This document shows, piece after piece, positions 1 to 64,000 of a stretch of DNA of 64,000 bases. The stretch covers positions 1,488,001 through 1,552,000 of the forward strand of contig NZ_CP092107.1 in NCBI RefSeq assembly GCF_029016485.1, written 5' to 3'. The position numbers and the translations under genes are program-made. The stretch comes from Vibrio sp. JC009. Its GTDB lineage: Bacteria > Pseudomonadota > Gammaproteobacteria > Enterobacterales > Vibrionaceae. Within the stretch, counting starts at the first letter, position 1, and the number at the start of each line of letters is the position of its first letter. The notes beneath the pieces are model-generated. The model made no database searches and was not told the origin of the DNA. It saw only the letters and a list, made by a program, of their open reading frames with translations.

Positions 1-1107
1 GTCATCGAAGCTTGTTGCAGCATCCTGATACTGTTTGCTCTGAAATAGCTGGTAGCCGTCCTGATTGTTGTTTATCCATGGCCCTGCAAGCGCCGGTTTC
101 GGGTTAACAAAGCTTCCCAGGGTGATGACGAGAGCGAAAATAGCGCCCTTTCGGAACAGATACAGTGCAGGGACCAACAGAAGAGGAAGCAACCAGAAAC
201 CGTTGTTGATTCTCTCTTCAAAGGTCTGTGAATCCTGCTTTGCTGAGTCCAGGTCGGCTTTAGCGGTAAATTCACCGATTCTTTCCACATCTGAGTTGTC
301 GTTCTGGATTGGCATAAACAGCCCGCCACTTTTTTTTGCCAGTTCCTGCATATTGTTCAGGTTGGTTTTGGCGATAACCGGAATACCGGCAGAGTTGGAC
401 AAAAGCGAACCGTCTTTCTGCTCAATGGGCGCGCCTTCTTTGCTACCGACGCCCAGCACTGAGACAGACCAGTTGCTGCTTTTGACTTGTCCGCTAATGG
501 CTTTCAGCTCCTGATCGTCAATATCATCGGCCACAATGATAATTTCACCTTTGCTGTATCCTGACTGACGAAAGGTATCAATCGCCAGTTCAACGGCTGC
601 ACCTGCATTGGCTCCGGGATAGGGCATAATTTCAGGAGAAAGATTCACAATCAGGTTTTCCAGCGTCCTGGAGTCTGATGTTAACGGGCTGATGGTATAG
701 GCATCACCGGCGTAGGCAATAAGGCCTGTGTTTCCCTCTTTCCAGTAGGGAAGCAGGTCCAGCGCCTTGTATTTCACCTGAGTAAGGCGGTTGGGTTTGA
801 TATCTTTGGCATAAAGAGAGCGGGACATATCCAGCACTAAAATCCGCGCACTATCCACATCAAAGGCCGGAAGCGGTGCTTTCTGAAAGCTTGGGCCGGA
901 GAGTGCCAGAGTGGTCAGCAGCCAGCAGATTCCAATGATGGCAACAGCCGGTTTGCGGTCAGTTTTATGCGTTAATCCCAGTTTTACTGCGATATGGGAA
1001 GCAATAAGCCCGCTTGATGATGAACTTTTAAAGTACCAGTAAAGCACCAGCCCTAAAGGAGCCAGAGCGATTAACCATTGCGGGTAAAGAAATACAAAAT
1101 CAACCAT
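1..1107 (-). CDS. VWA-domain protein with TPR-like tail (BatB/BatC type), 3' end outside window
   Basis: The reading frame is open from an ATG at 1107 to the window edge, so the C-terminus is missing. Two N-terminal hydrophobic segments (about residues 10-26 and 54-70) precede a von Willebrand A domain whose metal-site motif DMSRS lies at residues 93-97. A further hydrophobic stretch follows, and then a segment beginning NNNQDGYQLFQSKQYQDAA that looks like the first TPR repeat. Membrane-anchored VWA-TPR proteins of this kind accompany MoxR ATPases in Bat operons, which are linked to envelope stress or aerotolerance in other bacteria. It overlaps the upstream VWA gene by 8 nt, indicating translational coupling. 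The molecular role is not established. Confidence 0.85.
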   Translation of the reverse strand, partial: MVDFVFLYPQWLIALAPLGLVLYWYFKSSSSSGLIASHIAVKLGLTHKTDRKPAVAIIGICWLLTTLALSGPSFQKAPLPAFDVDSARILVLDMSRSLYAKDIKPNRLTQVKYKALDLLPYWKEGNTGLIAYAGDAYTISPLTSDSRTLENLIVNLSPEIMPYPGANAGAAVELAIDTFRQSGYSKGEIIIVADDIDDQELKAISGQVKSSNWSVSVLGVGSKEGAPIEQKDGSLLSNSAGIPVIAKTNLNNMQELAKKSGGLFMPIQNDNSDVERIGEFTAKADLDSAKQDSQTFEERINNGFWLLPLLLVPALYLFRKGAIFALVITLGSFVNPKPALAGPWINNNQDGYQLFQSKQYQDAATSFDD

Positions 1108-2068
1108 GATGACGTCTGAGTACTACCAGTATTGCGGATAAAATAAGTGCGATAGTCAGCGGATATTTAAACCACTCTGACTGTGGCCGCCATGTTTCAG
1201 TAATGTTTGAGACAGGCTCCAGTTTGTTAATCGTGTCGTAAATATCCTGAAGATCCTGCTGATTTCTGGCGCGAAAATACTTGCCCCCGCTAAGTTCAGC
1301 GACCTCTGTCAGGGTTTTCTCATCCAGATCTTTGGCGGTATTGACCGTGCGGGTAAAGAAAAACTCCTTTACCTGCATCTCGCCGGCACCGACACCCACG
1401 GTATAAATGGTGGTGCCGTACTTTTTCGCGATCTCAGCGGCCTTTAACGGTTCAAGTACACCGGCATTGTTGGCACCGTCGCTCAGTACCACCATCACTC
1501 TCTGTGGGGCATCACTGTCCACAAAGGTTTTGGTTGCCAGACCTATACCTTCACCGATAGCGGTTTTTTTACCAACCAGTCCAAGAACCGCCTGGTTAAG
1601 CTGAGCTGAAATGGTTTGCCTGTCCAGAGTCAGCGGTGTTTGCAGATAGGCGTGGTCAGCAAACAGAATCAGACCCAGGCGGTCGCCCTGACGTTTATCT
1701 ATAAAGTTTGTAAGCACTCGCTTAACGGCTGACAGCCTGTCTGTAAAGTCACCCTTATGCTCCATATCTTCGGTATTCATTGAACCGGACAAGTCCACAA
1801 CCAGCATCAGATCCCTGTGCTTAGGGTGACTTTCCACCGGCTCACCAAACAGAACCGGTCTGGCTGATGCCGTAACCAGTGCAACCCAGATGATAAGGGT
1901 CAGAACTTTCAGTAGCCGGTTGGACGGGCCGGACATGGAACCACCTTCCGGCAGATAGGGAAGGTGAATAGCAGCACTTTCTTTCGCGGGAGGAGCAAAC
2001 AGGTAAACCAGTACCGGCAGCGGCAATAACAACAGCATCCACCACCAGACAAACTCAAATTGTATCAA
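1100..2068 (-). CDS. VWA-domain membrane protein (BatA type)
   Basis: This 322-residue protein has two N-terminal transmembrane segments (about 9-25 and 53-68), a VWA domain with MIDAS motif DLSGS at residues 92-96, and a C-terminal transmembrane segment just before the terminal RRHHG. The start is a TTG that overlaps the stop of the upstream DUF4381 gene (TTGA), preceded by a strong AAGGAGG Shine-Dalgarno, which supports this unusual start. BatA-like proteins are thought to present the VWA domain in the periplasm as a binding platform working with the MoxR ATPase. The substrate is unknown. Family assignment is firm; function is inferred from context. Confidence 0.88.
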   Translation of the reverse strand: MIQFEFVWWWMLLLLPLPVLVYLFAPPAKESAAIHLPYLPEGGSMSGPSNRLLKVLTLIIWVALVTASARPVLFGEPVESHPKHRDLMLVVDLSGSMNTEDMEHKGDFTDRLSAVKRVLTNFIDKRQGDRLGLILFADHAYLQTPLTLDRQTISAQLNQAVLGLVGKKTAIGEGIGLATKTFVDSDAPQRVMVVLSDGANNAGVLEPLKAAEIAKKYGTTIYTVGVGAGEMQVKEFFFTRTVNTAKDLDEKTLTEVAELSGGKYFRARNQQDLQDIYDTINKLEPVSNITETWRPQSEWFKYPLTIALILSAILVVLRRHHG

Positions 2069-2544
2069 CGCTCCCTCCTTTTTGGTGGCAGGGCATCATG
2101 CAGCCATTTGTCGCACTGCTGAATAAGGTATTCGCGGTCGTATTCCGGGCTTTTTTCATAAAGGGCTGCAATCCAGTCATCGGCATTTTCAGCAAAAATG
2201 GGGTCTTTAACTTGAGTGTCTAAAAATGCAAGCCAGCTGGTTCCGGACAGATGGGCCACTTTCGCTCTGGAGTAGTAACTGAGCACGGCCTGTCTGACGA
2301 TTTCCATCGCGCCGGAAGGGGTAATGGTATTTTTTTCCAGAGTTAGCAGTGCGATAGCTGCTTTTTTCGGTGCATGTCGTTTCTTCTGCCAGCGAATAAG
2401 CAGATAAATCAGGCCAACTGATAGCATGACTGTGCCGATAAGACTCCACCATCCCCAGGCAAACGGCCAGAAACCCGGAGGCTCAGGCAGTTGTAGCGCC
2501 TCTAAAGGCAAAGGATGACTTTGAGTTGTTGTTTCTTGTGTCAT
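2065..2544 (-). CDS. DUF4381 family single-pass membrane protein
   Basis: This 159-residue protein has a Pro-rich N-terminus, one transmembrane helix (about residues 31-51) followed by basic residues (RWQKKRH), and a helical soluble domain. Proteins of this architecture sit between DUF58 and VWA genes in MoxR operons and are annotated DUF4381. It starts 2 nt after the DUF58 stop and its own stop overlaps the TTG start of the next VWA gene, so all three are translationally linked. It is probably a scaffold for the VWA proteins (inference). Confidence 0.8.
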   Translation of the reverse strand: MTQETTTQSHPLPLEALQLPEPPGFWPFAWGWWSLIGTVMLSVGLIYLLIRWQKKRHAPKKAAIALLTLEKNTITPSGAMEIVRQAVLSYYSRAKVAHLSGTSWLAFLDTQVKDPIFAENADDWIAALYEKSPEYDREYLIQQCDKWLHDALPPKRRER

Positions 2545-2546
2545 TT

Positions 2547-3464
2547 TTATGTCCCGGCAATTTGATAGATTAATGGCTTAGCACTGGATATAGAATAGTA
2601 TGGAATTGCGAGCGAGCGGCTCACTTGTTTTATTTTTTCCTGTTCGCTGTTGAACAGGTTCTCCAGTTGCTGTCTGGTTGATTTAGCCGAAAAGTTCAAC
2701 CATTGAGTATTGCGTCCGTTGGTCACTTTTTCTGTTCCCTTAAATTTCGTCTTGCCCATCTCCAAAGGATCATAAAAGTGAACCAGCTGAACGCGGTTAT
2801 GCTGTCTTATCTGAGTCAGTATAGCGGCATCGTCTTCATGAAAACGGACAAAGTCGCTCAGAATAATAATTTCGCTGCCTTTCGGACACAACCTGCGAAG
2901 GGCGTTTAAGCCGTTTTCCATGGTATTACTGGCGGGTTGCGCATTCTGTAATTCGTCATTATGCATTTTGACAATCTGATGCAGCAGTTGAAGTGGCCCC
3001 CGGTTTCGCGAGGTGGGCCTGATATCCACAAGCCGGTTTCCCGTATCGATAACCGCGCCAATCCTGTCTTTCTGCTCCACCGCCAGCCAGCTAATTAGGC
3101 TGGCCATATGAGCCATCTGCACCGATTTAAGCATCAGTGATGAGCCAAATCTCATGGAAGCACTGATATCGGCATAGATAATAACGGGCTGCTCTCTCTC
3201 TTCGGTAAACAGCTTGGTATGTGGTTTACCTGTCCTTGCGGTTACGCGCCAGTCTATGGAGCGGATATCGTCGCCCGGCTGGTATTTTCTCACTTCAGAG
3301 AAATTCATTCCCCGGCCAATCTGTTTGCTCTGGTGCTGGCCATTTATCTGAGACCACAGGCTCTTCGCCGGCGGAAGCCAGCGAATGGTCTGAGCTTTAT
3401 ACTGGAGTAACTCGTTAAAATTCAGAGTCACTCCGTCGCTGTATTTAGGGAGTTCGTGTTGCAT
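2547..3464 (-). CDS. DUF58 domain protein
   Basis: This 305-residue cytoplasmic protein carries the DUF58 hallmark: a GRGMNFSEVRKYQPGDD segment leading to IRSIDWRVTAR, followed by a VWA-like strand with ADISASM. It has no signal peptide or clear transmembrane segment. DUF58 proteins are standard partners of MoxR ATPases and lie between the ATPase and the membrane VWA proteins. It begins 5 nt after the MoxR stop. In this family it probably links the AAA+ ATPase to the envelope VWA proteins; no catalytic activity is assigned. Confidence 0.88.
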   Translation of the reverse strand: MQHELPKYSDGVTLNFNELLQYKAQTIRWLPPAKSLWSQINGQHQSKQIGRGMNFSEVRKYQPGDDIRSIDWRVTARTGKPHTKLFTEEREQPVIIYADISASMRFGSSLMLKSVQMAHMASLISWLAVEQKDRIGAVIDTGNRLVDIRPTSRNRGPLQLLHQIVKMHNDELQNAQPASNTMENGLNALRRLCPKGSEIIILSDFVRFHEDDAAILTQIRQHNRVQLVHFYDPLEMGKTKFKGTEKVTNGRNTQWLNFSAKSTRQQLENLFNSEQEKIKQVSRSLAIPYYSISSAKPLIYQIAGT

Positions 3465-3469
3465 AGAGC

Positions 3470-4426
3470 TTAAGCGCTGCCCACCAGAGTAATCAGTTGC
3501 TGAATGATTTGATTCGGGTGAATGCCTTCAGCCTGAGCCTGATAGGTCAGCAGCAGGCGGTGCCTTAGTACCGGGAAGGCCATTGTCTGCACATCTTCGG
3601 GAGTGACAAAGTCGCGGCCGCTCAGCCAGGCGTGCGCTCTTGCGCAGCGGTCCAGCGCGATTGTGGCCCTTGGACTGACGCCCATCTCAAGCCAGTCTGC
3701 AACCTGAGAGCTGTAGTTATCCGGTGAGCGCGTTGCCATAATCAGTCTGACAATGTACTTCTCTATGCCTTCTGACATATGCACGGCCAGCGCCGAGCTT
3801 CTGGCTTCAAAAATCTCTTTCTGACCGATAAACACATGTTCAGGCGGTGTTTCCCCACGGGCCTCGCCACGGTTTAGCCTCAGGATTTCCAGTTCGCTTT
3901 CAGCGTCAGGATAGCTTACGTCCAGATGCAGCAGGAAACGGTCTAACTGAGCTTCCGGAAGCGGGTAGGTGCCTTCCTGCTCAATGGGGTTCTGAGTCGC
4001 CATCACCAGAAACAGATCCGGCAGTGCATAGGTTTGACGGCCTGCGGTGATCTGTTTTTCAGCCATGGCCTCAAGCATAGCGGCCTGCACCTTAGCCGGT
4101 GCCCGGTTTATCTCGTCGGCAAGGATAAGGGAGTTGAATACCGGTCCCTGCTGGAAGGTAAATTCTCCGGTTTCAGGGCGGAATATATCTGTACCTGTCA
4201 GGTCTGCGGGCAGTAAGTCTGGGGTGAACTGGATACGGTGAAAGTCACCTTCAATGCAGTCTGACAATGTTTTTACCGCCCGGGTTTTGGCAAGGCCCGG
4301 AGGGCCTTCTACCAGGATATGACCATCGGCGAGCAGAGCAACCAGAAGCTGTTTTACCAGTTCTGACTGACCAATAATCTGTGATTCTAAATATTGTTGA
4401 AGCTTTTGGAAGGTTTCAGAATGCAT
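3470..4426 (-). CDS. MoxR-family AAA+ ATPase
   Basis: This 318-residue ATPase has a Walker A GPPGLAKT typical of MoxR proteins, a Walker B LILADEIN, sensor 1 in LVMATQNPIEQEGTYPLPEAQLD, and the C-terminal lid region with SPRATIALDRCARAHAWLSGRDFV. It is the first gene of a minus-strand operon with DUF58, DUF4381 and two VWA genes. MoxR proteins act as ATP-driven chaperones for partner complexes, often metal-site or envelope proteins. The region upstream (4427-4674) should hold the operon promoter; I cannot place it confidently. The client is unknown. Confidence 0.92.
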   Translation of the reverse strand: MHSETFQKLQQYLESQIIGQSELVKQLLVALLADGHILVEGPPGLAKTRAVKTLSDCIEGDFHRIQFTPDLLPADLTGTDIFRPETGEFTFQQGPVFNSLILADEINRAPAKVQAAMLEAMAEKQITAGRQTYALPDLFLVMATQNPIEQEGTYPLPEAQLDRFLLHLDVSYPDAESELEILRLNRGEARGETPPEHVFIGQKEIFEARSSALAVHMSEGIEKYIVRLIMATRSPDNYSSQVADWLEMGVSPRATIALDRCARAHAWLSGRDFVTPEDVQTMAFPVLRHRLLLTYQAQAEGIHPNQIIQQLITLVGSA

Positions 4427-4674
4427 GAACTCAGTTTCTCCTTATAACTCTGCTTTGGCTTCAAAATGGCTAAAAAGTTCCGATTAAAACTAATATTGGG
4501 GCAGGTCTGCGCCTATCAAGGGAAGCCTGGTTAACTGGTTGATATATAGACACCAATCCGATCTGGTTCGCGAAATTGAGACTCAATGGTTGATCTTCAG
4601 GTCAGACTGAAACTGGAATCATGCAAATGAAATAGGTAAACTCCCTGCTAAACGTATTTAATCAGGTATTAGAG

Positions 4675-4875
4675 ATGAGCGATTTTGAGAAAGAGCTTGA
4701 GCAGATGTCTCAGGAAATGGCAAACGAGCCGGAAGAAAAACTGCCTACTCTGGAAGAGCAGAAAGCCATTGTAGCTGAGCTGAAAAAGCTGGAAGCAGAA
4801 GGCAAACTGACTCCGGAAGTGATGGAGCAGTATTTTGGTAAATTCAACCAGGAAAACCAGGTACCAGTTCACTAA
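4675..4875 (+). CDS. Small acidic hypothetical protein
   Basis: This is a 66-residue, highly charged and predicted all-helical protein with no signal peptide, Cys or membrane segment. It is rich in Glu and Lys (KELEQMSQEM, KAIVAELKKLEAEGKL), which suggests a short coiled coil or adaptor. It stands alone, divergent from the MoxR operon and convergent with a chemoreceptor gene, and ends just before a strong hairpin terminator. The coherent composition and its own terminator support a real gene. I do not recognise the family. Confidence 0.65.
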   Translation: MSDFEKELEQMSQEMANEPEEKLPTLEEQKAIVAELKKLEAEGKLTPEVMEQYFGKFNQENQVPVH

Positions 4876-4897
4876 GCACGAATTGTCCGGGATAAAA

Positions 4898-4929
4898 AAA
4901 CACGCACTGGCTCAGGTCAGTGCGTGTTT
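4898..4929. terminator. Bidirectional intrinsic terminator
   Basis: There is a perfect 12-bp stem (AAACACGCACTG with CAGTGCGTGTTT) around an 8-nt loop. An A run precedes it and a T run follows it, so it can stop transcription from both the small plus-strand gene and the convergent chemoreceptor gene. Confidence 0.9.
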
Positions 4930-4933
4930 TGTT

Positions 4934-6850
4934 TTATAGCTTAAACTGATTCATTGTTTCTTGCATATCCGATGCAAGAAGAGCCAGTTCATCACTTGCT
5001 TTGGATATCTGTATACCGCTGTCTTTGGAAGAGGCCACAGCGTCACTGATATTGACGATATTTTTGTTGATTTCATCGGATACTGAAACCTGCTCGGTAG
5101 CAGCACTTGAAATCTGCATATTCATATCGTTAATTGTGGTAACTGAAGCGGCAATTTCACTGAGTGTTGTCTGAGCCACTTTTGCTACTTCAACAGAGGC
5201 ATCTGAGTAGCTGATACTGGACTGCATTGCCTCTACCGCATTATTGGCACCAGACTGAAGTGCTTCGATCATTACCTGAATCTCTTCAGTGGAGCCCTGA
5301 ACTTTGCTGGCGAGTGTTCTGACTTCATCGGCTACAACGGCAAAGCCCCGTCCGTGTTCGCCTGCCCGCGCGGCTTCTATGGCAGCATTCAGTGCCAGAA
5401 GGTTGGTCTGCTCAGCAATATTCCGGATAACAACCAGAACGCTGTCGATATCTTTACTCTGAGTTTCCAGTTTGTTGATAACAGTTTCAGCCTTAGTTAT
5501 GTTCTGGGCCAGTTGCTGTATGGTTTCAACCACTTTTTCTACGTTGCTCTGGCCTTCAATGGTGGCATGATCCGCACTATTGGCAGCAGATGAGGCCTCT
5601 TCTGCATTCTGGGCGATCTCCTGTACCGTCATCAGCATCTGGTTCATGGCGGTTGCGACCTGTTCGGTTTCCTGCTGCTGCATTTCCAGGTTTCTGCCCG
5701 ACTCAGTGGTGATACCGGCAAGCTCTTCCGATGACCCCGCAAGCTGAATGGATACACTGGAAGCCTTGGCAACGGTGCTGTGAACCTTACTTGAGTACTT
5801 ATTAAAAGCTTGCGCCAGTATGCCAAGCTCATCACCGGTATTCTCCTCCAGCCTTTTCGTCAGATCGCCGTCACCTTCGGCGATATCCTGCATTGCCGCT
5901 GCCGTGGCGATAATTGGTCTGGTGATACCCAAACTGATGATATAAGCCGCCAGACTGCCCAGGAGTAAAACGATAACGCCGATAATAATAAACTGCATAA
6001 ATACGCTGTTAATGGCTTCCACGTTACGGGATCTGTCCATCACAACTTCCAGCACGCCGATAGGGTTGCCTGAATAGTCATTGATGGCGTGAAGGAAGAC
6101 AGCACGCGGAGTGTCATTCATTGTCGACTGATAATAAGACTCTTCGGTTTTTCCTGTGAGTATTTCTCTGACTAGCGTTTTATCAGAAAAAACCATTTCT
6201 CCCAGGGTTGAACCAAATGGTGCCAGCTCACCTTTTTTATCTATGTACAAGGCGATATCAACGTTATATGAGGATTTAAACTTTTCAAAAAAAGGCTGCC
6301 CGAAAGACATACCGAATTCCACAGAGCCGGTATGTTCGCCCTTGTAGGAGACAGGTACTACGCCCCGGATACCAATACCGGCAACCCCTTTTTCCAGTCC
6401 CATTATCGGTGATTTGCTACTGTTGGTTTCTATAACGGTTTTACGGAAAGAAGAGAGATCATCACCAAACTTTTCAGGTTTGTGAACGCGGAAAAATGAG
6501 TAAGCGGGTGGCTTGTGAAACTGAAACTGGCGCGCGGCAAAATCAGCTTTCATTACCTTAAAGGTAGGCAGGGTTCTTCTGGCAAGCTCTTCCCGGTTTT
6601 CCTGAGCAAAGTCTTTCTGAATATCTTCGTTTAATGAGATAAGTGTTGCCAGACCGATTGCCAGTTGCCCGGTACTGTCCAACTGGGCTTTGGCAATATC
6701 ATAGTAGTTATGCAGCTCTTTTTTTTCTGCTTCATGGATAATGGTTTTTACACTGTTATTGGAAACAAAAAGCAGCAGCGAAGTAACCAGAAGGATCATA
6801 AAGGTAATCGCGTATATCACCCTTTGTTTGATACTGAGTCGCTTTATCAT
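4934..6850 (-). CDS. Methyl-accepting chemotaxis protein with Cache-type periplasmic sensor
   Basis: This 638-residue chemoreceptor has an N-terminal transmembrane helix (about 12-32), a periplasmic domain of about 250 residues, a second transmembrane helix (about 283-305), HAMP, and the MCP signalling domain. The conserved hairpin tip is present: [20 protein letters not shown] followed by [15 protein letters not shown]. The sensor contains [20 protein letters not shown], a pattern of double-Cache sensors. The C-terminus (MNQFKL) lacks a CheR-docking pentapeptide. The ligand cannot be deduced. It forms its own transcription unit ending at the shared terminator near 4898-4929. Confidence 0.92.
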
Positions 6851-6899
6851 ATCCAGTCCTTATTTTTTGCAGTATCTACTGGAATTATAGAAGAGGAAA

Positions 6900-6946
6900 C
6901 CAGAACAGTTACTTAAATATCAATAGTATTTAAGAAACTGTTCTGG
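6900..6946. repeat. 47-nt near-perfect palindrome
   Basis: The 11-bp outer arms (CCAGAACAGTT with AACTGTTCTGG) and 8-bp inner arms (CTTAAATA with TATTTAAG) are separated only by one A/A mismatch, with a 7-nt loop. It lies 50 nt upstream of the chemoreceptor start codon, between it and the HD-GYP gene end, and could be a 5' leader hairpin or a protein site. Confidence 0.75.
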
Positions 6947-6968
6947 CTGTTTAAAATGCGACTCATAG

Positions 6969-6996
6969 AGAAGGGAGGCATTGAAACCTCCCTTCT
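6969..6996 (-). terminator. Probable terminator of the HD-GYP gene
   Basis: A perfect 10-bp stem (AGAAGGGAGG with CCTCCCTTCT) and 8-nt loop lie just downstream of the HD-GYP stop on the minus strand. The T tract is poor, so termination may be partial. Confidence 0.6.
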
Positions 6997-7014
6997 GATC
7001 GCTTTGTAGAAAGA

Positions 7015-8274
7015 TTAGGCCGTCGCCATCTCTATCGTGTCCTGATAGGTGGTATTAGCAAAGTTCTGACAGCTTTGAACCACTCTGTTTATCTCTTCTT
7101 TGTGTTCCTCAATAACCCCGAACATATCGGCAGAGAGCGAATCACAGATCTTGTTTTTGATGATGTCAAAGGCAACATCGATGGACAGGCTTTCACGGTA
7201 CGGCCGCTCTTCCATTAATGCTGAGATAATATCTGAGTAGGCCAGGATCTTGGTGCCCTGATCGATACTCTCTTCTCCCAGAGAAAACGGATAACCGTTA
7301 CCGGTTACCTTCTCATGGTGCCTTTCTGACCATGTGACAATTTCAGCAAACCAGTCTGAAACGCTAAGCTCATTGAGTATCTGGCCTGTGTAGTAGGCAT
7401 GCAGCTTCATCAGGTTGAACTCATCGTCGGTAAGTGGTCCTTTCTTTTCAATGATGCCCGGATCGATACCGATTTTGCCAATATCATGCAGATATCCGGC
7501 TACCATCAGCTTTTTACATCTCTCATCGTCGAAGTCAAAGTAGCTGCCAATCAGATGCGCTAAATGGGCAACTGTGTATGAGTGGGAGCTGGTAAAGCGG
7601 CTGCGAAAATCAATGATTCTTGACAGGGTTATGGCAAAATCAATAACGTTGTCAGCGGTGAGCTCAAAATCGAGCGAGAAGTTCAGCTTTCTGAACAGCT
7701 GGTCAATATCCATATTGTTAATATCGATCCAGAAAATATCTGACTTAGAGGCAGCAACAAATGCTTCAAACACTTCGGGATGGAAGGTGGTGCCTACCTT
7801 TTCCCGTATGCCTTCGGTCACTTTCGCTTTCTGATTCAGGATAAATTCATCCGGCGAGATGAGAATATCCACCCGGTCAGCTAAGTGGAGTATATGACTC
7901 TGGAACATAACTTCCCCAGGCTCAGCTCTGGCAGAGTCTTCATAAACGATATGGTGGTGTTTGATAATCTGAGCAATTGTCTTAAAGGCTTCAAATGACC
8001 CCAGCATGCGATAGCCGACAATGCAGTGTGGTTTTGGGTTAGTCACATCATCCTGTATCAGCATATCCCGCTCCTGGACCGATAGCGCACCGATATCGTG
8101 AAGCGCAGCGGCCACCACAAGCTCAAATAGCTCGTCCTCTTTCAGGTTCATCTGCTTACCTATGTGGTAAGAGATAACGGCAACCCGTCTGTGATGTGAT
8201 TTCAGTAAGTAGTTAAAGCTGTCGATAGCTTTGATCATTGGCACAGCCAATTCTTTAAGAGATAACTTATCCAT
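7015..8274 (-). CDS. HD-GYP cyclic-di-GMP phosphodiesterase with tandem HD domains
   Basis: The protein is 419 residues from the preferred ATG at 8274, which has AAGGTG five bases upstream; an in-frame extension to 8346 lacks a ribosome site. The N-terminal half holds one HD domain (VVAAALHDIGALS). The C-terminal half holds the HD-GYP domain, with HDIGKIGI, a downstream His motif (KLHAYYTG), HHEKVTGNGYP, and a final region ILAYSDIISALMEERPYRE. HD-GYP proteins hydrolyse c-di-GMP to pGpG or GMP using a two- or three-metal centre, lowering biofilm signalling. There is no receiver or membrane domain, so it is cytoplasmic. The N-terminal HD may be regulatory. Confidence 0.88.
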   Translation of the reverse strand: MDKLSLKELAVPMIKAIDSFNYLLKSHHRRVAVISYHIGKQMNLKEDELFELVVAAALHDIGALSVQERDMLIQDDVTNPKPHCIVGYRMLGSFEAFKTIAQIIKHHHIVYEDSARAEPGEVMFQSHILHLADRVDILISPDEFILNQKAKVTEGIREKVGTTFHPEVFEAFVAASKSDIFWIDINNMDIDQLFRKLNFSLDFELTADNVIDFAITLSRIIDFRSRFTSSHSYTVAHLAHLIGSYFDFDDERCKKLMVAGYLHDIGKIGIDPGIIEKKGPLTDDEFNLMKLHAYYTGQILNELSVSDWFAEIVTWSERHHEKVTGNGYPFSLGEESIDQGTKILAYSDIISALMEERPYRESLSIDVAFDIIKNKICDSLSADMFGVIEEHKEEINRVVQSCQNFANTTYQDTIEMATA

Positions 8275-8406
8275 GGTCACCTTGCCTGTAATGATTATTT
8301 TTTGTGGCATTCTTCTGGCCACATTAAAAGTGTAGAGCGGATGCACTAGTTCGCAAATTGAGGGAGGAGGGGATATGTTGCAATTTGATTTAGCGCAAAA
8401 AAAGAT

Positions 8407-8436
8407 AAAGGCCCTTTTCTCTCGAAAAGGGCCTTT
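8407..8436 (-). terminator. malK intrinsic terminator
   Basis: A perfect 13-bp stem (AAAGGCCCTTTTC with GAAAAGGGCCTTT) has a 4-nt loop. On the minus strand it is followed by a run of T (the A run at 8397-8405), directly after malK. Confidence 0.9.
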
Positions 8437-8463
8437 CGTTAAAGGGGCATTTACTTTGACTGA

Positions 8464-9603
8464 TTAATTCATTTCTTCCAGCATTCTTTCATAATCCACA
8501 CCGTTCTCTCTGTGCAGACGGCGGCAGGCTGTGCCGTCGCTGTGGAACAGGTGGCAGCGGTTTGCTGCGATGCCAATCTTGAACTTGTCGTCGACTTCTA
8601 CGCCGATTGTGTCTGGTACGCGGTAGATAACATCGGCGTCTGCGCCGTCAAGGTGAAGGTAAACCTGAGTTTCGTTACCCAGCTTCTCAACGATTTGTAC
8701 CTTGCCTTCGATTGTTGCGTCCGCTTCATCAGCATTTAGTAGGTGCTCAGGGCGGATACCCAGAGACATACGCTCACCACGGTTTACTGTTTTACCGTCA
8801 ACCGGGATCCAGAAAGTTTCGCCGTTGGAAAGCTGAACCATAACCTGATCATCACGTACATCTTCAACCTGCACGCTCATAAAGTTCATCTTAGGTGAAC
8901 CGATGAAGCCTGCTACAAAGCGGTTTTGCGGGTAGTGGTACAGCTCAAGAGGGCGGCCAACCTGAGAAACGTAACCGGCATCAAGTACTACGATTTTGTC
9001 AGCCATTGTCATCGCTTCTACCTGATCGTGGGTTACGTAGATCATGGTGCAGCCAAGCTGACGTTGCAGTTTAGTGATTTCACTACGCATGTTTACACGA
9101 AGTGCGGCATCAAGGTTGGAAAGAGGTTCATCCAGAAGAAAAACCTGCGGCTGAGAAACCAGAGTACGGCCGATAGCCACACGCTGACGCTGACCACCTG
9201 AAAGTGCTTTTGGCTGACGATCCAGCAGGTGACCAAGTTGAAGGATTTCAGCTGCGTGAGAAACGCGCTTATCAACTTCACCTTTGTCAGCTTTTGCCAG
9301 CTTCAGGCCAAATGACATGTTATCGTACAGGTTCAGGTGCGGATACAGAGCGTAAGACTGGAACACCATACCAACGCCACGTTTAGATGGTTCTACATCG
9401 TTCATGCGCTCATCGCCGATATACAGGTCACCTGAAGTAATATCTTCTAAGCCTGCGATACAACGAAGCAGGGTAGATTTACCACAGCCTGACGGGCCAA
9501 CGAAAACCACAAATTCGCCTTCTTTGATTTCTAGATCGACGTTCTTTGAAATAAGTACGTCGTCATAAGCTTTACATACATTCTTTAACGTGACGCTCGC
9601 CAT
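8464..9603 (-). CDS. malK: Maltose/maltodextrin ABC transporter ATPase MalK
   Basis: This 379-residue ATPase drives the MalFGK2 importer. It has Walker [10 protein letters not shown] (residues 36-44), the Q loop in [11 protein letters not shown], signature LSGGQRQRV, Walker [11 protein letters not shown] and switch His in [15 protein letters not shown]-terminal regulatory (TOBE) domain follows and contains GIRPEHLL. The length is close to E. coli MalK (371). It is transcribed divergently from malEFG across a 636-bp control region, the classic arrangement. In enterics MalK also restrains the activator MalT; the same is plausible here. Confidence 0.95.
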
Positions 9604-9972
9604 GTAGCCTGTCCTCGATTAATTTTTTATAACTTACCTCGCACACGAGCATTGTAGGGTGCAGAGTAATTGGAAACTGTTTAGGGATTGTTTTTATAAA
9701 AAGAAAAAAGGGTGATGCCTATTTCAGGACAAACATCACCCATTAAAGCCAAATGCGGGTCAGCTTTCCCCCACACAAGCCTGTATGCATCCCCCGTAAA
9801 TAAATACCTCTAATTGCATACAAGTTGTGACAGCTGACCCCCGGGCATTACAAGCCAGTGATTACATAACACTGGAAAGGGTTCTTACCATCCACTCTTG
9901 GATGTATGCAGTTTCTTAGATTTTGGCTGTTCATACATCCTCCCGGAAAAAATAATTACGGGGGTAGTAGAG

Positions 9973-9982
9973 GGGGAGGAGG
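9973..9982 (+). promoter_or_regulatory. MalT box
   Basis: The sequence GGGGAGGAGG is an exact match to the MalT consensus, lying in a purine-rich tract about 260 bp upstream of the malE start. Confidence 0.7.
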
Positions 9983-10038
9983 CTTAGAGGGGGGATAAAT
10001 ACAAAGTAAGACGGAGATCAAATAAAAGCATAGATTTA

Positions 10039-10056
10039 AAGTGCTTTAGATCACAA
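10039..10056. promoter_or_regulatory. CRP-like site of the mal region
   Basis: AAGTGCTTTAGATCACAA fits the TGTGA-N6-TCACA pattern, with one strong half (ATCACA) and one weaker half (AGTGC). Position and context fit catabolite control of the mal genes. Confidence 0.6.
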
Positions 10057-10239
10057 AAATTTAACCTTTTGTGATTGAGATCTCTAATCTGGTCGGATCG
10101 GGATCACGAAATTATTGCATTGTGGCGGGGGCGTAGAATTCAGGATGATGATAAAAGCCTCTGTTTTTAAGATTATATCCATCGAAATATGGCTTACCCA
10201 TCGGACAGCCCTACATCACAATAAATAAAGGATATAAAC

Positions 10240-11421
10240 ATGAAAAAAGCCCTAAGCACTGTTGCTATCTGTACTATGGCTGCTCTAGGTTCTCTGAGTG
10301 CCAACGCTGCTATTGAAGAAGGCCAGCTAACAATCTGGATTAACGGCGACAAAGGTTACAACGGTCTTGCTGAAGTTGGTAAGAAATTCGAAGAAGATAC
10401 TGGTATTGCAGTAACAGTAGCTCACCCGGATGCACTTCAGGACAAGTTCCCTCAGACAGCAGCGACTGGCGATGGTCCGGATATCGTGTTCTGGGCGCAC
10501 GACCGTTTTGGTGGTTATGCTGAAGCAGGTCTTCTTGCAGAAATTAAACCTTCTAAAGAGACTAAAGACGGCATCGTGGATTTTGCATGGGATGCAGTTA
10601 AGTATGACGGCAAACTAATCGGTTATCCGGTTGCTGTTGAGTCTCTTTCTCTGATTTACAACAAAGATCTTGTACCGACTCCGCCTAAGAACTGGGAAGA
10701 AGTAGAAGCGCTACACGCGAAACTTCAGAAAGAAGGCAAGTCTGCAATTATGTGGAACCTGAAAGAACCGTACTTCACATGGCCTCTGATGGCGGCTGAC
10801 GGTGGTTACGCATTCAAATACACAGCTAACGGCTATGACGTAAAAGATGCCGGTATCAACAACGCGGGTGTTAAAGGTTCTATGAACTTTGTGAAAGGCC
10901 TGGTTGATAAGAAAATTATCTCGCCTGACATGGACTACTCTGTTTCTGAGTCTGAGTTCACTAAAGGCAACGTGGCTATGACTATCAATGGTCCATGGTC
11001 ATGGGGCAACGTTGAGAAAGCAGGCATCAACTACGGCGTAACAACTCTGCCTAAGTTTAACGGTCAGGCGTCTAAGCCTTTCGTTGGTATTCTGTCTGCT
11101 GGTATCAGCACAGCTTCTCCAAACAAAGACCTTGCAGTTGAGTTTATTGAAAACTACCTGTTGACAAACGAAGGTCTGCGCATGGTTAATGATGACAAGC
11201 CACTTGGCGCTGTTGCTCTGAACTCTTTCCAGCATGAGCTGGATTCAGATAAGCGTATCGCAGCAACCATGGATAACGCTATGAACGGCGAAATCATGCC
11301 AAACATTCCACAGATGAACGCATTCTGGGGCAGCGCGAAAACAGCAATCATCAACATTGTTGACGGTCGTCAGACTGTAGATGCTGCGCTTGCAGATGCA
11401 GAAAAACAGATGACTAAATAA
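10240..11421 (+). CDS. malE: Maltose/maltodextrin-binding protein MalE
   Basis: This 393-residue periplasmic binding protein has a Sec signal peptide of about 24 residues ending in SANAA. The mature protein begins [19 protein letters not shown] and retains canonical MalE stretches such as [27 protein letters not shown] and ADGGYAFKY. It delivers maltose and maltodextrins to MalFGK2. Codon use is strongly biased, as expected for an abundant protein. It is the first gene of malEFG, separated from malF by a strong hairpin that probably keeps MalE in excess. The start is ATG after AAAGGATATAAAC. Confidence 0.95.
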
Positions 11422-11445
11422 GTTAGTTTTCTACCCCTTAATTTG

Positions 11446-11465
11446 AGGAGGGGGTAACCCCTCCT
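11446..11465 (+). terminator. Attenuating hairpin between malE and malF
   Basis: An 8-bp GC-rich stem (AGGAGGGG with CCCCTCCT) with a 4-nt loop is followed by TTAGTTTTTATTT. It would terminate or stabilise part of the transcripts and explain more MalE than MalF/MalG. Confidence 0.75.
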
Positions 11466-11497
11466 TAGTTTTTATTTACCGCTAGCAGGTTTCTTTT

Positions 11498-13066
11498 ATG
11501 CAGTCAGTTCAAGGTTCAGGTGCCGTTGCAGCATCCACAATGCCTACCAGCAAAGCCGTATTCATCAAATGGGCGATACTGGCGTCAGTGGGCATTGTAA
11601 ATGGCTACGCCACAATTCTAATGTATTCCCGGGGTGAGCTTGCTTTTGCATTGCTTACCGTCGTATTAACCGCTCTGGCACTTTACGTTTTTGGTAGTAA
11701 AAAGACTTACGCACACCGTTATATCTACCCTGGCATCGCAGGGATGATCCTTTTTATCCTTTTCCCTCTGATGTATACGGTCAGCCTGGCGTTTACCAAC
11801 TATAGTGCTAAAAATCAGCTCTCTTTTGACAGAGCTCAGTCCGTTTTGATGGACAGAACATTCCAGAGTGGTGAAAGCTATCCGTTTAATCTTTATAAAA
11901 CCGATGACGGTTACCGCATCGTTGTTAAAGATGGCGACAAGCTGCTCTCTTCTGACGATTTCAGAATGGATGCCGCTGCTGAGAAAAACCTTTCGCTGAA
12001 AGAGGTGGATCAGCTTGTTGGTGAAAAAGAAAAAATCAAAGCCATCATCAAAAACCGTCCGACACTGAATTTGATTGATTTAGAGCTGCCAAACGGTAAC
12101 AACATTCGTATGAGCGGGCTGCGTAAGTTCGCTGCGGTTGTGCCTCTGTACACCCTTGAAAAAGATGGTGAGACACTGATCAACAACGAAACCGGTGAAG
12201 TCCTGAAACCAAATATGGAAGTGGGTTTCTACCAGGCTGTTGATCAGAGTGGTAACTTTATCGGTAGCACCATCTCTCCTGGATTTGTTGTTAACATTGA
12301 TACCGCAAACTTTGAGCGTGTATGGAAAGATGAAGGCATCAAAGAGCCGTTTATCGGCATCTTTATCTGGACCATTGTGTTCTCTGCTCTGACAGTGGTA
12401 TTCACTCTGGTTATTGGTCTGGTGCTGGCAAGCGTGGTTCAGTGGGAAGAGCTGAAAGGCCGTGCGGTTTACCGTGTTCTGCTTATTCTTCCATACGCAG
12501 TACCGGCATTTATCTCGATTCTTATCTTCAAGGGTCTGTTTAACCAGAGCTTTGGTGAAATCAATATGGTGCTGAATGCCATGTTTGGTATCAGCCCGGC
12601 GTGGTTCTCCGATCCGGTTCTGGCTCGTGTGATGGTGTTGATTGTAAACACCTGGCTTGGTTTTCCTTATATGATGATTTTGTGTATGGGTCTGCTAAAA
12701 GCCATTCCCGGGGATCTTTACGAAGCATCAGCGATTGATGGTGCCGGTCCGCTGAAGAACTTCACCCGTATTACTGTGCCGCTGATGATTAAACCGCTGA
12801 CTCCGCTTCTGATTGCGAGCTTTGCGTTTAACTTCAACAACTTTGTAATGATTTACCTGCTGACGAGCGGTGGTCCGAATATGATTGGTACCTCTGAGCC
12901 TGCAGGTTACACCGACCTGCTTGTGAGCTACACCTACCGTATCGCGTTTGAAGGTAGTGGCGGTCAGGACTTTGGTCTGGCAAGTGCAATCGCAACGCTT
13001 ATCTTCCTGTTGGTTGGCGCGTTAGCACTGTTGAACCTACGATTCACTAAACTTGAGCAGGATTAA
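11498..13066 (+). CDS. malF: Maltose ABC transporter permease MalF
   Basis: This 522-residue inner membrane permease has early transmembrane helices and a large periplasmic P2 loop (about residues 90-275, containing the [17 protein letters not shown] segment). The core of six helices carries an EAA-type coupling loop, [20 protein letters not shown], which contacts MalK. The length is near E. coli MalF (514). It pairs with MalG and follows malE after the hairpin at 11446-11465. Confidence 0.94.
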
Positions 13067-13077
13067 GGAGAGCTGCT

Positions 13078-13968
13078 ATGCCAATGGTACAAGGTAAAAA
13101 TTTAAAATACCGTGTATGGGGAACTCATATTGCTCTTTGGGTATTCCTGTCACTAATTATATTTCCGCTGCTGATTATTGTGGCTATCTCATTCCGCGAA
13201 GGTAACTTCGCAACAGGTAGCCTGATCCCGGAAAATCCTTCACTGGAGCACTGGAAACTGGCGCTTGGCTTCTCGGTCACCAATGCAGACGGAACCGTAA
13301 CGCCACCGCCGTTCCCGGTTCTTACATGGCTCTGGAACACGATTAAGATTGCAGGTATTTCATCTGTGCTGATTGTGGCGCTGTCGACAACCTCAGCTTA
13401 TGCGTTTGCCCGTATGAAGTTTGGTGGTAAGACGACGATTCTGAAGGCGATGATGATCTTCCAGATGTTCCCGGCTGTGCTGGCTCTGGTGGCTCTGTAC
13501 GCGCTGTTTGATAAGCTGGGTCAATATGTTCCGTTCCTGGGACTGAATACCCATGGCGGTCTGATCTTCTCTTATCTTGGTGGTATTGCGCTGCACGTCT
13601 GGACCATTAAGGGCTACTTCGAGACGATTGACAGCTCTCTGGAAGAAGCGGCAGCACTGGATGGCGCAACACCATGGCAGGCGTTCCGTCTGGTTCTTCT
13701 GCCACTATCAGTGCCGATTCTTGCCGTGGTATTTATTCTGGCCTTTATCGGGGTTGTTGGTGAGGTGCCTGTCGCATCGCTATTGCTATCTGATGTAGAC
13801 AAGTATACGCTTGCGGTAGGTATGCAGCAGTACCTGTACCCTCAGAACTACCTGTGGGGTGACTTTGCGGCGGCAGCGGTACTTTCAGCACTACCTATCA
13901 CGGTTGTATTCTTATTAGCACAGCGCTGGCTGGTGGGTGGCCTTACCGCCGGTGGTGTGAAAGGATAA
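13078..13968 (+). CDS. malG: Maltose ABC transporter permease MalG
   Basis: This 296-residue permease is the same length as E. coli MalG. It has six predicted transmembrane helices and the EAA coupling loop [20 protein letters not shown]. It starts 11 nt after the malF stop, with AAGGAG upstream of the ATG. It forms the translocation pore together with MalF. It is the last gene of malEFG and is followed by an intrinsic terminator. Confidence 0.95.
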
Positions 13969-13977
13969 AAATGATAA

Positions 13978-14004
13978 GAGCGGCCAGATGGCCGCTCATT
14001 TTTT
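13978..14004 (+). terminator. malEFG terminator
   Basis: An 8-bp stem (GAGCGGCC with GGCCGCTC) with loop AGAT is followed by ATTTTTT, directly downstream of malG. Confidence 0.9.
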
Positions 14005-14125
14005 GCCTGTTGTTAACACCTTTTGGTTTGGCCGCCGACAAGTTAACAGCGGTAAGTATTAAGGTACGCATAGCTGGCTGTTAGCTAATTCCTTACTTTT
14101 GATGCTAACGGTTTTTGTTACCTGG

Positions 14126-14148
14126 ACCCGGAGTTTTCCGGGTTTTTT
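14126..14148 (+). terminator. Orphan intrinsic terminator
   Basis: A 7-bp stem (ACCCGGA with TCCGGGT), loop GTTT and a six-T run lie 120 bp beyond the malG terminator and upstream of the metal ABC operon promoter. Confidence 0.8.
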
Positions 14149-14245
14149 ATTATTTGCGCCAGAGCCCTGCAAACTGACCATTCCGATAGCATCTAACACC
14201 AATCCCGGTAATCTTAAAACTGTTATAACATAACAATATTTGACA

Positions 14246-14264
14246 AATGATAATTATTCGCATT
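14246..14264 (+). promoter_or_regulatory. Fur-like box of the metal ABC operon
   Basis: AATGATAATTATTCGCATT at this position overlaps a 19-bp window that matches the Fur consensus GATAATGATAATCATTATC at about 13 of 19 positions. It is identical in 18 of 19 bases to the inverted box at 16915-16933, supporting real control by Fur or a relative. Confidence 0.7.
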
Positions 14265-14314
14265 TAATTGTGTGCAATTTTTAACGTATTGCATTTCTAA
14301 ACAAGGAGTTTTTA

Positions 14315-15190
14315 ATGAACCCCATTAAAAAAGTGATTACTGCTATTTTGTCGTTTACACTGTTATTTCTGTTTCCGGTGTTTGCAACAGTAGCCAAAGC
14401 AGGCAGCGCTAAGCCTGTCAGTGTTTACACCAGTATTCTTCCTCAGCGTTATTTTGTTGAGAAAATCGGTGGTGAGCGTGTTGATGTTCAGGTATTGGTA
14501 AGCCCGGGAAAAAGTCCTGCAACGTACGAACCTACGCCGCAACAAGTGATCGATTTAGGTAAAGCCGATGTCTTTTTCAGTATTGGTGTCCCTTTTGAAA
14601 AAGCATTTTTACCAACACTCAAGCAAACTCTGCCATCTCTGAAGATCACCGATACAACGAAAGGAATTCAGTACCGTTCTCTTGTTAAGAAAAACAACAC
14701 GAAAGTGAAAGATCCACATGTCTGGCTTTCACCTCGTCTTGTGAAGATTCAGGCAAAAAACATCTATCAGTCGCTTGTGGATATCGATCCTGAAGGAAAA
14801 GCCGTTTATCAGAAAGGTTATGATCAATTGCTCAAGGAAATGAATGACATTGACCGGATTCTGTCTGATTCTCTGGCTTCTCATAAAGGGAATACTATGT
14901 TCGTATTCCACCCGGCATTCGGTTACTTCGCTGATGATTATGGTCTGAAGCAGGTGGCGATTGAGACCGGCGGTAAAGAACCGGCTCCGGCAAAACTTCA
15001 GCAAATCATTGCGAACGCGAAGAAAGATAATGTAAGCATTGTGTTTGTTCAGCCTGAGTTTTCTCAGAACTCGGCCAGAGCGATTGCACAGGCGATTAAT
15101 GGCGCTGTGGTTAGCCTGAGTCCGCTTAACCCGGATTACATTAATAACCTGATGCATATCGCTGACGCAGTGAAAGGCTCAGTTAGGTAA
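14315..15190 (+). CDS. Cluster A-1 metal ABC transporter substrate-binding protein
   Basis: This 291-residue periplasmic protein has a Sec signal peptide (about 29 residues, ending near AKAG). The fold is of the ZnuA/TroA type. Likely ligands are His135 (DPHVWLSP), His199 (FVFHPAFGY) and Asp274 (LNPDY). The first ligand His of the usual P-H-x-YEPTP motif is Ala69 here (SPATYEPTPQQ). The His-rich loop of true ZnuA is also absent. Together with the Fur-like box this suggests iron or manganese rather than zinc (inference). It is the first gene of an SBP-ATPase-permease operon. Confidence 0.85.
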   Translation: MNPIKKVITAILSFTLLFLFPVFATVAKAGSAKPVSVYTSILPQRYFVEKIGGERVDVQVLVSPGKSPATYEPTPQQVIDLGKADVFFSIGVPFEKAFLPTLKQTLPSLKITDTTKGIQYRSLVKKNNTKVKDPHVWLSPRLVKIQAKNIYQSLVDIDPEGKAVYQKGYDQLLKEMNDIDRILSDSLASHKGNTMFVFHPAFGYFADDYGLKQVAIETGGKEPAPAKLQQIIANAKKDNVSIVFVQPEFSQNSARAIAQAINGAVVSLSPLNPDYINNLMHIADAVKGSVR

Positions 15191-15195
15191 CATTA

Positions 15196-15945
15196 ATGAA
15201 CGAACCCCATATTAGCGTGGAAAAGCTTAGCTTTTCCTATGACAGCAGGAATCTGGTGCTGTCGGACATTAACTTCTCCGTAAGAAGAAATGAAATTGTC
15301 GCGTTCATGGGACCGAACGGGGGTGGTAAAACCACCCTCTTTCGGCTTCTGGCGGGGCTGATCAAGTCCGAGCGCGGAAAGATTGCCATTAACAGTGGTA
15401 ACCGAAGTGCTTCGGAGAACGACAGTCTGGTTGGTTATGTACCTCAGTACGCCCGGTTTGATAAACAATTTCCAATGACTGTGTTTGACGTGGTGTTATC
15501 CGGGCTGGTCAAGTCTTTCGGCTTCTACACAAAAAATGATAAGAAAGCGGCAGACCAGGCGTTGGAATCCATTGGATTAACCTCAATGAAACACCGCTCT
15601 GTGAGCGAGTTGTCTGGCGGACAGGCCCAGCGGATGCTGATTGCCCGGGCATTGGTATCGCCAAAAGAAATCTTGCTGCTGGATGAGCCCACTGCCAATA
15701 TTGATAAAGAAAGCAGTGATCGGCTTAAAGCCCTGATTACTGAATTAAGTCAGTTTCTGACCATCTTGTTTGTCACCCATGATGCCGGTTTTGTTGATAA
15801 CTTAGCGCACCGCTTGCTATGGGTAAATCATACTCTTCAGGAGTTGCCGGAAGGAAGCCATTACAGCCCGTTCGACCCTCTGTCCTGTCATCCGTTTGTC
15901 GGGAAGAAACAAGGTGAAGTACATGGCTTGAAGGTGGCTTTGTGA
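15196..15945 (+). CDS. Metal ABC transporter ATPase
   Basis: This 249-residue ATPase has Walker A GPNGGGKT, signature LSGGQAQRM, Walker B ILLLDEPTAN and switch His VTHDAGFV. It belongs with the ZnuC/MntB-type ATPases of cluster A-1 metal importers. It begins 5 nt after the binding-protein stop, and its TGA overlaps the GTG start of the permease. The C-terminus (after about residue 215) carries a short His-containing tail (GSHYSPFDPLSCHPFVG) that could bind metal, but this is speculative. Confidence 0.9.
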   Translation: MNEPHISVEKLSFSYDSRNLVLSDINFSVRRNEIVAFMGPNGGGKTTLFRLLAGLIKSERGKIAINSGNRSASENDSLVGYVPQYARFDKQFPMTVFDVVLSGLVKSFGFYTKNDKKAADQALESIGLTSMKHRSVSELSGGQAQRMLIARALVSPKEILLLDEPTANIDKESSDRLKALITELSQFLTILFVTHDAGFVDNLAHRLLWVNHTLQELPEGSHYSPFDPLSCHPFVGKKQGEVHGLKVAL

Positions 15946-16784
15946 ACGGATTTATTGAAGCGTTAGCTAACCCCGATGTTCCTTTTATCCGCTATGCCCT
16001 GATTGCAGGGCTGCTATCCAGTATTCCGTTTGGCATTATCGGCTCATTTGTTGTGGTTAAGCGAATGACCTATATCGCTGGTGCTATCAGCCATACCGCT
16101 CTTGGCGGTATTGGGCTCGCGCTTTATCTGAGTACGGTACTGGGTATCTCTTTTATTACACCGATGGGTGGTGCGATGGTTTTTGCGCTGGTCGCGGGGC
16201 TGATCATCAGTCTGACTATCACCCAGACTGATGCACGGGTCGATACTGTGATAGGTGCTATCTGGGCCATCGGAATGTCGTTAGGTCTGATCTTTATGTA
16301 CCTGACTCCCGGCTACCTTGATCCTATGAGCTACCTTTTTGGTAACATCCTTCTGATCTCCAAAGGAAATCTGGTTACCATAGCTGCTCTTAATCTGTTG
16401 ATTACCGGTGTCAGCCTGATTTTCTATAACCAGTTTGTGGCCGTTTCCTTCGACCCGGATTTCGCTAAGTCCAGAAACATCAATATTTCTCTGTTTGAGA
16501 CCTTTCTTATCCTGCTGATTGCTCTGACGGTGATTCTGATGATTTCGCTGGTGGGCATTGTGATGGTGATTGCACTGCTGACGCTTCCTCCTGCCATCGC
16601 AGCTCTGTTTGCCAGGAGGATGAAAACTCTGATGCTGCTATCCAGCGTAATATGTGCTCTGGTTACAACATCCGGACTGATTACCAGCTACCTGCTGGCC
16701 ACACCGACCGGCTCAACAACCGTAATACTGGCGGGGTGCATCTATATTGTTCTCGTGATTTTAAAGCGGTTATTCCGGTTATAA
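15942..16784 (+). CDS. Metal ABC transporter permease (ABC-3 family)
   Basis: This 280-residue inner membrane permease has about eight hydrophobic helices. It begins at a GTG overlapping the ATPase stop (GTGA). ABC-3 family features include the KRMTYIAGAISHTALGGIG segment and the MVVIALLTLPPAIAALFARR-like region near residues 205-225. It forms the channel of the metal importer at 14315-16784. A clean intrinsic terminator follows. Confidence 0.9.
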   Translation: MNGFIEALANPDVPFIRYALIAGLLSSIPFGIIGSFVVVKRMTYIAGAISHTALGGIGLALYLSTVLGISFITPMGGAMVFALVAGLIISLTITQTDARVDTVIGAIWAIGMSLGLIFMYLTPGYLDPMSYLFGNILLISKGNLVTIAALNLLITGVSLIFYNQFVAVSFDPDFAKSRNINISLFETFLILLIALTVILMISLVGIVMVIALLTLPPAIAALFARRMKTLMLLSSVICALVTTSGLITSYLLATPTGSTTVILAGCIYIVLVILKRLFRL

Positions 16785-16818
16785 GGTCACGGCTTTTTCT
16801 GAAGTAGCAATATTTGTC

Positions 16819-16842
16819 CAACGGCTCCTTTCGGAGCCGTTG
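16819..16842 (+). terminator. Metal ABC operon terminator
   Basis: A perfect 10-bp stem (CAACGGCTCC with GGAGCCGTTG) with loop TTTC is followed by TCTCTTTT. Confidence 0.9.
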
Positions 16843-16874
16843 TCTCTTTTGATACTTAACACAGGTAGACACTC

Positions 16875-16888
16875 TTGATAATTATCAA
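16875..16888. promoter_or_regulatory. FNR/DNR-type box
   Basis: TTGATAATTATCAA is a perfect match to the FNR/DNR/NnrR consensus TTGAT-N4-ATCAA and a perfect palindrome (extended by flanking C and G). It lies 87 bp before the Tat binding-protein start and just upstream of a Fur-like box. Confidence 0.75.
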
Positions 16889-16914
16889 GCCAGAGATTGA
16901 TATGTGTGCGTTAT

Positions 16915-16933
16915 AATGCGAATTATTATCATT
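16915..16933 (-). promoter_or_regulatory. Fur-like box of the TauA-like/NnrS operon
   Basis: Read on the minus strand this is AATGATAATAATTCGCATT, differing by one base from the box at 14246-14264. It probably overlaps the promoter of the binding-protein gene at 16975. Confidence 0.7.
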
Positions 16934-16974
16934 TGCGTTAATTGGTGCAATACCAATTTCGGAGGAGAATTACC

Positions 16975-17982
16975 ATGAGTAAAACAAGGCGTGAGTTTAT
17001 TAGAGATTGTAGTCTGCTTGGTGCAACTGTTGCAGCAGGAAGTTTGTTTCCGGGGTTGGCCTTCGCAACGCAAAACACGCCTCGTAAAGAGTTAACCATA
17101 TATGGCCCTCCGGCAGATCCATCTTTGCCACTGGCTCATGCAGCTGAAAACAACGCCTTGCCGGGACTGGTTAATAATCTTGGTTTTAATATTTACCGTG
17201 ACCCGGATGTACTGAGAACAAACTTTGTTACCGGCCGCTGGGAGATAGCGGGAGCGCCAAGTTATGTGGCGGCAAATCTGCATAACAAAGGAATGAAAGT
17301 TCGTTTGATGAATATCATGACCTGGGGCCTTCTGTATGTCATCTCTGTCGATGGCAGTATAAAGAAAATGGAAGATCTGAAGGGGCAGGAAATTGTTATG
17401 CCATATAAGGCGGATATGCCCGATTTGGTTTTCCAGCATGTGGCTCAGAAGAAGGGAATGGTGCAGGACAAGGATTACCGTCTGAACTATGTATCTACAC
17501 CTTTTGAAGGTCTGCAGTTATTGCTTTCAGGCAGAGTAAAACACGCCGTACTGCCTGAGCCAGCAGCGACAGCTGCCTTGCTAAAAAGCAAGAAAGCAGG
17601 GAAGAAAATGGCTCGTGTTATCAACCTTCAGACGATGTGGGGAGAAGCGACCGGCGGACCTGCACGAATTCCGCAGGCGGGCATGATGGTATCGGATTCT
17701 CTGTTAAATGAGATGCCACAACTGCCTGACCAACTGCACAATTCTTTGCAAAACTCTACTGACTGGGTGGTGAGTAACCCGGCTGATGCCGGACGTTTAG
17801 GTCAGAAATATATGCCTCTGAAGGCACCGGTTATTGAGCACTCCATTCCTTTCTCCAATTTTGCTCTGGTTAAAGCTAAGGATATTCAGCAGGAAATAGA
17901 AGATTTCTTCACCATCCTTGCTGAGTTAAATCCGGGCATTATCGGTGACAAGCTGCCAGGCAGTGACTTCTATCTGGGGTAG
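16975..17982 (+). CDS. Tat-exported TauA/SsuA/NMT1-like ABC binding protein
   Basis: This 335-residue protein starts at an ATG with GGAGGAG seven bases upstream. The N-terminus has a twin-arginine motif (TRREFIR, residues 4-10) and a hydrophobic segment ending LAFA, so it should be exported folded. The body resembles nitrate/sulfonate/thiamine-precursor binding proteins (GPPADPSLPLAHAAEN, GRWEIAGAPSYVAANL, a VLPEPAATAAL hinge region). The ligand cannot be predicted. Tat export suggests cofactor or metal binding before export (inference). It is followed by its permease and ATPase and by nnrS. Confidence 0.8.
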   Translation: MSKTRREFIRDCSLLGATVAAGSLFPGLAFATQNTPRKELTIYGPPADPSLPLAHAAENNALPGLVNNLGFNIYRDPDVLRTNFVTGRWEIAGAPSYVAANLHNKGMKVRLMNIMTWGLLYVISVDGSIKKMEDLKGQEIVMPYKADMPDLVFQHVAQKKGMVQDKDYRLNYVSTPFEGLQLLLSGRVKHAVLPEPAATAALLKSKKAGKKMARVINLQTMWGEATGGPARIPQAGMMVSDSLLNEMPQLPDQLHNSLQNSTDWVVSNPADAGRLGQKYMPLKAPVIEHSIPFSNFALVKAKDIQQEIEDFFTILAELNPGIIGDKLPGSDFYLG

Positions 17983-18066
17983 ATTTTATTTACTTGAATG
18001 AGTCTGGTTGGAGAATACGTATCCGGGCTCTGTTGCTATTTGTTAACACAAAGGTGTGGAAGGTCT

Positions 18067-18837
18067 ATGGGTTGCCTTAGACAGATTGGTCATTATCTGT
18101 GGAGTGGCTTTGGCGCTCTGGCCAGTATCCTGGTCTTTTTTGCTGTGTGGGATTACGGGAGCCAGGTCTATGGTGATTTTATCCTGCCTTCCCCGCAAGC
18201 TTCCTTAAAGCGGCTTTGGCAACTGTCCGAACAGGGGGTTGCGGCTGAATTTCTGTGGGTAACTACCTGGCGAGCTCTGCTGGGTTTTGGTTTCTCTATT
18301 TTTGTTGGCAGTTTGCTGGGAACGCTGGCCGGACTTTCCGCAACGCTTTCAATGGCTGTCCGTCCTCTGGTTACTATACTGATCGGCATTCCGCCTATTG
18401 CCTGGATTGTACTCGCATTACTGTGGTTTTCCGGTGATGCCAGCGTGCCTATTTTTACCATTACGGTAACCGCCCTTCCTATCACTTTTGCTGCCGGTGT
18501 ACAGGGAGCCCGGACTCTGGATGTGCGCCTGACAGAGATGGCGCATAGCTTTTCAGCATCAAGGTGGATGACATTTTACGATGTACATCTGCCTCATATT
18601 CTTTCTTATCTGTTTCCTTCCTGGGTCACGGCTCTGGGCACATCCTGGAAAGTGGTGGTGATGGCTGAACTTCTGGCAAGTAACAGTGGGGTAGGTGCAG
18701 GCTTGGCTGCTGCACGGGTCAACATAGACACGGCCGCTACCATGGCTTGGATTATTGCCATTGTTGTCGTTCTTTTGGTTGCCGAGTATGCCATCTTCGA
18801 ACCTTTTAAACGTCGGGTGGAGAAGTGGCGTGACTAA
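18067..18837 (+). CDS. TauC/SsuC-like ABC permease
   Basis: This hydrophobic permease has about six helices and a BPD-type coupling loop (LTEMAHSFSASRWMTFYDVHLP). I prefer the ATG at 18067, with GGAAGG just upstream; an in-frame ATG at 17998 lacks a ribosome site and would add 23 residues. It belongs to the nitrate/sulfonate/taurine importer class and overlaps the downstream ATPase start by 8 nt. Confidence 0.82.
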   Translation: MGCLRQIGHYLWSGFGALASILVFFAVWDYGSQVYGDFILPSPQASLKRLWQLSEQGVAAEFLWVTTWRALLGFGFSIFVGSLLGTLAGLSATLSMAVRPLVTILIGIPPIAWIVLALLWFSGDASVPIFTITVTALPITFAAGVQGARTLDVRLTEMAHSFSASRWMTFYDVHLPHILSYLFPSWVTALGTSWKVVVMAELLASNSGVGAGLAAARVNIDTAATMAWIIAIVVVLLVAEYAIFEPFKRRVEKWRD

Positions 18838-19591
18838 CAGCAATAAACTGAGCATAACCGGGCTAAGCCACGCCTTTGATAAAAAGCTGGTGCTAAGCGA
18901 CATCAATCTGAATCTCAATTGCGGGCAGGTGGTCGCCATTGTCGGCCGTTCCGGTTGTGGCAAATCAACGCTGCTTAATCTGGTTGCCGGCCTGATTGAT
19001 GTCGAAACCGGTTCAATTGAGAACGGCTTTAGCACCACATCAATCCTGTTTCAGGATACCCGTTTGCTGCCCTGGAAAAACACGCTGGATAACATAGGCT
19101 GGGGGATGAAAGCAAAGGGGGTTACCAGAAAACAGCGGGATAAGGTAGCTGCGGAGCTTGCACAGGAAGTCGGGCTGGTTGAAGAGGATCTGGACAAATT
19201 CCCTCACGAGCTGAGTGGCGGCATGTGCCAGAGGGTGGCAATTGCCCGGTCCCTTGCCGTAAAACCTGAGTTGCTTCTGCTTGATGAGCCATTCAGTGCG
19301 TTGGATATCGGTCTTAAAGAGGAGCTGTATACACTTTTGTGCGATGAGATAGAAAGGCGCAGTTTGACGGTTCTCTTTATTACCCATGACTTGAATGAAG
19401 CGGTCAGGCTGGCGGACCAGATTGTCGTGCTGAGTGATAATCCCGGCCGTCAGGTCTATACCTGCCATTGCGATGTTCCGAGAGCTTGCCGGGATCAGGA
19501 TTACCTTTACTCTACAACTATGCAGCTTCTTAAGGAAGACAGGGTTAAACAGGCATTTCAGACAGAAGGTAAAAATGAATATGGCCGTTAG
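18830..19591 (+). CDS. TauB/SsuB-like ABC ATPase
   Basis: The protein has about 253 residues from a GTG at 18830 that overlaps the permease stop and follows a GGAG motif. Walker A is GRSGCGKST, signature LSGGMCQRV, Walker B LLLLDEPFSALD, and the switch His is in ITHDLNEAVRLAD. It energises the transporter with the Tat-exported binding protein at 16975. It overlaps nnrS by 17 nt, which implies co-translation and a functional link between this importer and NnrS. Confidence 0.87.
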   Translation: MTNSNKLSITGLSHAFDKKLVLSDINLNLNCGQVVAIVGRSGCGKSTLLNLVAGLIDVETGSIENGFSTTSILFQDTRLLPWKNTLDNIGWGMKAKGVTRKQRDKVAAELAQEVGLVEEDLDKFPHELSGGMCQRVAIARSLAVKPELLLLDEPFSALDIGLKEELYTLLCDEIERRSLTVLFITHDLNEAVRLADQIVVLSDNPGRQVYTCHCDVPRACRDQDYLYSTTMQLLKEDRVKQAFQTEGKNEYGR

Positions 19592-20771
19592 TTTTTTTGA
19601 CAGTAAATCGCCACTTTATGCCTGTGGCTTCAGGCCATTCTTTTTATTGACGGCGTTTTATGCGGTGATACTTGCTGTATATAACGTTTTGTTTAGCGGC
19701 CGGTTAATCTCAGACTTTCCCGGAGCTGCAGAAATCTGGTATCTGCATGAACTGGTATATGGCGTTGGTGGTGCATTAATCGCAGGATTTTTGTTAACGG
19801 CATTTCCGGCCTGGACTGATACTGAACGGGTTGATTCCGGACGTCTTATGTTACTGGTGAGTTTATGGGGCATAAGCCGGTTATTTGCTCTGGCGGTGAG
19901 CTATTTTGGCATGCTTCCTGTGACCCTGATTAACAGCGCATTTTTGCTGATGTTACTGGCGGTGTTGTTTCATCCGATTACCGACAAGAGGCAGCAGCGT
20001 CATCGGATATTCTATTATCAGCTTCTGCTTCTTTTTACTGTGACCTTAATCAGCTACTTCTTCCTTCTGAGCGACGGGTTGCAACAAGCTAAGCCATGGT
20101 TACAAGTCTGTGGCGGTATTTTTCTTATCATCGTTCTGACCATTCTGAGCCGGATGTCTATGGTTGTTGTAAATCATGCGCTGGAAAAGTATCAAGTGAC
20201 GGATGAAAGGTTTCTGGCAAGGCCACCAAGACGTAATTTTGCTATCTGGATCATTCTGGCTTTTCTGGCGGCTGACCTGTTTCTTCCTGGCAGCTCAGCT
20301 TCAGGCTGGCTGGCACTGGCCTGTGCGGCTGCGCTGCTAAATATTCTCAACGACTGGCATCTGCCTAAGGCGTGGCGCGATCTCTACTATCAGGCGCTTT
20401 ACCTTTTTTATCTGCTTATCGCAGGCGGCTTCGTTGCCATAGGAATAAATAACATTTCCGGCGCGGGTGATATTTATCATTCCGTCTACCTGCTGTTTAT
20501 CTGCGCAGCAGGCATTGCGGCTTTGGTGATTATGCTGGTGGTCGGGCAAAAGCACACAGGTTATACGCTCTCTTATCAAGGGCCAGTACTGCTGATGATT
20601 CTTTCCGTGCTGGGGCTGGCATTGGCTCTATCGGGGCCGGTGGCCGGACTCTATTCACTGAAAATGGAGCAGTCGCTTATAGCGGTGTTTATATCGCTCA
20701 GCTTTTTGCTTTATTTGCGTTTTTTCTGGAGCAGATATCACCGTCGCCGGGTCGACGGTAAGCAAGGGTAA
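19575..20771 (+). CDS. nnrS: NnrS family membrane protein
   Basis: This 398-residue polytopic protein has about 12 hydrophobic helices. It starts at the ATG at 19575 (GAAGGT upstream), inside the end of the ATPase gene. The NnrS signature GFRPFFLL is near residue 20, and conserved His residues occur in the helices (WYLHELVYG; VVNHALEKY). NnrS proteins are haem- and copper-containing inner membrane proteins that relieve nitric oxide stress, including damage by dinitrosyl-iron complexes. Its placement with Fur- and DNR-type boxes fits a role at the iron-NO interface. Confidence 0.87.
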   Translation: MNMAVSFFDSKSPLYACGFRPFFLLTAFYAVILAVYNVLFSGRLISDFPGAAEIWYLHELVYGVGGALIAGFLLTAFPAWTDTERVDSGRLMLLVSLWGISRLFALAVSYFGMLPVTLINSAFLLMLLAVLFHPITDKRQQRHRIFYYQLLLLFTVTLISYFFLLSDGLQQAKPWLQVCGGIFLIIVLTILSRMSMVVVNHALEKYQVTDERFLARPPRRNFAIWIILAFLAADLFLPGSSASGWLALACAAALLNILNDWHLPKAWRDLYYQALYLFYLLIAGGFVAIGINNISGAGDIYHSVYLLFICAAGIAALVIMLVVGQKHTGYTLSYQGPVLLMILSVLGLALALSGPVAGLYSLKMEQSLIAVFISLSFLLYLRFFWSRYHRRRVDGKQG

Positions 20772-20852
20772 ATCGGGTTATAGGTTAACCGGACAATAAT
20801 AACGATAAAGAAAATGATGGAAAACGAATAAATCAAAACTACGGAGTTAAAC

Positions 20853-21770
20853 ATGAAAAAATTGATTATCGCTTCTGCTGTTGTTTCTGCATTGGCTTTT
20901 AATGCTTATGCTGCAGAAGAAACAAGCCAAAAGGCAAAACAGATGAAAATGCCTGCCGGGCCTGTTCACGGTTCCACTGGTATGGTTTTCCCCGAAGGAA
21001 AGCTGGCAACCAACCTTAAAACGGTTTTTGTGGAAAAGAGTGATCTTTATAGTGGCAACGACACTATTACCAATAGCGCTAACAAAGAGATGACGTCATT
21101 AAAAAGCAACGCAATTATCCGCTATGGTTTAGGTTCAAATTTTGATGTGCGTATGCTTGTTCCCTATGTAGATAAATCTATGTCAACCAAGATGGCGGAC
21201 TACGATAATTCCGGGCTTGGGGATGTTCGGGTACTTGCCAGATACCAGCTTACCTCTCCGGCACTGGGTGACAGCTTTTTCAGTACAGTTGGTATCGGTG
21301 TAGAACTGCCAACGGGCTCAACGGATAAAGATAACCTATCTGATGGCTTGCAAAATGGTGACGGATCTACGGATCCTATTATTGAAGTTGGTATCACCAA
21401 GCCACTGCCTAACTCTCGTATAGATTTTTCTGCGATGTATATCTTTAATCAGGAAGGCGACAACAACTATGAGAAAGGTGACCAACTGACATATAACTTA
21501 GGTTATAGCTATCTGGTTCATCCTAAGTTTATGCCATCTATTGAACTGAACGGTACATTAGCTGATGAAAACGTTAAGAATGGCACTGAAGCCGTCAACT
21601 CCGGTGGTCATGAGATCTTCCTGACACCAGGTTTCAGTTCAGGTATTACCAAGAAGTTTAAACTGTTTGCCGGTGTCGGTATTCCTGTATACCGCGATTA
21701 TAATGACAGTACAGCCGGTACATTAGGCACAGATTACCGTGTTACAACTAAGCTTAGCTACGCTTGGTAA
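20853..21770 (+). CDS. Outer membrane beta-barrel protein, Phenol_MetA_deg-like
   Basis: This 305-residue protein has a Sec signal peptide (cleavage after AYA) and alternating amphipathic strands ending in an aromatic residue (LSYAW), as in outer membrane barrels. The pattern (GLGSNFDVRMLVPYV, GLGDVRVLARYQL, VGIGVELPTGS) resembles the 'MetA pathway of phenol degradation' family of putative outer membrane channels. A short KMKMPAGPVHGST segment with Met and His follows the signal peptide. It lies 81 bp after nnrS and before a terminator, so it probably ends the transporter/NnrS operon. It may supply the outer membrane route for the same substrate (inference). Confidence 0.75.
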   Translation: MKKLIIASAVVSALAFNAYAAEETSQKAKQMKMPAGPVHGSTGMVFPEGKLATNLKTVFVEKSDLYSGNDTITNSANKEMTSLKSNAIIRYGLGSNFDVRMLVPYVDKSMSTKMADYDNSGLGDVRVLARYQLTSPALGDSFFSTVGIGVELPTGSTDKDNLSDGLQNGDGSTDPIIEVGITKPLPNSRIDFSAMYIFNQEGDNNYEKGDQLTYNLGYSYLVHPKFMPSIELNGTLADENVKNGTEAVNSGGHEIFLTPGFSSGITKKFKLFAGVGIPVYRDYNDSTAGTLGTDYRVTTKLSYAW

Positions 21771-21792
21771 AACGTCTTAGGTTCTGACTTAC

Positions 21793-21823
21793 AGCCTGCT
21801 TTCTGTATTCTGGAAAGTAGGCT
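21793..21823 (+). terminator. Terminator after the outer membrane gene
   Basis: An 11-bp stem (AGCCTGCTTTC with GAAAGTAGGCT, one G-T pair) is followed by TCGTTTTTT. Confidence 0.8.
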
Positions 21824-21900
21824 TCGTTTTTTATGCGCAAGAGCATAATGGTCTCTTTGTCAGTTGCATATATAGATAGGAATGATTATTATTTGTACTC

Positions 21901-22635
21901 ATGCATTATGCCCTGAATATACCGCTTGATAATAATCAAGCTAAGGAAGATCGGTTGTCTGGCTCCATTATTTCTCTGCTGAATGAAAAGCAGAAACAAC
22001 AGTTATTCTCGACGAGAAAAGAGATTTTCTGTGCTGCCGGGCATTCGTTGTTTAGTCGTGGTGACCGGGCTGAACATATGTATCTGATTGAAAAAGGGAA
22101 GGTTTCACTCTATCGCCTGATGCCAAGTGGTGATGAAAAACTGTTTAAGGTTTTTCTTGCCGGCGGTGCCATTGCCGAAATGGCGATGTTTATGTCTCCC
22201 CTGGAATATCCGATGAGTGCCCGTGTTGAGCAGGATTCTGTGCTTTGGGAGTTTAGCCATGATGATGTGGTTAGTCTGGTTAGTCAGTCACCCGATCTTT
22301 CGTTAAAGGTGATGGAGCATATGAGTAACAGTGTTCACAAGCTAATGAATACCCTAAATATCCTGACTCAGCTAAATGCTAACCAAAGGCTGGTAATGAA
22401 ACTGGCTGAAATATATCGTGAGCAATTACCGCAAGAGAACAAGCTTTGCCTGCCGGTAACGAAAAGGCTGCTGGCCTCTCAATTGGGTATGAAGCCTGAA
22501 ACCCTGTCCAGGGTGATAAAAAAGCTGAAAACTGAAGGCCATATAGCCGAGAGCGGTCATCACCTGGCTCTGATTGATATTCCCTCTTTATGCAAGTCAG
22601 TTGATCTTACCCCGGATATTTTTGCTGCATCCTGA
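21901..22635 (+). CDS. Crp/Fnr family regulator, DNR/NnrR type
   Basis: This is a cyclic-nucleotide-binding-fold regulator with a C-terminal winged helix (VTKRLLASQLGMKPETLSRVIKKL). It lacks the N-terminal Cys cluster of FNR, so it should not carry a 4Fe-4S cluster; the DNR/NnrR type senses NO through haem or related means. The ATG at 21901 has no ribosome site. An in-frame TTG at 21955 has AAGGAAG just upstream and would give 226 residues, a normal length. A TTGAT-N4-ATCAA box (21926-21939) would then lie in the leader, suggesting autoregulation. It lies between nnrS and the four-gene cluster it may control. Confidence 0.85.
   Translation: MHYALNIPLDNNQAKEDRLSGSIISLLNEKQKQQLFSTRKEIFCAAGHSLFSRGDRAEHMYLIEKGKVSLYRLMPSGDEKLFKVFLAGGAIAEMAMFMSPLEYPMSARVEQDSVLWEFSHDDVVSLVSQSPDLSLKVMEHMSNSVHKLMNTLNILTQLNANQRLVMKLAEIYREQLPQENKLCLPVTKRLLASQLGMKPETLSRVIKKLKTEGHIAESGHHLALIDIPSLCKSVDLTPDIFAAS
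21926..21939. promoter_or_regulatory. FNR/DNR-type box at the 5' end of the regulator gene
   Basis: TTGATAATAATCAA matches TTGAT-N4-ATCAA. It lies inside the gene if the ATG at 21901 is used, but upstream of the alternative TTG start at 21955. Confidence 0.5.
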
Positions 22636-22758
22636 CATAGCGGCAAATATCCCAATATCCCCCCTCTATAGCGGTGACTGGACTTGAGTTGTCGCCCGTA
22701 TTTCTGATCTAATTACAAAAATTTTAACGCAGCTATTAGCGATTTTGACAAGCAAGGA

Positions 22759-22785
22759 TGAACAGATAATTGCTGGGATTGGTAT
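22759..22785 (+). repeat. 27-nt dispersed repeat, copy 1
   Basis: The 27 nt beginning TGAACAGATAATTGC and ending GGGATTGGTAT occur again, exactly, in inverted orientation at 28930-28956. This copy lies immediately upstream of the FNR/DNR-type box at 22798. Confidence 0.85.
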
Positions 22786-22797
22786 AAATATATGTGG

Positions 22798-22811
22798 TTG
22801 ACAATAATCAA
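22798..22811. promoter_or_regulatory. FNR/DNR-type box of the four-gene cluster
   Basis: TTGACAATAATCAA matches TTGAT-N4-ATCAA with one change and lies 101 bp before the GTPase gene. A CRP-like palindrome, TGTGAT-N5-ATCACA, is at 22856-22872, but its spacer is one base too long for a standard CRP site. Confidence 0.65.
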
Positions 22812-22911
22812 GCACCTCCTTGTTACTAATCGGTAATAATTCTCAATAACATTTTTGTGATATGAAATCACAGGCTATTACTTGAAATAGTTGTCTGGAG
22901 CTAAGAATAAA

Positions 22912-23607
22912 ATGAGATTTATAACCATAGCAGGGCCTCCTTCGTCAGGAAAAACAATGGTGCTTATCCATCTGATAAAGCTCCTGCAAAAAGACAGTAT
23001 TAATGTTGCTGTTGGCAAAATTGATTGTCATCAGACGTCAGATGGCAAGTTATTTAAAGAGAAATTAGACATTCCTGTTGTCGTTGGCATAAGCGATTAC
23101 GTCTGTCCGGACCACTATGGTGCGGTGAACGCAGAAGAAATCTTCCGCTTTGGCCGGTTGCATCATGTGGACATGACAATGGTAGAAACTGCCGGGCTAT
23201 GTCACCGGTGCGCTCCAGCGATAAAAGACTGCCTGGCAATCGCAGTGGTGGATTGTGTTAGTGGTATTGATACTCCGCAAAAAATCGGACCCATGTTAAC
23301 GACGGCAGACGTCGTTGTTATTACCAAAGGAGATATGGTTTCTCAGGCCGAAAGGGAAGTGTTCAGGAGCAATGTTTTAGAGGTCAATCCGACAGCAAAA
23401 GCCATTGAGCTTAATGGATTAACCGGTATGGGGGCGTTAAGTCTAAAAAGGCTGGTTCTGGACGCTAAATCTACTCAGTCCTTAAGTGGCATGGAGCTAA
23501 GGCATGATATGCCTTCTGCAGTGTGTTCTTACTGTGAAGGTGAAACAAGGTTGGGTCTTGAATATCAGATGGGGAATGTCATCAAGATGGATGTGCAAGA
23601 AGTATGA
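22912..23607 (+). CDS. HypB-like P-loop GTPase with CxxC motifs
   Basis: This 231-residue SIMIBI-class nucleotide-binding protein resembles HypB/UreG/CobW metallochaperones. It has Walker A GPPSSGKT (8-15), a switch-type KIDCHQTSDG (36-45), VETAGLCHRC (91-100), base-recognition TKGD (138-141) and a C-terminal CSYC (205-208). Ten Cys residues in total, with two CxxC pairs, suggest metal or Fe-S handling. No hydrogenase or urease genes are nearby. It starts at the ATG at 22912 (GGAG at 22897); an in-frame TTG at 22891 is possible. Its TGA overlaps the next ATG. It is the first gene of a four-gene cluster of unknown function. Confidence 0.78.
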   Translation: MRFITIAGPPSSGKTMVLIHLIKLLQKDSINVAVGKIDCHQTSDGKLFKEKLDIPVVVGISDYVCPDHYGAVNAEEIFRFGRLHHVDMTMVETAGLCHRCAPAIKDCLAIAVVDCVSGIDTPQKIGPMLTTADVVVITKGDMVSQAEREVFRSNVLEVNPTAKAIELNGLTGMGALSLKRLVLDAKSTQSLSGMELRHDMPSAVCSYCEGETRLGLEYQMGNVIKMDVQEV

Positions 23608-24383
23608 ATATAGAAGAAATTAAAATCATATCCGGACATGACAAAAGTGGTAACAGAGAAGCCGTTGATGAGCTGGTTATCAGAAGAGGGGACGTTATTA
23701 TTCTGGCCGGTCCGACCGGTTCAGGAAAAAGTCTGCTTCTTTCTGATCTTGAACAGCTGGCTAATGGTGATTCCCCTTCTGGAAGACAGGTACTAGTGAA
23801 TGGTGAGCAGATCGACCCGCTGGATGTGCAGATAACCGCGTCACTTTCACAAAATATGCATTTTATGATGGATTTAGATGTAGGCAGTTTTATTCGTCTG
23901 CATGCAAAAAGCCGGAATATAAAAGATGAAGCGATAACTGAAAAGATTTTGGATTTGGCAAACAGCTTAGCCGGTGAGCCTTTGTCTGCCCGTTCCAATC
24001 TGACCTCATTAAGTGGCGGGCAATCACGGGCTCTGATGATTGCAGATACTGCGCTTATAAGCAATGCACCTATTGTGCTGGTGGATGAAATCGAGAATGC
24101 AGGGATAAATAAAACCAAAGGGATAGAAATTTTGGCATCTGAAGGAAAAATGGTGCTGATCGCGTCTCATGATCCAAACCTGATAATAACCGCTCAGAAA
24201 AGGGTCATTATGAAAAACGGCTCTATGTCGAAACTTATTATATCTGATGACACAGAGCGGGAACACTTAAAATACTTTCTGAAAATGGACGGAATTATTG
24301 AAGAGTTCAGAGAAAACCTCAGACATGGAAATAAGCTGGATAAAAACACGCTTAAGTTTTTACAAGAAAATATAGGTGCATAA
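23604..24383 (+). CDS. ABC-type ATPase without a membrane partner
   Basis: This 259-residue ABC ATPase has Walker A GPTGSGKS (36-43), signature LSGGQSRAL, Walker B IVLVDEIENAG and switch His in IASHDPN. The Walker B Asp is followed by the catalytic Glu (VDEIE) but not by the usual DEPT. The last 50 residues are a charged extension. No permease is encoded in the cluster, so it may act in the cytoplasm, as SufC or some chaperone ATPases do. It overlaps the GTPase stop (ATGA). Confidence 0.78.
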   Translation: MNIEEIKIISGHDKSGNREAVDELVIRRGDVIILAGPTGSGKSLLLSDLEQLANGDSPSGRQVLVNGEQIDPLDVQITASLSQNMHFMMDLDVGSFIRLHAKSRNIKDEAITEKILDLANSLAGEPLSARSNLTSLSGGQSRALMIADTALISNAPIVLVDEIENAGINKTKGIEILASEGKMVLIASHDPNLIITAQKRVIMKNGSMSKLIISDDTEREHLKYFLKMDGIIEEFRENLRHGNKLDKNTLKFLQENIGA

Positions 24384-24384
24384 T

Positions 24385-25233
24385 ATGCAAAAGAATCAGA
24401 TTTATATTTCTATACCAGTTAATGCTGCAAGGGGCGTATTAATTAAGGCTAAAGAACTCTGTCCAGATTCTGAAGTATTTAATTCAAGAAAAAAATACTA
24501 TTCGGATGACCTAATGTATCTGGAAAAAATCAAAGCAGGAAAGCTTGATGAGGTTCCCGATATCCTGGTCACTATTCGTCCGGAATTTCGTTGGCAGAAA
24601 GATCAGATTATTAATAGCCAGGCGCTTGATGATGAGTATCAGTATGATATCGATAGTGAACTGAAGGTGAAAAATATTCTCGATGACAACTGGATTTTAA
24701 AGCCTGTTTTTATTATGCCTCTGGTTATTTTTTATAACAAAGATATCGAAAATCCACCTGAGTCCTGGAGTGATCTGCTTGATGAACGTTTTAAAGGCAA
24801 GATCGCTACCACAGATGAGGCGACGCCTCCAGCAGCCTTGCTAAAACGCTTCTTTAAACAGACGAAAGGCGAAGAAGGGGAAGCGTTTGTAGAAAACAGT
24901 GTTAACTACATAGGGCTGCCTATTGATGTTAACAGAGCGGTGTCACGCAAAGAGTATGATATCGGAATTATGCCGCTCTCGTTTGCTATGTTCTCAAAGG
25001 ATAATGCAACCGGAATCTGCTGGCCAAAAGAGGGAGCGCTGTATCTTACCCAGGTTATGCTGATGAAAAAAGGCTATACGGAAGACAGCAAAAAAATAGC
25101 GGATTATCTGGTGTCCTATGAAGCGCAAAAAATGTTTAGCGAAGGTGCCAGTTTTATTCCTGTGAGGCCGGATATCGAAGTGCCAAAACTATATGCTGAA
25201 AATAACCAGAGCCTTCTTAGCTTATCTGAATAA
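24385..25233 (+). CDS. Binding-protein-like protein without signal peptide
   Basis: This 282-residue protein resembles the periplasmic binding proteins of Fe3+/polyamine ABC transporters (WILKPVFIMPLVIFYNKDI, PPESWSDLLDERFKGKIATT, and a C-terminal DYLVSYEAQKMFSEGASFIP). The N-terminus MQKNQIYISIPVNAARGV has no Sec, Tat or lipoprotein signal. The ATG at 24385 follows AGGTG; an in-frame ATG at 24376 would add three residues. A cytoplasmic binding-protein fold beside an ABC ATPase and a GTPase but no permease is unusual. It may bind a metal or small ligand inside the cell (inference). Confidence 0.75.
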   Translation: MQKNQIYISIPVNAARGVLIKAKELCPDSEVFNSRKKYYSDDLMYLEKIKAGKLDEVPDILVTIRPEFRWQKDQIINSQALDDEYQYDIDSELKVKNILDDNWILKPVFIMPLVIFYNKDIENPPESWSDLLDERFKGKIATTDEATPPAALLKRFFKQTKGEEGEAFVENSVNYIGLPIDVNRAVSRKEYDIGIMPLSFAMFSKDNATGICWPKEGALYLTQVMLMKKGYTEDSKKIADYLVSYEAQKMFSEGASFIPVRPDIEVPKLYAENNQSLLSLSE

Positions 25234-25258
25234 CTGAAAACTATTTCCGGAGAGAAAA

Positions 25259-26284
25259 ATGCAACAAGAATGGATAAAAATCAGAGACAGTTTCAAAGTT
25301 AAGGATGTGAGAACATTGCGGGGCAATTTCTTACCTTCTTTATTAAAACAGGCGCAAAGAATTAGTGAGGGTGAAGGATTATGCGTCGTACAGAGCTTCG
25401 AACCAATTCCGCTCTATTCAGCGCTGGAAGATCTGGGGTTTGAAAACTATACGGATAAAGTTGCTGATGATGAATACAGGGCTTATTTTTATCGCCGAAG
25501 TGTAAAGGAAGCGACCTACCCGGAGGGATTAGACGTGCCTCTAAAGCCAACGGCTATTGTTAACTTCAACCATGTGAGCAATAAGTTAGCTGATGTTGTG
25601 GTTAATTTCTGGGATCTTATCTGGGGGCGGGAAGATACGGCAATTGATATGAGAACCCGCCTTTTGCTCTCTCTTGCGAATGGTGTTGGTGCCGGCCGTA
25701 TGCGACAGGCCACCCGGGAGCTAATTAAGGCTTATTCACTGGGCGTAACCGTGCAAGAGTTTGATGAGTTGTTTGAGATGTTTGCCTGGAATCAGGGGGC
25801 AGGTTATTTTGCCTCAGAGATTAGCCCCTCTTCGCTGTTTGCAGCCTATAAGCTGATAAAAATGCAGGAAGAAAAAGGGATGGAACGCAGTGAGGTTGTC
25901 CGGGATCTGATGGATAAATTCGGTGAAGATAACCCGGATGTCAGTACTTTCTATAAGATCCCAAAGTCAAAAAACAGTGTAAAAAAGAGTGAACCTGTTT
26001 TATCGAGCGAAGATGAAATCTTTGCTGAGCATGCTAAAGAGCAATCCGTTCCGGAGATAAAGCAGGTAAAAGCGGAAGATAAAATCGCAGACGTTATCAC
26101 TCAGTATCCGTTTCTTAAAGAGATACTGATAGCCAGGAATAAACTGTTTGCTAACCTGAACAATCCGGTTGCGTTCCGGACCGTTGGTAAGTTCGCACGC
26201 CTTTCCGACGTTGCCAGGGTGTCCGGGGATGATGTTAATGAGCTTCTCGCTTTTATCAATCAGCAAATAGAGGTAAACAGTTAA
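25259..26284 (+). CDS. DUF2249-like / carboxymuconolactone decarboxylase-like / DUF1858-like fusion
   Basis: This 341-residue soluble protein has three parts. Residues 1-85 resemble DUF2249 (GEGLCVVQSFEPIPLYSALEDLGFE). Residues about 90-225 look like an AhpD/carboxymuconolactone decarboxylase helical domain (RLLLSLANGVGAGRMRQATRELIKAY) but lack the CxxC redox pair. Residues about 265-338 resemble DUF1858 (DVITQYPFLKEILI, then LNNPVAFRTVGKFARLSDVA). DUF2249 and DUF1858 modules commonly occur near NO, hybrid-cluster or anaerobic respiratory genes. It is the last gene of the cluster, 25 nt after the previous stop. The function is unknown. Confidence 0.7.
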   Translation: MQQEWIKIRDSFKVKDVRTLRGNFLPSLLKQAQRISEGEGLCVVQSFEPIPLYSALEDLGFENYTDKVADDEYRAYFYRRSVKEATYPEGLDVPLKPTAIVNFNHVSNKLADVVVNFWDLIWGREDTAIDMRTRLLLSLANGVGAGRMRQATRELIKAYSLGVTVQEFDELFEMFAWNQGAGYFASEISPSSLFAAYKLIKMQEEKGMERSEVVRDLMDKFGEDNPDVSTFYKIPKSKNSVKKSEPVLSSEDEIFAEHAKEQSVPEIKQVKAEDKIADVITQYPFLKEILIARNKLFANLNNPVAFRTVGKFARLSDVARVSGDDVNELLAFINQQIEVNS

Positions 26285-26352
26285 GCACAATTGATGCAGC
26301 CGGCGATGCAGCCGGCAGATCTTAGTCTTGCCACGCAAAGCCTTAAACTGAA

Positions 26353-27315
26353 TCAGAACCTAAAGCTGACTCCCACAGCGGCAAGTGCATTTTCTTTGTC
26401 ATAGAAGTCGATGTTTGAATCTGACTGGCTGTAACTTACCAGTGTACTCAGACCAAGACTATCCCAGCCCATCAGGCCTGAATAGTTGTAGGAAAGCACC
26501 GCTTTCAGCTCTTCATCTTTCTGAATTTCGTTGAAAATCGGATTCGTTTGGTCATGTTCACTTTCAGCGTAACCCAGAGTTAATACATAAGTGTGTTTAC
26601 CCCTGAGCATAAAACGCAGTTCGCCACCGTATTTGGTGTAGGACATGGCGTTACCATCAGCGGAATAGTCTTCCATCAGAACCGCCGGATGAATCATAAA
26701 TCCGGGAGCAACAAACAGAGTGCCGTTTAGCTTGGCATGTAAGCCGTCACCGCCCCGTTTTAGCTGGCTCTGATAGGAGCTATAGCTTGTTGAGCCGGAA
26801 AGTTCATCGTCAATCTCTCTGGTGAAATAGGCGATATCAGCCGTCAGACCGGTGTTGAGCATGTTTTTATAGCGCAGACGGTAGGCGTCACCGGTCACAT
26901 CGGTCTCATCCCTTTCGCTACCGGTTACATAGGGATCGGCAAAGGTTTCCCTTTCCATAATGGTTGGAAGGTAGGAAAAGGCGATACTGGAGTTCTGCCC
27001 TACAGCTCGTTTGTAGCCAGCTTCCAGAGCCAGTACACCTGAGACGATATCGGATTTAGCCGTCCCGATAAAAATCTGATTGTCGGAAAAGGTGTACCTT
27101 AGCTGACCTAAAGCCAGCGGAACAAAATTCGACTCTGATCCACCGGGGCTGTTCAGCTCTCCTTCCTTTGTTTTGTTGTCAGTATCGAAGTTGCTCTTGC
27201 CTGAGCTGTATCCGGCCATAACGGAGAGTTCACCGCTAAGCCCCTGTTGTTCCATATTGGCAAAGCACTGAAGGCTTACCAGCATAGCAGCAGTAGATAG
27301 AAGGATTGTTTTCAT
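26353..27315 (-). CDS. DUF2860-like outer membrane beta-barrel protein
   Basis: This 320-residue protein has a signal peptide (MKTILLSTAAMLVSLQCFA) and amphipathic beta strands to the C-terminal Phe (VGVSFRF), typical of outer membrane barrels. The general pattern fits the Vibrio-associated DUF2860 family. It is a single gene convergent with the four-gene cluster. The ligand or pore function is unknown. Confidence 0.72.
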   Translation of the reverse strand: MKTILLSTAAMLVSLQCFANMEQQGLSGELSVMAGYSSGKSNFDTDNKTKEGELNSPGGSESNFVPLALGQLRYTFSDNQIFIGTAKSDIVSGVLALEAGYKRAVGQNSSIAFSYLPTIMERETFADPYVTGSERDETDVTGDAYRLRYKNMLNTGLTADIAYFTREIDDELSGSTSYSSYQSQLKRGGDGLHAKLNGTLFVAPGFMIHPAVLMEDYSADGNAMSYTKYGGELRFMLRGKHTYVLTLGYAESEHDQTNPIFNEIQKDEELKAVLSYNYSGLMGWDSLGLSTLVSYSQSDSNIDFYDKENALAAVGVSFRF

Positions 27316-27432
27316 TTTTGTGTTTATTATTAGCCATATATAAAGATTATATTATACACCTGTAATATAAATTTATCGTTTTTTATATGGTAATAAAGAT
27401 GCCGATTTTGAATATCAGCGAAGGTGAGAAGG

Positions 27433-27687
27433 TTACAGTTCCTTATTGGAAGGGGCGCAGCCAACATACTGCATCAGTAAATAGATGCTTTCTTCATGCA
27501 GAGCGACTTTTCTGAACAGGTCTGCGAATATCTCATCACCACCAAAGCAGGTCCGGATGTACTTATTGATTTCATCACTCTGGTAGCCTTCCACATACAT
27601 AGTGCGCACCCAATGATACTCAACGGCATCAGGGTTAGAGATCGTTGCTTCGCTTAGCGTTGTCGGAGTTTGCACTGTTTTATCCAT
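27433..27687 (-). CDS. Hypothetical small protein
   Basis: This 84-residue soluble protein has two Cys and the motif YHWVRTMYVEGYQSDEINKY. It has no signal peptide or membrane helix. It has its own upstream region, divergent from the first DUF3316-like gene. I do not recognise the family; composition and a full ORF of this length support coding. Confidence 0.6.
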   Translation of the reverse strand: MDKTVQTPTTLSEATISNPDAVEYHWVRTMYVEGYQSDEINKYIRTCFGGDEIFADLFRKVALHEESIYLLMQYVGCAPSNKEL

Positions 27688-27830
27688 CTGACCGGGTGAC
27701 TGGCTGAATTAGAGCAAAAAATCATTAAAGAAAAATGACAATAATTTACAGGAAGTTGATAAAGGGCGGCGAGGTGCGATGAGAAGATGGCGCTGTTCTA
27801 CCTGTTTTCTCATCTTTCAGCGAGGTTACC

Positions 27831-28172
27831 ATGAAAAAAATTCTTATAGCCGCAGCTCTGTTTATGTTCTCTGCTTTATCATTTTCAGCAACAAGCAGTT
27901 ACCACAACACAAAAACGCTCAGAACCGAGGGGTACGCCACTAAGCAGCAAGCTTATCAATCCGGTTTTGATTTGGCAGATAGTCTGCAAACCATGTCTGA
28001 AAAAGACCTGAAATGGAAGTTTACAGTGACTGACTCTTCAGCCAGGAAGTTTAAGGTAACCGATACTATGGTGACGGTTCAGGAATTTGCTAAGGTCCGG
28101 GACCAGATTCAGTACAGAGCCGTGGTTTTGGTGAGTTACCAGTATACAGTCCATGAGAGTAGCCATAACTAA
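27831..28172 (+). CDS. Small secreted DUF3316-like protein, paralogue 1
   Basis: This 113-residue protein has a signal peptide (MKKILIAAALFMFSALSFSA) and a beta-rich mature domain. The family pattern is YHNTKTLRTEGYATKQQAYQSGFDLADSLQTMS, and the C-terminus is YQYTVHESSHN. It is the most divergent of four paralogues in this window and lacks their strong codon bias. It should be periplasmic or secreted; function is unknown. Confidence 0.78.
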   Translation: MKKILIAAALFMFSALSFSATSSYHNTKTLRTEGYATKQQAYQSGFDLADSLQTMSEKDLKWKFTVTDSSARKFKVTDTMVTVQEFAKVRDQIQYRAVVLVSYQYTVHESSHN

Positions 28173-28487
28173 CAAAAATGGTTTATTGGGCGGATATTGG
28201 GTTGATGTATTTTTAGCGCATCGATATCCGTCTGATACGATTTCCGCCATTTCAACACTTTTTAGCGATAAATTTTTGTAAAAGAAACTCAAATCTAGCA
28301 CTGAATCCCTCCATTTATATACCTTTAAATTAAACACTTACGCCAATTTATAGTTTTGCTGAATGTAAATTTATAACCTTTTACTATCCACTTGTGCAGT
28401 ATGGTGCCATGATTTAACCGTGTTCAGGACAACCGGTAACAAAAACCGATTGCAAGCAAAGAAATCAAATCTATTTGTGAGGTTATT
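28173..28487 (+). promoter_or_regulatory. Intergenic control region of paralogue 2
   Basis: This 315-bp stretch holds no gene. Its distal part (28361-28413) contains a block closely shared with the region upstream of paralogue 3: CCTTTTACTATCCA, then TTGTGCAG, then GGTGCCATGAT. A shared promoter or leader element is likely. The proximal part is AT-rich with no feature I can name. Confidence 0.55.
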
Positions 28488-28829
28488 ATGAAAAAGTTAA
28501 GTGTACTAACTGCTGCTCTAATTCTTTCCGCTTCAGCGATGGCGGCAACAGAAACGGTTTACAACCATTCAGTACTAAAAACAGATGGTTTTGCGACTAA
28601 ACAAGAAGCTTACAATTCAGGTTTTGATGTTGCAGACGACCTGAAAGCTATGTCTAACCATGAGCTGAAGAAAAACCTGTCTGTATTCGAGACTTCCGCA
28701 AAACGCGTAACTATCGATGACACTGTTGTGACTGTTGAAGAATTTGCTGAAGGCCGGGACGCTATCCAGTACCGTGCGAATGTTGATGTGAACTACCACT
28801 ACACAGCAACCGATCACGATCATAGCTAA
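28488..28829 (+). CDS. Small secreted DUF3316-like protein, paralogue 2
   Basis: This 113-residue protein has a signal peptide ending AMA. The mature part is closely similar to paralogues 3 and 4 (ETVYNHSVLKTDGFATKQ, DVADDLKAMSNHELKKNLSVFETSAKR). It ends YHYTATDHDHS, a His-rich tail. A good GAGGT ribosome site precedes ATG, and a terminator follows at 28881-28916. The function is unknown. Confidence 0.8.
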   Translation: MKKLSVLTAALILSASAMAATETVYNHSVLKTDGFATKQEAYNSGFDVADDLKAMSNHELKKNLSVFETSAKRVTIDDTVVTVEEFAEGRDAIQYRANVDVNYHYTATDHDHS

Positions 28830-28880
28830 TACTAACAGCGGCGATCTCCTACTTAGAAGGGAGTACCTCTTTTAGACAAC

Positions 28881-28916
28881 TAAAACCCGTTTCAGTGATT
28901 ACTGGAGCGGGTTTTA
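28881..28916 (+). terminator. Terminator of paralogue 2
   Basis: A long stem (TAAAACCCGTTTCAGT with ACTGGAGCGGGTTTTA, two wobble pairs) lies 50 nt beyond the stop and ends in TTTTA. Confidence 0.75.
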
Positions 28917-28929
28917 AACTATTTCTCTA

Positions 28930-28956
28930 ATACCAATCCCAGCAATTATCTGTTCA
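28930..28956 (-). repeat. 27-nt dispersed repeat, copy 2 (inverted)
   Basis: This is the exact reverse complement of 22759-22785, beginning ATACCAATCCCAGCAATT. Confidence 0.85.
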
Positions 28957-29033
28957 CCCTTATCAATTCCCGATTCTCATCGCTATCCGGTTAAATAAAC
29001 CACTGCAAACTGTTTCTTTTTCCTCATTAGCCC

Positions 29034-29182
29034 CTCGTTCCCATGCTCGCGTGGGAATGCATGCCGTGGCTGAAGGCGCGTGCGTAACACACTGAGCGAA
29101 AAGAAATTAAGTTCAGTGGAAGTATAAACTCAGGCTGGTGGTTTTGAGCCTGATATGCATTCTCACGGAGTGTGGAAACGAA
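29034..29182. repeat. Hairpin-ended dispersed element, copy 1 (decayed)
   Basis: It begins CTCGTTCCCATGCTCGCGTG and ends with TGGAAACGAAG. The left end folds as TTCCCAtGCTCGCGTGGGAA. The right end has TGCATTCTCACGGAGTGTGG, decayed from the copy at 37107-37258. Internal stretches (GGCTGAAGG, AACACA-TGAG-like) match copy 2. Confidence 0.75.
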
Positions 29183-29658
29183 GGTTTGAACTCATGAGAA
29201 ACAACCCCTCCCTGCCTCCCCTTCGATGTTACTTCTTCGAAAATCCGGCCTTTTGAGGCTAAGGGGAGGAGCATTCTTTGACTCCTTAAACTTGTGTATA
29301 AGAGTCAGGCTGCAAGCTTGAAAGTACGCAGAGATTTAAACAGACAGCTTTCCCTGCCTCTGTATAGCGTGTGGAGCTCACCGGGTAAGCTAATAACTTC
29401 TGTATAGAAGTCCTGGCTGAACCAGTTTTCGTGCCCGGGCAACGGCATAGGCATAACTTGTGAAAATGCATTCAGAGTTAGTTATTTGGGAGGTGTATTT
29501 GTTTCTGCTTTCCCCGCTCTTCCCGATGCAATGCCTTTAAACTCTCAAATTCAACGATTTTAGTTATAAATATTCATAAAAGAACCTTAATCTTTAACTA
29601 GTGATATTCTGTTTATATATATTAAAAACAGTGAGTTAAGGTGTTTTATAATTTCCGT

Positions 29659-29711
29659 GAATGTTAATTTACAACCTTTTACTATCCAGTTGTGCAGCAA
29701 GGTGCCATGAT
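29659..29711 (+). promoter_or_regulatory. Promoter-like block shared with paralogue 2
   Basis: This block (GAATGT-AATTTA-AACC, then TTTTACTATCCA-TTGTGCAG, GGTGCCATGAT) nearly repeats 28361-28413, at a similar distance from the start codon (about 75 nt). TACTAT could be a -10 hexamer. Confidence 0.6.
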
Positions 29712-29784
29712 GCACTCGTCTTCAGGAACGCTGGTTTTCAAATCAGCAAAATGAAAAATTTAATATCTATCTTGTGAGGTTATC

Positions 29785-30123
29785 ATGAAAAAACTAACTG
29801 TATTAGCAACTGCTCTTATTCTTTCTGGTTCAGCTCTGGCATCTACAGAAACTGTTTACAACCACTCAGTACTAAAGACTGACGGTTTCGCAACAAAACA
29901 AGCAGCTTATAACTCTGGCTTTGATGTAGCAGACGGCCTTGAATCAATGTCTAACCACGAACTGAAGAAAAACCTGTCAGTATTTGAAACATCTGCAAAA
30001 CGCGTAACTGTTGATGACGCTGTAGTAACAGTAGAAGAGTTCGCTGCTGGCCGCGGTGATATTCAGTACCGCGCAAATGTAGAAGTAAGCTACCACTACA
30101 CAGCAACTGACCACGACAGCTAA
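29785..30123 (+). CDS. Small secreted DUF3316-like protein, paralogue 3
   Basis: This 112-residue protein has a signal peptide ending ALA and mature sequence STETVYNHSVLKTDGFATKQ. It is almost identical to paralogue 4 and uses strongly preferred codons, suggesting high expression. TTGTGAGGTTATC precedes the ATG. Periplasmic or secreted; the function is unknown. Confidence 0.82.
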   Translation: MKKLTVLATALILSGSALASTETVYNHSVLKTDGFATKQAAYNSGFDVADGLESMSNHELKKNLSVFETSAKRVTVDDAVVTVEEFAAGRGDIQYRANVEVSYHYTATDHDS

Positions 30124-30210
30124 TTCCGAAGGCAGAGATGACTCTGCCCGGAACAATCAATATTAAAACTATTTGTAAGTAAGAATTAAAAATTATCTTG
30201 TGAGGATATC

Positions 30211-30549
30211 ATGAAAAAACTAACTGTATTAGCAACTGCACTTGTACTTTCTGGCTCAGCTCTGGCAGCTACAGATACCATTTACAATCACTCAGTACTA
30301 AAAACGGATGGCTTCGCTACAAAGCAAGCAGCTTATAACTCTGGCTTTGATGTTGCAGACAGCCTTGAGTCAATGACCAGCCATGAACTGAAAAACAACC
30401 TGTCAGTATTCGAAACATCAGCAAAACGCGTAACGGTTGATGATGCTGTAGTAACAGTAGAAGAGTTTGCAGCGGGCCGTGGTGATATTCAGTACCGTGC
30501 AAATGTAGAAGTAAGCTACCACTACACAGCAACTGACCACAACAGCTAA
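30211..30549 (+). CDS. Small secreted DUF3316-like protein, paralogue 4
   Basis: This 112-residue tandem duplicate of paralogue 3 lies 87 bp downstream, with the same signal peptide and a mature domain differing at only a few positions (for example DTIYNHSVLK and SMTSHELKNN). It shares the ribosome-site context TTGTGAGGATATC. It is probably co-transcribed with paralogue 3 and is followed by a hairpin at 30561-30588. Confidence 0.82.
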   Translation: MKKLTVLATALVLSGSALAATDTIYNHSVLKTDGFATKQAAYNSGFDVADSLESMTSHELKNNLSVFETSAKRVTVDDAVVTVEEFAAGRGDIQYRANVEVSYHYTATDHNS

Positions 30550-30560
30550 TTCCCGATTGT

Positions 30561-30588
30561 GGAGATCTCCCGCTTAGAAGAGATCTCC
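30561..30588. terminator. Hairpin between paralogue 4 and sixA
   Basis: A 9-bp stem (GGAGATCTC with GAGATCTCC) with a 10-nt loop separates the convergent genes. There is no clear T run, so it may be an mRNA 3' end or weak terminator. Confidence 0.5.
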
Positions 30589-30622
30589 GCGGTTAAAGAA
30601 CATTAGCCGTTAAAGAGCAGGC

Positions 30623-31090
30623 TCAGATTTCCGGACGATACAAGCGGATTAATCTGGCTGTTCCTGCCCTTAATTCGCTCCAGTTACCGCACTCCAGTTC
30701 CAGAAGAGCAGCATGCGCTGTTTTCATACGAACTTCAGAGTCGGTAAGCTGGCAGGCGAGTTCCTCCAGACCGGGATTATGCCCGACTAAAACGATATGC
30801 TTTAACGTCCCGCCGTCTTTAAGCATCTCTATCAGTGCCCTGGCACTGGCTTCATAAATGGCATCTTTTAATTTCAGCTCCAGCTCAGGCTTATCCCTCA
30901 GAACACCCTGAATGCTTGTGTAGGCTCTTACTGCCGGTGAGCACCAGATTTCATCCACATCTTCGGGGAAATCATCCGTCAGATTCACTACCTGACGATA
31001 CCCTCTAGCATTAAGAGGCCTTAAAAAATCTTCAAGCCAGGGATAATCCCAGCTCGATTTCGCGTGACGGAGCAGAGTTAGCTTTAGCAT
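30623..31090 (-). CDS. sixA: Phosphohistidine phosphatase SixA
   Basis: A protein of about 155 residues of the histidine phosphatase superfamily. The catalytic RHG-type motif is LLRHAKSSW and the second His is in VGHNPGLEEL, both typical of SixA. SixA removes phosphate from His of phosphotransfer (HPt) proteins; in E. coli it acts on ArcB and the nitrogen phosphotransferase system. I prefer the ATG at 31090 (MLKLTLLRHAKS); in-frame starts at 31102 and 31120 are possible. It is divergent from sbcDC. Confidence 0.85.
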   Translation of the reverse strand: MLKLTLLRHAKSSWDYPWLEDFLRPLNARGYRQVVNLTDDFPEDVDEIWCSPAVRAYTSIQGVLRDKPELELKLKDAIYEASARALIEMLKDGGTLKHIVLVGHNPGLEELACQLTDSEVRMKTAHAALLELECGNWSELRAGTARLIRLYRPEI

Positions 31091-31161
31091 AGTGGCTTTC
31101 ATTCCAATATCTTGGCACAATCAATTTTTATCATAGACCTGATTTAGCAACAAAAATACTT

Positions 31162-32391
31162 ATGCGCATTCTCCATACTTCAGACTGGCACCTTGGTCAG
31201 AATTTTTTCACTAAAAGCCGTAAAGATGAGCATCAGGCATTCCTGGCATGGCTGCTTGAACTCACTGAGGAAAAATCCATTGATGCCATCATAGTCGCGG
31301 GGGATGTGTTTGATACCGGTACGCCGCCCAGTTATGCGCGTGAAATGTATAACCAGTTTGTGGTTGATCTGAATCAGAGGGGTTGCACTCTGATTGTACT
31401 TGGCGGAAACCATGATTCCGTTTCTACCCTGAATGAGTCAAAACAGCTGCTTTCCTGTCTGAATACCTACGTAGTTGCAAGTACATCGGATGATTTGCAG
31501 CAGCAGCTTATAGAGCTGAAAAGCCGTGAAGGTGAGACGGGGGCTTTACTCTGCGCCGTACCTTTTATCCGTGCCAGAGATGTTATGCAGAGTTTTTCCG
31601 GAGATTCCGCAAAGGATAAGCAAAAGCAGCTGGCAGAGGCGATAGAAGATCACTACCAGCGCCTGTTTGCCCTGGCTCTGGAAACAAAGCAAAAGCGGAA
31701 TTTGCAGGTTCCTGTTATTGCCACCGGGCACCTTACGGCTTTGGGGGTAACCAAAACTGAATCGGAACGGGATATCTATATTGGTACACTGGACGGTTTT
31801 TCCTCAGAGGGCTTTCCTCCCGCTGACTATATTGCGCTTGGTCATATTCACAGACCTCAGATTGTTGCTAAGTCTGAGCATATCCGTTACTCCGGCTCTC
31901 CTATTCCCTTAAGCTTTGATGAGCTGAAATCTCAGAAGCAGGTTGTTCTGGTGGAGTTTAAACATGAAGAGCGCAAAGCGATTAGCACCATTGATGTACC
32001 CATGTTCCGTAATATGACGGTAATTAAAGGCGATCTGGCAGAAATCGAAGAGCAGCTTGCGCAGATATCCGGTGATTCAGAGCAGGCGACCTGGGTGTCC
32101 GTTCTGGTGTCTGAACAGGATTATCTGTCGGACCTTCAGCAACGGGTACAGGAGATGACCGAGGGGCTGAATGTGGAAGTGATTCAGCTTTTAAGAGAGA
32201 GAAATACCAGAAATCACACCCTGGAGCAGCAGGTTAACGAAACACTGTCTGAACTGAGTGTGCAGGATGTCTTTGAGCGCCGGGTCAATCTGGAATCCTT
32301 TGAAGGTGAAGAAGAGCAGGAAAGGCTGAGCAGAATTACCCAAACCTTCCTTGAAGTTGTGCATGAAGTTGAAGTTGGAGGGGATGAATAA
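31162..32391 (+). CDS. sbcD: SbcCD nuclease subunit SbcD
   Basis: This 409-residue Mre11-type metallophosphoesterase has the motif series HTSDWHLGQ, VAGDVFDTG, LGGNHDS, ATGHLTAL and ALGHIHRPQ, which builds the two-metal nuclease site. With SbcC it cleaves hairpins and blocked double-strand ends. Its stop overlaps the sbcC start (TAATG), the usual arrangement. No SOS or other operator is evident upstream. Confidence 0.95.
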   Translation: MRILHTSDWHLGQNFFTKSRKDEHQAFLAWLLELTEEKSIDAIIVAGDVFDTGTPPSYAREMYNQFVVDLNQRGCTLIVLGGNHDSVSTLNESKQLLSCLNTYVVASTSDDLQQQLIELKSREGETGALLCAVPFIRARDVMQSFSGDSAKDKQKQLAEAIEDHYQRLFALALETKQKRNLQVPVIATGHLTALGVTKTESERDIYIGTLDGFSSEGFPPADYIALGHIHRPQIVAKSEHIRYSGSPIPLSFDELKSQKQVVLVEFKHEERKAISTIDVPMFRNMTVIKGDLAEIEEQLAQISGDSEQATWVSVLVSEQDYLSDLQQRVQEMTEGLNVEVIQLLRERNTRNHTLEQQVNETLSELSVQDVFERRVNLESFEGEEEQERLSRITQTFLEVVHEVEVGGDE

Positions 32392-35300
32392 TGAAAATAC
32401 TGAGCCTGCGATTTAAAAATCTGAACTCTCTGAAAGGTGACTGGAAGATTGATTTTACCCAGCCTCCTTTTTCTGAAAACGGACTGTTTGCGATAACCGG
32501 CCCCACAGGCGCCGGTAAGACCACCATTTTAGATGCCATTTGCGTTGCGCTTTACCATAAAACGCCTCGTCTGGAGAATATTTCCGCTTCCAGTAATGAG
32601 CTGATGACCCGTGGCACTGCTGAGTGTTTGTCTGAAGTTGAATTTGAAGTTAAAGGGAAAGCCTACCGGGCTTTCTGGAGTATGCGACGTTCCCGCGGCA
32701 AGGTGGACGGAAACCTTCAGGCCGCTCAGGTTGAACTGGCTGAAGTGGAATCAGGCAAGGTAATGGCCAATCAGGTGAAGAAAAAATCGGAACTGATTGA
32801 GAGCATCACCGGCCTGGATTTTGGCCGCTTTACCAAATCCATGCTGCTGTCACAGGGGCAGTTTGCTGCCTTTCTGAATGCAAAAGAGTCTGAGCGGGCT
32901 GAACTTCTGGAAGAGCTGACCGGTACTGAGATCTACAGTCAGATCTCGGCAAAGATTTATGAGCGTTACATTCAGTCGAAGCAGACAATGGCTGAGCTGG
33001 AAGCCAGAGCTCAGGGAGTCCAGTTACTGAGTGAAGAAGATAAGCAAGTACTTACTACTGAGTTGGATGCTGTTCAAAAAGAGCAGAATGAACAGAAACA
33101 AGAGCAGGAAAAAGTAACGGCTTACCTTAGCTGGTGGGAAAACAGCGATAAGCTGAAGGATAAGCAGCATCATAGCAGACTGGATCTGGAAGCGGCGAAT
33201 CATGAACTGGAAGCGGCGAAACCTGAGCTGGAAAAACTGGAAAGGAGTGAACCTGCTGAAAAGCTGAGAATGCCTTATTCGATGATGAAACTGGCACAGG
33301 CTCAGTTAGCGGAAGGCCGGGAGAAACTCGCTGAGAAAAGTAAGCAGTCAGATGAAATCAAGAACCGGGTAGATGCTGCCCGGCAGGATTTACAGAAAAC
33401 CGAGAGTGAATTTCAGCTGGCAAAGGAGTCTTATCAGGAGCTGGATAAACTCATTAGCGAGAGCATATTGCCACTGGATGAGCAGATCCGGGCCGGTAGC
33501 GGCAGGGTTGCTGATATAGAAAAGCTGCGGGGCGGGCTTGAAACAGAACTAAAACAGTATCTGGCCCAACAGGAAAATTCGGTTAAGCAGTCTGAACAAA
33601 CAACCCGGACACTGGCGGAGCTGGAGACGTACTTAGAGCAGCATGCGGCAGATAAGCAACTGGCAGCGAATCTTGAAAAGTGGGTGGAGCAGCAGGCTCA
33701 GGTGGAGCGTCTTCACCAGAGCAATCAGGACTCGGAATACCAAATTCAGAATCAGAGAAAGTTGCTTGATACGCAGCAGGCAGAAATTGCCGATGCGGAG
33801 CAGGCGGTGCGTGAGAGTACGCAGTTGCTTACCCGGAAACAGGCGGAAGTGACAACCGCAGAGCATGAGCTTGAGTCACTGAAAAAACAGCCGGATTTAC
33901 CGTGTGAACTAACGCAAATCGACTCCTTTTTGCAAAGCCTGAATCAAAGGCTGGCTTCAACTCATGAGCTTCAGATCCTGCAGCGGCAGTGGCAGGCGCA
34001 CTCTCAGGAGCAGGAGGAGAAGGGTAAACAGCAGAAAGAGCTGACAGAGCAGCATGCGGCCTTGCAAAAGGAACGGGAACAGCTTGTTGAGCGCTACCAG
34101 CATCAGCAGCAGTATATAAAAGCGCTGAGTAAACTGGTGGATCAGGAGCAGCTTCTGGTTCAGTACCGTAACGAGCTGAAAGAGGGGGAAGCCTGCCCGC
34201 TTTGTGGCTCAGAGAAGCATCCGCTGATTGAGCAGGGTAACACCATCAGCATTTCTGATGAGCTAAGGAACAGGCAAGAGGCTGAAGCTGAGCTGGAGAA
34301 GATCAAAACTCAGGGACAGGAAGCCAGGCTGAAGCTGGACTCCATGGCAAATGGCATCACTGAAAGTGACAAGCGCATTGTCTGGCTGAGTCAGGAGATG
34401 ACACAGCTGCAAAATCACTGGCAGGACAAGGCGGCGCTGATTCAGTGTGACATCCGGATTTCGGATGCGGAAGGTCTGGCCGGTTTTGGTACAGACCTTG
34501 AAGCTCAGCGCGATAAACTGGCTCAGCTCCACTCAGCCTACCGTCAGAATCAGGAGAAACAGAGCCAGCTTAAAGATGAACTGCAAAAGCAGATGCAGGC
34601 AAGCAGTCAGCTTGATTCTAATTTAATGCTGTTAAAGCAGAAAATGGAGCATGATGCTGCCAGCCTGAAAAAGCTGGAAGAGCAGGTTTCTCAATCTGCC
34701 AGGGAAGAGCAGCAGCAAAAAGAAGTTCTGGCCCAGCAGATAAAAGAGAGCGGATTTACCTTAGATAAAGATATCGGAGACTGGCTGCAGGTTAAACGGG
34801 CGGATCTGACGCTCTGGCAGGAGAAAGAAGCGTCGGTGAGTCAGCTTCGTCAGGAAAAAGCGGTGCTGGAAACCAGCATGGCAGCGGCGCAGAAGCGGCT
34901 GGATGAAGTTTCTAAACAGCTGGATGAAACAAACATACGCTTTGAGCAGGAAAATACGCAGCTGCATCAGGTAAAAGAGTCACGTATTTCGCTGTTTGGT
35001 GATAAGGATCCGGCTCAGGAAAGAGAGCGCAGTCAGAAGCAGATTAAACAGCTGGAAGCGGGTTTCCAGGCAGAACAGAAGCAGTATGTTGAATTGCAGG
35101 GCAGTGAAAAAGCCATTCAGGGAGAGGTGACGTCTCTGGAACAGGCCCAACTTGAGCTGCAAAAATCCGCTGATGAGCGAACGCTGGAGTGGAATTCTCT
35201 GTTGCAGGAGAGCCGCTTTAGTCACACGGAAGAGTTCGAATCGGCGCTGCTGAGCAAAGAAGAGCGACATCAGCTGATCGAGCTGAAACAGAGACTGACA

Positions 35301-36080
35301 ACGGCTATTGAAAAAGCCAAAGCGGTGCTGGAATCAACCGAGAAAAGTCTGACGGAACATCTGGCTCTGCCGCTGGCACAAGAGTGTGAAAAAGCAGAAA
35401 AAGAAGCCTTACTTGCTCAGAAGAGCGAGCTGGAAAACCGCTCCGTTACTTTAACCAGGCGTATTGGTGAGATAGATAACGAACTGAAATCCGATCAGGC
35501 AAGAAGAGAAAGTCAGCAGGCGCTGTTTAAAGAGATAGAGGCCTACCGCCAGGTTTATGATGACCTTCAGTATCTTAACTCACTGGTAGGTTCAGCTGAC
35601 GGAAACAAATTCCGCAAATTTGCTCAGGGGCTGACGCTGGATAATCTGGTCCATCTGGCGAACCGTCAGCTTAACCGGCTGCACGGCCGCTACGAACTGA
35701 AACGTTGTGAGGGTGAAGGGCTGGAACTGGCGGTCCTGGACACCTGGCAGGGCGATTCGGTGAGGGATACCAGAACGCTGTCTGGCGGGGAGAGTTTTTT
35801 GGTCAGCCTTGCGCTGGCGCTGGGCTTGTCGGATCTGGTTAGCCATAAAACCAGCATAGATTCGCTATTCCTGGATGAAGGCTTCGGTACGCTGGATGCT
35901 GAAACTCTGGATTTGGCTCTGGATGCACTCGATAGCCTGAATGCTTCAGGTAAGATGATTGGCGTGATTAGCCATATTGAGGCGATGAAGGAGAGAATTC
36001 CGGTTCAGCTAAAAGTGAACAGGAAAAGCGGGCTTGGTGTCAGCGAGCTGGAAAACGCATATGGGTACGTATCCAAATAG
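32391..36080 (+). CDS. sbcC: SbcCD nuclease subunit SbcC (Rad50-type)
   Basis: This 1229-residue Rad50-like ATPase has Walker A GPTGAGKTT near residue 38, long coiled-coil arms, a central zinc hook CPLCGSEKHP, and a C-terminal signature TLSGGESFLVSLALALGLSD with Walker B SLFLDEGFGTLD. It is longer than E. coli SbcC (1048), with the extra length in the coiled coils. It forms the DNA repair nuclease with SbcD. Confidence 0.95.
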   Translation: MKILSLRFKNLNSLKGDWKIDFTQPPFSENGLFAITGPTGAGKTTILDAICVALYHKTPRLENISASSNELMTRGTAECLSEVEFEVKGKAYRAFWSMRRSRGKVDGNLQAAQVELAEVESGKVMANQVKKKSELIESITGLDFGRFTKSMLLSQGQFAAFLNAKESERAELLEELTGTEIYSQISAKIYERYIQSKQTMAELEARAQGVQLLSEEDKQVLTTELDAVQKEQNEQKQEQEKVTAYLSWWENSDKLKDKQHHSRLDLEAANHELEAAKPELEKLERSEPAEKLRMPYSMMKLAQAQLAEGREKLAEKSKQSDEIKNRVDAARQDLQKTESEFQLAKESYQELDKLISESILPLDEQIRAGSGRVADIEKLRGGLETELKQYLAQQENSVKQSEQTTRTLAELETYLEQHAADKQLAANLEKWVEQQAQVERLHQSNQDSEYQIQNQRKLLDTQQAEIADAEQAVRESTQLLTRKQAEVTTAEHELESLKKQPDLPCELTQIDSFLQSLNQRLASTHELQILQRQWQAHSQEQEEKGKQQKELTEQHAALQKEREQLVERYQHQQQYIKALSKLVDQEQLLVQYRNELKEGEACPLCGSEKHPLIEQGNTISISDELRNRQEAEAELEKIKTQGQEARLKLDSMANGITESDKRIVWLSQEMTQLQNHWQDKAALIQCDIRISDAEGLAGFGTDLEAQRDKLAQLHSAYRQNQEKQSQLKDELQKQMQASSQLDSNLMLLKQKMEHDAASLKKLEEQVSQSAREEQQQKEVLAQQIKESGFTLDKDIGDWLQVKRADLTLWQEKEASVSQLRQEKAVLETSMAAAQKRLDEVSKQLDETNIRFEQENTQLHQVKESRISLFGDKDPAQERERSQKQIKQLEAGFQAEQKQYVELQGSEKAIQGEVTSLEQAQLELQKSADERTLEWNSLLQESRFSHTEEFESALLSKEERHQLIELKQRLTTAIEKAKAVLESTEKSLTEHLALPLAQECEKAEKEALLAQKSELENRSVTLTRRIGEIDNELKSDQARRESQQALFKEIEAYRQVYDDLQYLNSLVGSADGNKFRKFAQGLTLDNLVHLANRQLNRLHGRYELKRCEGEGLELAVLDTWQGDSVRDTRTLSGGESFLVSLALALGLSDLVSHKTSIDSLFLDEGFGTLDAETLDLALDALDSLNASGKMIGVISHIEAMKERIPVQLKVNRKSGLGVSELENAYGYVSK

Positions 36081-36286
36081 CGCATTATCATAATCTTAAA
36101 GCAGTATTGTTCTTGGCGGTTTGTGTTGTTTTTAAGACATAAATGAACATTATAGTCTATTTGTATAATAAGGAATGGTGTTGATCACCTAATGGCGGTA
36201 AGCTATGCGATATAATAAATTTTAATATATCCATGCATATATACTAACAACGTATAAATTTAGTTGCGCACCCCAGGCTTTATACA

Positions 36287-37081
36287 ATGAAAAAAAGAAA
36301 AGTGCTGATTACCGGGATTACCCTGGCAATTGGCTCCTTATTTATGATGATGCTAATGCTGAATCTGACACACAGCAAACATGAATTGCTCTATCAAAGT
36401 CAGGTTAAGCGCTATGCTTCTTTCTTGCTGGCAGATCAACTGAGGCAAAGCTCAGATGATCTTACCCGTATGGCCAGAACTTATGTGGTTACTCAGGATG
36501 ACAAGTACGAAAAAATGTACTGGGATATTCTGAGTATTCGCAATGGTGATAAGGCAAGGCCTGAGAATATGGAACGGGTCTACTGGGATCTGGTGCTCGA
36601 ATATGGTGATAAGCCTAAACCAGATTCTGAGGCGATTCCTCTTGTTGAGTTAATGAAAAGAGCGGGTTTCTCTGAACAGGAACTTGCTTTGCTTGAGTTG
36701 GCTCAGCAAAATTCAGATGCACTGGTGACAACTGAAAAAGTAGCAATGAATGCGGTTAAAGGACTTTTTGGTGACGAAAAGGGCAACTTTACTGTTTCCG
36801 GGAAACCTGATTTAGAAATGGCTCGCCGGATTATGCATGATGCAAAATATCATCAGGATAAAGCCAGCATCATGTCACCGATTGATGAGTTCCTCAAAAG
36901 TCTGGATGAAAGGACCAGACAGGAAGTGGAGCTAAGAAGAAAAGAGCAGATAGCGTATGAAGAGATGCTTGCTCTTAGCATTGTAATGACTTTTATTGTT
37001 CTGTTGATTGGCACTTTTATGATCCACAGAGGTTTATCAATAATTAAAGAGTCTGATGCTGACGAACTCTCATTTGACTGA
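36287..37081 (+). CDS. Orphan membrane sensor without output domain
   Basis: This 264-residue protein has an N-terminal transmembrane helix (about 8-27), a helical periplasmic domain (DQLRQSSDDLTRMARTYVVTQDDKYEKMYWDILSI... region) and a C-terminal transmembrane helix (about 230-248). Only 16 residues follow. The periplasmic pattern is seen at the N-terminus of chemoreceptors and diguanylate cyclases, but HAMP and effector domains are missing. A hairpin-ended repeat begins 26 bp after the stop, so truncation of a larger receptor is possible. It may also act by partnering another receptor. Confidence 0.7.
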   Translation: MKKRKVLITGITLAIGSLFMMMLMLNLTHSKHELLYQSQVKRYASFLLADQLRQSSDDLTRMARTYVVTQDDKYEKMYWDILSIRNGDKARPENMERVYWDLVLEYGDKPKPDSEAIPLVELMKRAGFSEQELALLELAQQNSDALVTTEKVAMNAVKGLFGDEKGNFTVSGKPDLEMARRIMHDAKYHQDKASIMSPIDEFLKSLDERTRQEVELRRKEQIAYEEMLALSIVMTFIVLLIGTFMIHRGLSIIKESDADELSFD

Positions 37082-37106
37082 TTATGCAATTTCACCCCAC
37101 CACACC

Positions 37107-37258
37107 CTCGTTCCCATGCTCCAGCGTGGGAATGCATATCGGGGCTAAAGGTTTACTCATAACACATTGAAAAAGTGGAGTTAAATCCAGGGCGAGTTGC
37201 ACAATGACTGGCGAATTTAAGTCTGGTATGCATTCCCACGGAGGACCGTGGGAACGAG
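37107..37258. repeat. Hairpin-ended dispersed element, copy 2 (best preserved)
   Basis: This 152-bp element begins CTCGTTCCCATGCTCCAGCG and ends ACCGTGGGAACGAG. The left end folds with stem TTCCCATGC/GCGTGGGAA and loop TCCA. The right end folds with stem TTCCCACGG/CCGTGGGAA and loop AGGA. Its outermost 10 bases (CTCGTTCCCA, TGGGAACGAG) form terminal inverted repeats. Confidence 0.85.
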
Positions 37259-37284
37259 AATTTTGCGTAATTATTCAGTTCTGC

Positions 37285-38160
37285 TTATTGCCACATTACC
37301 AGTACCGCCGCTAAACCAACCATTACTAACGCTGTGATGTCCTTCCTCTTGATCTCTTCCTTCAGCCAGAAATACGAGATCAACATGGTAAAGAAGATCT
37401 CCACCTGTCCCAGCGTTTTTACATAAGGAACCGCCTGCAAAGACATGGCACTAAACCAGCCAAACGATCCCATAAAGCTGGCTAAACTGGTCATCACCAC
37501 CAGTTTTGGTCTGGTGATCATCGTGATAAGTGTCGCTTTGTCACGCATAAGCAGATAACCCACTAGCAGAATGGTCTGGATAGAGATCACCAGAAACAGC
37601 ACCCATGCAGCGCTGTGCGGGAAAGGAAGGTGAAGACTCAGACTGGCTTCTCGTATCCAGAGCGATGTCAGAGCAAATGCAGTACTACACGCCAGACCAA
37701 GCAGAGCGGTTGAGGGAGAGATACTGCGAAAGCCATGCGGACAACTGAGGATCAGCACTGCGATACCACCAATTAACACTCCGGCCCAGCCGATCATGCT
37801 CAGTGATGTACCAAAGAAAAGCACGCCAAGAAATGCCGCTACCGAGGCTTCGTTTTTCGCCAGTCCTGCGCCAACGGCAAAGTTCTTCTGTTTAAACAGC
37901 ACCACCATCAGGGCGGTGGCCACAATCTGCATTACAGATGCAGCCAGTATATAAAAGGCAGACTCTCCGGTTACTGACGGTATATCAACGGGTTTCCACT
38001 GATACAGCGCGATTAGGTAAATCAGAGCAAGCGGGCTTGCCCACATAAAACGCGCCAGCGTCACACCGGTGACGTTCAGGCTCTTGCTTAACTGGCTCTG
38101 AAAGGCGTTCCGCCATGACTGGCTGAAGGCAGCAAGAAAGGTAAAGAGTATCCAGGTCAA
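37285..38160 (-). CDS. DMT superfamily (EamA-type) transporter
   Basis: This 291-residue protein has about ten hydrophobic helices arranged as two EamA repeats. The second contains VPYVKTLGQVEIFFTMLISYFWLKEEI, a typical DMT segment. Such proteins export metabolites or drugs; the substrate is not predictable. The gene stands alone, on the minus strand. Confidence 0.8.
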   Translation of the reverse strand: MTWILFTFLAAFSQSWRNAFQSQLSKSLNVTGVTLARFMWASPLALIYLIALYQWKPVDIPSVTGESAFYILAASVMQIVATALMVVLFKQKNFAVGAGLAKNEASVAAFLGVLFFGTSLSMIGWAGVLIGGIAVLILSCPHGFRSISPSTALLGLACSTAFALTSLWIREASLSLHLPFPHSAAWVLFLVISIQTILLVGYLLMRDKATLITMITRPKLVVMTSLASFMGSFGWFSAMSLQAVPYVKTLGQVEIFFTMLISYFWLKEEIKRKDITALVMVGLAAVLVMWQ

Positions 38161-38341
38161 AATAAGGTCTTAGCAAATAAGTAGTTATCCGAGTATAAGG
38201 TGTTCTCCCAGTGCTGTATACGGCATTGGGATGTGGCGTAGAATTGCCGTTTAAGGCTGGCTTTAATCTTGCTTAATATTTCCTGATTTCATTTCCAACT
38301 GTTGTTGCGGCGTTTTAGAAGGTAGTGAGAGGGGTAAAAGG

Positions 38342-38545
38342 ATGAATAGTGCCGATGCAAAGAGAGAATATCAAAAGGTGGTTCAGGATTTAAAATCCCG
38401 GGGTACCTACGCCGGTGAAGTAGAATTCAGTCCGGAAGGAGAATGGCTCGGAATGGTGTATGAAAAGAACTACGCATACAGTGATTTCAGAGAACAGGTT
38501 CACTACGCAAAACTGGTTTATAACGGTAGTGCTTTGCTAAAGTAA
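38342..38545 (+). CDS. Small hypothetical protein
   Basis: This 67-residue soluble protein has mixed charged and aromatic composition (EYQKVVQDLKSRGTYAGEVEF, YEKNYAYSDFREQVHYAKL). No signal peptide. GAGAGGGG lies about 10 bases before ATG. I do not recognise the family. It precedes a sugar-efflux-type transporter but is not obviously in the same operon. Confidence 0.55.
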   Translation: MNSADAKREYQKVVQDLKSRGTYAGEVEFSPEGEWLGMVYEKNYAYSDFREQVHYAKLVYNGSALLK

Positions 38546-38628
38546 TCTAATTTCAAATAGTTCTTCAATTCACGGCAGATATAAGTAGACTATGCTGCTT
38601 TCTTAGCCTGTGGTTTTTGGAGACTATT

Positions 38629-39795
38629 GTGTACAGAGACAAAACAGCACTGCTGTTTATCTTTACCGCCTTTGCAGCCGGATCGTCCAGTTCGTTTTTC
38701 TATCCTCTGTCGAGTCTGTTTATTATTGAGGCGCTGGGCGCGACTCCTGCAATGCTCAGTATCTATATGGCGCTTGCGGTATGCAGCTCTGTCGTTGTAT
38801 CTCAGCTTATTGCCAATTTCTCAGATCGTGGTTGGCCCCGGAAAAAAATCCTTCTTACCGCGTTATGCTGTTACCTCATTACCGTAGGCTGTTTTTCATT
38901 TATCCGTAACTATTACCTTGCCGTAGCCATTGCAGTGCTATTTGGCAGTATCAGCGGCGCTTCATCGGGGCAGTTGTTTGCCCTTGGCCGGGAGTACGGC
39001 GATAAGCACCTGAAAGACAGTACCTCATTTGTGGCAACCATGAGAGCGGGTATCGCCATCGCCTGGGTATTTGGTCCTCCGGTTGCCTTTATGCTTAAAG
39101 GAAGCTTTGGCTTTAGCGCCTCGTTTTTAACCTCCGCTGCCATGACCTGTGCCTGTATGACCATTGTTGCCCTGTTTATTCCCGGTGGTGCGCCAGCCAA
39201 ACCTAAAGCGAAGCAAAGCGAAAAAACAGAGAATAAGAAGCTGGATAACAGAGTTCTGCTGTACTGTCTGGCGATTGTCTTTATGTTTTCAGCCAACCAG
39301 TTATACCTTAACAGTATGCCGCTTTATCTTTCGAAAGAGCTGATGGTGGATGTCAGCATGCTTGGCTTGCTGTTTGGCGCTGCTGCCCTGTGTGAAATTC
39401 CGGTGATGATGAATGCCGGCTGGCTGGCAGCAAGGTATGGTGCGGTGAAAATGCTGGCGCTTGGCTTATGTTGTGCCTGTGTGTTTTATAGCGTAATACT
39501 GAGCTCTTCTGAGTTCTGGGCACTATTAGGCGCTCAGGTGTTTAACGGTATCTTCATTGGCTTAAGTGCAACGCTGGGAATGGTCGTTCTGCAGAATATG
39601 ATGAAAGACAGGCTTGGTTTTGCCTCAACGCTGTTCACCAACATGCTGCAGGTAAGTATGCTGGTGGCCAGTATGTCTATCGGCGTGGTGGGTGAGCTGT
39701 TTAACTACCACAGCGCTTTTATTGTTTGTCTTACCGCTGTGCTGTGCGCTTTGATGCTGATGCTCTACTTCCTGGCAAGCAAGACATTGGATTAA
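38629..39795 (+). CDS. MFS transporter, sugar efflux (SET)-like
   Basis: This 388-residue, 12-helix major facilitator starts at a GTG at 38629, six bases after GGAG. The MFS loop between helices 2 and 3 is NFSDRGWPRKKI, as in the SetA/SetB sugar efflux family. Members export sugars or analogues, relieving sugar-phosphate stress. The substrate here is unknown. A TCACTGCTGA/TCAGCAGTGA hairpin follows near 39838-39864. Confidence 0.75.
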   Translation: MYRDKTALLFIFTAFAAGSSSSFFYPLSSLFIIEALGATPAMLSIYMALAVCSSVVVSQLIANFSDRGWPRKKILLTALCCYLITVGCFSFIRNYYLAVAIAVLFGSISGASSGQLFALGREYGDKHLKDSTSFVATMRAGIAIAWVFGPPVAFMLKGSFGFSASFLTSAAMTCACMTIVALFIPGGAPAKPKAKQSEKTENKKLDNRVLLYCLAIVFMFSANQLYLNSMPLYLSKELMVDVSMLGLLFGAAALCEIPVMMNAGWLAARYGAVKMLALGLCCACVFYSVILSSSEFWALLGAQVFNGIFIGLSATLGMVVLQNMMKDRLGFASTLFTNMLQVSMLVASMSIGVVGELFNYHSAFIVCLTAVLCALMLMLYFLASKTLD

Positions 39796-39941
39796 TGTTT
39801 TCTATTTTAATGCATAAAACACGAAAAAATATTCACTGCTGAGCGAAAATTCAGCAGTGATCAACGTTCTGAGTCCGCAGAGTTTTTATACTGGTTTCAT
39901 CTATACCTTTTATCTCAAGGCCATAGCCATCAAGGAGTATT

Positions 39942-41057
39942 ATGAAACCACAGGAAAAACCGGCTAACCCTAACTTCTCTTCCGGCCCTTGCGCTAAGCG
40001 TCCGGGCTACGATGTCAGTCAACTGGATTTATCCACACTTGGGCGCTCTCACCGCAGCTCAATAGGTAAATCGGCTCTGCAATCGGCCATTGAACAAACC
40101 AAAACGGCACTGAATATTCCCGACGATTACCGGGTCGGGATTGTGCCAGCTTCTGATACCGGGGCCATGGAGATGGCGCTCTGGTCTCTGCTGGGGCCAA
40201 AACCTGTCGACGTATTTTGCTGGGAGTCCTTCGGTGAAGGCTGGCTTGGCGATATCACCAAACAGTTAAAGCTAAGCGATGTGCGTCATTTCGGGGCGGA
40301 TTACGGCCAACTGCCGGATCTTAGCCAGGCAAACCCGGACAATGACACCGTCTTTACCTGGAACGGCACCACATCGGGTGTCTGCGTTCCTGACGGGGAG
40401 TGGATTGCGGGTGATCGCAGCGGATTAACCATCTGTGATGCAACTTCGGCAGTGTTTGCCATGCCGATGCCGTGGGAAAAGCTGGATGTGACCACTTACA
40501 GCTGGCAGAAGGTACTTGGCGGCGAAGGTGCTCATGGTGTGATTGTTCTTAGCCCTCGTGCGGTAGAAAGACTGGAAACCTATACGCCAGAGTGGCCTAT
40601 GCCGAAGATCTTCCGTTTAACCAAGGGTAATAAACTGATTGAAGGGATCTTTAGCGGGGCAACGATAAATACGCCGTCCATGCTGTGTGTGGCAGATTAT
40701 CTTGATGCCCTGCAGTGGGTTGATTCCATTGGCGGGCTTGATGCCTGTATTAGCAAGTCACGTGAAAACCTGGCTGTGATTGAAAAATTTGTGGCAGAAA
40801 ACGACTGGATCGGTTTTCTGGCTGCCGAGGCGCAGACCCGCTCCAATACCAGTGTTTGCTTGTCTCTGGATGCCACACCTGAGCAGGTAAAAGCTCTGGT
40901 GAAGTTACTGGATAGCGAAGGGGTTGCTTACGATATAGGTGCTTACCGTGATGCGCCCGCCGGTCTTAGGATCTGGTGCGGTGCCACGGTTGAGTCCAGC
41001 GACCTGAAAGCACTGCTTCCCTGGTTAGCCTGGGGTTATCAGCAAGTATGTAACTAA
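39942..41057 (+). CDS. serC: Phosphoserine aminotransferase
   Basis: This 371-residue PLP enzyme of aminotransferase class V belongs to the SerC type common in alphaproteobacteria and archaea ([18 protein letters not shown]). The PLP Lys is in [14 protein letters not shown]. It converts 3-phosphohydroxypyruvate and glutamate to phosphoserine. AAGGAG precedes the ATG. It is followed, after a hairpin, by a phosphoglycerate dehydrogenase gene, so the pair makes phosphoserine from 3-phosphoglycerate. Its sequence type suggests acquisition separate from the typical gamma SerC (inference). Confidence 0.87.
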
Positions 41058-41067
41058 TCAATCACAG

Positions 41068-41100
41068 AAAGCCCCATGTGCCAGCAGGTCATGGGGCTTT
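41068..41100 (+). terminator. Hairpin between serC and the dehydrogenase gene
   Basis: An 11-bp stem (AAAGCCCCATG with CATGGGGCTTT) with an 11-nt loop and only a short T tract. It probably attenuates read-through into the next gene. Confidence 0.65.
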
Positions 41101-41119
41101 TAGCAAGGGAGCTTTGCTA

Positions 41120-42289
41120 ATGAGAAAAATTCGTACCTATAACAGTATCAGTACCCACGGACTGGATCGTTTCCCCCGCGACAGCTATGAAATCAGCAGT
41201 GAAATCAGTGAGCCTGATGCCATTATGCTGCGCAGCCAGAACCTGCACGACACTTCGTTTCCTGATCAGGTAAAAGCCATCGCCCGCTGTGGCGCCGGTG
41301 TGAATAATATTCCTGTCAGTGACTGCACACATCAGGGAATTGTGGTTTTCAATACACCGGGTGCTAATGCCAATGCGGTAAAAGAGCTGGTTTTAACGGG
41401 AATGCTGATCTCTTCACGTAATGTGATTGGTGGATTAGATTTTGCCAGAAACCTGATGAGTGAGCGTGATAATCCTGAATTTTCAAAACTGGTTGAAAAG
41501 GGCAAGAAGGACTTCGTCGGATCTGAGCTTGCCGGTAAAACTCTCGGTGTTATTGGTCTGGGGGCAATCGGCGCCAGCGTTGCACACGCAGCACTTTCTC
41601 TGGGAATGAAGGTAATTGGATATGACCCTGCTCTGAGTGTGGATGCGGCATGGCAGTTGTCTTCTCAGATTAAACGGGCGGAAAACATGCAGTGGTTGCT
41701 GGCTCGCTGTGATTTTGTCAGCCTGCATGTTCCGGCCAATGAGAAGACAAAGGATCTTCTGAATGCCGATACGCTTTCTCATATAAAAGAAGGTGCGGTA
41801 TTGCTGAATTTTGCCCGTGGTAGCATTGTTAATCAGCAGGCGCTTCTTTCTTCGCTGGAGCAGGAGTGCATAGGACAGTACGTTTGTGATTTCCCGTCTC
41901 CTGAATTACTGGATCATCCAAAGGTGATTTCACTTCCTCACCTGGGAGCAAGTACGCTGGAGGCAGAGCAGAACTGTGCTTCCATGGCAGCCGATCAACT
42001 GATGGATTTTCTGGAAAACGGCAATATCCGCAACTCGGTGAACTTTCCGTCTATTACGCTGGACAGAACCCAGGGCTACCGTATCGCCTTTGCCAACGAC
42101 AATGTACCTAAGGTTCTGAGTCATGTTCTTTCTGTTCTGTCGGATATGGAAATCAACGTAATTGACATGCTTAACCGGAGCCGGGACGATATTGCTTACA
42201 CCATAGTGGATATCGCCTCCGAGCCTACGGATGAACTGCTGGCTCAGATATCGTCGGTGGAGCATGTGTTTAACGTGCGAACTTTTTAA
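41120..42289 (+). CDS. serA: D-3-phosphoglycerate dehydrogenase with ACT domain
   Basis: 389 residues from the ATG at 41120 (AAGGGAG eight bases upstream); an in-frame ATG at 41078 lies in the preceding hairpin and is unlikely. The NAD-binding fold has GVIGLGAIGASVA, the catalytic Arg lies in NFARGSIV and the His in LPHLGAST. A C-terminal ACT domain (about residues 315-389) implies allosteric control, probably by serine. It makes 3-phosphohydroxypyruvate for the adjacent aminotransferase. Confidence 0.87.
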   Translation: MRKIRTYNSISTHGLDRFPRDSYEISSEISEPDAIMLRSQNLHDTSFPDQVKAIARCGAGVNNIPVSDCTHQGIVVFNTPGANANAVKELVLTGMLISSRNVIGGLDFARNLMSERDNPEFSKLVEKGKKDFVGSELAGKTLGVIGLGAIGASVAHAALSLGMKVIGYDPALSVDAAWQLSSQIKRAENMQWLLARCDFVSLHVPANEKTKDLLNADTLSHIKEGAVLLNFARGSIVNQQALLSSLEQECIGQYVCDFPSPELLDHPKVISLPHLGASTLEAEQNCASMAADQLMDFLENGNIRNSVNFPSITLDRTQGYRIAFANDNVPKVLSHVLSVLSDMEINVIDMLNRSRDDIAYTIVDIASEPTDELLAQISSVEHVFNVRTF

Positions 42290-42319
42290 TTTGGATCTCT
42301 GACACCAACTGCTCTCTGT

Positions 42320-42352
42320 GCGAAGGTGCTGATCCCGTACCTTCGCTTTTTT
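42320..42352 (+). terminator. Terminator after serA
   Basis: An 8-bp stem (GCGAAGGT with ACCTTCGC), an 11-nt loop and six T residues. Confidence 0.88.
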
Positions 42353-42440
42353 AATGGTGTTAATTGCTCTGAAGGTTTACCGACTAACGTCAAGTTGATA
42401 GTATTTCGCGCCTGAGAAGTATGCGGGATCCGCTATCAAT

Positions 42441-43202
42441 ATGAATTACCCTACAAAAAATCACTCCCTTTCTGATATCGGCGGCAGTTCTATCCGGTTG
42501 CATGAGGTTTGTCTGGATATCGAGGGCAAACAGGTACTGAACAAGCTCTCTTTAGATACTCAGGTAAGACGTCTTGGGGTTATTGGCCGTAATGGTTCCG
42601 GTAAATCGACCTTATCCAGAGTGCTTTCCGGCTTAGTTGAAATTCATTCTGGTCAGATTGAAGTGGCCGGAATTAATCCTTTCAGCGATCGTAAATCAGC
42701 CCTGAAGGAAATCGGCCTGCTATTTCAGAACCCGGATCATCAGATAATTTTTCCTACCGTTTTAGAGGAAGTGGTTTTTGGCCTGCGTCAGCTCGGGCAG
42801 AAAAAAAGGGTTGCCGAGCAAAATGCGTTAGAAACGCTGGCAACCTTTGGTAAAACGCACTGGCAAAATGTCCATACTTCTGCGCTTTCTCAGGGTCAGA
42901 AACATCTGGTGTGTCTGATGGCTGTGGTGGCGATGCAGCCAAACCTGATTATTCTGGATGAGCCGTTTGCCGGTCTTGATATTCCGACTAAAAGACAGCT
43001 GCAGCGGTATCTGGACAGATTTCCGGGAAGCCTGATTCATATCAGCCATGATCCGCAGGATCTGAACAACTATGAGCAGTTGCTTTGGCTTGAGGGTGGA
43101 CAAGTAGCCGCGCTGGGGACTCCGGACGAGGTGCTGCCGGAGTACTTAAACGAAATGCACAGAATTGGAGACAGTGATGATATCTCTAACCTCTCCAGTT
43201 GA
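42441..43202 (+). CDS. bioM: Biotin ECF transporter ATPase BioM
   Basis: This 253-residue ABC ATPase has Walker A GRNGSGKST, Q loop LLFQNPDHQI, a signature ALSQGQKHLV with Gln in place of the second Gly, Walker B LIILDEPFAGLD and switch His HISHDPQDL. ECF ATPases with the QNPDHQI motif pair with BioN and BioY. It is first in a bioMNY operon and overlaps bioN by 26 nt. Confidence 0.9.
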   Translation: MNYPTKNHSLSDIGGSSIRLHEVCLDIEGKQVLNKLSLDTQVRRLGVIGRNGSGKSTLSRVLSGLVEIHSGQIEVAGINPFSDRKSALKEIGLLFQNPDHQIIFPTVLEEVVFGLRQLGQKKRVAEQNALETLATFGKTHWQNVHTSALSQGQKHLVCLMAVVAMQPNLIILDEPFAGLDIPTKRQLQRYLDRFPGSLIHISHDPQDLNNYEQLLWLEGGQVAALGTPDEVLPEYLNEMHRIGDSDDISNLSS

Positions 43203-43791
43203 GACCCGCGCACATCGATGGAGTGCAGGCTTTAAGCTTGGTGCTCTTTGTCTGACAACCCTCGGTCTGTTCTTTGTAGAAAACCTGGTTTTCCAAAGCC
43301 TGTTTTTAATCACGGTCATCGCTCTTTATGCCTTGCCCGGTGCCGCATTTTTTAAAAGTGGCTGGCAGCATTTAAAGATCCTCTGGCCGTTTATTTTAGT
43401 GGTTGTGGTATGGCATCTGTGGACGATGGAGGTTCAGTTGGGTGCCATCATTATCTGCAGACTGGTATCCACAGTGGCACTAGCTAACCTGGTGACAATG
43501 ACCACACGTTTGTCGGATATGATTGACGTTGTGCGTCTCCTTGCCAGCCCCTTTCAGCGTTTTGGATTAAATACGCGGGCACTTGAGCTTTCAATCGCTC
43601 TGGTTATCCGAATGACGCCGGTATTGATCGCCAAGGGAACGAGTCTTTCCTGGGCGTGGCGCGCCCGCTCTAACCGCCGCTCCGGTTGGCGGATCATCTT
43701 ACCTTTTACTGTACTTGCGCTTGATGACGCAGACCATGTTGCCGAAGCCTTACGTGCTCGCGGCGGCCTAATTAATCAGGAGGAAAAATAA
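43177..43791 (+). CDS. bioN: Biotin ECF transporter T component BioN
   Basis: This protein of about 204 residues starts at the ATG at 43177 (GGAG six bases upstream). It has several transmembrane helices and the T-component coupling Arg motifs WRARSNRR and ALRARGG. It links the BioM ATPase to the substrate component BioY. One base separates it from bioY. Confidence 0.88.
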   Translation: MISLTSPVETRAHRWSAGFKLGALCLTTLGLFFVENLVFQSLFLITVIALYALPGAAFFKSGWQHLKILWPFILVVVVWHLWTMEVQLGAIIICRLVSTVALANLVTMTTRLSDMIDVVRLLASPFQRFGLNTRALELSIALVIRMTPVLIAKGTSLSWAWRARSNRRSGWRIILPFTVLALDDADHVAEALRARGGLINQEEK

Positions 43792-44340
43792 ATGGAAAAA
43801 AATGTTGCTTATACAGCTCTGTTTGCAGCTCTGATTGCTGCGCTTGGTCTGGTTCCCAAAATCACGCTGGCCTTCGGTGTGCCTATTACCGCACAAAGTC
43901 TTGGCATTATGCTGTGCGGAACCATACTTGGTGCAAAACGTGGCGGTTTAGCAGTGTTACTGTTCCTGCTCCTGGTTGCTCTTGGTCTGCCGCTACTTGC
44001 TGGTGGCCGTGGTGGTCTGGGGACGTTTGTTTCAGCCACCGGTGGTTTCCTGATTGGCTGGCCGGTATCGGCATTTGTGACTGGTTTTATTGTTGAAAAG
44101 TGGCGTAGCGCTTCTCTGACTCTTGTTGCAACTATTGCCTCTGTAGTTGGCTGTGTTCTTGTTTTGTATGCGTTTGGGGTTGTAGGGATGGCTGTTGTTC
44201 TGAAGAAGACGCTGTTGGAATCTGCGTCGCTGGTTACCGCCTTTATTCCGGGTGACATCATTAAAGCGGTCATTGCCGGTCTGCTTACTTCCGCTATTGC
44301 TAAGGCAAGACCGGCAAGTCTGCTATCCAGATCAGCATAA
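43792..44340 (+). CDS. bioY: Biotin transporter substrate component BioY
   Basis: This 182-residue membrane protein has six predicted helices and BioY features: VPITAQSLGIMLCGTILG near the N-terminus, LPLLAGGRGGLG, and FIPGDIIKAVIAGLL near the C-terminus. BioY binds biotin with high affinity. It is the last gene of bioMNY, ending before a hairpin. Confidence 0.92.
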   Translation: MEKNVAYTALFAALIAALGLVPKITLAFGVPITAQSLGIMLCGTILGAKRGGLAVLLFLLLVALGLPLLAGGRGGLGTFVSATGGFLIGWPVSAFVTGFIVEKWRSASLTLVATIASVVGCVLVLYAFGVVGMAVVLKKTLLESASLVTAFIPGDIIKAVIAGLLTSAIAKARPASLLSRSA

Positions 44341-44366
44341 TAAAGAGGCAGAGGGAAACAATCGAG

Positions 44367-44405
44367 GGCTATTGATGCGCAAAATAATTAGAAATATCAA
44401 TAGCC
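44367..44405 (+). terminator. Terminator of bioMNY
   Basis: A 10-bp stem (GGCTATTGAT with ATCAATAGCC), a 19-nt AT-rich loop and TTAATCTTTTT downstream. Confidence 0.7.
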
Positions 44406-44529
44406 TCAATTAATCTTTTTCTATGATTGAGTTAACAGTTTGCTAATGGTTTGTTGCTGATTAGGTCTTATACTTTAGAAGTGAGTTTAGAAATTTATCT
44501 ATAGGCTTCTGTATAAGGAAATCACAATA

Positions 44530-45924
44530 ATGCAGCTTCATAAAAACGATCAGGTCCCGCTCCCCTCCAATACCAGAGAGTGGTTCTTTAACAAAAACAG
44601 CATCATTATTCTCGCCGATATCCTGCTGTTTTATACCATGTACACCAGTCTACCCTTTGATCAGGACGTCGTTCTTGGTTTAAGTATTCTTGCCTTTATT
44701 GCCGTGCTCTGGCTGACAGAAGCGCTGCATGTGACGGTAACCGCATTGCTGGTTCCGGTTATTGCGGTTCTGATGGGGGTGTTTAACACCCAGACGGCGC
44801 TGAATAACTTTGCTAACTCCATTATCTTTCTGTTTCTGGGTGGCTTTGCGCTGGCTGCGGCTATGCGGCGTCAGGGGCTGGATAAGGTGGTTGCTGACAA
44901 GGTGCTTCTGCTGGCGAAGGGCAAGATGAGTGTTGCTGTGTTTATGCTGTTTGGCGTTACCGCACTGCTTTCTATGTGGATCAGTAATACGGCAACCACA
45001 GCCATGATGCTGCCGCTGGTGCTTGGTGTACTTGGTAAAGTGAATGAGGAGAGCGGACACAATACCTATGTGTTTGTTTTGCTGGGTATTGCCTACAGCG
45101 CCAGTATCGGCGGAATCGCGACCATGGTTGGTAGTCCGCCAAACGCGATTGCCGCTGCGGAGGTGGGGCTGACTTTTACTGACTGGCTTGCCTATGGTGT
45201 TCCTGCTGCACTGATTTTGTTACCTATTGCCTGGGTTGTTCTCTATTCACTGCTAAAACCAAAGCTGGATGGCGAGTTTGAAATCAACTATGAACCGGTG
45301 AACTGGGATAAAGGTAAGGTGGTGACTCTGTTTATCTTTGGCCTGACAGTATTTTTCTGGATCTTCAGTAAGCCGATAAACGCGATGCTCGGTGGTTTTG
45401 CTAAATTCGATACCATAGTTGCCCTGTCGGCCATTGTTGCGGTTAACTTTGCCCGGGTGGTTCACTGGAAAGATGTGGAGAAAACCGCGGACTGGGGCGT
45501 GCTGCTGCTGTTCGGAGGCGGTATTTGTTTGAGTAATGTGCTGAAAACGACGGGAACCAGTGTTTTTCTTGCCAACGAGCTGAGCGACCTTATTTCCAGT
45601 TTGGGGATTGTGTTTGTTGTTCTGATCCTTGCCGGTTTTGTGGTCTTCCTGACCGAATTTGCCAGTAACACCGCCAGTGCCGCGCTGCTGGTTCCGGTAT
45701 TTGCCACGGTTGCAGAAGTCTTTGGTATGCCGCCGGTTGTGCTTTCAGTGCTTATTGCAGTGGCTGCATCCTGCGCCTTTATGCTTCCGGTGGCAACACC
45801 GCCAAATGCCATTGTGTTTGCGTCCGGGCATATTAAGCAGAAAGAGATGATGCGGGTAGGGGTTATACTGAATTTAGTCTGTATAGGATCACTAACGGTG
45901 ATTGCCATGATGCTGTGGGTATAG
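44530..45924 (+). CDS. SLC13/DASS family sodium-coupled anion symporter
   Basis: This 464-residue protein with about 11-12 helices has both SNT motifs of the DASS family: [12 protein letters not shown] near residue 155 and [13 protein letters not shown] near residue 377. These form the Na+ and carboxylate sites. Likely substrates are C4-dicarboxylates or related anions. It has its own promoter region and is followed closely by a small soluble gene. Confidence 0.87.
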
Positions 45925-45967
45925 TGAGCGAGTAGCACTTGCCCACGAGAATGAAACGGAGCTCAAC

Positions 45968-46372
45968 ATGATTGGACATGGCTTATTTTCCATCAGGGTC
46001 GAGGGGCGTATGGTCATTGGGGCGGTGTCAGGTTCTCACAATGAATTTGACACAGCGGCTGTGACCGATGAACTACGTAAGGCTGTTGAGTCACTCAATG
46101 GCTCGCCTTATGTTGAGCTTATTGATGCCAGAGAGCTGGAAGGGGTCACTCCCGAGGGATTTGCGGTAATAGATAAATATAATAGATGGGAAAGCGAAAA
46201 CGGATTAATTGCTATAGCCTTTGTTGCCAGAAATACAGTGCTTCCTATGATAGTGAAGCACTATCTGGAGATGACTCAGGCCTCGAATATGAAAGCTTTT
46301 TCCGATATCGAAGAAGCCAGGCAGTGGCTTCTGGATGAATTGAATGGTTCAGACAGCCTCAGGGAAGAGTGA
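45968..46372 (+). CDS. SpoIIAA/STAS-like small soluble protein
   Basis: This 134-residue alpha/beta protein has the general shape of SpoIIAA-like (STAS/CRAL-TRIO-type) proteins: an N-terminal strand pair, YVELIDARELEGVTPEGFAVI, and a C-terminal MKAFSDIEEARQWLLDEL. Related proteins bind lipids or partner switches; the role here is unknown. The gene follows the symporter by 43 bp and is convergent with the orphan sensor gene. Confidence 0.6.
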   Translation: MIGHGLFSIRVEGRMVIGAVSGSHNEFDTAAVTDELRKAVESLNGSPYVELIDARELEGVTPEGFAVIDKYNRWESENGLIAIAFVARNTVLPMIVKHYLEMTQASNMKAFSDIEEARQWLLDELNGSDSLREE

Positions 46373-46386
46373 ATTATGACTTTGGC

Positions 46387-47436
46387 TCAGGCTGAGTTCC
46401 GGGGGAGTTTATAAGCCAGAGCTAAAGCGAGTGGAAATATAACCAGCCATAGCAGAACTAAACCGTAGATTACGGATTTTTCTTCATTAAAAATAACAGA
46501 TCTGGGTACATGGGTTATCAGATATATGCTTTCATCATTGATGACTTCTGCCGGTGATTTTGTGCTCAGGTAAAAACGGGAATAGTAGTATTCGCCCTGA
46601 AAGTCAGAGACTTTTCCCTGAACAGAGTTGTGCATCTGTTCCCATACCTCTGGATAGTCATTCTGGAACAGAACTTGTTCCCTGTCTGGGAACATAAATG
46701 ACCACTCAGAATCAGAATTATCGCCTTTTAAATAATAGCCCTGATTATTGATTAAATAGCTTTTGCTGCTTTCATAGGTATTTTGGCTATCAACCAGGTT
46801 AAGTATCCGATCTCCTAAATAATTAATAACACCAATACCTATGAGTTCGCCGTGCAGAGAATGAATCGGCGTGCTAAAACGGATCATTGGTTTTATTGGT
46901 TGTTCAACCTTTCCATTTTCTCTGTTCAGGTCAAATTTTGATATGTAGATTTCTCCTGACTCAAGAACCATGGCATTTTTAACATAGTATCGCTGGCTTT
47001 TATTTTGCAGATTGTCCTTAGAAACTTGTCTGAATTTAAGGCCGGAGTCTTTATTGACTCTCATTACTTCACACCCTTGGGTGTCTAACAATCTTACCTG
47101 GTCATAATCTTTTACAAGTAAAAGCAGATCATGCATTAACGAGATAGAGTGATACTTTTTATTCCGGTTTAACAGCATTGTGAGCGAGAGTTTGTGCTGA
47201 GATAATTTGATTAAATCCTCTTCTACCAAACTAAACTCTTCTGTGATTTTATCTCTGAATTTGGAAAACTCAGTGTATTGTTTTGTATCACGTTTTTCTG
47301 AAATGCTGTTGTGTGCGATGCTGTAGCTAATTACCGTGAATAAGGAAAAGAGCAGAAACAAAATAGCAATGCGAAATGAAAATCGCCTGCTTATTTTACC
47401 CCAAGGTATTAATTTTTTACCTTTCGCCACTACCAT
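46387..47436 (-). CDS. Orphan Cache-like membrane sensor without output domain
   Basis: This 349-residue protein has an N-terminal helix (about 20-42), a long periplasmic domain resembling double-Cache sensors of diguanylate cyclases (VRLLDTQGCEVMRVN, NKSQRYYVKNA, GEIYISKFDLN, PMIRFSTPIHS), and a C-terminal helix (about 322-342). It ends with KLPRNSA; there is no GGDEF, HAMP or kinase domain. It follows a chemoreceptor gene on the same strand after 31 bp and may serve it in trans. Confidence 0.75.
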   Translation of the reverse strand: MVVAKGKKLIPWGKISRRFSFRIAILFLLFSLFTVISYSIAHNSISEKRDTKQYTEFSKFRDKITEEFSLVEEDLIKLSQHKLSLTMLLNRNKKYHSISLMHDLLLLVKDYDQVRLLDTQGCEVMRVNKDSGLKFRQVSKDNLQNKSQRYYVKNAMVLESGEIYISKFDLNRENGKVEQPIKPMIRFSTPIHSLHGELIGIGVINYLGDRILNLVDSQNTYESSKSYLINNQGYYLKGDNSDSEWSFMFPDREQVLFQNDYPEVWEQMHNSVQGKVSDFQGEYYYSRFYLSTKSPAEVINDESIYLITHVPRSVIFNEEKSVIYGLVLLWLVIFPLALALAYKLPRNSA

Positions 47437-47467
47437 TACACTGTTTTCCCTTTATTCATATAAATAA

Positions 47468-49144
47468 TTATATTTTAAACTGACTAAGCTGTCGTGAAAG
47501 ATCCTCACTAATTCGGTTGAGTGACTGACAGGTATTCAGCGTGCTGGAGACCTGCACAGAAGTATGGTTCGAAAGTTCGTTTACCTGAAGGATCCGCTGG
47601 TTCAGACCCTCGGTGACTTCTTTCTGCTCACCGGCAACACGGGCAATCTGAGAGTTCATATCCGTAACGGTATGCATAGAGCTGGTGATTGACTCCAGCG
47701 CTTCTTTTGCTTCCTGTGCTCCCTGTAGCGTTTCATTGCCGACAGCCTGGCTTGACTGCATCACGGTTACCGCTTTATTTATCAGAGACTGCATCTCCTC
47801 GATAATTGCCCGGATATCGGCGGTACTGCCTTCCGCTTTTGCTGCCAGCGCTCTTACTTCATCTGCCACCACAGCAAACCCGCGGCCATACTCTCCGGCT
47901 CGTGCTGCTTCAATGGCGGCGTTCAGCGCCAGAAGGTTGGTCTGCTCAGAAACGGACTGAATAACATCCACCACAGAGTTAATGGAGGAAGACTTCTCGT
48001 TAAGCTCGCTGATAACACTTACCGCGTTGTCCACTTCTTCTACCAGATGAGAAACAGAAGAGACCGCTGAGCCGACAACTGTCTTACCTGAATCGGCATA
48101 CTGGTTAACTTCCAGAGAAGCGTTTTCAGCGCCGTCTGCATTCTGAGCCACATCCATTGAGCTCATATTCATCTGGCTGATGGCGGTGGCGATCTGCTCG
48201 GTTTCTTTCTGTTGTTTCTGCATGGCCTCTTCGCCTTCCTGCATTGCCTGCAAGGTTTCGCCGGAAGCATGCTGAAGCTGATCGGTTGATTCGGTGATCT
48301 CTTTTATCAGCCCCTGAATCCGGCTGACAAAGCGGTTAAACGCGCCTGCGATAAGGGACATTTCATCTTTGCTGTGAATCTCAAGTCTCTGGGTAAGGTC
48401 GCCTTCACCCTGACCGATATCTTCCATCAGTTTCACCGTCATATTTATTGGATGAACGATGGCTTTTACCATCACAACGGAGGAGAGCAGGGTAATCAGT
48501 GCAAGGATAACCAAAACGGAGACGATGACTTTTTCTTCCCAGGCTACGGTCTCAGAAGAGTCGTGAGCCAGCGACTGGATTTGAAGACTGCTCTCCAGAC
48601 TGGACTGGCTGACAGCAACCTGCTCGCGAAGGAAGGTATTAAGCTCTGAAACCTTGGTTGCCTGACCTTCAATCTGTGCGCTGAAGCTGTTCAGGGTTTT
48701 GGATGTGTCGTTGATATTGATTAACGCTTCCCGTTTCAGGCGCTCGCTGATATCACTGACTTCATCGCTTACCTCTTCCAGAATCTCCAGCGCTTCCTCA
48801 TCAGCAACATCTTCAGAAAGCTCTTCGATGGTCTCGATAAGCTCTTCCAGAGTCTGGCTGATATCATCCACTTTTTTGCTGACCAGCTTGGTTCTCTGGT
48901 TAGCACGGTTTATACCATCAACAATAGCCAGCATATCGCTGTTCATCTCAGAGAGTTTCTGACTTCCTTCTTCAGAACCCTGTGAGGTGATTTCGGCACT
49001 GGCGGCGCTGTCCGTTGCTCCCTGTACAACCTGATCTAAACGTTCGGACAGCCCTCCAAAGGAGAACTTTGCCAGGATACTGATGGCGATCAGAACAACA
49101 AACAGACCGCCACCGGTAGCATATAATTTAGTTTTTATTAGCAT
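47468..49144 (-). CDS. Methyl-accepting chemotaxis protein with helical periplasmic domain
   Basis: This 558-residue chemoreceptor has a transmembrane helix near residues 9-28, an unusual Glu/Ser-rich helical periplasmic segment (about 30-200), a second transmembrane helix (about 205-227), HAMP and the MCP domain ([20 protein letters not shown] with [15 protein letters not shown]). It lacks a recognisable Cache or four-helix ligand site. The upstream gene encodes a secreted PilJ-type protein that may deliver the signal (inference). Confidence 0.9.
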
Positions 49145-49181
49145 ATGTTCCCCCTACTTCGACAGATAAACGACAGGTGGA

Positions 49182-50078
49182 TTACTTGGCAGCTTCCGCT
49201 TCGTAAAGCTGAACCGCTGCGTTCATTTCTTTAAGCAGTGGCAGGTTAGACTTTGCTATCTGAGCAATCTGATCCGCAGTGATGGATGTGGTTGCCGGAT
49301 CGGCACCTGCCTGAACCAGTGGCATAAAGTCGACCCAAAGGCCATTTACCACATCAAGCTGCTTGCGGATATGCTCCTGCTTAGTTCCCGGCAGACCAAG
49401 GGTTTCATCGCCGTCTTTCAGACCTTTTAAGGTGCTATCAAAAAGCGTGTAGGTCTCAAGCAGGTTCAGTTTGTTATCTTCAGCTTCATGTCCCAGTGCG
49501 ATAAGGAAGAACTCTTTACTCATCTTCTGAGACAGCATGCGCTGTTTACCGGAAAGGTTAAGTGTTGCAGCCAGCCCCGGTGCTGCTTCAAGGCCGCTTT
49601 TCTTCGCGTCTTTTTCGTAAAGGCCAACGGCTTTGTTCATCTGCTTAAGAAGCGGAAGGTTTTGACTGGCAATTGAAGCCAGCTGTTCATTGGATACCGA
49701 TTTTGAGTCAATGACGGATTTAACTACAGGATAGAATTCAGTCCAGATGGAGGAAACTTTATCCAGCTGGCGGATAATTCGTTTACTCTCTGTCGGAGGC
49801 AGGCCTAAGGAGGAATCGCCGTCACGCAGACCTTTCAGCGTCTTATCAAACAGCGCGGATGTCGCTTTCAGGTTATTAACGTTTTGCTCTACATCGACTT
49901 TTAATGCGATAAGGGCAACTTCCTTAGACATTTTCTGTGAGAGCATCCGCTGTTTGCCGGACAGGTTCAGGATGACTCCATATTCTGCGGCGCTTGGCGC
50001 TGCAAAGGATGAAACTGAAAGACCAAAGAACAGGCAAATTGCCATACCCAGTGAAGCAAGTACTCTCGAAACATTCAT
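49182..50078 (-). CDS. Secreted protein with two PilJ-type (type IV pili MCP N-terminal) repeats
   Basis: 298 residues from the ATG at 50078 (GAGGAAT upstream; an in-frame start at 50117 is weaker). A signal peptide ends SFA. Two homologous halves each begin LNLSGKQRMLSQKMSKE and contain FDKTLKGLRDGD or FDSTLKGLKDGD. This motif defines the PilJ-type sensor also found in nitrate-sensing NIT/NarX-like helices. With no transmembrane or output domain it should be a soluble periplasmic sensor, probably for the adjacent chemoreceptor. Confidence 0.83.
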   Translation of the reverse strand: MNVSRVLASLGMAICLFFGLSVSSFAAPSAAEYGVILNLSGKQRMLSQKMSKEVALIALKVDVEQNVNNLKATSALFDKTLKGLRDGDSSLGLPPTESKRIIRQLDKVSSIWTEFYPVVKSVIDSKSVSNEQLASIASQNLPLLKQMNKAVGLYEKDAKKSGLEAAPGLAATLNLSGKQRMLSQKMSKEFFLIALGHEAEDNKLNLLETYTLFDSTLKGLKDGDETLGLPGTKQEHIRKQLDVVNGLWVDFMPLVQAGADPATTSITADQIAQIAKSNLPLLKEMNAAVQLYEAEAAK

Positions 50079-50237
50079 AGTGTTTATTCCTCTTTTCAGA
50101 AAGATATAACGTACCACTCATTTGTTATGATGTAGTAAATTGAGTTATCTGTGCGTTACTAAGCTCACACTAATTATAATAAGGGTGAGCCATTTATGTA
50201 ACATTGAGCTGAAAAGTTAGAGGAAAAGTTTTAAGGA

Positions 50238-51014
50238 TTAAACCCGGGGAAGTTGCGGATTTTCCAGTACTATTTTTCTGCGGTTTTCTAAAGCTAAGGA
50301 ACGGACGCAGGTTCCGTAATACTGCTCAAAAAGAGAATCAAATTCGCCACTTGCTGTTATTTCTTTTAGTCCTTTTTCTACGCGCTCAGCCAGTTCAGGT
50401 TTTAACGGGTGAACGTAGAAAACCAGAGGGAAGGGGTAATAGAGCATCAGATCAGACTCTATAGCTAATCCCCCGATGGCGCTCGCCATGGTGTCGAAGA
50501 TAGTTTCCACTTCATTTGCGCCAAGTGAGACATAGTCGCATTCTCCCGCCTTCAGACGCTGAAAGATCTCTTCAAACAGTCCCTTCTCTACGACCTTATA
50601 GCCGTTATGGCGAAACAGGTCAGCGTCAGCCCAGGTTGCAGGAATGCCGGCTTTTAGCGTTTTTAACTCTGCTTCTTTGATGCTTTTAAAGCTCTCCTGC
50701 ATTTCCTGGCGAATAATCAGGATCCGGTTGCCCAGAATGCCTTTAGCCAGCGGAGTACCGATTTCAATAAACTCTTTACCGTGAAACTTGCTGTTTTCGG
50801 CCACGGTAACCAGAATATCTGCCCCTTTATAGAAAATATTGCCTTCATCTTCTGCATCAGGGTAATCCATCAAGTCACTTTGCAGGGTGAAATCGCCATA
50901 AGTGTCGCAGCTGGCCTGTAATACCGCTTCGAGTAGCTTAAATTCGTGGGCTTGTCTGGCTATCGATTTGTTTCCGTTCCAGAAGGTAATCTTGTTTTTG
51001 CTGTTATTCATCAT
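50238..51014 (-). CDS. Binding-protein-like (SBP family 3) protein without signal peptide
   Basis: A protein of about 258 residues starting at one of two adjacent ATGs (51014 or 51011); an in-frame TTG at 51041 is less likely. The sequence resembles periplasmic amino-acid-type binding proteins (ADLFRHNGYKVVEKGLFEEI, AGECDYVSLGANEVETIF, FYVHPLKPELAERVEKGLKEI) but has no signal peptide. It is divergent from the beta-glucan ABC operon, sharing a promoter region with three LacI-type palindromes. The role is unknown. Confidence 0.65.
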   Translation of the reverse strand: MMNNSKNKITFWNGNKSIARQAHEFKLLEAVLQASCDTYGDFTLQSDLMDYPDAEDEGNIFYKGADILVTVAENSKFHGKEFIEIGTPLAKGILGNRILIIRQEMQESFKSIKEAELKTLKAGIPATWADADLFRHNGYKVVEKGLFEEIFQRLKAGECDYVSLGANEVETIFDTMASAIGGLAIESDLMLYYPFPLVFYVHPLKPELAERVEKGLKEITASGEFDSLFEQYYGTCVRSLALENRRKIVLENPQLPRV

Positions 51015-51104
51015 AGTTTGAGGTTTGTTTAGTGACCGCAATCACGATTGCTTCAAATGGAGTTGTTTATCTGCTGGTTACTGTTACATCATTTAAAATA
51101 AAAA

Positions 51105-51116
51105 GAAAGCGCTTTC
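51105..51116. promoter_or_regulatory. LacI-type operator 1
   Basis: GAAAGCGCTTTC, a perfect 12-bp palindrome with the central CG step typical of LacI-family operators. Confidence 0.7.
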
Positions 51117-51314
51117 GCCGCGCTTTGTGACCAGGATTTTCTGCGATGAATCTATGTATCTGAAATCTTTATTGCGACTTTTCCACAAAAATTACATTGT
51201 CTGCTTTAGCTTTAAGTGGTGAGGGTTGTGTTTGACCATAGAATTGTGATCGATGTACAGTTTCAGCGTATATGTGATTGTTGAGTATGGCCAGGTACGG
51301 TAATCTTTGCTTAA

Positions 51315-51326
51315 GAAAGCGCTTTC
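51315..51326. promoter_or_regulatory. LacI-type operator 2
   Basis: GAAAGCGCTTTC, identical to operator 1, 104 bp before the binding-protein start. Confidence 0.72.
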
Positions 51327-51380
51327 AAAAAGTCTTATTCAAGAAATAAAACCTGGTCAGGTTTTTCTTTTAATTAAAAA

Positions 51381-51392
51381 GAAAGCGCTTTC
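51381..51392. promoter_or_regulatory. LacI-type operator 3
   Basis: GAAAGCGCTTTC, identical to operators 1 and 2, 38 bp before the binding-protein start, where it could block RNA polymerase. Confidence 0.75.
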
Positions 51393-51429
51393 ATAAAATG
51401 ACAATATCATTCAAAAAAGGGAAAACGTG

Positions 51430-53067
51430 ATGCAAAACAAAACCTTATTAGCTTCGCTTCTTTGTGGTGCAATGTTTGCCTCAGCTACAGTACAGGCTGA
51501 TGAGATTAAACAAGGCGGTACACTGACTGTTCCTATTATTAACACTGGTTTCGTAGAAAACTTTAACCCATATACAACAGGTGACCTTCTTCACGGGATC
51601 ATGTTTGAGCCTCTGGTTGTATTCAATAATATGACAGGTGAGACTGATTATCGTCTTGCAGAATCTATTAGTTATTCTGATGATCTGAAAACAATCACAC
51701 TTAAACTACGTGATGGGCTGAAGTGGTCTGATGGTGAAAAGCTGACCGCTGAAGACGTTGTGTTCAGTTTTATGATCACTAAAGACGCGCCTGCATTTGA
51801 TTCAAAAGGTATTTGGTCAGGTAAAAATCTAAAAGGTATCAAAGCCGTTGACGAGAAAACCGTTACTTTTGATCTGACATCACCAGACTCAACTTTTGTT
51901 TGGAACCTTGCTGCATACCATATCGTTCCTGAGCATATCTGGTCTAAAGCTAAAGACCTGACAACCTTCACCAACCCAAATCCGGTTGGCAGTGGTCCTA
52001 TGACTACGGTTAAGTACCTTAAGCCTCAGCAGATGCAGCTTTGCCGAAACGAAAACTACTACCTTGAAAACCGTCCTTATCTTGATTGCGTGACTTACCG
52101 TTCATACAACGATAACTCTCAGATTCAGCCTGCATTAATTAAGGGTGAAATCGATTGGGGTTCAAACTTTATTGCGGATATTGATTCTACTTTTGTTGCT
52201 GCCGATCCTGAGCACAACCATTACTGGTACCCGGCAAATGATGCAATCCATCTGTATGTAAATACCAAAGAAGCACCATTTAGTGACCTTCGTGTCCGAC
52301 AAGCACTCTCTATGGCTTTGGATCGTGAAGCTATTGTTGATATCGCAGCTTATGGCTATCCGACAGCTAACTTCAATGCCGGCGGTATTGGTGAGCTGTA
52401 CAAACCATTTATCAACAAAGGTATCTCTGCGAAATACAGTGGCCTTACAGAATACAACCCTGAAAAAGCTAAAGCGCTTTTGGATGAAGCTGGTCTGAAA
52501 GATAAAAATGGTGACGGATTCCGTGATGATGCTAACGGCAAGACAGTTGAGTTCGATATTGAAGTTGTAAACGGCTGGACTGACTGGATTCAGGTTGTTC
52601 AGATGGCAACTGAGTTCTTTGAAGAGGTAGGCATCAAGGCCAACGTTAAGACAGTTGACTGGGCGGTTTATGATAAGAACCTGAAGGACAGCAAATATAA
52701 AATGTCTATTAACTGGTCTCTGGTTGCAACAAACCCGATCCTTGCTTATCAGGAGTATTTCTCTACTTCCCGCATAGGTAAAACATGGCATGCCGGTCAC
52801 GGTGTGAATTCAGCTGAAATTGATGCTCTTATCGACAGCTTTGGTAAGACTGGCGATAAAGCTGAACAGCAAAAGATTCTTGACCAGCTTCAGCAGTTCA
52901 CAGCTGAACAACTGCCATTTATTCCACTGTTCTCCAATGCAACCTGGTATCAGTACCGCACTGAAAAGATCGCTGGCTGGCCAAGTGCAGAGAATCCTTA
53001 TGTTCAGCCTGTATGGTACGTTGGCGGTAAGCGCGTAATCATCCTGAACAATCTACACCTTAAGTAA
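51430..53067 (+). CDS. Family-5 oligosaccharide ABC transporter binding protein
   Basis: 545 residues from the ATG at 51430 (AAGGG about nine bases upstream). A signal peptide ends TVQA. The mature protein is an SBP family 5 (DppA/OppA-fold) protein: GGTLTVPIINTGFVENFNPY, LKLRDGLKWSDGEKLTAEDVVFS, and RVRQALSMALDREAIVD. Family-5 proteins of marine and thermophilic bacteria often bind beta-glucan oligosaccharides, and the neighbours (phosphorylase, GH16) support cello- or laminari-oligosaccharides over peptides (inference). Codon bias is strong. It is followed by a triple hairpin array. Confidence 0.85.
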   Translation: MQNKTLLASLLCGAMFASATVQADEIKQGGTLTVPIINTGFVENFNPYTTGDLLHGIMFEPLVVFNNMTGETDYRLAESISYSDDLKTITLKLRDGLKWSDGEKLTAEDVVFSFMITKDAPAFDSKGIWSGKNLKGIKAVDEKTVTFDLTSPDSTFVWNLAAYHIVPEHIWSKAKDLTTFTNPNPVGSGPMTTVKYLKPQQMQLCRNENYYLENRPYLDCVTYRSYNDNSQIQPALIKGEIDWGSNFIADIDSTFVAADPEHNHYWYPANDAIHLYVNTKEAPFSDLRVRQALSMALDREAIVDIAAYGYPTANFNAGGIGELYKPFINKGISAKYSGLTEYNPEKAKALLDEAGLKDKNGDGFRDDANGKTVEFDIEVVNGWTDWIQVVQMATEFFEEVGIKANVKTVDWAVYDKNLKDSKYKMSINWSLVATNPILAYQEYFSTSRIGKTWHAGHGVNSAEIDALIDSFGKTGDKAEQQKILDQLQQFTAEQLPFIPLFSNATWYQYRTEKIAGWPSAENPYVQPVWYVGGKRVIILNNLHLK

Positions 53068-53079
53068 ATAAGGTAATTA

Positions 53080-53177
53080 AGGGGACAGATTTCTGTTCCC
53101 CTGAAAAATATTAAGGGGACAGGCACCTGATCCCCTTGGGTAAAAAACAAATAAGGGGACAGGCACCTGATCCCCTT
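53080..53177 (+). repeat. Triple hairpin array between binding protein and permease genes
   Basis: Hairpin A (53080-53102) pairs AGGGGACAG with CTGTTCCCCT. Hairpins B (53113-53137) and C (53153-53177) are identical 25-nt units starting AAGGGGACAGGCACCTG and ending ATCCCCTT, 40 bp apart, with similar flanks. Stems pair AAGGGGA with TCCCCTT. They could protect the binding-protein mRNA 3' end or terminate partly. The GGGGACAGGCACC core resembles REP-type repeats. Confidence 0.85.
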
Positions 53178-53193
53178 GGTTAAAAGATGCGTT

Positions 53194-54168
53194 ATGTCCT
53201 TTTTACTTCGTCGTTTTAGTTTTTATTTCACTGCTTTTATCATTGCGATTTCATTTAACTTTATGCTGCCTCGCCTGATGCCTGGCGATCCGGTTGAGGC
53301 TCTGTTTGCAGCAGCACAAGGCCGGATGGACCCTGCTCAGATGGATGCAGTACGAGAAATGTATGGTTTCCTTGATGGAAACATCTTTGAGCAGTATCTG
53401 TCCTATCTGAAAAGTGTGTTCACTTTAGATCTTGGTCCATCTGTACTTATGTTCCCGGTTGGTGTTTCAGATGTTATCGCTATGGCTCTGCCATGGACAA
53501 TGTTCCTTGCGCTCGGGTCTCTGATTGTTGCTCTGATTATTGGTGTAAGTATCGGTACTTACGCTTCATATCACCGCGCAGGATTTTTTGGTCAGGTTGT
53601 TCCACCAGTGTTGGCGTTTATCAGCAACTTCCCATACATAGTAACGGCGCTGCTTCTTTTTTACATCTTTGGTCTAAAACTGGACATGTTGCCGCTGGCT
53701 TACACCTACAATCCTGAACTGGAACCGGCTTTCACCCTTGAGTTTATTGGCAGTGTCGCTAAGCACGCAATCTTACCAGTAGGTTCAATGGTAGTAGTTG
53801 GTATCTCTACCTGGGTATTCAACATGCGTAACGCAATGATCAACGTCCTTGGCGAAGATTATGTCACCATGGCTGAGGCAAAAGGTCTTAGCAGCTTCCG
53901 CGTGATGTACCGCTACGCGGGCCGTAACGCCATTCTTCCTGTTGCAACCGCGATTGCGATGGCTATCGGCTTCTCCTTTGCCGGTTCGATTATGACCGAG
54001 GTGGTATTTAACTATCAGGGTCTGGGTAACATTCTGCTGAAAGGCATTATCGCCCGTGATTACCCGCTGATTCAGGCCATCCTGCTGATTCTTGTTACAG
54101 CGGTACTGACAGCAAACTTTATTGCCGACCTGTTGTATGTCTGGCTGGATCCACGAATTTCTCACTAG
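53194..54168 (+). CDS. Oligosaccharide ABC transporter permease 1 (DppB/OppB type)
   Basis: 324 residues from the ATG at 53194 (MSFLLRRFSFYF); an in-frame TTG at 53176 lies inside hairpin C. Six transmembrane helices with early MLPRLMPGDPVEALF, characteristic of DppB-type permeases, and a coupling loop with YVTMAEAKGLSSFRVMYRYAGRN. No clear ribosome site is visible because the hairpin array abuts the start. It works with permease 2 (54177) and ATPases (55166, 56131). Confidence 0.88.
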   Translation: MSFLLRRFSFYFTAFIIAISFNFMLPRLMPGDPVEALFAAAQGRMDPAQMDAVREMYGFLDGNIFEQYLSYLKSVFTLDLGPSVLMFPVGVSDVIAMALPWTMFLALGSLIVALIIGVSIGTYASYHRAGFFGQVVPPVLAFISNFPYIVTALLLFYIFGLKLDMLPLAYTYNPELEPAFTLEFIGSVAKHAILPVGSMVVVGISTWVFNMRNAMINVLGEDYVTMAEAKGLSSFRVMYRYAGRNAILPVATAIAMAIGFSFAGSIMTEVVFNYQGLGNILLKGIIARDYPLIQAILLILVTAVLTANFIADLLYVWLDPRISH

Positions 54169-54176
54169 GTTTCATT

Positions 54177-55169
54177 ATGGATAACACTATGCAAACTAAC
54201 CAATCTTCAGGTGAAACTTCAATGCAAGTACAAGAGCCTTCGGGCGGAATGAAAAAGTTTAAAGAAGTGATGGGTAAGCTGTACGCATTCTTCTACGGTA
54301 ACCCACCTGCGATTATCGGTGGCTTCCTTATGGCAGTCATTTTATGTGGTGCCTTGATGGCTCCTGTTCTGGCTACGCATAACCCGGAAAAGCGTGTTGC
54401 CCGTCCGCACCAGCCGCCAAGTGCTAAACACATTATGGGTACAACCCGTAGCGGCCGTGACGTATACAGTCAGGTGCTTTACGGAGCAAGAAAGTCTCTG
54501 ACAGTTGCCATCTGTGCTGGTGCAATTGCAATGTCTCTGGCAGTTATCGTGGGTGTTTCTTCAGGTTACTTTGGTGGAAAGATTGACGAACGTCTGAACT
54601 TTCTGACGAACGTATTTCTGGTATTTCCGCAGCTCCCCTTATTGATTGTGCTGGCGGCCTTTCTGGGGCAAGTGGGGTCGCTGGTCATAACCGTCTTGCT
54701 CGGGATAACCTCCTGGCCCTGGGGGGCGAGGGTAATACGAGCTCAGACGCTGGCGATTCGTAACAAAGAGTTCATTATCTCTGCTGAAGTAATGGGTGAG
54801 TCTAAAATCCGCATTATTCTGGTAGAAATTCTGCCAAACCTTATCTCAATTGTGTTTGGTGGCTTCCTTGGTGCGGTTATCTATGCAATGGGCGCGGAAG
54901 CCGGTCTGGGCATCCTGGGTCTGGGTGATGCGACCGAAGTAAGTTGGGGCTCAATGCTTTACTGGGCACAGACTTCATCAGCACTGTATACAGGCGCATG
55001 GTGGGAGATGATGGTGCCTGCAATTGCACTGGCAATCACTGGTGGTGGTCTAGCACTGATTAACATGGCTATTGACCAGGTGAGTAACCCTAAACTGAAA
55101 ACCGGCCCGCACATCAAACTGTGGCACAAACTGAAGAAAGAAGCTGATATTCGCAGAGGTCTAAGATGA
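54177..55169 (+). CDS. Oligosaccharide ABC transporter permease 2 (DppC/OppC type)
   Basis: This 330-residue permease has about six helices, with the DppC-type TTRSGRDVYSQVLYGARKSL and coupling loop FIISAEVMGESKIRIILVEILPN. A patch at about 54631-54752 uses codons (ATA, CGA, AGG, GGG, CCC, CTC) nearly absent from the rest of this strongly biased gene, while the reading frame stays intact. Recombination or a translational slow zone is possible. The stop overlaps the first ATPase start (ATGA). Confidence 0.88.
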   Translation: MDNTMQTNQSSGETSMQVQEPSGGMKKFKEVMGKLYAFFYGNPPAIIGGFLMAVILCGALMAPVLATHNPEKRVARPHQPPSAKHIMGTTRSGRDVYSQVLYGARKSLTVAICAGAIAMSLAVIVGVSSGYFGGKIDERLNFLTNVFLVFPQLPLLIVLAAFLGQVGSLVITVLLGITSWPWGARVIRAQTLAIRNKEFIISAEVMGESKIRIILVEILPNLISIVFGGFLGAVIYAMGAEAGLGILGLGDATEVSWGSMLYWAQTSSALYTGAWWEMMVPAIALAITGGGLALINMAIDQVSNPKLKTGPHIKLWHKLKKEADIRRGLR

Positions 55170-56119
55170 GCAACTTACTTGAAATTAAAAATCTCTGTGT
55201 AGATTACGTATCCCCAAACGGTGTGGCGCGTGCAGTAAACAACGTAAGCGTGAACATTGCTCCGGGTGAAACCCTTGGTATTGCCGGTGAGTCTGGCTGT
55301 GGTAAGAGTACGCTTGCCTTTGCTATCTCTCGTTTGCATAAAGCTCCGGCTCTTATCTCTGAAGGTGAGATTCTGTACAAGGGACAGGACGTTCTGAAAA
55401 TGAACGACAAGCAGCTGAGAGATTTCCGCTGGAACGACGTATCGGTTGTATTCCAGAGTGCGATGAACTCACTAAACCCGGTAATCACTATCGGCGAACA
55501 GCTGACGGACGTAATCCTTGCTCACAAGCCTGTGACTAAGCAGCAGGCTTATGAAAAAGCGGCTGAGCTTCTTGAAGTGGTCGGCATCCACGCAGACCGT
55601 CTGGCTGCCTTCCCGCACCAGTTAAGTGGTGGTATGCGTCAGCGTGTGGTTATTGCGGTAGCGCTGGCTCTTGAGCCTAAGCTGATCATTATGGATGAAC
55701 CGACAACAGCGCTGGATGTCGTGGTTGAGCGTGAAATCCTGAATGAGCTTTACGATCTGAAAACAAAATTTGGTTTCTCTATCCTGTTTATCAGTCATGA
55801 CCTTAGCCTGATGGGCGAAATTGCAGACCGTATCGGTGTGATGTATGCCGGTAACCTGATTGAGCTGGGTGATGCGAAAACCGTATTTGGCGAGCCTCAG
55901 CACCCGTATACCAAGGGTCTTATTGCGTCGTTCCCGACCATTCACGGTCCGAAAGAGCGTTTGTACGGTATTCCTGGTAACCCGGTTAACCTGCTGAAAA
56001 TTCCTCAGGGCTGTAACTTCCAGGATCGTTGCACCGAGTGTTTCGCTCAGTGTAAGCAGGCGGATCCGACACTGAAAATGATTGAGCCGGGACACCAGGT
56101 GTCTTGTCATCTTGTATAA
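55166..56119 (+). CDS. Oligosaccharide ABC transporter ATPase 1 (DppD/OppD type)
   Basis: This 317-residue ATPase has Walker A GESGCGKST, signature LSGGMRQRV, Walker B LIIMDEPTTALD and switch His FISHDLSLMGE. A C-terminal Cys-rich oligopeptide/dipeptide domain (CNFQDRCTECFAQC) follows, a pattern that can bind an Fe-S cluster in related ATPases. It overlaps the permease 2 stop by 4 nt. Confidence 0.92.
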   Translation: MSNLLEIKNLCVDYVSPNGVARAVNNVSVNIAPGETLGIAGESGCGKSTLAFAISRLHKAPALISEGEILYKGQDVLKMNDKQLRDFRWNDVSVVFQSAMNSLNPVITIGEQLTDVILAHKPVTKQQAYEKAAELLEVVGIHADRLAAFPHQLSGGMRQRVVIAVALALEPKLIIMDEPTTALDVVVEREILNELYDLKTKFGFSILFISHDLSLMGEIADRIGVMYAGNLIELGDAKTVFGEPQHPYTKGLIASFPTIHGPKERLYGIPGNPVNLLKIPQGCNFQDRCTECFAQCKQADPTLKMIEPGHQVSCHLV

Positions 56120-56130
56120 GGGGAATTCAG

Positions 56131-57111
56131 ATGGAAAATTTACAAAATAACGATGTGATCCTGTCGGTAAATAATCTGGTAAAAGATTTCCCTATCGGTC
56201 AGTCAGCAAAGAACAACTACATGCGTGCGATGAATGATGTGTCATTCGAGCTGAAAAAGGGTGAAGCACTGGCAATCGTAGGTGAGTCCGGCTCAGGTAA
56301 AAGTACCGGTGCCCGTATTCTGACTCGTATCTACGAGAAAACAGCCGGTGAGGTGCTGTTCAAAGGTGAGCCGATTGCAGACTACATCAAAAAGAACGGT
56401 GAGCTGGAATATGCGCGCCAGGTGCAGATGATTTTCCAGGACCCGTTTGGTTCTCTGAACCCGGTTCACAGCATTTACCACCACATTGCCCGTCCTCTGC
56501 TTATCCATAAGCGTGCGGATAAGAAGAACGTTCGTAAGCTTGTTTATGATTTGCTTGAGCTGGTTGGTCTTTCTCCTGTTAAAGAAACAGCAGAAAAATA
56601 CCCGCATGAGCTAAGTGGTGGTCAGCGTCAGCGTGTAGCTATTGCCCGTGCAATTGCCGTTGACCCGGAAGTGATTCTGGCTGACGAACCTATCTCAATG
56701 CTGGATGTGTCAGTTCGCCTGGGTATTTTGAACCTGATGTCCGACCTGAAAGATAAGCATGGCATTTCTTTTATGTACATCACACACGATATCGCAACCG
56801 CGCGCTATTTTGCTGAGAAGACCGCAGTTATGTACGTGGGCCACATGGTAGAGTGGGGTGAAAGTGACAGTGTGACTCAAAATCCCAAACATCCATACTC
56901 TCAGCTGCTGCTTTCCGCTGTACCTGAAGTTGGCAATGCAGGCCGCCGTGATCTTGCGGCTAAGAAGGGTGAGATCCCTCAGTGGAAGCCAAGCAGTGTG
57001 GGTTGTCCTTTTGCGTCACGTTGTCTGAAGGCAACCGATGAGTGTACTAAGAGCATGCCAGAAGCAACTAAGGTTGCTGACAATCATTACGCGCGTTGTC
57101 ACCATTTATAA
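56131..57111 (+). CDS. Oligosaccharide ABC transporter ATPase 2 (DppF/OppF type)
   Basis: 326 residues from the ATG at 56131 (AAGGGG upstream). Walker A GESGSGKST, signature LSGGQRQRV, Walker B VILADEPISMLD, switch His YITHDIATARYF, and a C-terminal CPFASRCLKATDEC Cys-containing tail. It completes the five-gene importer. It ends 15 bp before a hairpin-ended dispersed element. Confidence 0.92.
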   Translation: MENLQNNDVILSVNNLVKDFPIGQSAKNNYMRAMNDVSFELKKGEALAIVGESGSGKSTGARILTRIYEKTAGEVLFKGEPIADYIKKNGELEYARQVQMIFQDPFGSLNPVHSIYHHIARPLLIHKRADKKNVRKLVYDLLELVGLSPVKETAEKYPHELSGGQRQRVAIARAIAVDPEVILADEPISMLDVSVRLGILNLMSDLKDKHGISFMYITHDIATARYFAEKTAVMYVGHMVEWGESDSVTQNPKHPYSQLLLSAVPEVGNAGRRDLAAKKGEIPQWKPSSVGCPFASRCLKATDECTKSMPEATKVADNHYARCHHL

Positions 57112-57125
57112 GTTTTAATTTTTTA

Positions 57126-57239
57126 CTCGTTCCCATGCTCCGGCGTGGGAATGTATATGGGACTTAAAGGCAAAGATAAAACGGTTATCGATATGCTTTT
57201 TGCCCGATATGCACCACTACGCACAAGCGTAGGAACGAG
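57126..57239. repeat. Hairpin-ended dispersed element, copy 3 (short)
   Basis: It begins CTCGTTCCCATGCTCCGGCG, as copy 2 does, and ends GCGTAGGAACGAG. It is 114 bp long with a shorter, different centre. It lies between the ABC operon and the phosphorylase gene. Confidence 0.82.
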
Positions 57240-57276
57240 GTAACGGGAAAGAATTAGTTTTAAAAATTGCGCATAA

Positions 57277-57288
57277 GAAAGCGCTTTT
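57277..57288. promoter_or_regulatory. LacI-type operator 4 (phosphorylase gene)
   Basis: GAAAGCGCTTTT, one base from the perfect palindrome, 21 bp upstream of the phosphorylase start codon. It supports separate repressor control of this gene and the start at 57309 rather than 57267. Confidence 0.7.
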
Positions 57289-57308
57289 ATAACCATTTGG
57301 AAATAACG

Positions 57309-60300
57309 ATGGAACATAAGTCTTATTCAGAATCAGAAGCGGTGACCGGTCAGTTTGTTGACCTGGACGGCGAACGTTTCTACAAAATCGAGAACGTTGA
57401 TCAGATGCCTCCGTTCTTTATCAGCGTTGTATCTGCCAGCAACCACTGGTTGTTTATCTCATCCACCGGTAGCCTTTCAGCAGGCCGCATACGCCCTGAG
57501 AATGCGCTGTTCCCTTATAAGTCTGTTGACCATATTCATGAGAACTCAGAAAACACGGGTTCAAAGACCATTGTCCGGATCAAAGGTGAAAACGGAACCG
57601 CTAAGTGGGAACCGTTTAACGAACACCACAACGGCCTGTATGAAGTAGAAAGAAATCTGTACAAGAATGCGGTTGGTGACAAGATCACATTTGAAGAAAT
57701 TAACCGCACGCTGGGTATCAAATTTCAGTACAGCTGGAACACTTCAGAGCAGTTCGGTTTTATCCGTAAGTCTGCTCTTGAAGACCTTTCCGGTGCAGAC
57801 CGTGAAATCGAGCTATTAGACGGTATCCAGAACCTTCTTCCTTCTGGTGCGCCACTCGGAGCACTGCAGACAAGAAGCGCACTGGTTGATGCATACAAGT
57901 GGAACGAACAGGTAGAAGAGAGCCCGCTGGCACTGTTTACCATGTACGCCACCCTGAGTGATAAAGCGGAACCGGCGGAATCTCTGCGTGCAACAACGGT
58001 ATTTAATGTCGGTGATAAGGATTCACAGATCCTGCTTTCAAGCAGGCAGGTAAATGCGTTCCGTAAAGGCGCAGAGATCAGTAACGAATCGCTGACAAAA
58101 GGTCTGCGCGGTGCCTACTTTGTGCATAAAACAGTGGCGTTGAAAGCAAACAGCCAGAGCAGTTGGATGATCGTAGCGGATATCGATAAAACACACGCTG
58201 ACATCGCTAAGCTAAAGCAAACCATCAAAGATGCGGATCTGGAGAAAGCGGTAGAAGCAAGTGTTGCAGAAAACCACAACGAGCTGGTTAGCCTGATGTC
58301 CGGCGCGGATGCATGGCAGCTGACCTCTGAAGAGAACACCAGTGTTCACCACTATGCCAACGTACTGTTTAACAATATGCGTGGCGGTGTATTTGAAAAT
58401 AACTACGATCTGGACAAAGCAGACGTTTACAAAACCATGCTGAATGCCAACAAGCGTGTTGTTGAGCGCAATCAGGCTTTCTTTGACGCACTGCCTGAAC
58501 GGTTTACCAACAATGAGCTGGTGGCTAAGTCGCTTGAGACTGGCGATGCTCAGCTGACCCGTCTGTGCTACGAGTACCTTCCTCTGACATTTGGCCGCCG
58601 TCACGGTGACCCGAGCCGTCCGTGGAACCACTATGAAATTAAAGTACGTGATGAGAACGGTGACCGCCTGCTTTCTTACCAGGGTAACTGGCGTGATATC
58701 TTCCAGAACTGGGAAGCGTCTGCACTGAGCTATCCTGAGTTTGTGAAGTCGTTTATTGCTAAGTTTGTAAACGCTTCAACTGCTGATGGCTACAACCCTT
58801 ACCGTATTACCAAAGATGGTATCGACTGGGAAGTGATTGAGCCGGATGACCCGTGGAGCAACATTGGTTACTGGGGTGATCATCAGATCATCTACCTGCT
58901 TAAGTTCCTTGAACTTGCTGATAAGTACCAGCAGGACGATCTGATCGCACTGCTTTCGGATGAAGTATTCAGCTACGCAAATGTACCATACGAACTGTGT
59001 GGTGTAGATGCGCTGTTCAATAATCCGAAGGACACAGTGAATTTTAATGATGACACTCAGGCTGAAATTCTGCGTAAAGTGGCTGAACTTGGCAGCGATG
59101 GCCGCCTGATCCTTGATTCAGATAACGAAGTCTATCAGGTGAACCTGCTGGAGAAGGTATTGGTTCCTCTGCTGGCTAAGCTGAGCAATCTGGTGCTTGA
59201 CGGCGGTATCTGGCTGAATACTCAGCGTCCGGAATGGAATGATGCAAACAACGCAATCGTAGGTAACGGCCTGTCTATGGTGACTCTGTACTACATGCGT
59301 CGTTATGTGGCATTTATGCAGAAGCTGATGGCAAAAGCGCCGTCTACGGTGTCACTTTCGAATGAAGTGGCGGACTGGATGATTGCGACCACCGCCATTC
59401 TGGATAAAACTGCTCAGGAAATCCGCCGTAAGACAGTAACCCGTCAGACAAGCCGCGCAATCCTGACTCAGCTTGAGAAAGCGGCTGATGACTACCGTCA
59501 GAAGATTTACCGTAAGGGCTTCTCCGGTAAGACAGGCATCGAGCTGGCTGAAGTGATTAAGCTTATGGATGTGAGCCTGGAAGTGCTTGATAGCAGCATC
59601 GCAAACAACAAGCGTGAAGACGGCCTGTACAACGCATATAACATCATTAACTACAGCGCTGATCAGCTGTCAGTTGAAGAGCTGTACCCAATGCTTGAAG
59701 GCCAGGTTTCCATCCTGAGTGCAGGCTCTCTGTCTCCTAAAGAGACGGTGGCGCTGCTGGACAGCCTGTTTGCCAGCGATATGTACCGTGAAGATCAGAA
59801 GAGCTTTATGCTTTACCCTGACCGTGACCTGACGGCCTTTGTGGGCAAGAATGCAATTCCTGCGGCTATGGTGAAAGCAAACGCACTGCTTGCAGCAATG
59901 GCAGAGCGAGGCGATACGCGTATCCTGAACTCAGATATTGAAGGTGGCTATCACTTCAATGCTGACTTTGAAAATGCCGGTTTCCTTGAAGCTGAAATCA
60001 CAGCACTTCGCGCAGAATATGCAGAAGTTTCTGAAGACGCTGTGCAGGGTGTTTACGATATCTACGAAGAAGTATTCAATCACAGAGCGTTTACCGGCCG
60101 TTCAGGAACCATGTTTGGTTATGAAGGCTTAGGCTGTATCTATTGGCACATGGTTTCCAAACTGCTTCTGGCGGTTCAGGAAAACTATCAGGCAGCACTG
60201 GAGCAGGATCCTGCAAGTGAAGAGACTGCAAAACTGGCTGAATACTACTACCGTGTTCGTGAAGGTATCGGCTTTAACAAGACACCGGAAAACTACGGCG

Positions 60301-60740
60301 CTTTCCCGACGGACCCGTACTCCCACACGCCTAAGCACGCAGGTGCTCAGCAACCGGGTATGACAGGTCAGGTGAAGGAAGAGATCATCACCCGTTTCGG
60401 TGAGCTGGGTCTGATTGTGAAAGATGCGGCTATTGAGATCAATCCTACGCTGCTTAACCGCAATGAGTTTATCTCTCAGTCTCTGCCGTTCCGTTTTGAG
60501 AACGTGAAGGGCGACAAGATGACCAAAGTGATCCCGGAAGACGGTCTTGCATTCACTTACTGCCAGGTACCATTCGTTTATCAGCAGCTTGATGCTGAAG
60601 AGATGAAGATCGAAGTAACCTCTAACGAAGGTGAAACGCTTGAAATTGCAGGCAGCGTTATTCCTGCGAATGTGAGTAAGAGTATCTTTATGCGTGACGG
60701 GAAGGTTGAGAGCGTTAAGGTTTATTTACCAAAAGCGTAG
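57309..60740 (+). CDS. GH94/GH149-like beta-glucan oligosaccharide phosphorylase
   Basis: 1143 residues from the ATG at 57309; an in-frame start at 57267 would overlap the operator. It is cytoplasmic, with no signal peptide. An N-terminal beta-sandwich precedes an (alpha/alpha)6-type catalytic region with DDPWSNIGYWGDHQIIYLLK, whose Asp524 (GDHQ) is a candidate general acid. A C-terminal beta domain follows. The size exceeds typical GH94 cellobiose phosphorylases (about 800) and is close to GH149 beta-1,3-glucan phosphorylases or large GH94 enzymes. With the GH16 neighbour, I favour beta-1,3-oligoglucan phosphorolysis to glucose 1-phosphate; linkage specificity is unproven. Confidence 0.72.
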   Translation: MEHKSYSESEAVTGQFVDLDGERFYKIENVDQMPPFFISVVSASNHWLFISSTGSLSAGRIRPENALFPYKSVDHIHENSENTGSKTIVRIKGENGTAKWEPFNEHHNGLYEVERNLYKNAVGDKITFEEINRTLGIKFQYSWNTSEQFGFIRKSALEDLSGADREIELLDGIQNLLPSGAPLGALQTRSALVDAYKWNEQVEESPLALFTMYATLSDKAEPAESLRATTVFNVGDKDSQILLSSRQVNAFRKGAEISNESLTKGLRGAYFVHKTVALKANSQSSWMIVADIDKTHADIAKLKQTIKDADLEKAVEASVAENHNELVSLMSGADAWQLTSEENTSVHHYANVLFNNMRGGVFENNYDLDKADVYKTMLNANKRVVERNQAFFDALPERFTNNELVAKSLETGDAQLTRLCYEYLPLTFGRRHGDPSRPWNHYEIKVRDENGDRLLSYQGNWRDIFQNWEASALSYPEFVKSFIAKFVNASTADGYNPYRITKDGIDWEVIEPDDPWSNIGYWGDHQIIYLLKFLELADKYQQDDLIALLSDEVFSYANVPYELCGVDALFNNPKDTVNFNDDTQAEILRKVAELGSDGRLILDSDNEVYQVNLLEKVLVPLLAKLSNLVLDGGIWLNTQRPEWNDANNAIVGNGLSMVTLYYMRRYVAFMQKLMAKAPSTVSLSNEVADWMIATTAILDKTAQEIRRKTVTRQTSRAILTQLEKAADDYRQKIYRKGFSGKTGIELAEVIKLMDVSLEVLDSSIANNKREDGLYNAYNIINYSADQLSVEELYPMLEGQVSILSAGSLSPKETVALLDSLFASDMYREDQKSFMLYPDRDLTAFVGKNAIPAAMVKANALLAAMAERGDTRILNSDIEGGYHFNADFENAGFLEAEITALRAEYAEVSEDAVQGVYDIYEEVFNHRAFTGRSGTMFGYEGLGCIYWHMVSKLLLAVQENYQAALEQDPASEETAKLAEYYYRVREGIGFNKTPENYGAFPTDPYSHTPKHAGAQQPGMTGQVKEEIITRFGELGLIVKDAAIEINPTLLNRNEFISQSLPFRFENVKGDKMTKVIPEDGLAFTYCQVPFVYQQLDAEEMKIEVTSNEGETLEIAGSVIPANVSKSIFMRDGKVESVKVYLPKA

Positions 60741-60755
60741 TGGGGTGAAAGGTAA

Positions 60756-60786
60756 CAGGTGACAGGTATAAGGTTTCTGTCACCTG
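60756..60786. terminator. Hairpin between phosphorylase and lacI-type genes
   Basis: A perfect 10-bp stem (CAGGTGACAG with CTGTCACCTG) with an 11-nt loop separates the convergent genes. There is no T run. Confidence 0.55.
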
Positions 60787-60798
60787 GAACCTGCCGCC

Positions 60799-61806
60799 TT
60801 AACCTTCCGTCAAATCCCGAACCGACCCCCGTTCAACCAACCCCGGCAACAACTTAGTATCAATATTCTCAATCCCCTTACCCGCAAGAAGACTCAACAC
60901 TCCCGCAGCTCCCTGAACTGCCATTTCCTGAATCGGGAAGTCAATGGTTGTCAGGCCCGGATTCATATGCTGACTGAAAGTACTGTTATCGTAGCCCACA
61001 ATGGAAATGTCTTTACCTATTTTCATGCCTCTTTCCAGGCAGGTACTGTAGGCAGTCACTGCGATATTGTCGTTCATACAGAAGATGGCGGTCATCTCTT
61101 CATCACGGCCAAGCAGTCTGCTTACCGCGTCGTTATTGCCCTGATAATCGAAACGTCCTTCTACAACCAGATTCTGGTCATATTCAATACCGTATTTTGC
61201 CAGTGCATTTCGGTAGCCCTGCAGGCGGTCCCGGCTATCGACTTTACTCATCTGCCCTGTAATACAGCCAATTTTTTTGTGACCTTTCTGAATCAGATGT
61301 TCCACAGCAAGGAAACCACCCAACTCATTATCAATCAGAATGCATTTGTCTTTGATTTCAGGGATATAACGATCCAGGACCATAGTGGCCGGAATATCTT
61401 CACAGATTTTCAGGATATCGCTGTCTGTCAGCATATCGGAAACCAGGATCAGACCGTCCACTTTTTTAGAACGCAGAAAACGGATGGACTCCTGCTCCTG
61501 CTCGTACAGTTCGTTACCGCTGGTAATAATCAGGTGGTAGTTCTCTTTTCTTACCGCCAGTTCAGCGTTATGCATCATAGGTCCGAAGAAGGGACCGTCC
61601 AAACTACCGACCAGCATACCAATACTGTGTGAACGGTTTGAGGCAAGCGCTTGCGCAAATGCGTTAGGCTGATAGCCCAGTTTTTCAATAGCTTCGAATA
61701 CTTTTATCCGGTTCGCTTCTTTTACTGACTTGTGTCCGTTAAGAGCACGGGACACAGTAGACTGGGAAACTTTCGCAAATTCAGCGACTTCTTTTATGGT
61801 GATCAA
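60799..61806 (-). CDS. LacI-family transcriptional repressor of the beta-glucan locus
   Basis: The N-terminal HTH is ITIKEVAEFAKVSQSTVSRALNG, followed by the hinge YQPNAFAQALASNRSHSIG and a sugar-binding domain. A TTG at 61806 with AGGAAGG upstream gives 335 residues beginning (M)ITIKEVA, the usual LacI start; a GTG at 61851 would add 15 residues. The YQPNAFAQALA hinge helix fits binding to palindromes with a central CG, matching the GAAAGCGCTTTC sites at 51105, 51315, 51381, 57277 and 61952. The inducer is probably a glucan oligosaccharide. Confidence 0.88.
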   Translation of the reverse strand: MITIKEVAEFAKVSQSTVSRALNGHKSVKEANRIKVFEAIEKLGYQPNAFAQALASNRSHSIGMLVGSLDGPFFGPMMHNAELAVRKENYHLIITSGNELYEQEQESIRFLRSKKVDGLILVSDMLTDSDILKICEDIPATMVLDRYIPEIKDKCILIDNELGGFLAVEHLIQKGHKKIGCITGQMSKVDSRDRLQGYRNALAKYGIEYDQNLVVEGRFDYQGNNDAVSRLLGRDEEMTAIFCMNDNIAVTAYSTCLERGMKIGKDISIVGYDNSTFSQHMNPGLTTIDFPIQEMAVQGAAGVLSLLAGKGIENIDTKLLPGLVERGSVRDLTEG

Positions 61807-62190
61807 TTTGCCTTCCTCTGCAAATAGAAGTTTATCTGTTTTATTTACCACTATGTTACCTGTATCTGAAGCCGGATAGAAACCCTGAGCTTAATATGAG
61901 CCTGATTTGTAGATGTCTGTCATGAATTGGGCTAAGTACTGCATTATCCATGAAAGCGCTTTCATTAGTGATTAAGGTCACTGAAGACAAACAGAACTTA
62001 TATTATACTCTGTGGAAAAGGTTAATGGTATGACATATATGGATTTTTTATTAAACCCCATGTGTCTTACATTATATTTATTAGGAATGTTTCTGTTTAC
62101 ATTGTGAAATCGCTTCCTTTAGTGGTCGCGGTAAAGAAGTATTAAGGGCTGGCAGCAGTTCCGGCTGTTTTTCAGTGAATTAGGTCTGAT
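61807..62190. promoter_or_regulatory. Control region between the repressor and MalM-like genes
   Basis: There is no gene in this stretch. It contains operator 5 (61952-61963), suggesting autoregulation and control of the MalM-like gene. The rest is AT-rich, and no further element is clear. Confidence 0.55.
61952..61963. promoter_or_regulatory. LacI-type operator 5
   Basis: GAAAGCGCTTTC, identical to operators 1-3, between the divergent repressor and MalM-like genes. Confidence 0.72.
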
Positions 62191-63141
62191 ATGAGATACA
62201 CAAAAATTGCGTTAATCGTAGGGATAGCACTGTCAGTTAGTGCATGCTCGAACAACAAAAGCATGGTCGTAGACTATGGTAGCTCTGAGATAAACAAGGT
62301 TCAGAGCGTTAATCCTGAAGTAGGCTACAAGGCGCTCGCGAGTGCATCTGAGTGCTGTAGTTCATTGTCGGAGCTCGATTTTCAGCAGATAGAAGGTCCG
62401 GGTAAATATGACTTCTTTATTACACCGGAAAGTGAAGCATTCCGTTTTGCTACAGGTAAGTCCTTTGTGAAGGGGGTTGAATTACCCGAGGCTACGGGGA
62501 CCATTAAGGTTGCAGTATCTTCTTCTATAGCTAAGAACGTATTTGTTCCTTCCATCGTGCTTTTAGATAAACAGTTTAAGCCGGTTAAGTTACTGAGTGA
62601 AGAGTCCATCCGGTATCAGGATGCGTCATTGATGCATGGCGAGCGCTACTTTGGTGAAGTGGAAGTGAAAGCGGTAGCCAATGCTCCTAAGTATCTTCTT
62701 GTGTTCACGACTGAAAAAGCGATGAATCAAACCACTGAGTTGCCCCCTTTGTCTGATGATGCAGTTGGATTGGGGCGTGCAGATGATGTTGACAGAATTT
62801 ACCGCAACAAACCGGTTCCGCATACAGCAACAGGAACCTTCCGGCTGGCATTTGACTATGACCCAGACTCTTCCTCAGAAGCGCAGGCAGTGCTGGGCAA
62901 CGATGTAAATGAAGATGTTAAAAAGGCGAAAACCGTATTGCCAGCAGCTGCTGTTCCGGCAGTTGAAGCTAAAGATGAAATGGCAGGGGTTCAGCCTGAG
63001 ACAGAAATCATGTTCATTGAGCTTATTGAGCGCGCAGTAAGCCAGGGGAAACTGGATAAAGCAATGAAACTGGTTGAAGATGCGGAGAGAGCAGGCTCAC
63101 TTAAGGCGAGAGATGCGCTGATAGAAGCACTGAAAAAATAA
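62191..63141 (+). CDS. MalM-like periplasmic lipoprotein
   Basis: This 316-residue protein has a lipoprotein signal (SVSAC at the lipobox, Cys19). Residues 45-200 resemble the maltose-operon periplasmic protein MalM, with ALASASECCSSLSELDFQQI and FFITPESEAFRFATGKSFVKG, then beta-rich strands and VDRIYRNKPVPHTATGTFRL. The last 90 residues form a charged helical tail. MalM has no known biochemical activity. Here it lies in a beta-glucan locus, far from malEFG, beside a GH16 gene and an operator. Confidence 0.72.
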   Translation: MRYTKIALIVGIALSVSACSNNKSMVVDYGSSEINKVQSVNPEVGYKALASASECCSSLSELDFQQIEGPGKYDFFITPESEAFRFATGKSFVKGVELPEATGTIKVAVSSSIAKNVFVPSIVLLDKQFKPVKLLSEESIRYQDASLMHGERYFGEVEVKAVANAPKYLLVFTTEKAMNQTTELPPLSDDAVGLGRADDVDRIYRNKPVPHTATGTFRLAFDYDPDSSSEAQAVLGNDVNEDVKKAKTVLPAAAVPAVEAKDEMAGVQPETEIMFIELIERAVSQGKLDKAMKLVEDAERAGSLKARDALIEALKK

Positions 63142-63168
63142 ACGTTTACGGTTTTTATTTGGGTGAGC

Positions 63169-63193
63169 ATTCTCCCCGCAGTATGGGGAGAAT
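63169..63193. terminator. Hairpin between MalM-like and GH16 genes
   Basis: A 9-bp stem (ATTCTCCCC with GGGGAGAAT) with a 7-nt loop lies between the convergent genes. There is no good T run on either side. Confidence 0.5.
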
Positions 63194-63201
63194 ACGATGA
63201 C

Positions 63202-64000
63202 TTACTTGTTAAAACGGATGTTTTTTACTTTGAAGTGGAGCTTTTTGCCATTGACAGGCTCAAATACAACCGGGTTGACCACGGAAGTGATATCAAATGC
63301 AGAAGAGGCAGCAACAAAATCTTTTACCTTCATACGGTAGCTTTTCCAGTTACCCTGCTGTGGAAGATCTTTGATATTGATTGGCGCGACATTTGGCCAG
63401 CCACTGTCCATTTTTACTGTTAGTGCATCTGCATTGCCGTCGATGACCTGAAGATCGAACATAAGTTCGCCATCTTCAAAGTTGCTCATATCCAGTGTAC
63501 CGCCCGGGGCTTCAATGTACGCATTGCCTGCACCAACGATTCTGATTTCAAGGCCGTCTTCCGTTACAGAGCGGGAATCATTGCTGGAATCATCCCAGCC
63601 ATTAAGCAGAAAGCTTTCTTCCAGCTTAGGGCCTTTCATAACGCTTAACGTAGCTGCGTTTACATCTGCTTTTTTGACTATAAGAGGCGGCTCTTCAACG
63701 CCTTTGTTCTGAACAGCGGAGTCACTCAGGTTACTCGCACACCCTTTGCCTGTTTCAGGGGCGTTTTCACACTGGTAAACGCGAACAAAATCGACCAGCA
63801 TATCCGCTTGCTTCAGCGAAGTATCAATTCCCTTATCGTTAGTGTTTGCAGCCCAGCTTCCGCCGATCGCAAGGTTCAGCAGCATATGGAATTTCTGATT
63901 ATATGGTGCATCCTCCGGGCCTTGTACCAGGTTGCCTTTCTCATCTTTGTAATGAGTCCACCATCCGTCCATGGTTTGAGTTGCAAAATGAACATCATCT
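63202..64000 (-). CDS. GH16-type beta-glucanase (laminarinase), N-terminus outside window
   Basis: The frame is open past the window end. The visible part has the C-terminal half of a GH16 fold (DGWWTHYKDE, PYNQKFHMLLNLAIGGSWAAN, MLVDFVRVYQCE), then a linker and a C-terminal domain of about 140 residues (LLNGWDDSSNDSRSVTEDG, LHFKVKNIRFNK) like the ExoP/galactose-binding-like modules of marine glucanases. The catalytic EIDxxE motif lies upstream, outside the window. It probably cuts laminarin outside the cell, feeding the ABC importer and phosphorylase. Confidence 0.82.
   Translation of the reverse strand, partial: DDVHFATQTMDGWWTHYKDEKGNLVQGPEDAPYNQKFHMLLNLAIGGSWAANTNDKGIDTSLKQADMLVDFVRVYQCENAPETGKGCASNLSDSAVQNKGVEEPPLIVKKADVNAATLSVMKGPKLEESFLLNGWDDSSNDSRSVTEDGLEIRIVGAGNAYIEAPGGTLDMSNFEDGELMFDLQVIDGNADALTVKMDSGWPNVAPINIKDLPQQGNWKSYRMKVKDFVAASSAFDITSVVNPVVFEPVNGKKLHFKVKNIRFNK

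Follow-up and report, generated by a model that had tools for sequence, protein, structure and literature searches.

What does a GTPase do in one tight run of genes with an ABC ATPase, a binding protein and a DUF2249–DUF1858 protein? The run lies in a 64,000-nt stretch of Vibrio sp. JC009 DNA (NZ_CP092107.1, positions 1,488,001 to 1,552,000), here called the window, and its features are collected in Table 1. We refer to its first three genes as the trio. A preliminary description had called attention to tight coupling of the four genes, and this was confirmed: the start of the ABC ATPase gene overlaps the end of the GTPase gene at 23604 (ATGA), and gaps of 1 and 25 bases precede the binding-protein and DUF2249-protein genes. 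A check for pseudogene-like fragments found the reading frames intact.

Table 1. Features of the window discussed in the text
Feature	Position	Strand	Basis or remark
Exact DNR-type box CTTGATAATTATCAAG	16874..16889	+	before importer genes
Tat-type periplasmic binding protein	16975..17982	+	MSKTRREFIRD leader; weak NMT1/phosphonate-binding Pfam matches
Importer permease (BPD_transp_1)	17998..18837	+	Pfam
Importer ATPase (taurine/nitrate type)	18842..19591	+	start by eye; ORF from 18755
NnrS membrane protein	19581..20771	+	Pfam NnrS 7e-63; start by eye, ORF from 19434
Outer-membrane-barrel-like protein (Phenol_MetA_deg)	20853..21770	+	location inferred
Crp/Fnr-family regulator	21901..22635	+	Pfam; DNR-like
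Exact DNR-type box CTTGATAATAATCAAG	21925..21940	+	5′ end of Crp/Fnr ORF
DNR/FNR-like box TTGACAATAATCAA	22798..22811	+	100 bases before trio
Four-gene run	22912..26284		GTPase to DUF2249 protein
G3E-type GTPase (UreG/HypB-like), 231 aa	22912..23607	+	Pfam cobW/HypB/UreG 4e-13; ORF 22891..23607, ATG 22912 likely, the start point of aligned relatives
Permease-less ABC ATPase, 259 aa	23604..24383	+	Pfam ABC_tran 1e-12
Binding-protein fold, 282 aa	24385..25233	+	Pfam SBP_bac_6 7e-28
DUF2249 protein, C-terminal DUF1858 (optional partner)	25259..26284	+	Pfam DUF1858 2e-11

The GTPase contains a P-loop, the motifs CPDHY and ETAGLCHRCAP and, as had been described, TKGD and two CxxC pairs. Its profile matches are UreG (4hi0, 5xkt) and HypB (2hf8, 2wsm, 4lps), and kinship with these nickel-inserting GTPases is apparent in the G3E sequence, P-loop, TKGD and Cys-Pro motif. 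However, the protein scores far below the cut-offs of both families (40.9 versus 121.2 bits for HypB, TIGR00073; 38.5 versus 204.2 bits for UreG, TIGR00101), has an extra C-terminal CSYCxGE motif, and is partnered by an ABC ATPase and a binding protein. In an alignment of 14 chosen members, C65, H68, C97, C100, C205, C208 and the CPDH motif are invariant in all 14. The Cys-Pro of CPDH aligns with that of the UreG CPH motif (5xkt/4hi0), which we take to be the nickel site, and the histidine falls after a gap. By eye, no hydrogenase or urease client was recognised among the window ORFs, and NiFe-hydrogenase-like genes were seen at one related locus, L041.

Walker A, LSGGQ, Walker B and H-loop sequences could be recognised by eye in the ABC ATPase, which does not have the extra N-terminal part seen in the "long" copies at other loci, L041 among them. 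It is 86% identical to the protein at locus L113, which in turn shares 50% identity over 250 aa with that of a second copy in the window genome; the two copies in this genome are of different ancestry. The description of the ATPase as lacking a membrane partner holds for the run itself, which encodes no permease, but a NitT/TauT-type importer with a permease and its own ATPase (~16975–19591) lies 3.3 kb upstream.

For the binding protein, the nearest solved chain is 4r6y (2-aminoethylphosphonate-binding; E 1.3e-8), and solved relatives take phosphonate or pyridoxal phosphate. The SBP_bac_6 family is common to this protein, FbpA and the 2-aminoethylphosphonate binding proteins; unlike the other two, the trio protein shows no recognisable leader, does not keep the iron-type tyrosine pair and is encoded next to a GTPase. 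A ferric-binding role is not supported: the YY pair of 1y4t, presumably the iron ligand, aligns with YF in the profile and SF in the window protein. Source labels for these families often read "Ni2+-binding GTPase", with the binding protein called "Fe3+ transport system"; nothing here supports either.

That the binding protein is not exported agrees with a crude hydrophobicity test, which detected no leader. The best 14-residue Kyte-Doolittle mean in its first 45 residues is 1.23, versus 1.66 and 2.60 for the window's Tat-type and ZnuA-type proteins, respectively. Across loci, 11 trio binding proteins score 0.34–1.48 and 6 importer binding proteins 1.53–3.06, with the L078 trio protein (1.48) close to a Tat-type value (1.53). 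In long copies DUF1858, which in the window is fused to the DUF2249 protein, is fused to the binding protein and occupies the leader position. When seven long-ABC N-termini were compared with DUF1858 (Pfam), L080 matched at E 1e-4, below the cut-off, two matches were weak (0.041, 0.11), and four N-termini were unmatched.

The fourth protein fared differently. Its DUF2249 match is only 1.5e-5, under the Pfam cut-off, but at E 0.01 all 40 aligned relatives match DUF2249. The CMD-like part attributed to it was not found, as Pfam CMD matched none of the 40 relatives at E 0.01 and neither of two at E 10. The "CMD" label comes from the names of one source. An 89% identical paralogue is present in the same genome, yet the protein is missing from the cluster (the cluster only, not the whole genome) of the closest relative and was found in just 5 of the 199 Bacillota-type genomes and 1 of the 198 Bacteroidota-type ones, so the idea of a four-gene set had to be given up.

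We then have to ask which parts recur together. Loci were collected via the GTPase, and trio-like sets without it would therefore be missed. Of 8,000 candidates, at least 7,576 scored as GTPase relatives at E 0.001, a number that may include other G3E GTPases. Of 398 genomes in a Bacillota-type phylum, 28 carry a relative, against 4 of the 227 Vibrio genomes, and the GTPase-ABC pair is also present in a Fusobacterium record. A count of 29 in 199 divides into 14 genomes whose GTPase is close (E <1e-80) and 15 that have a diverged one alone (36–43% identity); a search at class level, centred on a genome with a short copy, took in no more than 15 genomes. Among the 36 non-diverged loci, the ABC partner adjoins the GTPase in 35, and a binding protein lies within 3 kb in 27 and is not labelled within that distance in 9; in L157 the third ORF is without a Pfam match. 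Co-occurrence in other genomes thus holds for the GTPase-ABC pair, often with the binding protein. This pair is the conserved core, and the DUF2249 protein and NnrS are local additions. Searches of open-access literature returned no description of the trio, nor does it appear in the available portions of two papers on the NO response (PMC12915319, PMC5701242).

Neighbouring genes were surveyed at 44 loci, giving 40 rows, with labels assigned by best BLAST match to clusters named by eye; ten members and others, including the FecB/FecC-type and DUF364 members, were Pfam-checked. Rows for L085, L087, L094, L146 and the second copy in L081 are missing from the counts because they were dropped by an ORF filter or by a text search for "TK", which misses GTPase copies reading SKGD; their maps carry no Hcp (hybrid cluster protein) label. 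Of the 8 rows that have a long ABC and lack a long binding protein, 5 contain FecB/FecC-type genes and 4 contain DUF364. ZnuA lies near the trio in the window and in the Fusobacterium record, CbiM in L113 and ArsP_2 beside the second copy. Importers near the set are of metal type or NitT/TauT type. They differ in kind and therefore indicate no single cargo. L113 has a TonB receptor at a position comparable to that of the outer-membrane-barrel-like gene. DUF364 also stands beside ABC importers in the metal-chelation loci typified by Dhaf4260, according to the accessible part of PMC2954201, whose main text does not contain the word GTPase; here it adjoins the GTPase-ABC pair.

NnrS and a DNR-type regulator had been placed beside the set, and both are in the window. 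NnrS is present as a second copy elsewhere in this genome but in none of 14 Bacillota-type genomes having the GTPase, and was rejected as a constant partner. The regulator is called DNR-like because no FNR-type cysteine cluster is visible by eye. FNR uses a box similar to that of DNR. Excerpts of PMC1274295 give CTTGATnnnnATCAAG as the DNR motif and GTAACnnnnGTTAC as the HcpR2 motif. The window has two exact CTTGATnnnnATCAAG sites versus 0.00 expected, one marking the importer-NnrS genes and the other the Crp/Fnr gene, and L113 has one. The box preceding the trio departs from the published DNR half-site by one base; a wider pattern that takes it in, written after the sites were seen, has an expectation of 0.02, and TTGAN6TCAA occurs 3 times versus 1.74 expected. 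A TGTGAN7TCACA palindrome at 22856 was set aside for its odd spacing and was not seen in L009, L010, L113 or L041.

On the basis of these observations, we propose that the three trio proteins may together constitute a soluble, NO-switched machine that handles a metal or metallocofactor inside the cell, a reading to which we assign a probability of about 0.5. The cytosolic binding-protein domain would hold the cargo or a ligand of the cargo; the GTPase would bind metal through CPDH and CxxC and hand it on, with GTP hydrolysis, to a client. The ABC ATPase would drive a conformational change of the complex and would need no membrane permease, in the manner of SufC, a soluble, permease-free ABC ATPase of SufBCD (available part of PMC9164220). 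The trio differs from SufBCD in adding a GTPase and a binding-protein fold, and no SufB or SufD Pfam match was reported for the partners. The DUF2249–DUF1858 protein may be an optional helper, and in the window the trio would be paired with NnrS and an entry route formed by the outer-membrane-barrel-like protein, Tat-type binding protein, permease and ATPase. An intracellular metal or cofactor machine had been suggested before; in its favour, the genes recur together in other phyla and in metal-transport or nitrosative-stress neighbourhoods, and the GTPase resembles UreG and HypB. Metal binding is something that we infer. The NO link draws on the exact DNR-type boxes of the window and L113 and, at long loci, on the Hcp neighbours and HcpR2 sites described below, but Hcp is absent within 9 kb from 7 of 15 long rows, and the 8 rows with it come from about three lineages, a limit that the NitT rows share.

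The regulator genes bear on a different and rather improbable possibility, that the trio is a sensor or switch: its cytosolic binding protein would detect a small molecule, and the two NTPases, with DUF2249/DUF1858 proteins, would signal to Crp/Fnr. Short-ABC rows have a Crp/Fnr gene no farther than 9 kb away in 8 of 12 cases and long rows in 5 of 15, but in two long copies from Vibrio an Rrf2 gene takes its place. DUF2249 and DUF1858 also build DrpA and DrpB, proposed nitrate sensors in Thermus nitrate respiration (PMC6282519), a nitrogen-oxide context like that of the window; in DrpB, DUF1858 comes first and DUF2249 is present twice, whereas DUF1858 is C-terminal here, and the part of that paper available to us makes no mention of the GTPase-ABC pair. 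Haloarchaeal denitrification induces DUF2249 genes, as stated in the accessible text of PMC11218638. Nonetheless, the DUF2249 protein does not accompany the trio consistently, and two NTPases of metallochaperone and transporter type would be costly for a sensor, which is an argument rather than data.

The distribution of Hcp raises a somewhat less probable option still, a maturation or repair factor for Hcp or another NO-handling iron-sulfur enzyme. Hcp lies within 9 kb in 8 of 15 rows with the long, DUF1858-fused binding protein, and three of these neighbours were confirmed as Prismane by Pfam. Exact GTAACnnnnGTTAC sites number 7, in 5 of 15 long loci, versus 0.05 expected. The other 10 long loci have no exact GTAACnnnnGTTAC, among 28 other loci there are 0 versus 0.20 expected, and L076, L147, L148 and L149 have none, though all have Hcp and Crp/Fnr genes. 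In L080 the published HcpR2 operator precedes hcp and the trio alike. Against a dedicated Hcp factor, Hcp is absent within 9 kb from all 25 other rows, window included, and to our knowledge E. coli makes Hcp with no trio-like set. A worn-down ABC importer, whose ATPase still serves a permease and whose binding protein merely lost its signal, would account for the importer-like domains and nearby importers, and the crude leader test separates L078 narrowly, but it is very improbable given the leader scores overall, the DUF1858 at the leader position of long copies, the ATPase that the window importer already has, and a GTPase partner that it leaves unexplained.

Returning to the soluble metal- or metallocofactor-handling machine, a broader and more tentative version is that anaerobes built a general cytosolic cargo machine from importer parts, with a binding protein that stays inside, an ABC ATPase free of the membrane and a G3E GTPase in place of the permease, that may rescue or re-supply metallocofactors under NO stress, and that gene transfer spread it, twice into this Vibrio. 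Operon neighbours of Hcp are called difficult to interpret in the accessible part of PMC13056359. If the proposal is true, Hcp would gain a recurring partner, and a soluble, two-NTPase route would be added to metallocofactor handling.

The preliminary description had placed four adjoining genes in the window, and its positions for all of them are borne out, with every frame open (table below). Three encode a UreG/HypB-like GTPase, a permease-less ABC ATPase and a signal-less binding protein, a trio which is a real, recurring soluble system; the fourth encodes a DUF2249 protein with a C-terminal DUF1858 domain. By a crude test of leader hydrophobicity, 11 trio binding proteins scored 0.34-1.48 versus 1.53-3.06 for 6 importer binding proteins, a gap that is narrow for one long copy of uncertain start, L078 (1.48). 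Searches of an open-access library turned up no account of the trio.

Features of the trio loci (window positions unless a locus is named)
Feature	Position	Strand or placement	Remark
GTPase	22912-23607		ATG start where aligned relatives begin
ABC ATPase	23604-24383
Binding protein	24385-25233
DUF2249-DUF1858 protein	25259-26284
ZnuA gene and two more of its kind	14315-16784	same strand, upstream of trio	ZnuA checked, others by eye
Tat-type binding protein, NitT/TauT-kind permease and ATPase		same strand, upstream of trio
NnrS, outer-membrane-barrel-like protein, Crp/Fnr regulator		same strand, upstream of trio
Binding protein with CSGGCCS/CNSGGCCK-type tail	L010 4158-5420	-
Binding protein with CSGGCCS/CNSGGCCK-type tail	L041 9111-10376	-

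A neighbour survey of 44 loci gave 40 rows. Binding proteins of 392-421 aa, fused to DUF1858 where tested, define 15 long rows; 8 have a long ABC ATPase without a long binding protein, 12 the short ABC ATPase of the window type, and one is cut by a contig end. The other 4 are diverged and have an Fe-S protein where the binding protein would be, as checked in one member. The ABC partner adjoins the GTPase in 35 of the 36 non-diverged rows, 27 of which also have a labelled binding protein no more than 3 kb away. In the diverged rows (L092, L093, L095, L106) the GTPase also adjoins the ABC ATPase, the Fe-S protein carries PPGKNCGLCG, and the GTPase tree places these GTPases as a sister group. In two Vibrio genomes the long binding protein has a C-terminal CSGGCCS or CNSGGCCK, a tail seen in none of ten other long copies aligned. 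The trio of L046 lies on a Fusobacterium vincentii record (NZ_CP084075.1) that is entered as a plasmid but is 2.1 Mb long, a size that suggests a misfiled chromosome. Directly 5′ of the short copy in L091 is a 135-aa protein (8882-9286) with a LysR-type HTH, which we take to resemble the N-terminal domain of ModE.

The window GTPase was found in 4 of 227 genomes of its genus (E 1e-40) and in 28 of 398 of a Bacillota-type phylum (E 1e-50). The GTPase of a second, long trio in the window genome was found, at E 1e-25, in 1 of 274 genomes of the class, the window genome itself, and in 29 of 199 Bacillota-type genomes (14 with the close form, 15 with the diverged form only), a sample overlapping the 398. 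A search with the DUF2249 core gave 1,862 relatives at E 0.001; at the cut-offs used it occurred in 1/150 family, 1/198 Bacteroidota-type and 5/199 Bacillota-type genomes, two of these five (G522, G580) also holding a short copy. In the 47-row GTPase tree, which carries a long-branch warning, the window falls in a 16-row short-copy clade (support 95/99) that holds three of the long branches, with Desulfoplanes among the nearest rows, and the second copy pairs with a spirochaete row (100/97). This separate grouping suggests that the window genome acquired the trio twice.

Elsewhere in the window genome, an importer, NnrS, barrel and regulator recur in a second module, its DUF2249 protein 89% identical to that of the window. 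This module contains no trio; the long trio lies ~6 kb beyond, where its neighbours are an Rrf2 regulator and an exporter of ArsP_2 type. Directly past the second DUF2249 gene, at L009 15400-18607, are a further NitT/TauT importer and two cupin-like proteins, with a DNR/FNR-type box of their own. Genome G982, whose GTPase is identical in a protein search to one named Vibrio sp. HA2012, has on one strand a short trio, then a TonB receptor, a similar importer (subunit identity 65-79%) and NnrS (45%), and no DUF2249 gene within the 31.5 kb fetched. Matches of this sort underlie the genus name Vibrio used here. Window positions 27831-30549 (+ strand) hold a row of four alike small secreted-type proteins of 112-113 aa with an MKK... 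leader, of the 'KTDGFATKQAAYNSGFDVAD' kind.

Within 9 kb, Hcp (hybrid cluster protein) accompanies 8 of 15 long rows versus none of 25 others. FecB/FecC types occur in 5/8 long-ABC and 2/12 short rows, FecB in 2/15 long rows, DUF364 in 4/8 long-ABC rows, NitT/TauT parts in 8/12 short rows, and Crp/Fnr in 8/12 short and 5/15 long rows. These raw counts exaggerate independence, since the Hcp, NitT and FecBCD rows each represent about three lineages by the tree.

The DNR consensus CTTGATnnnnATCAAG, as given in PMC1274295, occurs twice in the 64-kb window versus 0.00 in shuffles: one site is upstream of the importer genes, the other where the Crp/Fnr ORF has its 5′ end. Upstream of the trio is TTGACAATAATCAA, one base from that consensus. 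A pattern covering all three boxes, written after seeing them, is expected 0.02 times; TTGAN6TCAA by itself was not significant in the window. Similar boxes precede the corresponding genes in the paralogous module and in locus L113. FNR binds a box similar to that of DNR, so the window boxes alone do not fix the regulator. Past the DNR/FNR-like box and ahead of the trio is a palindrome, TGTGATATGAAATCACA (22856-22872). The HcpR2 motif GTAACnnnnGTTAC, also from PMC1274295, has 7 sites in 5 of 15 long-copy loci versus 0.05 expected, and none in 28 other loci versus 0.20 expected. It lies 77-104 bases 5′ of the first trio ORF in L046, L079, L080 and L150 and ~380 bases 5′ in L078. The hcp gene of L080 is likewise preceded by it, and a second L150 site (12652) falls within the hcp ORF. 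Work on DrpA/DrpB of Thermus (PMC6282519) and on DUF2249 genes of haloarchaea (PMC11218638) ties DUF2249 to nitrogen oxides.

All 14 GTPases chosen for alignment share CPDH and two CxxC pairs. In UreG and HypB, nickel is handed over on a nucleotide cue. SufC is a soluble ABC ATPase of cofactor assembly (PMC9164220). Given these residues and parallels, the binding protein would hand cargo to a client, with both NTPases driving transfer. The GTPase falls short of the UreG and HypB cut-offs, so the system is classed as neither; we place it, by presumed function, with the NTPase-metallochaperone kind. Metal contexts of the loci vary in kind, the iron-ligand YY is not kept in the binding-protein alignment, and solved relatives of that protein bind phosphonate or pyridoxal phosphate. 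The trio is best read as a system for metal or cofactor handling, likely in use under nitrosative stress across part of its range.
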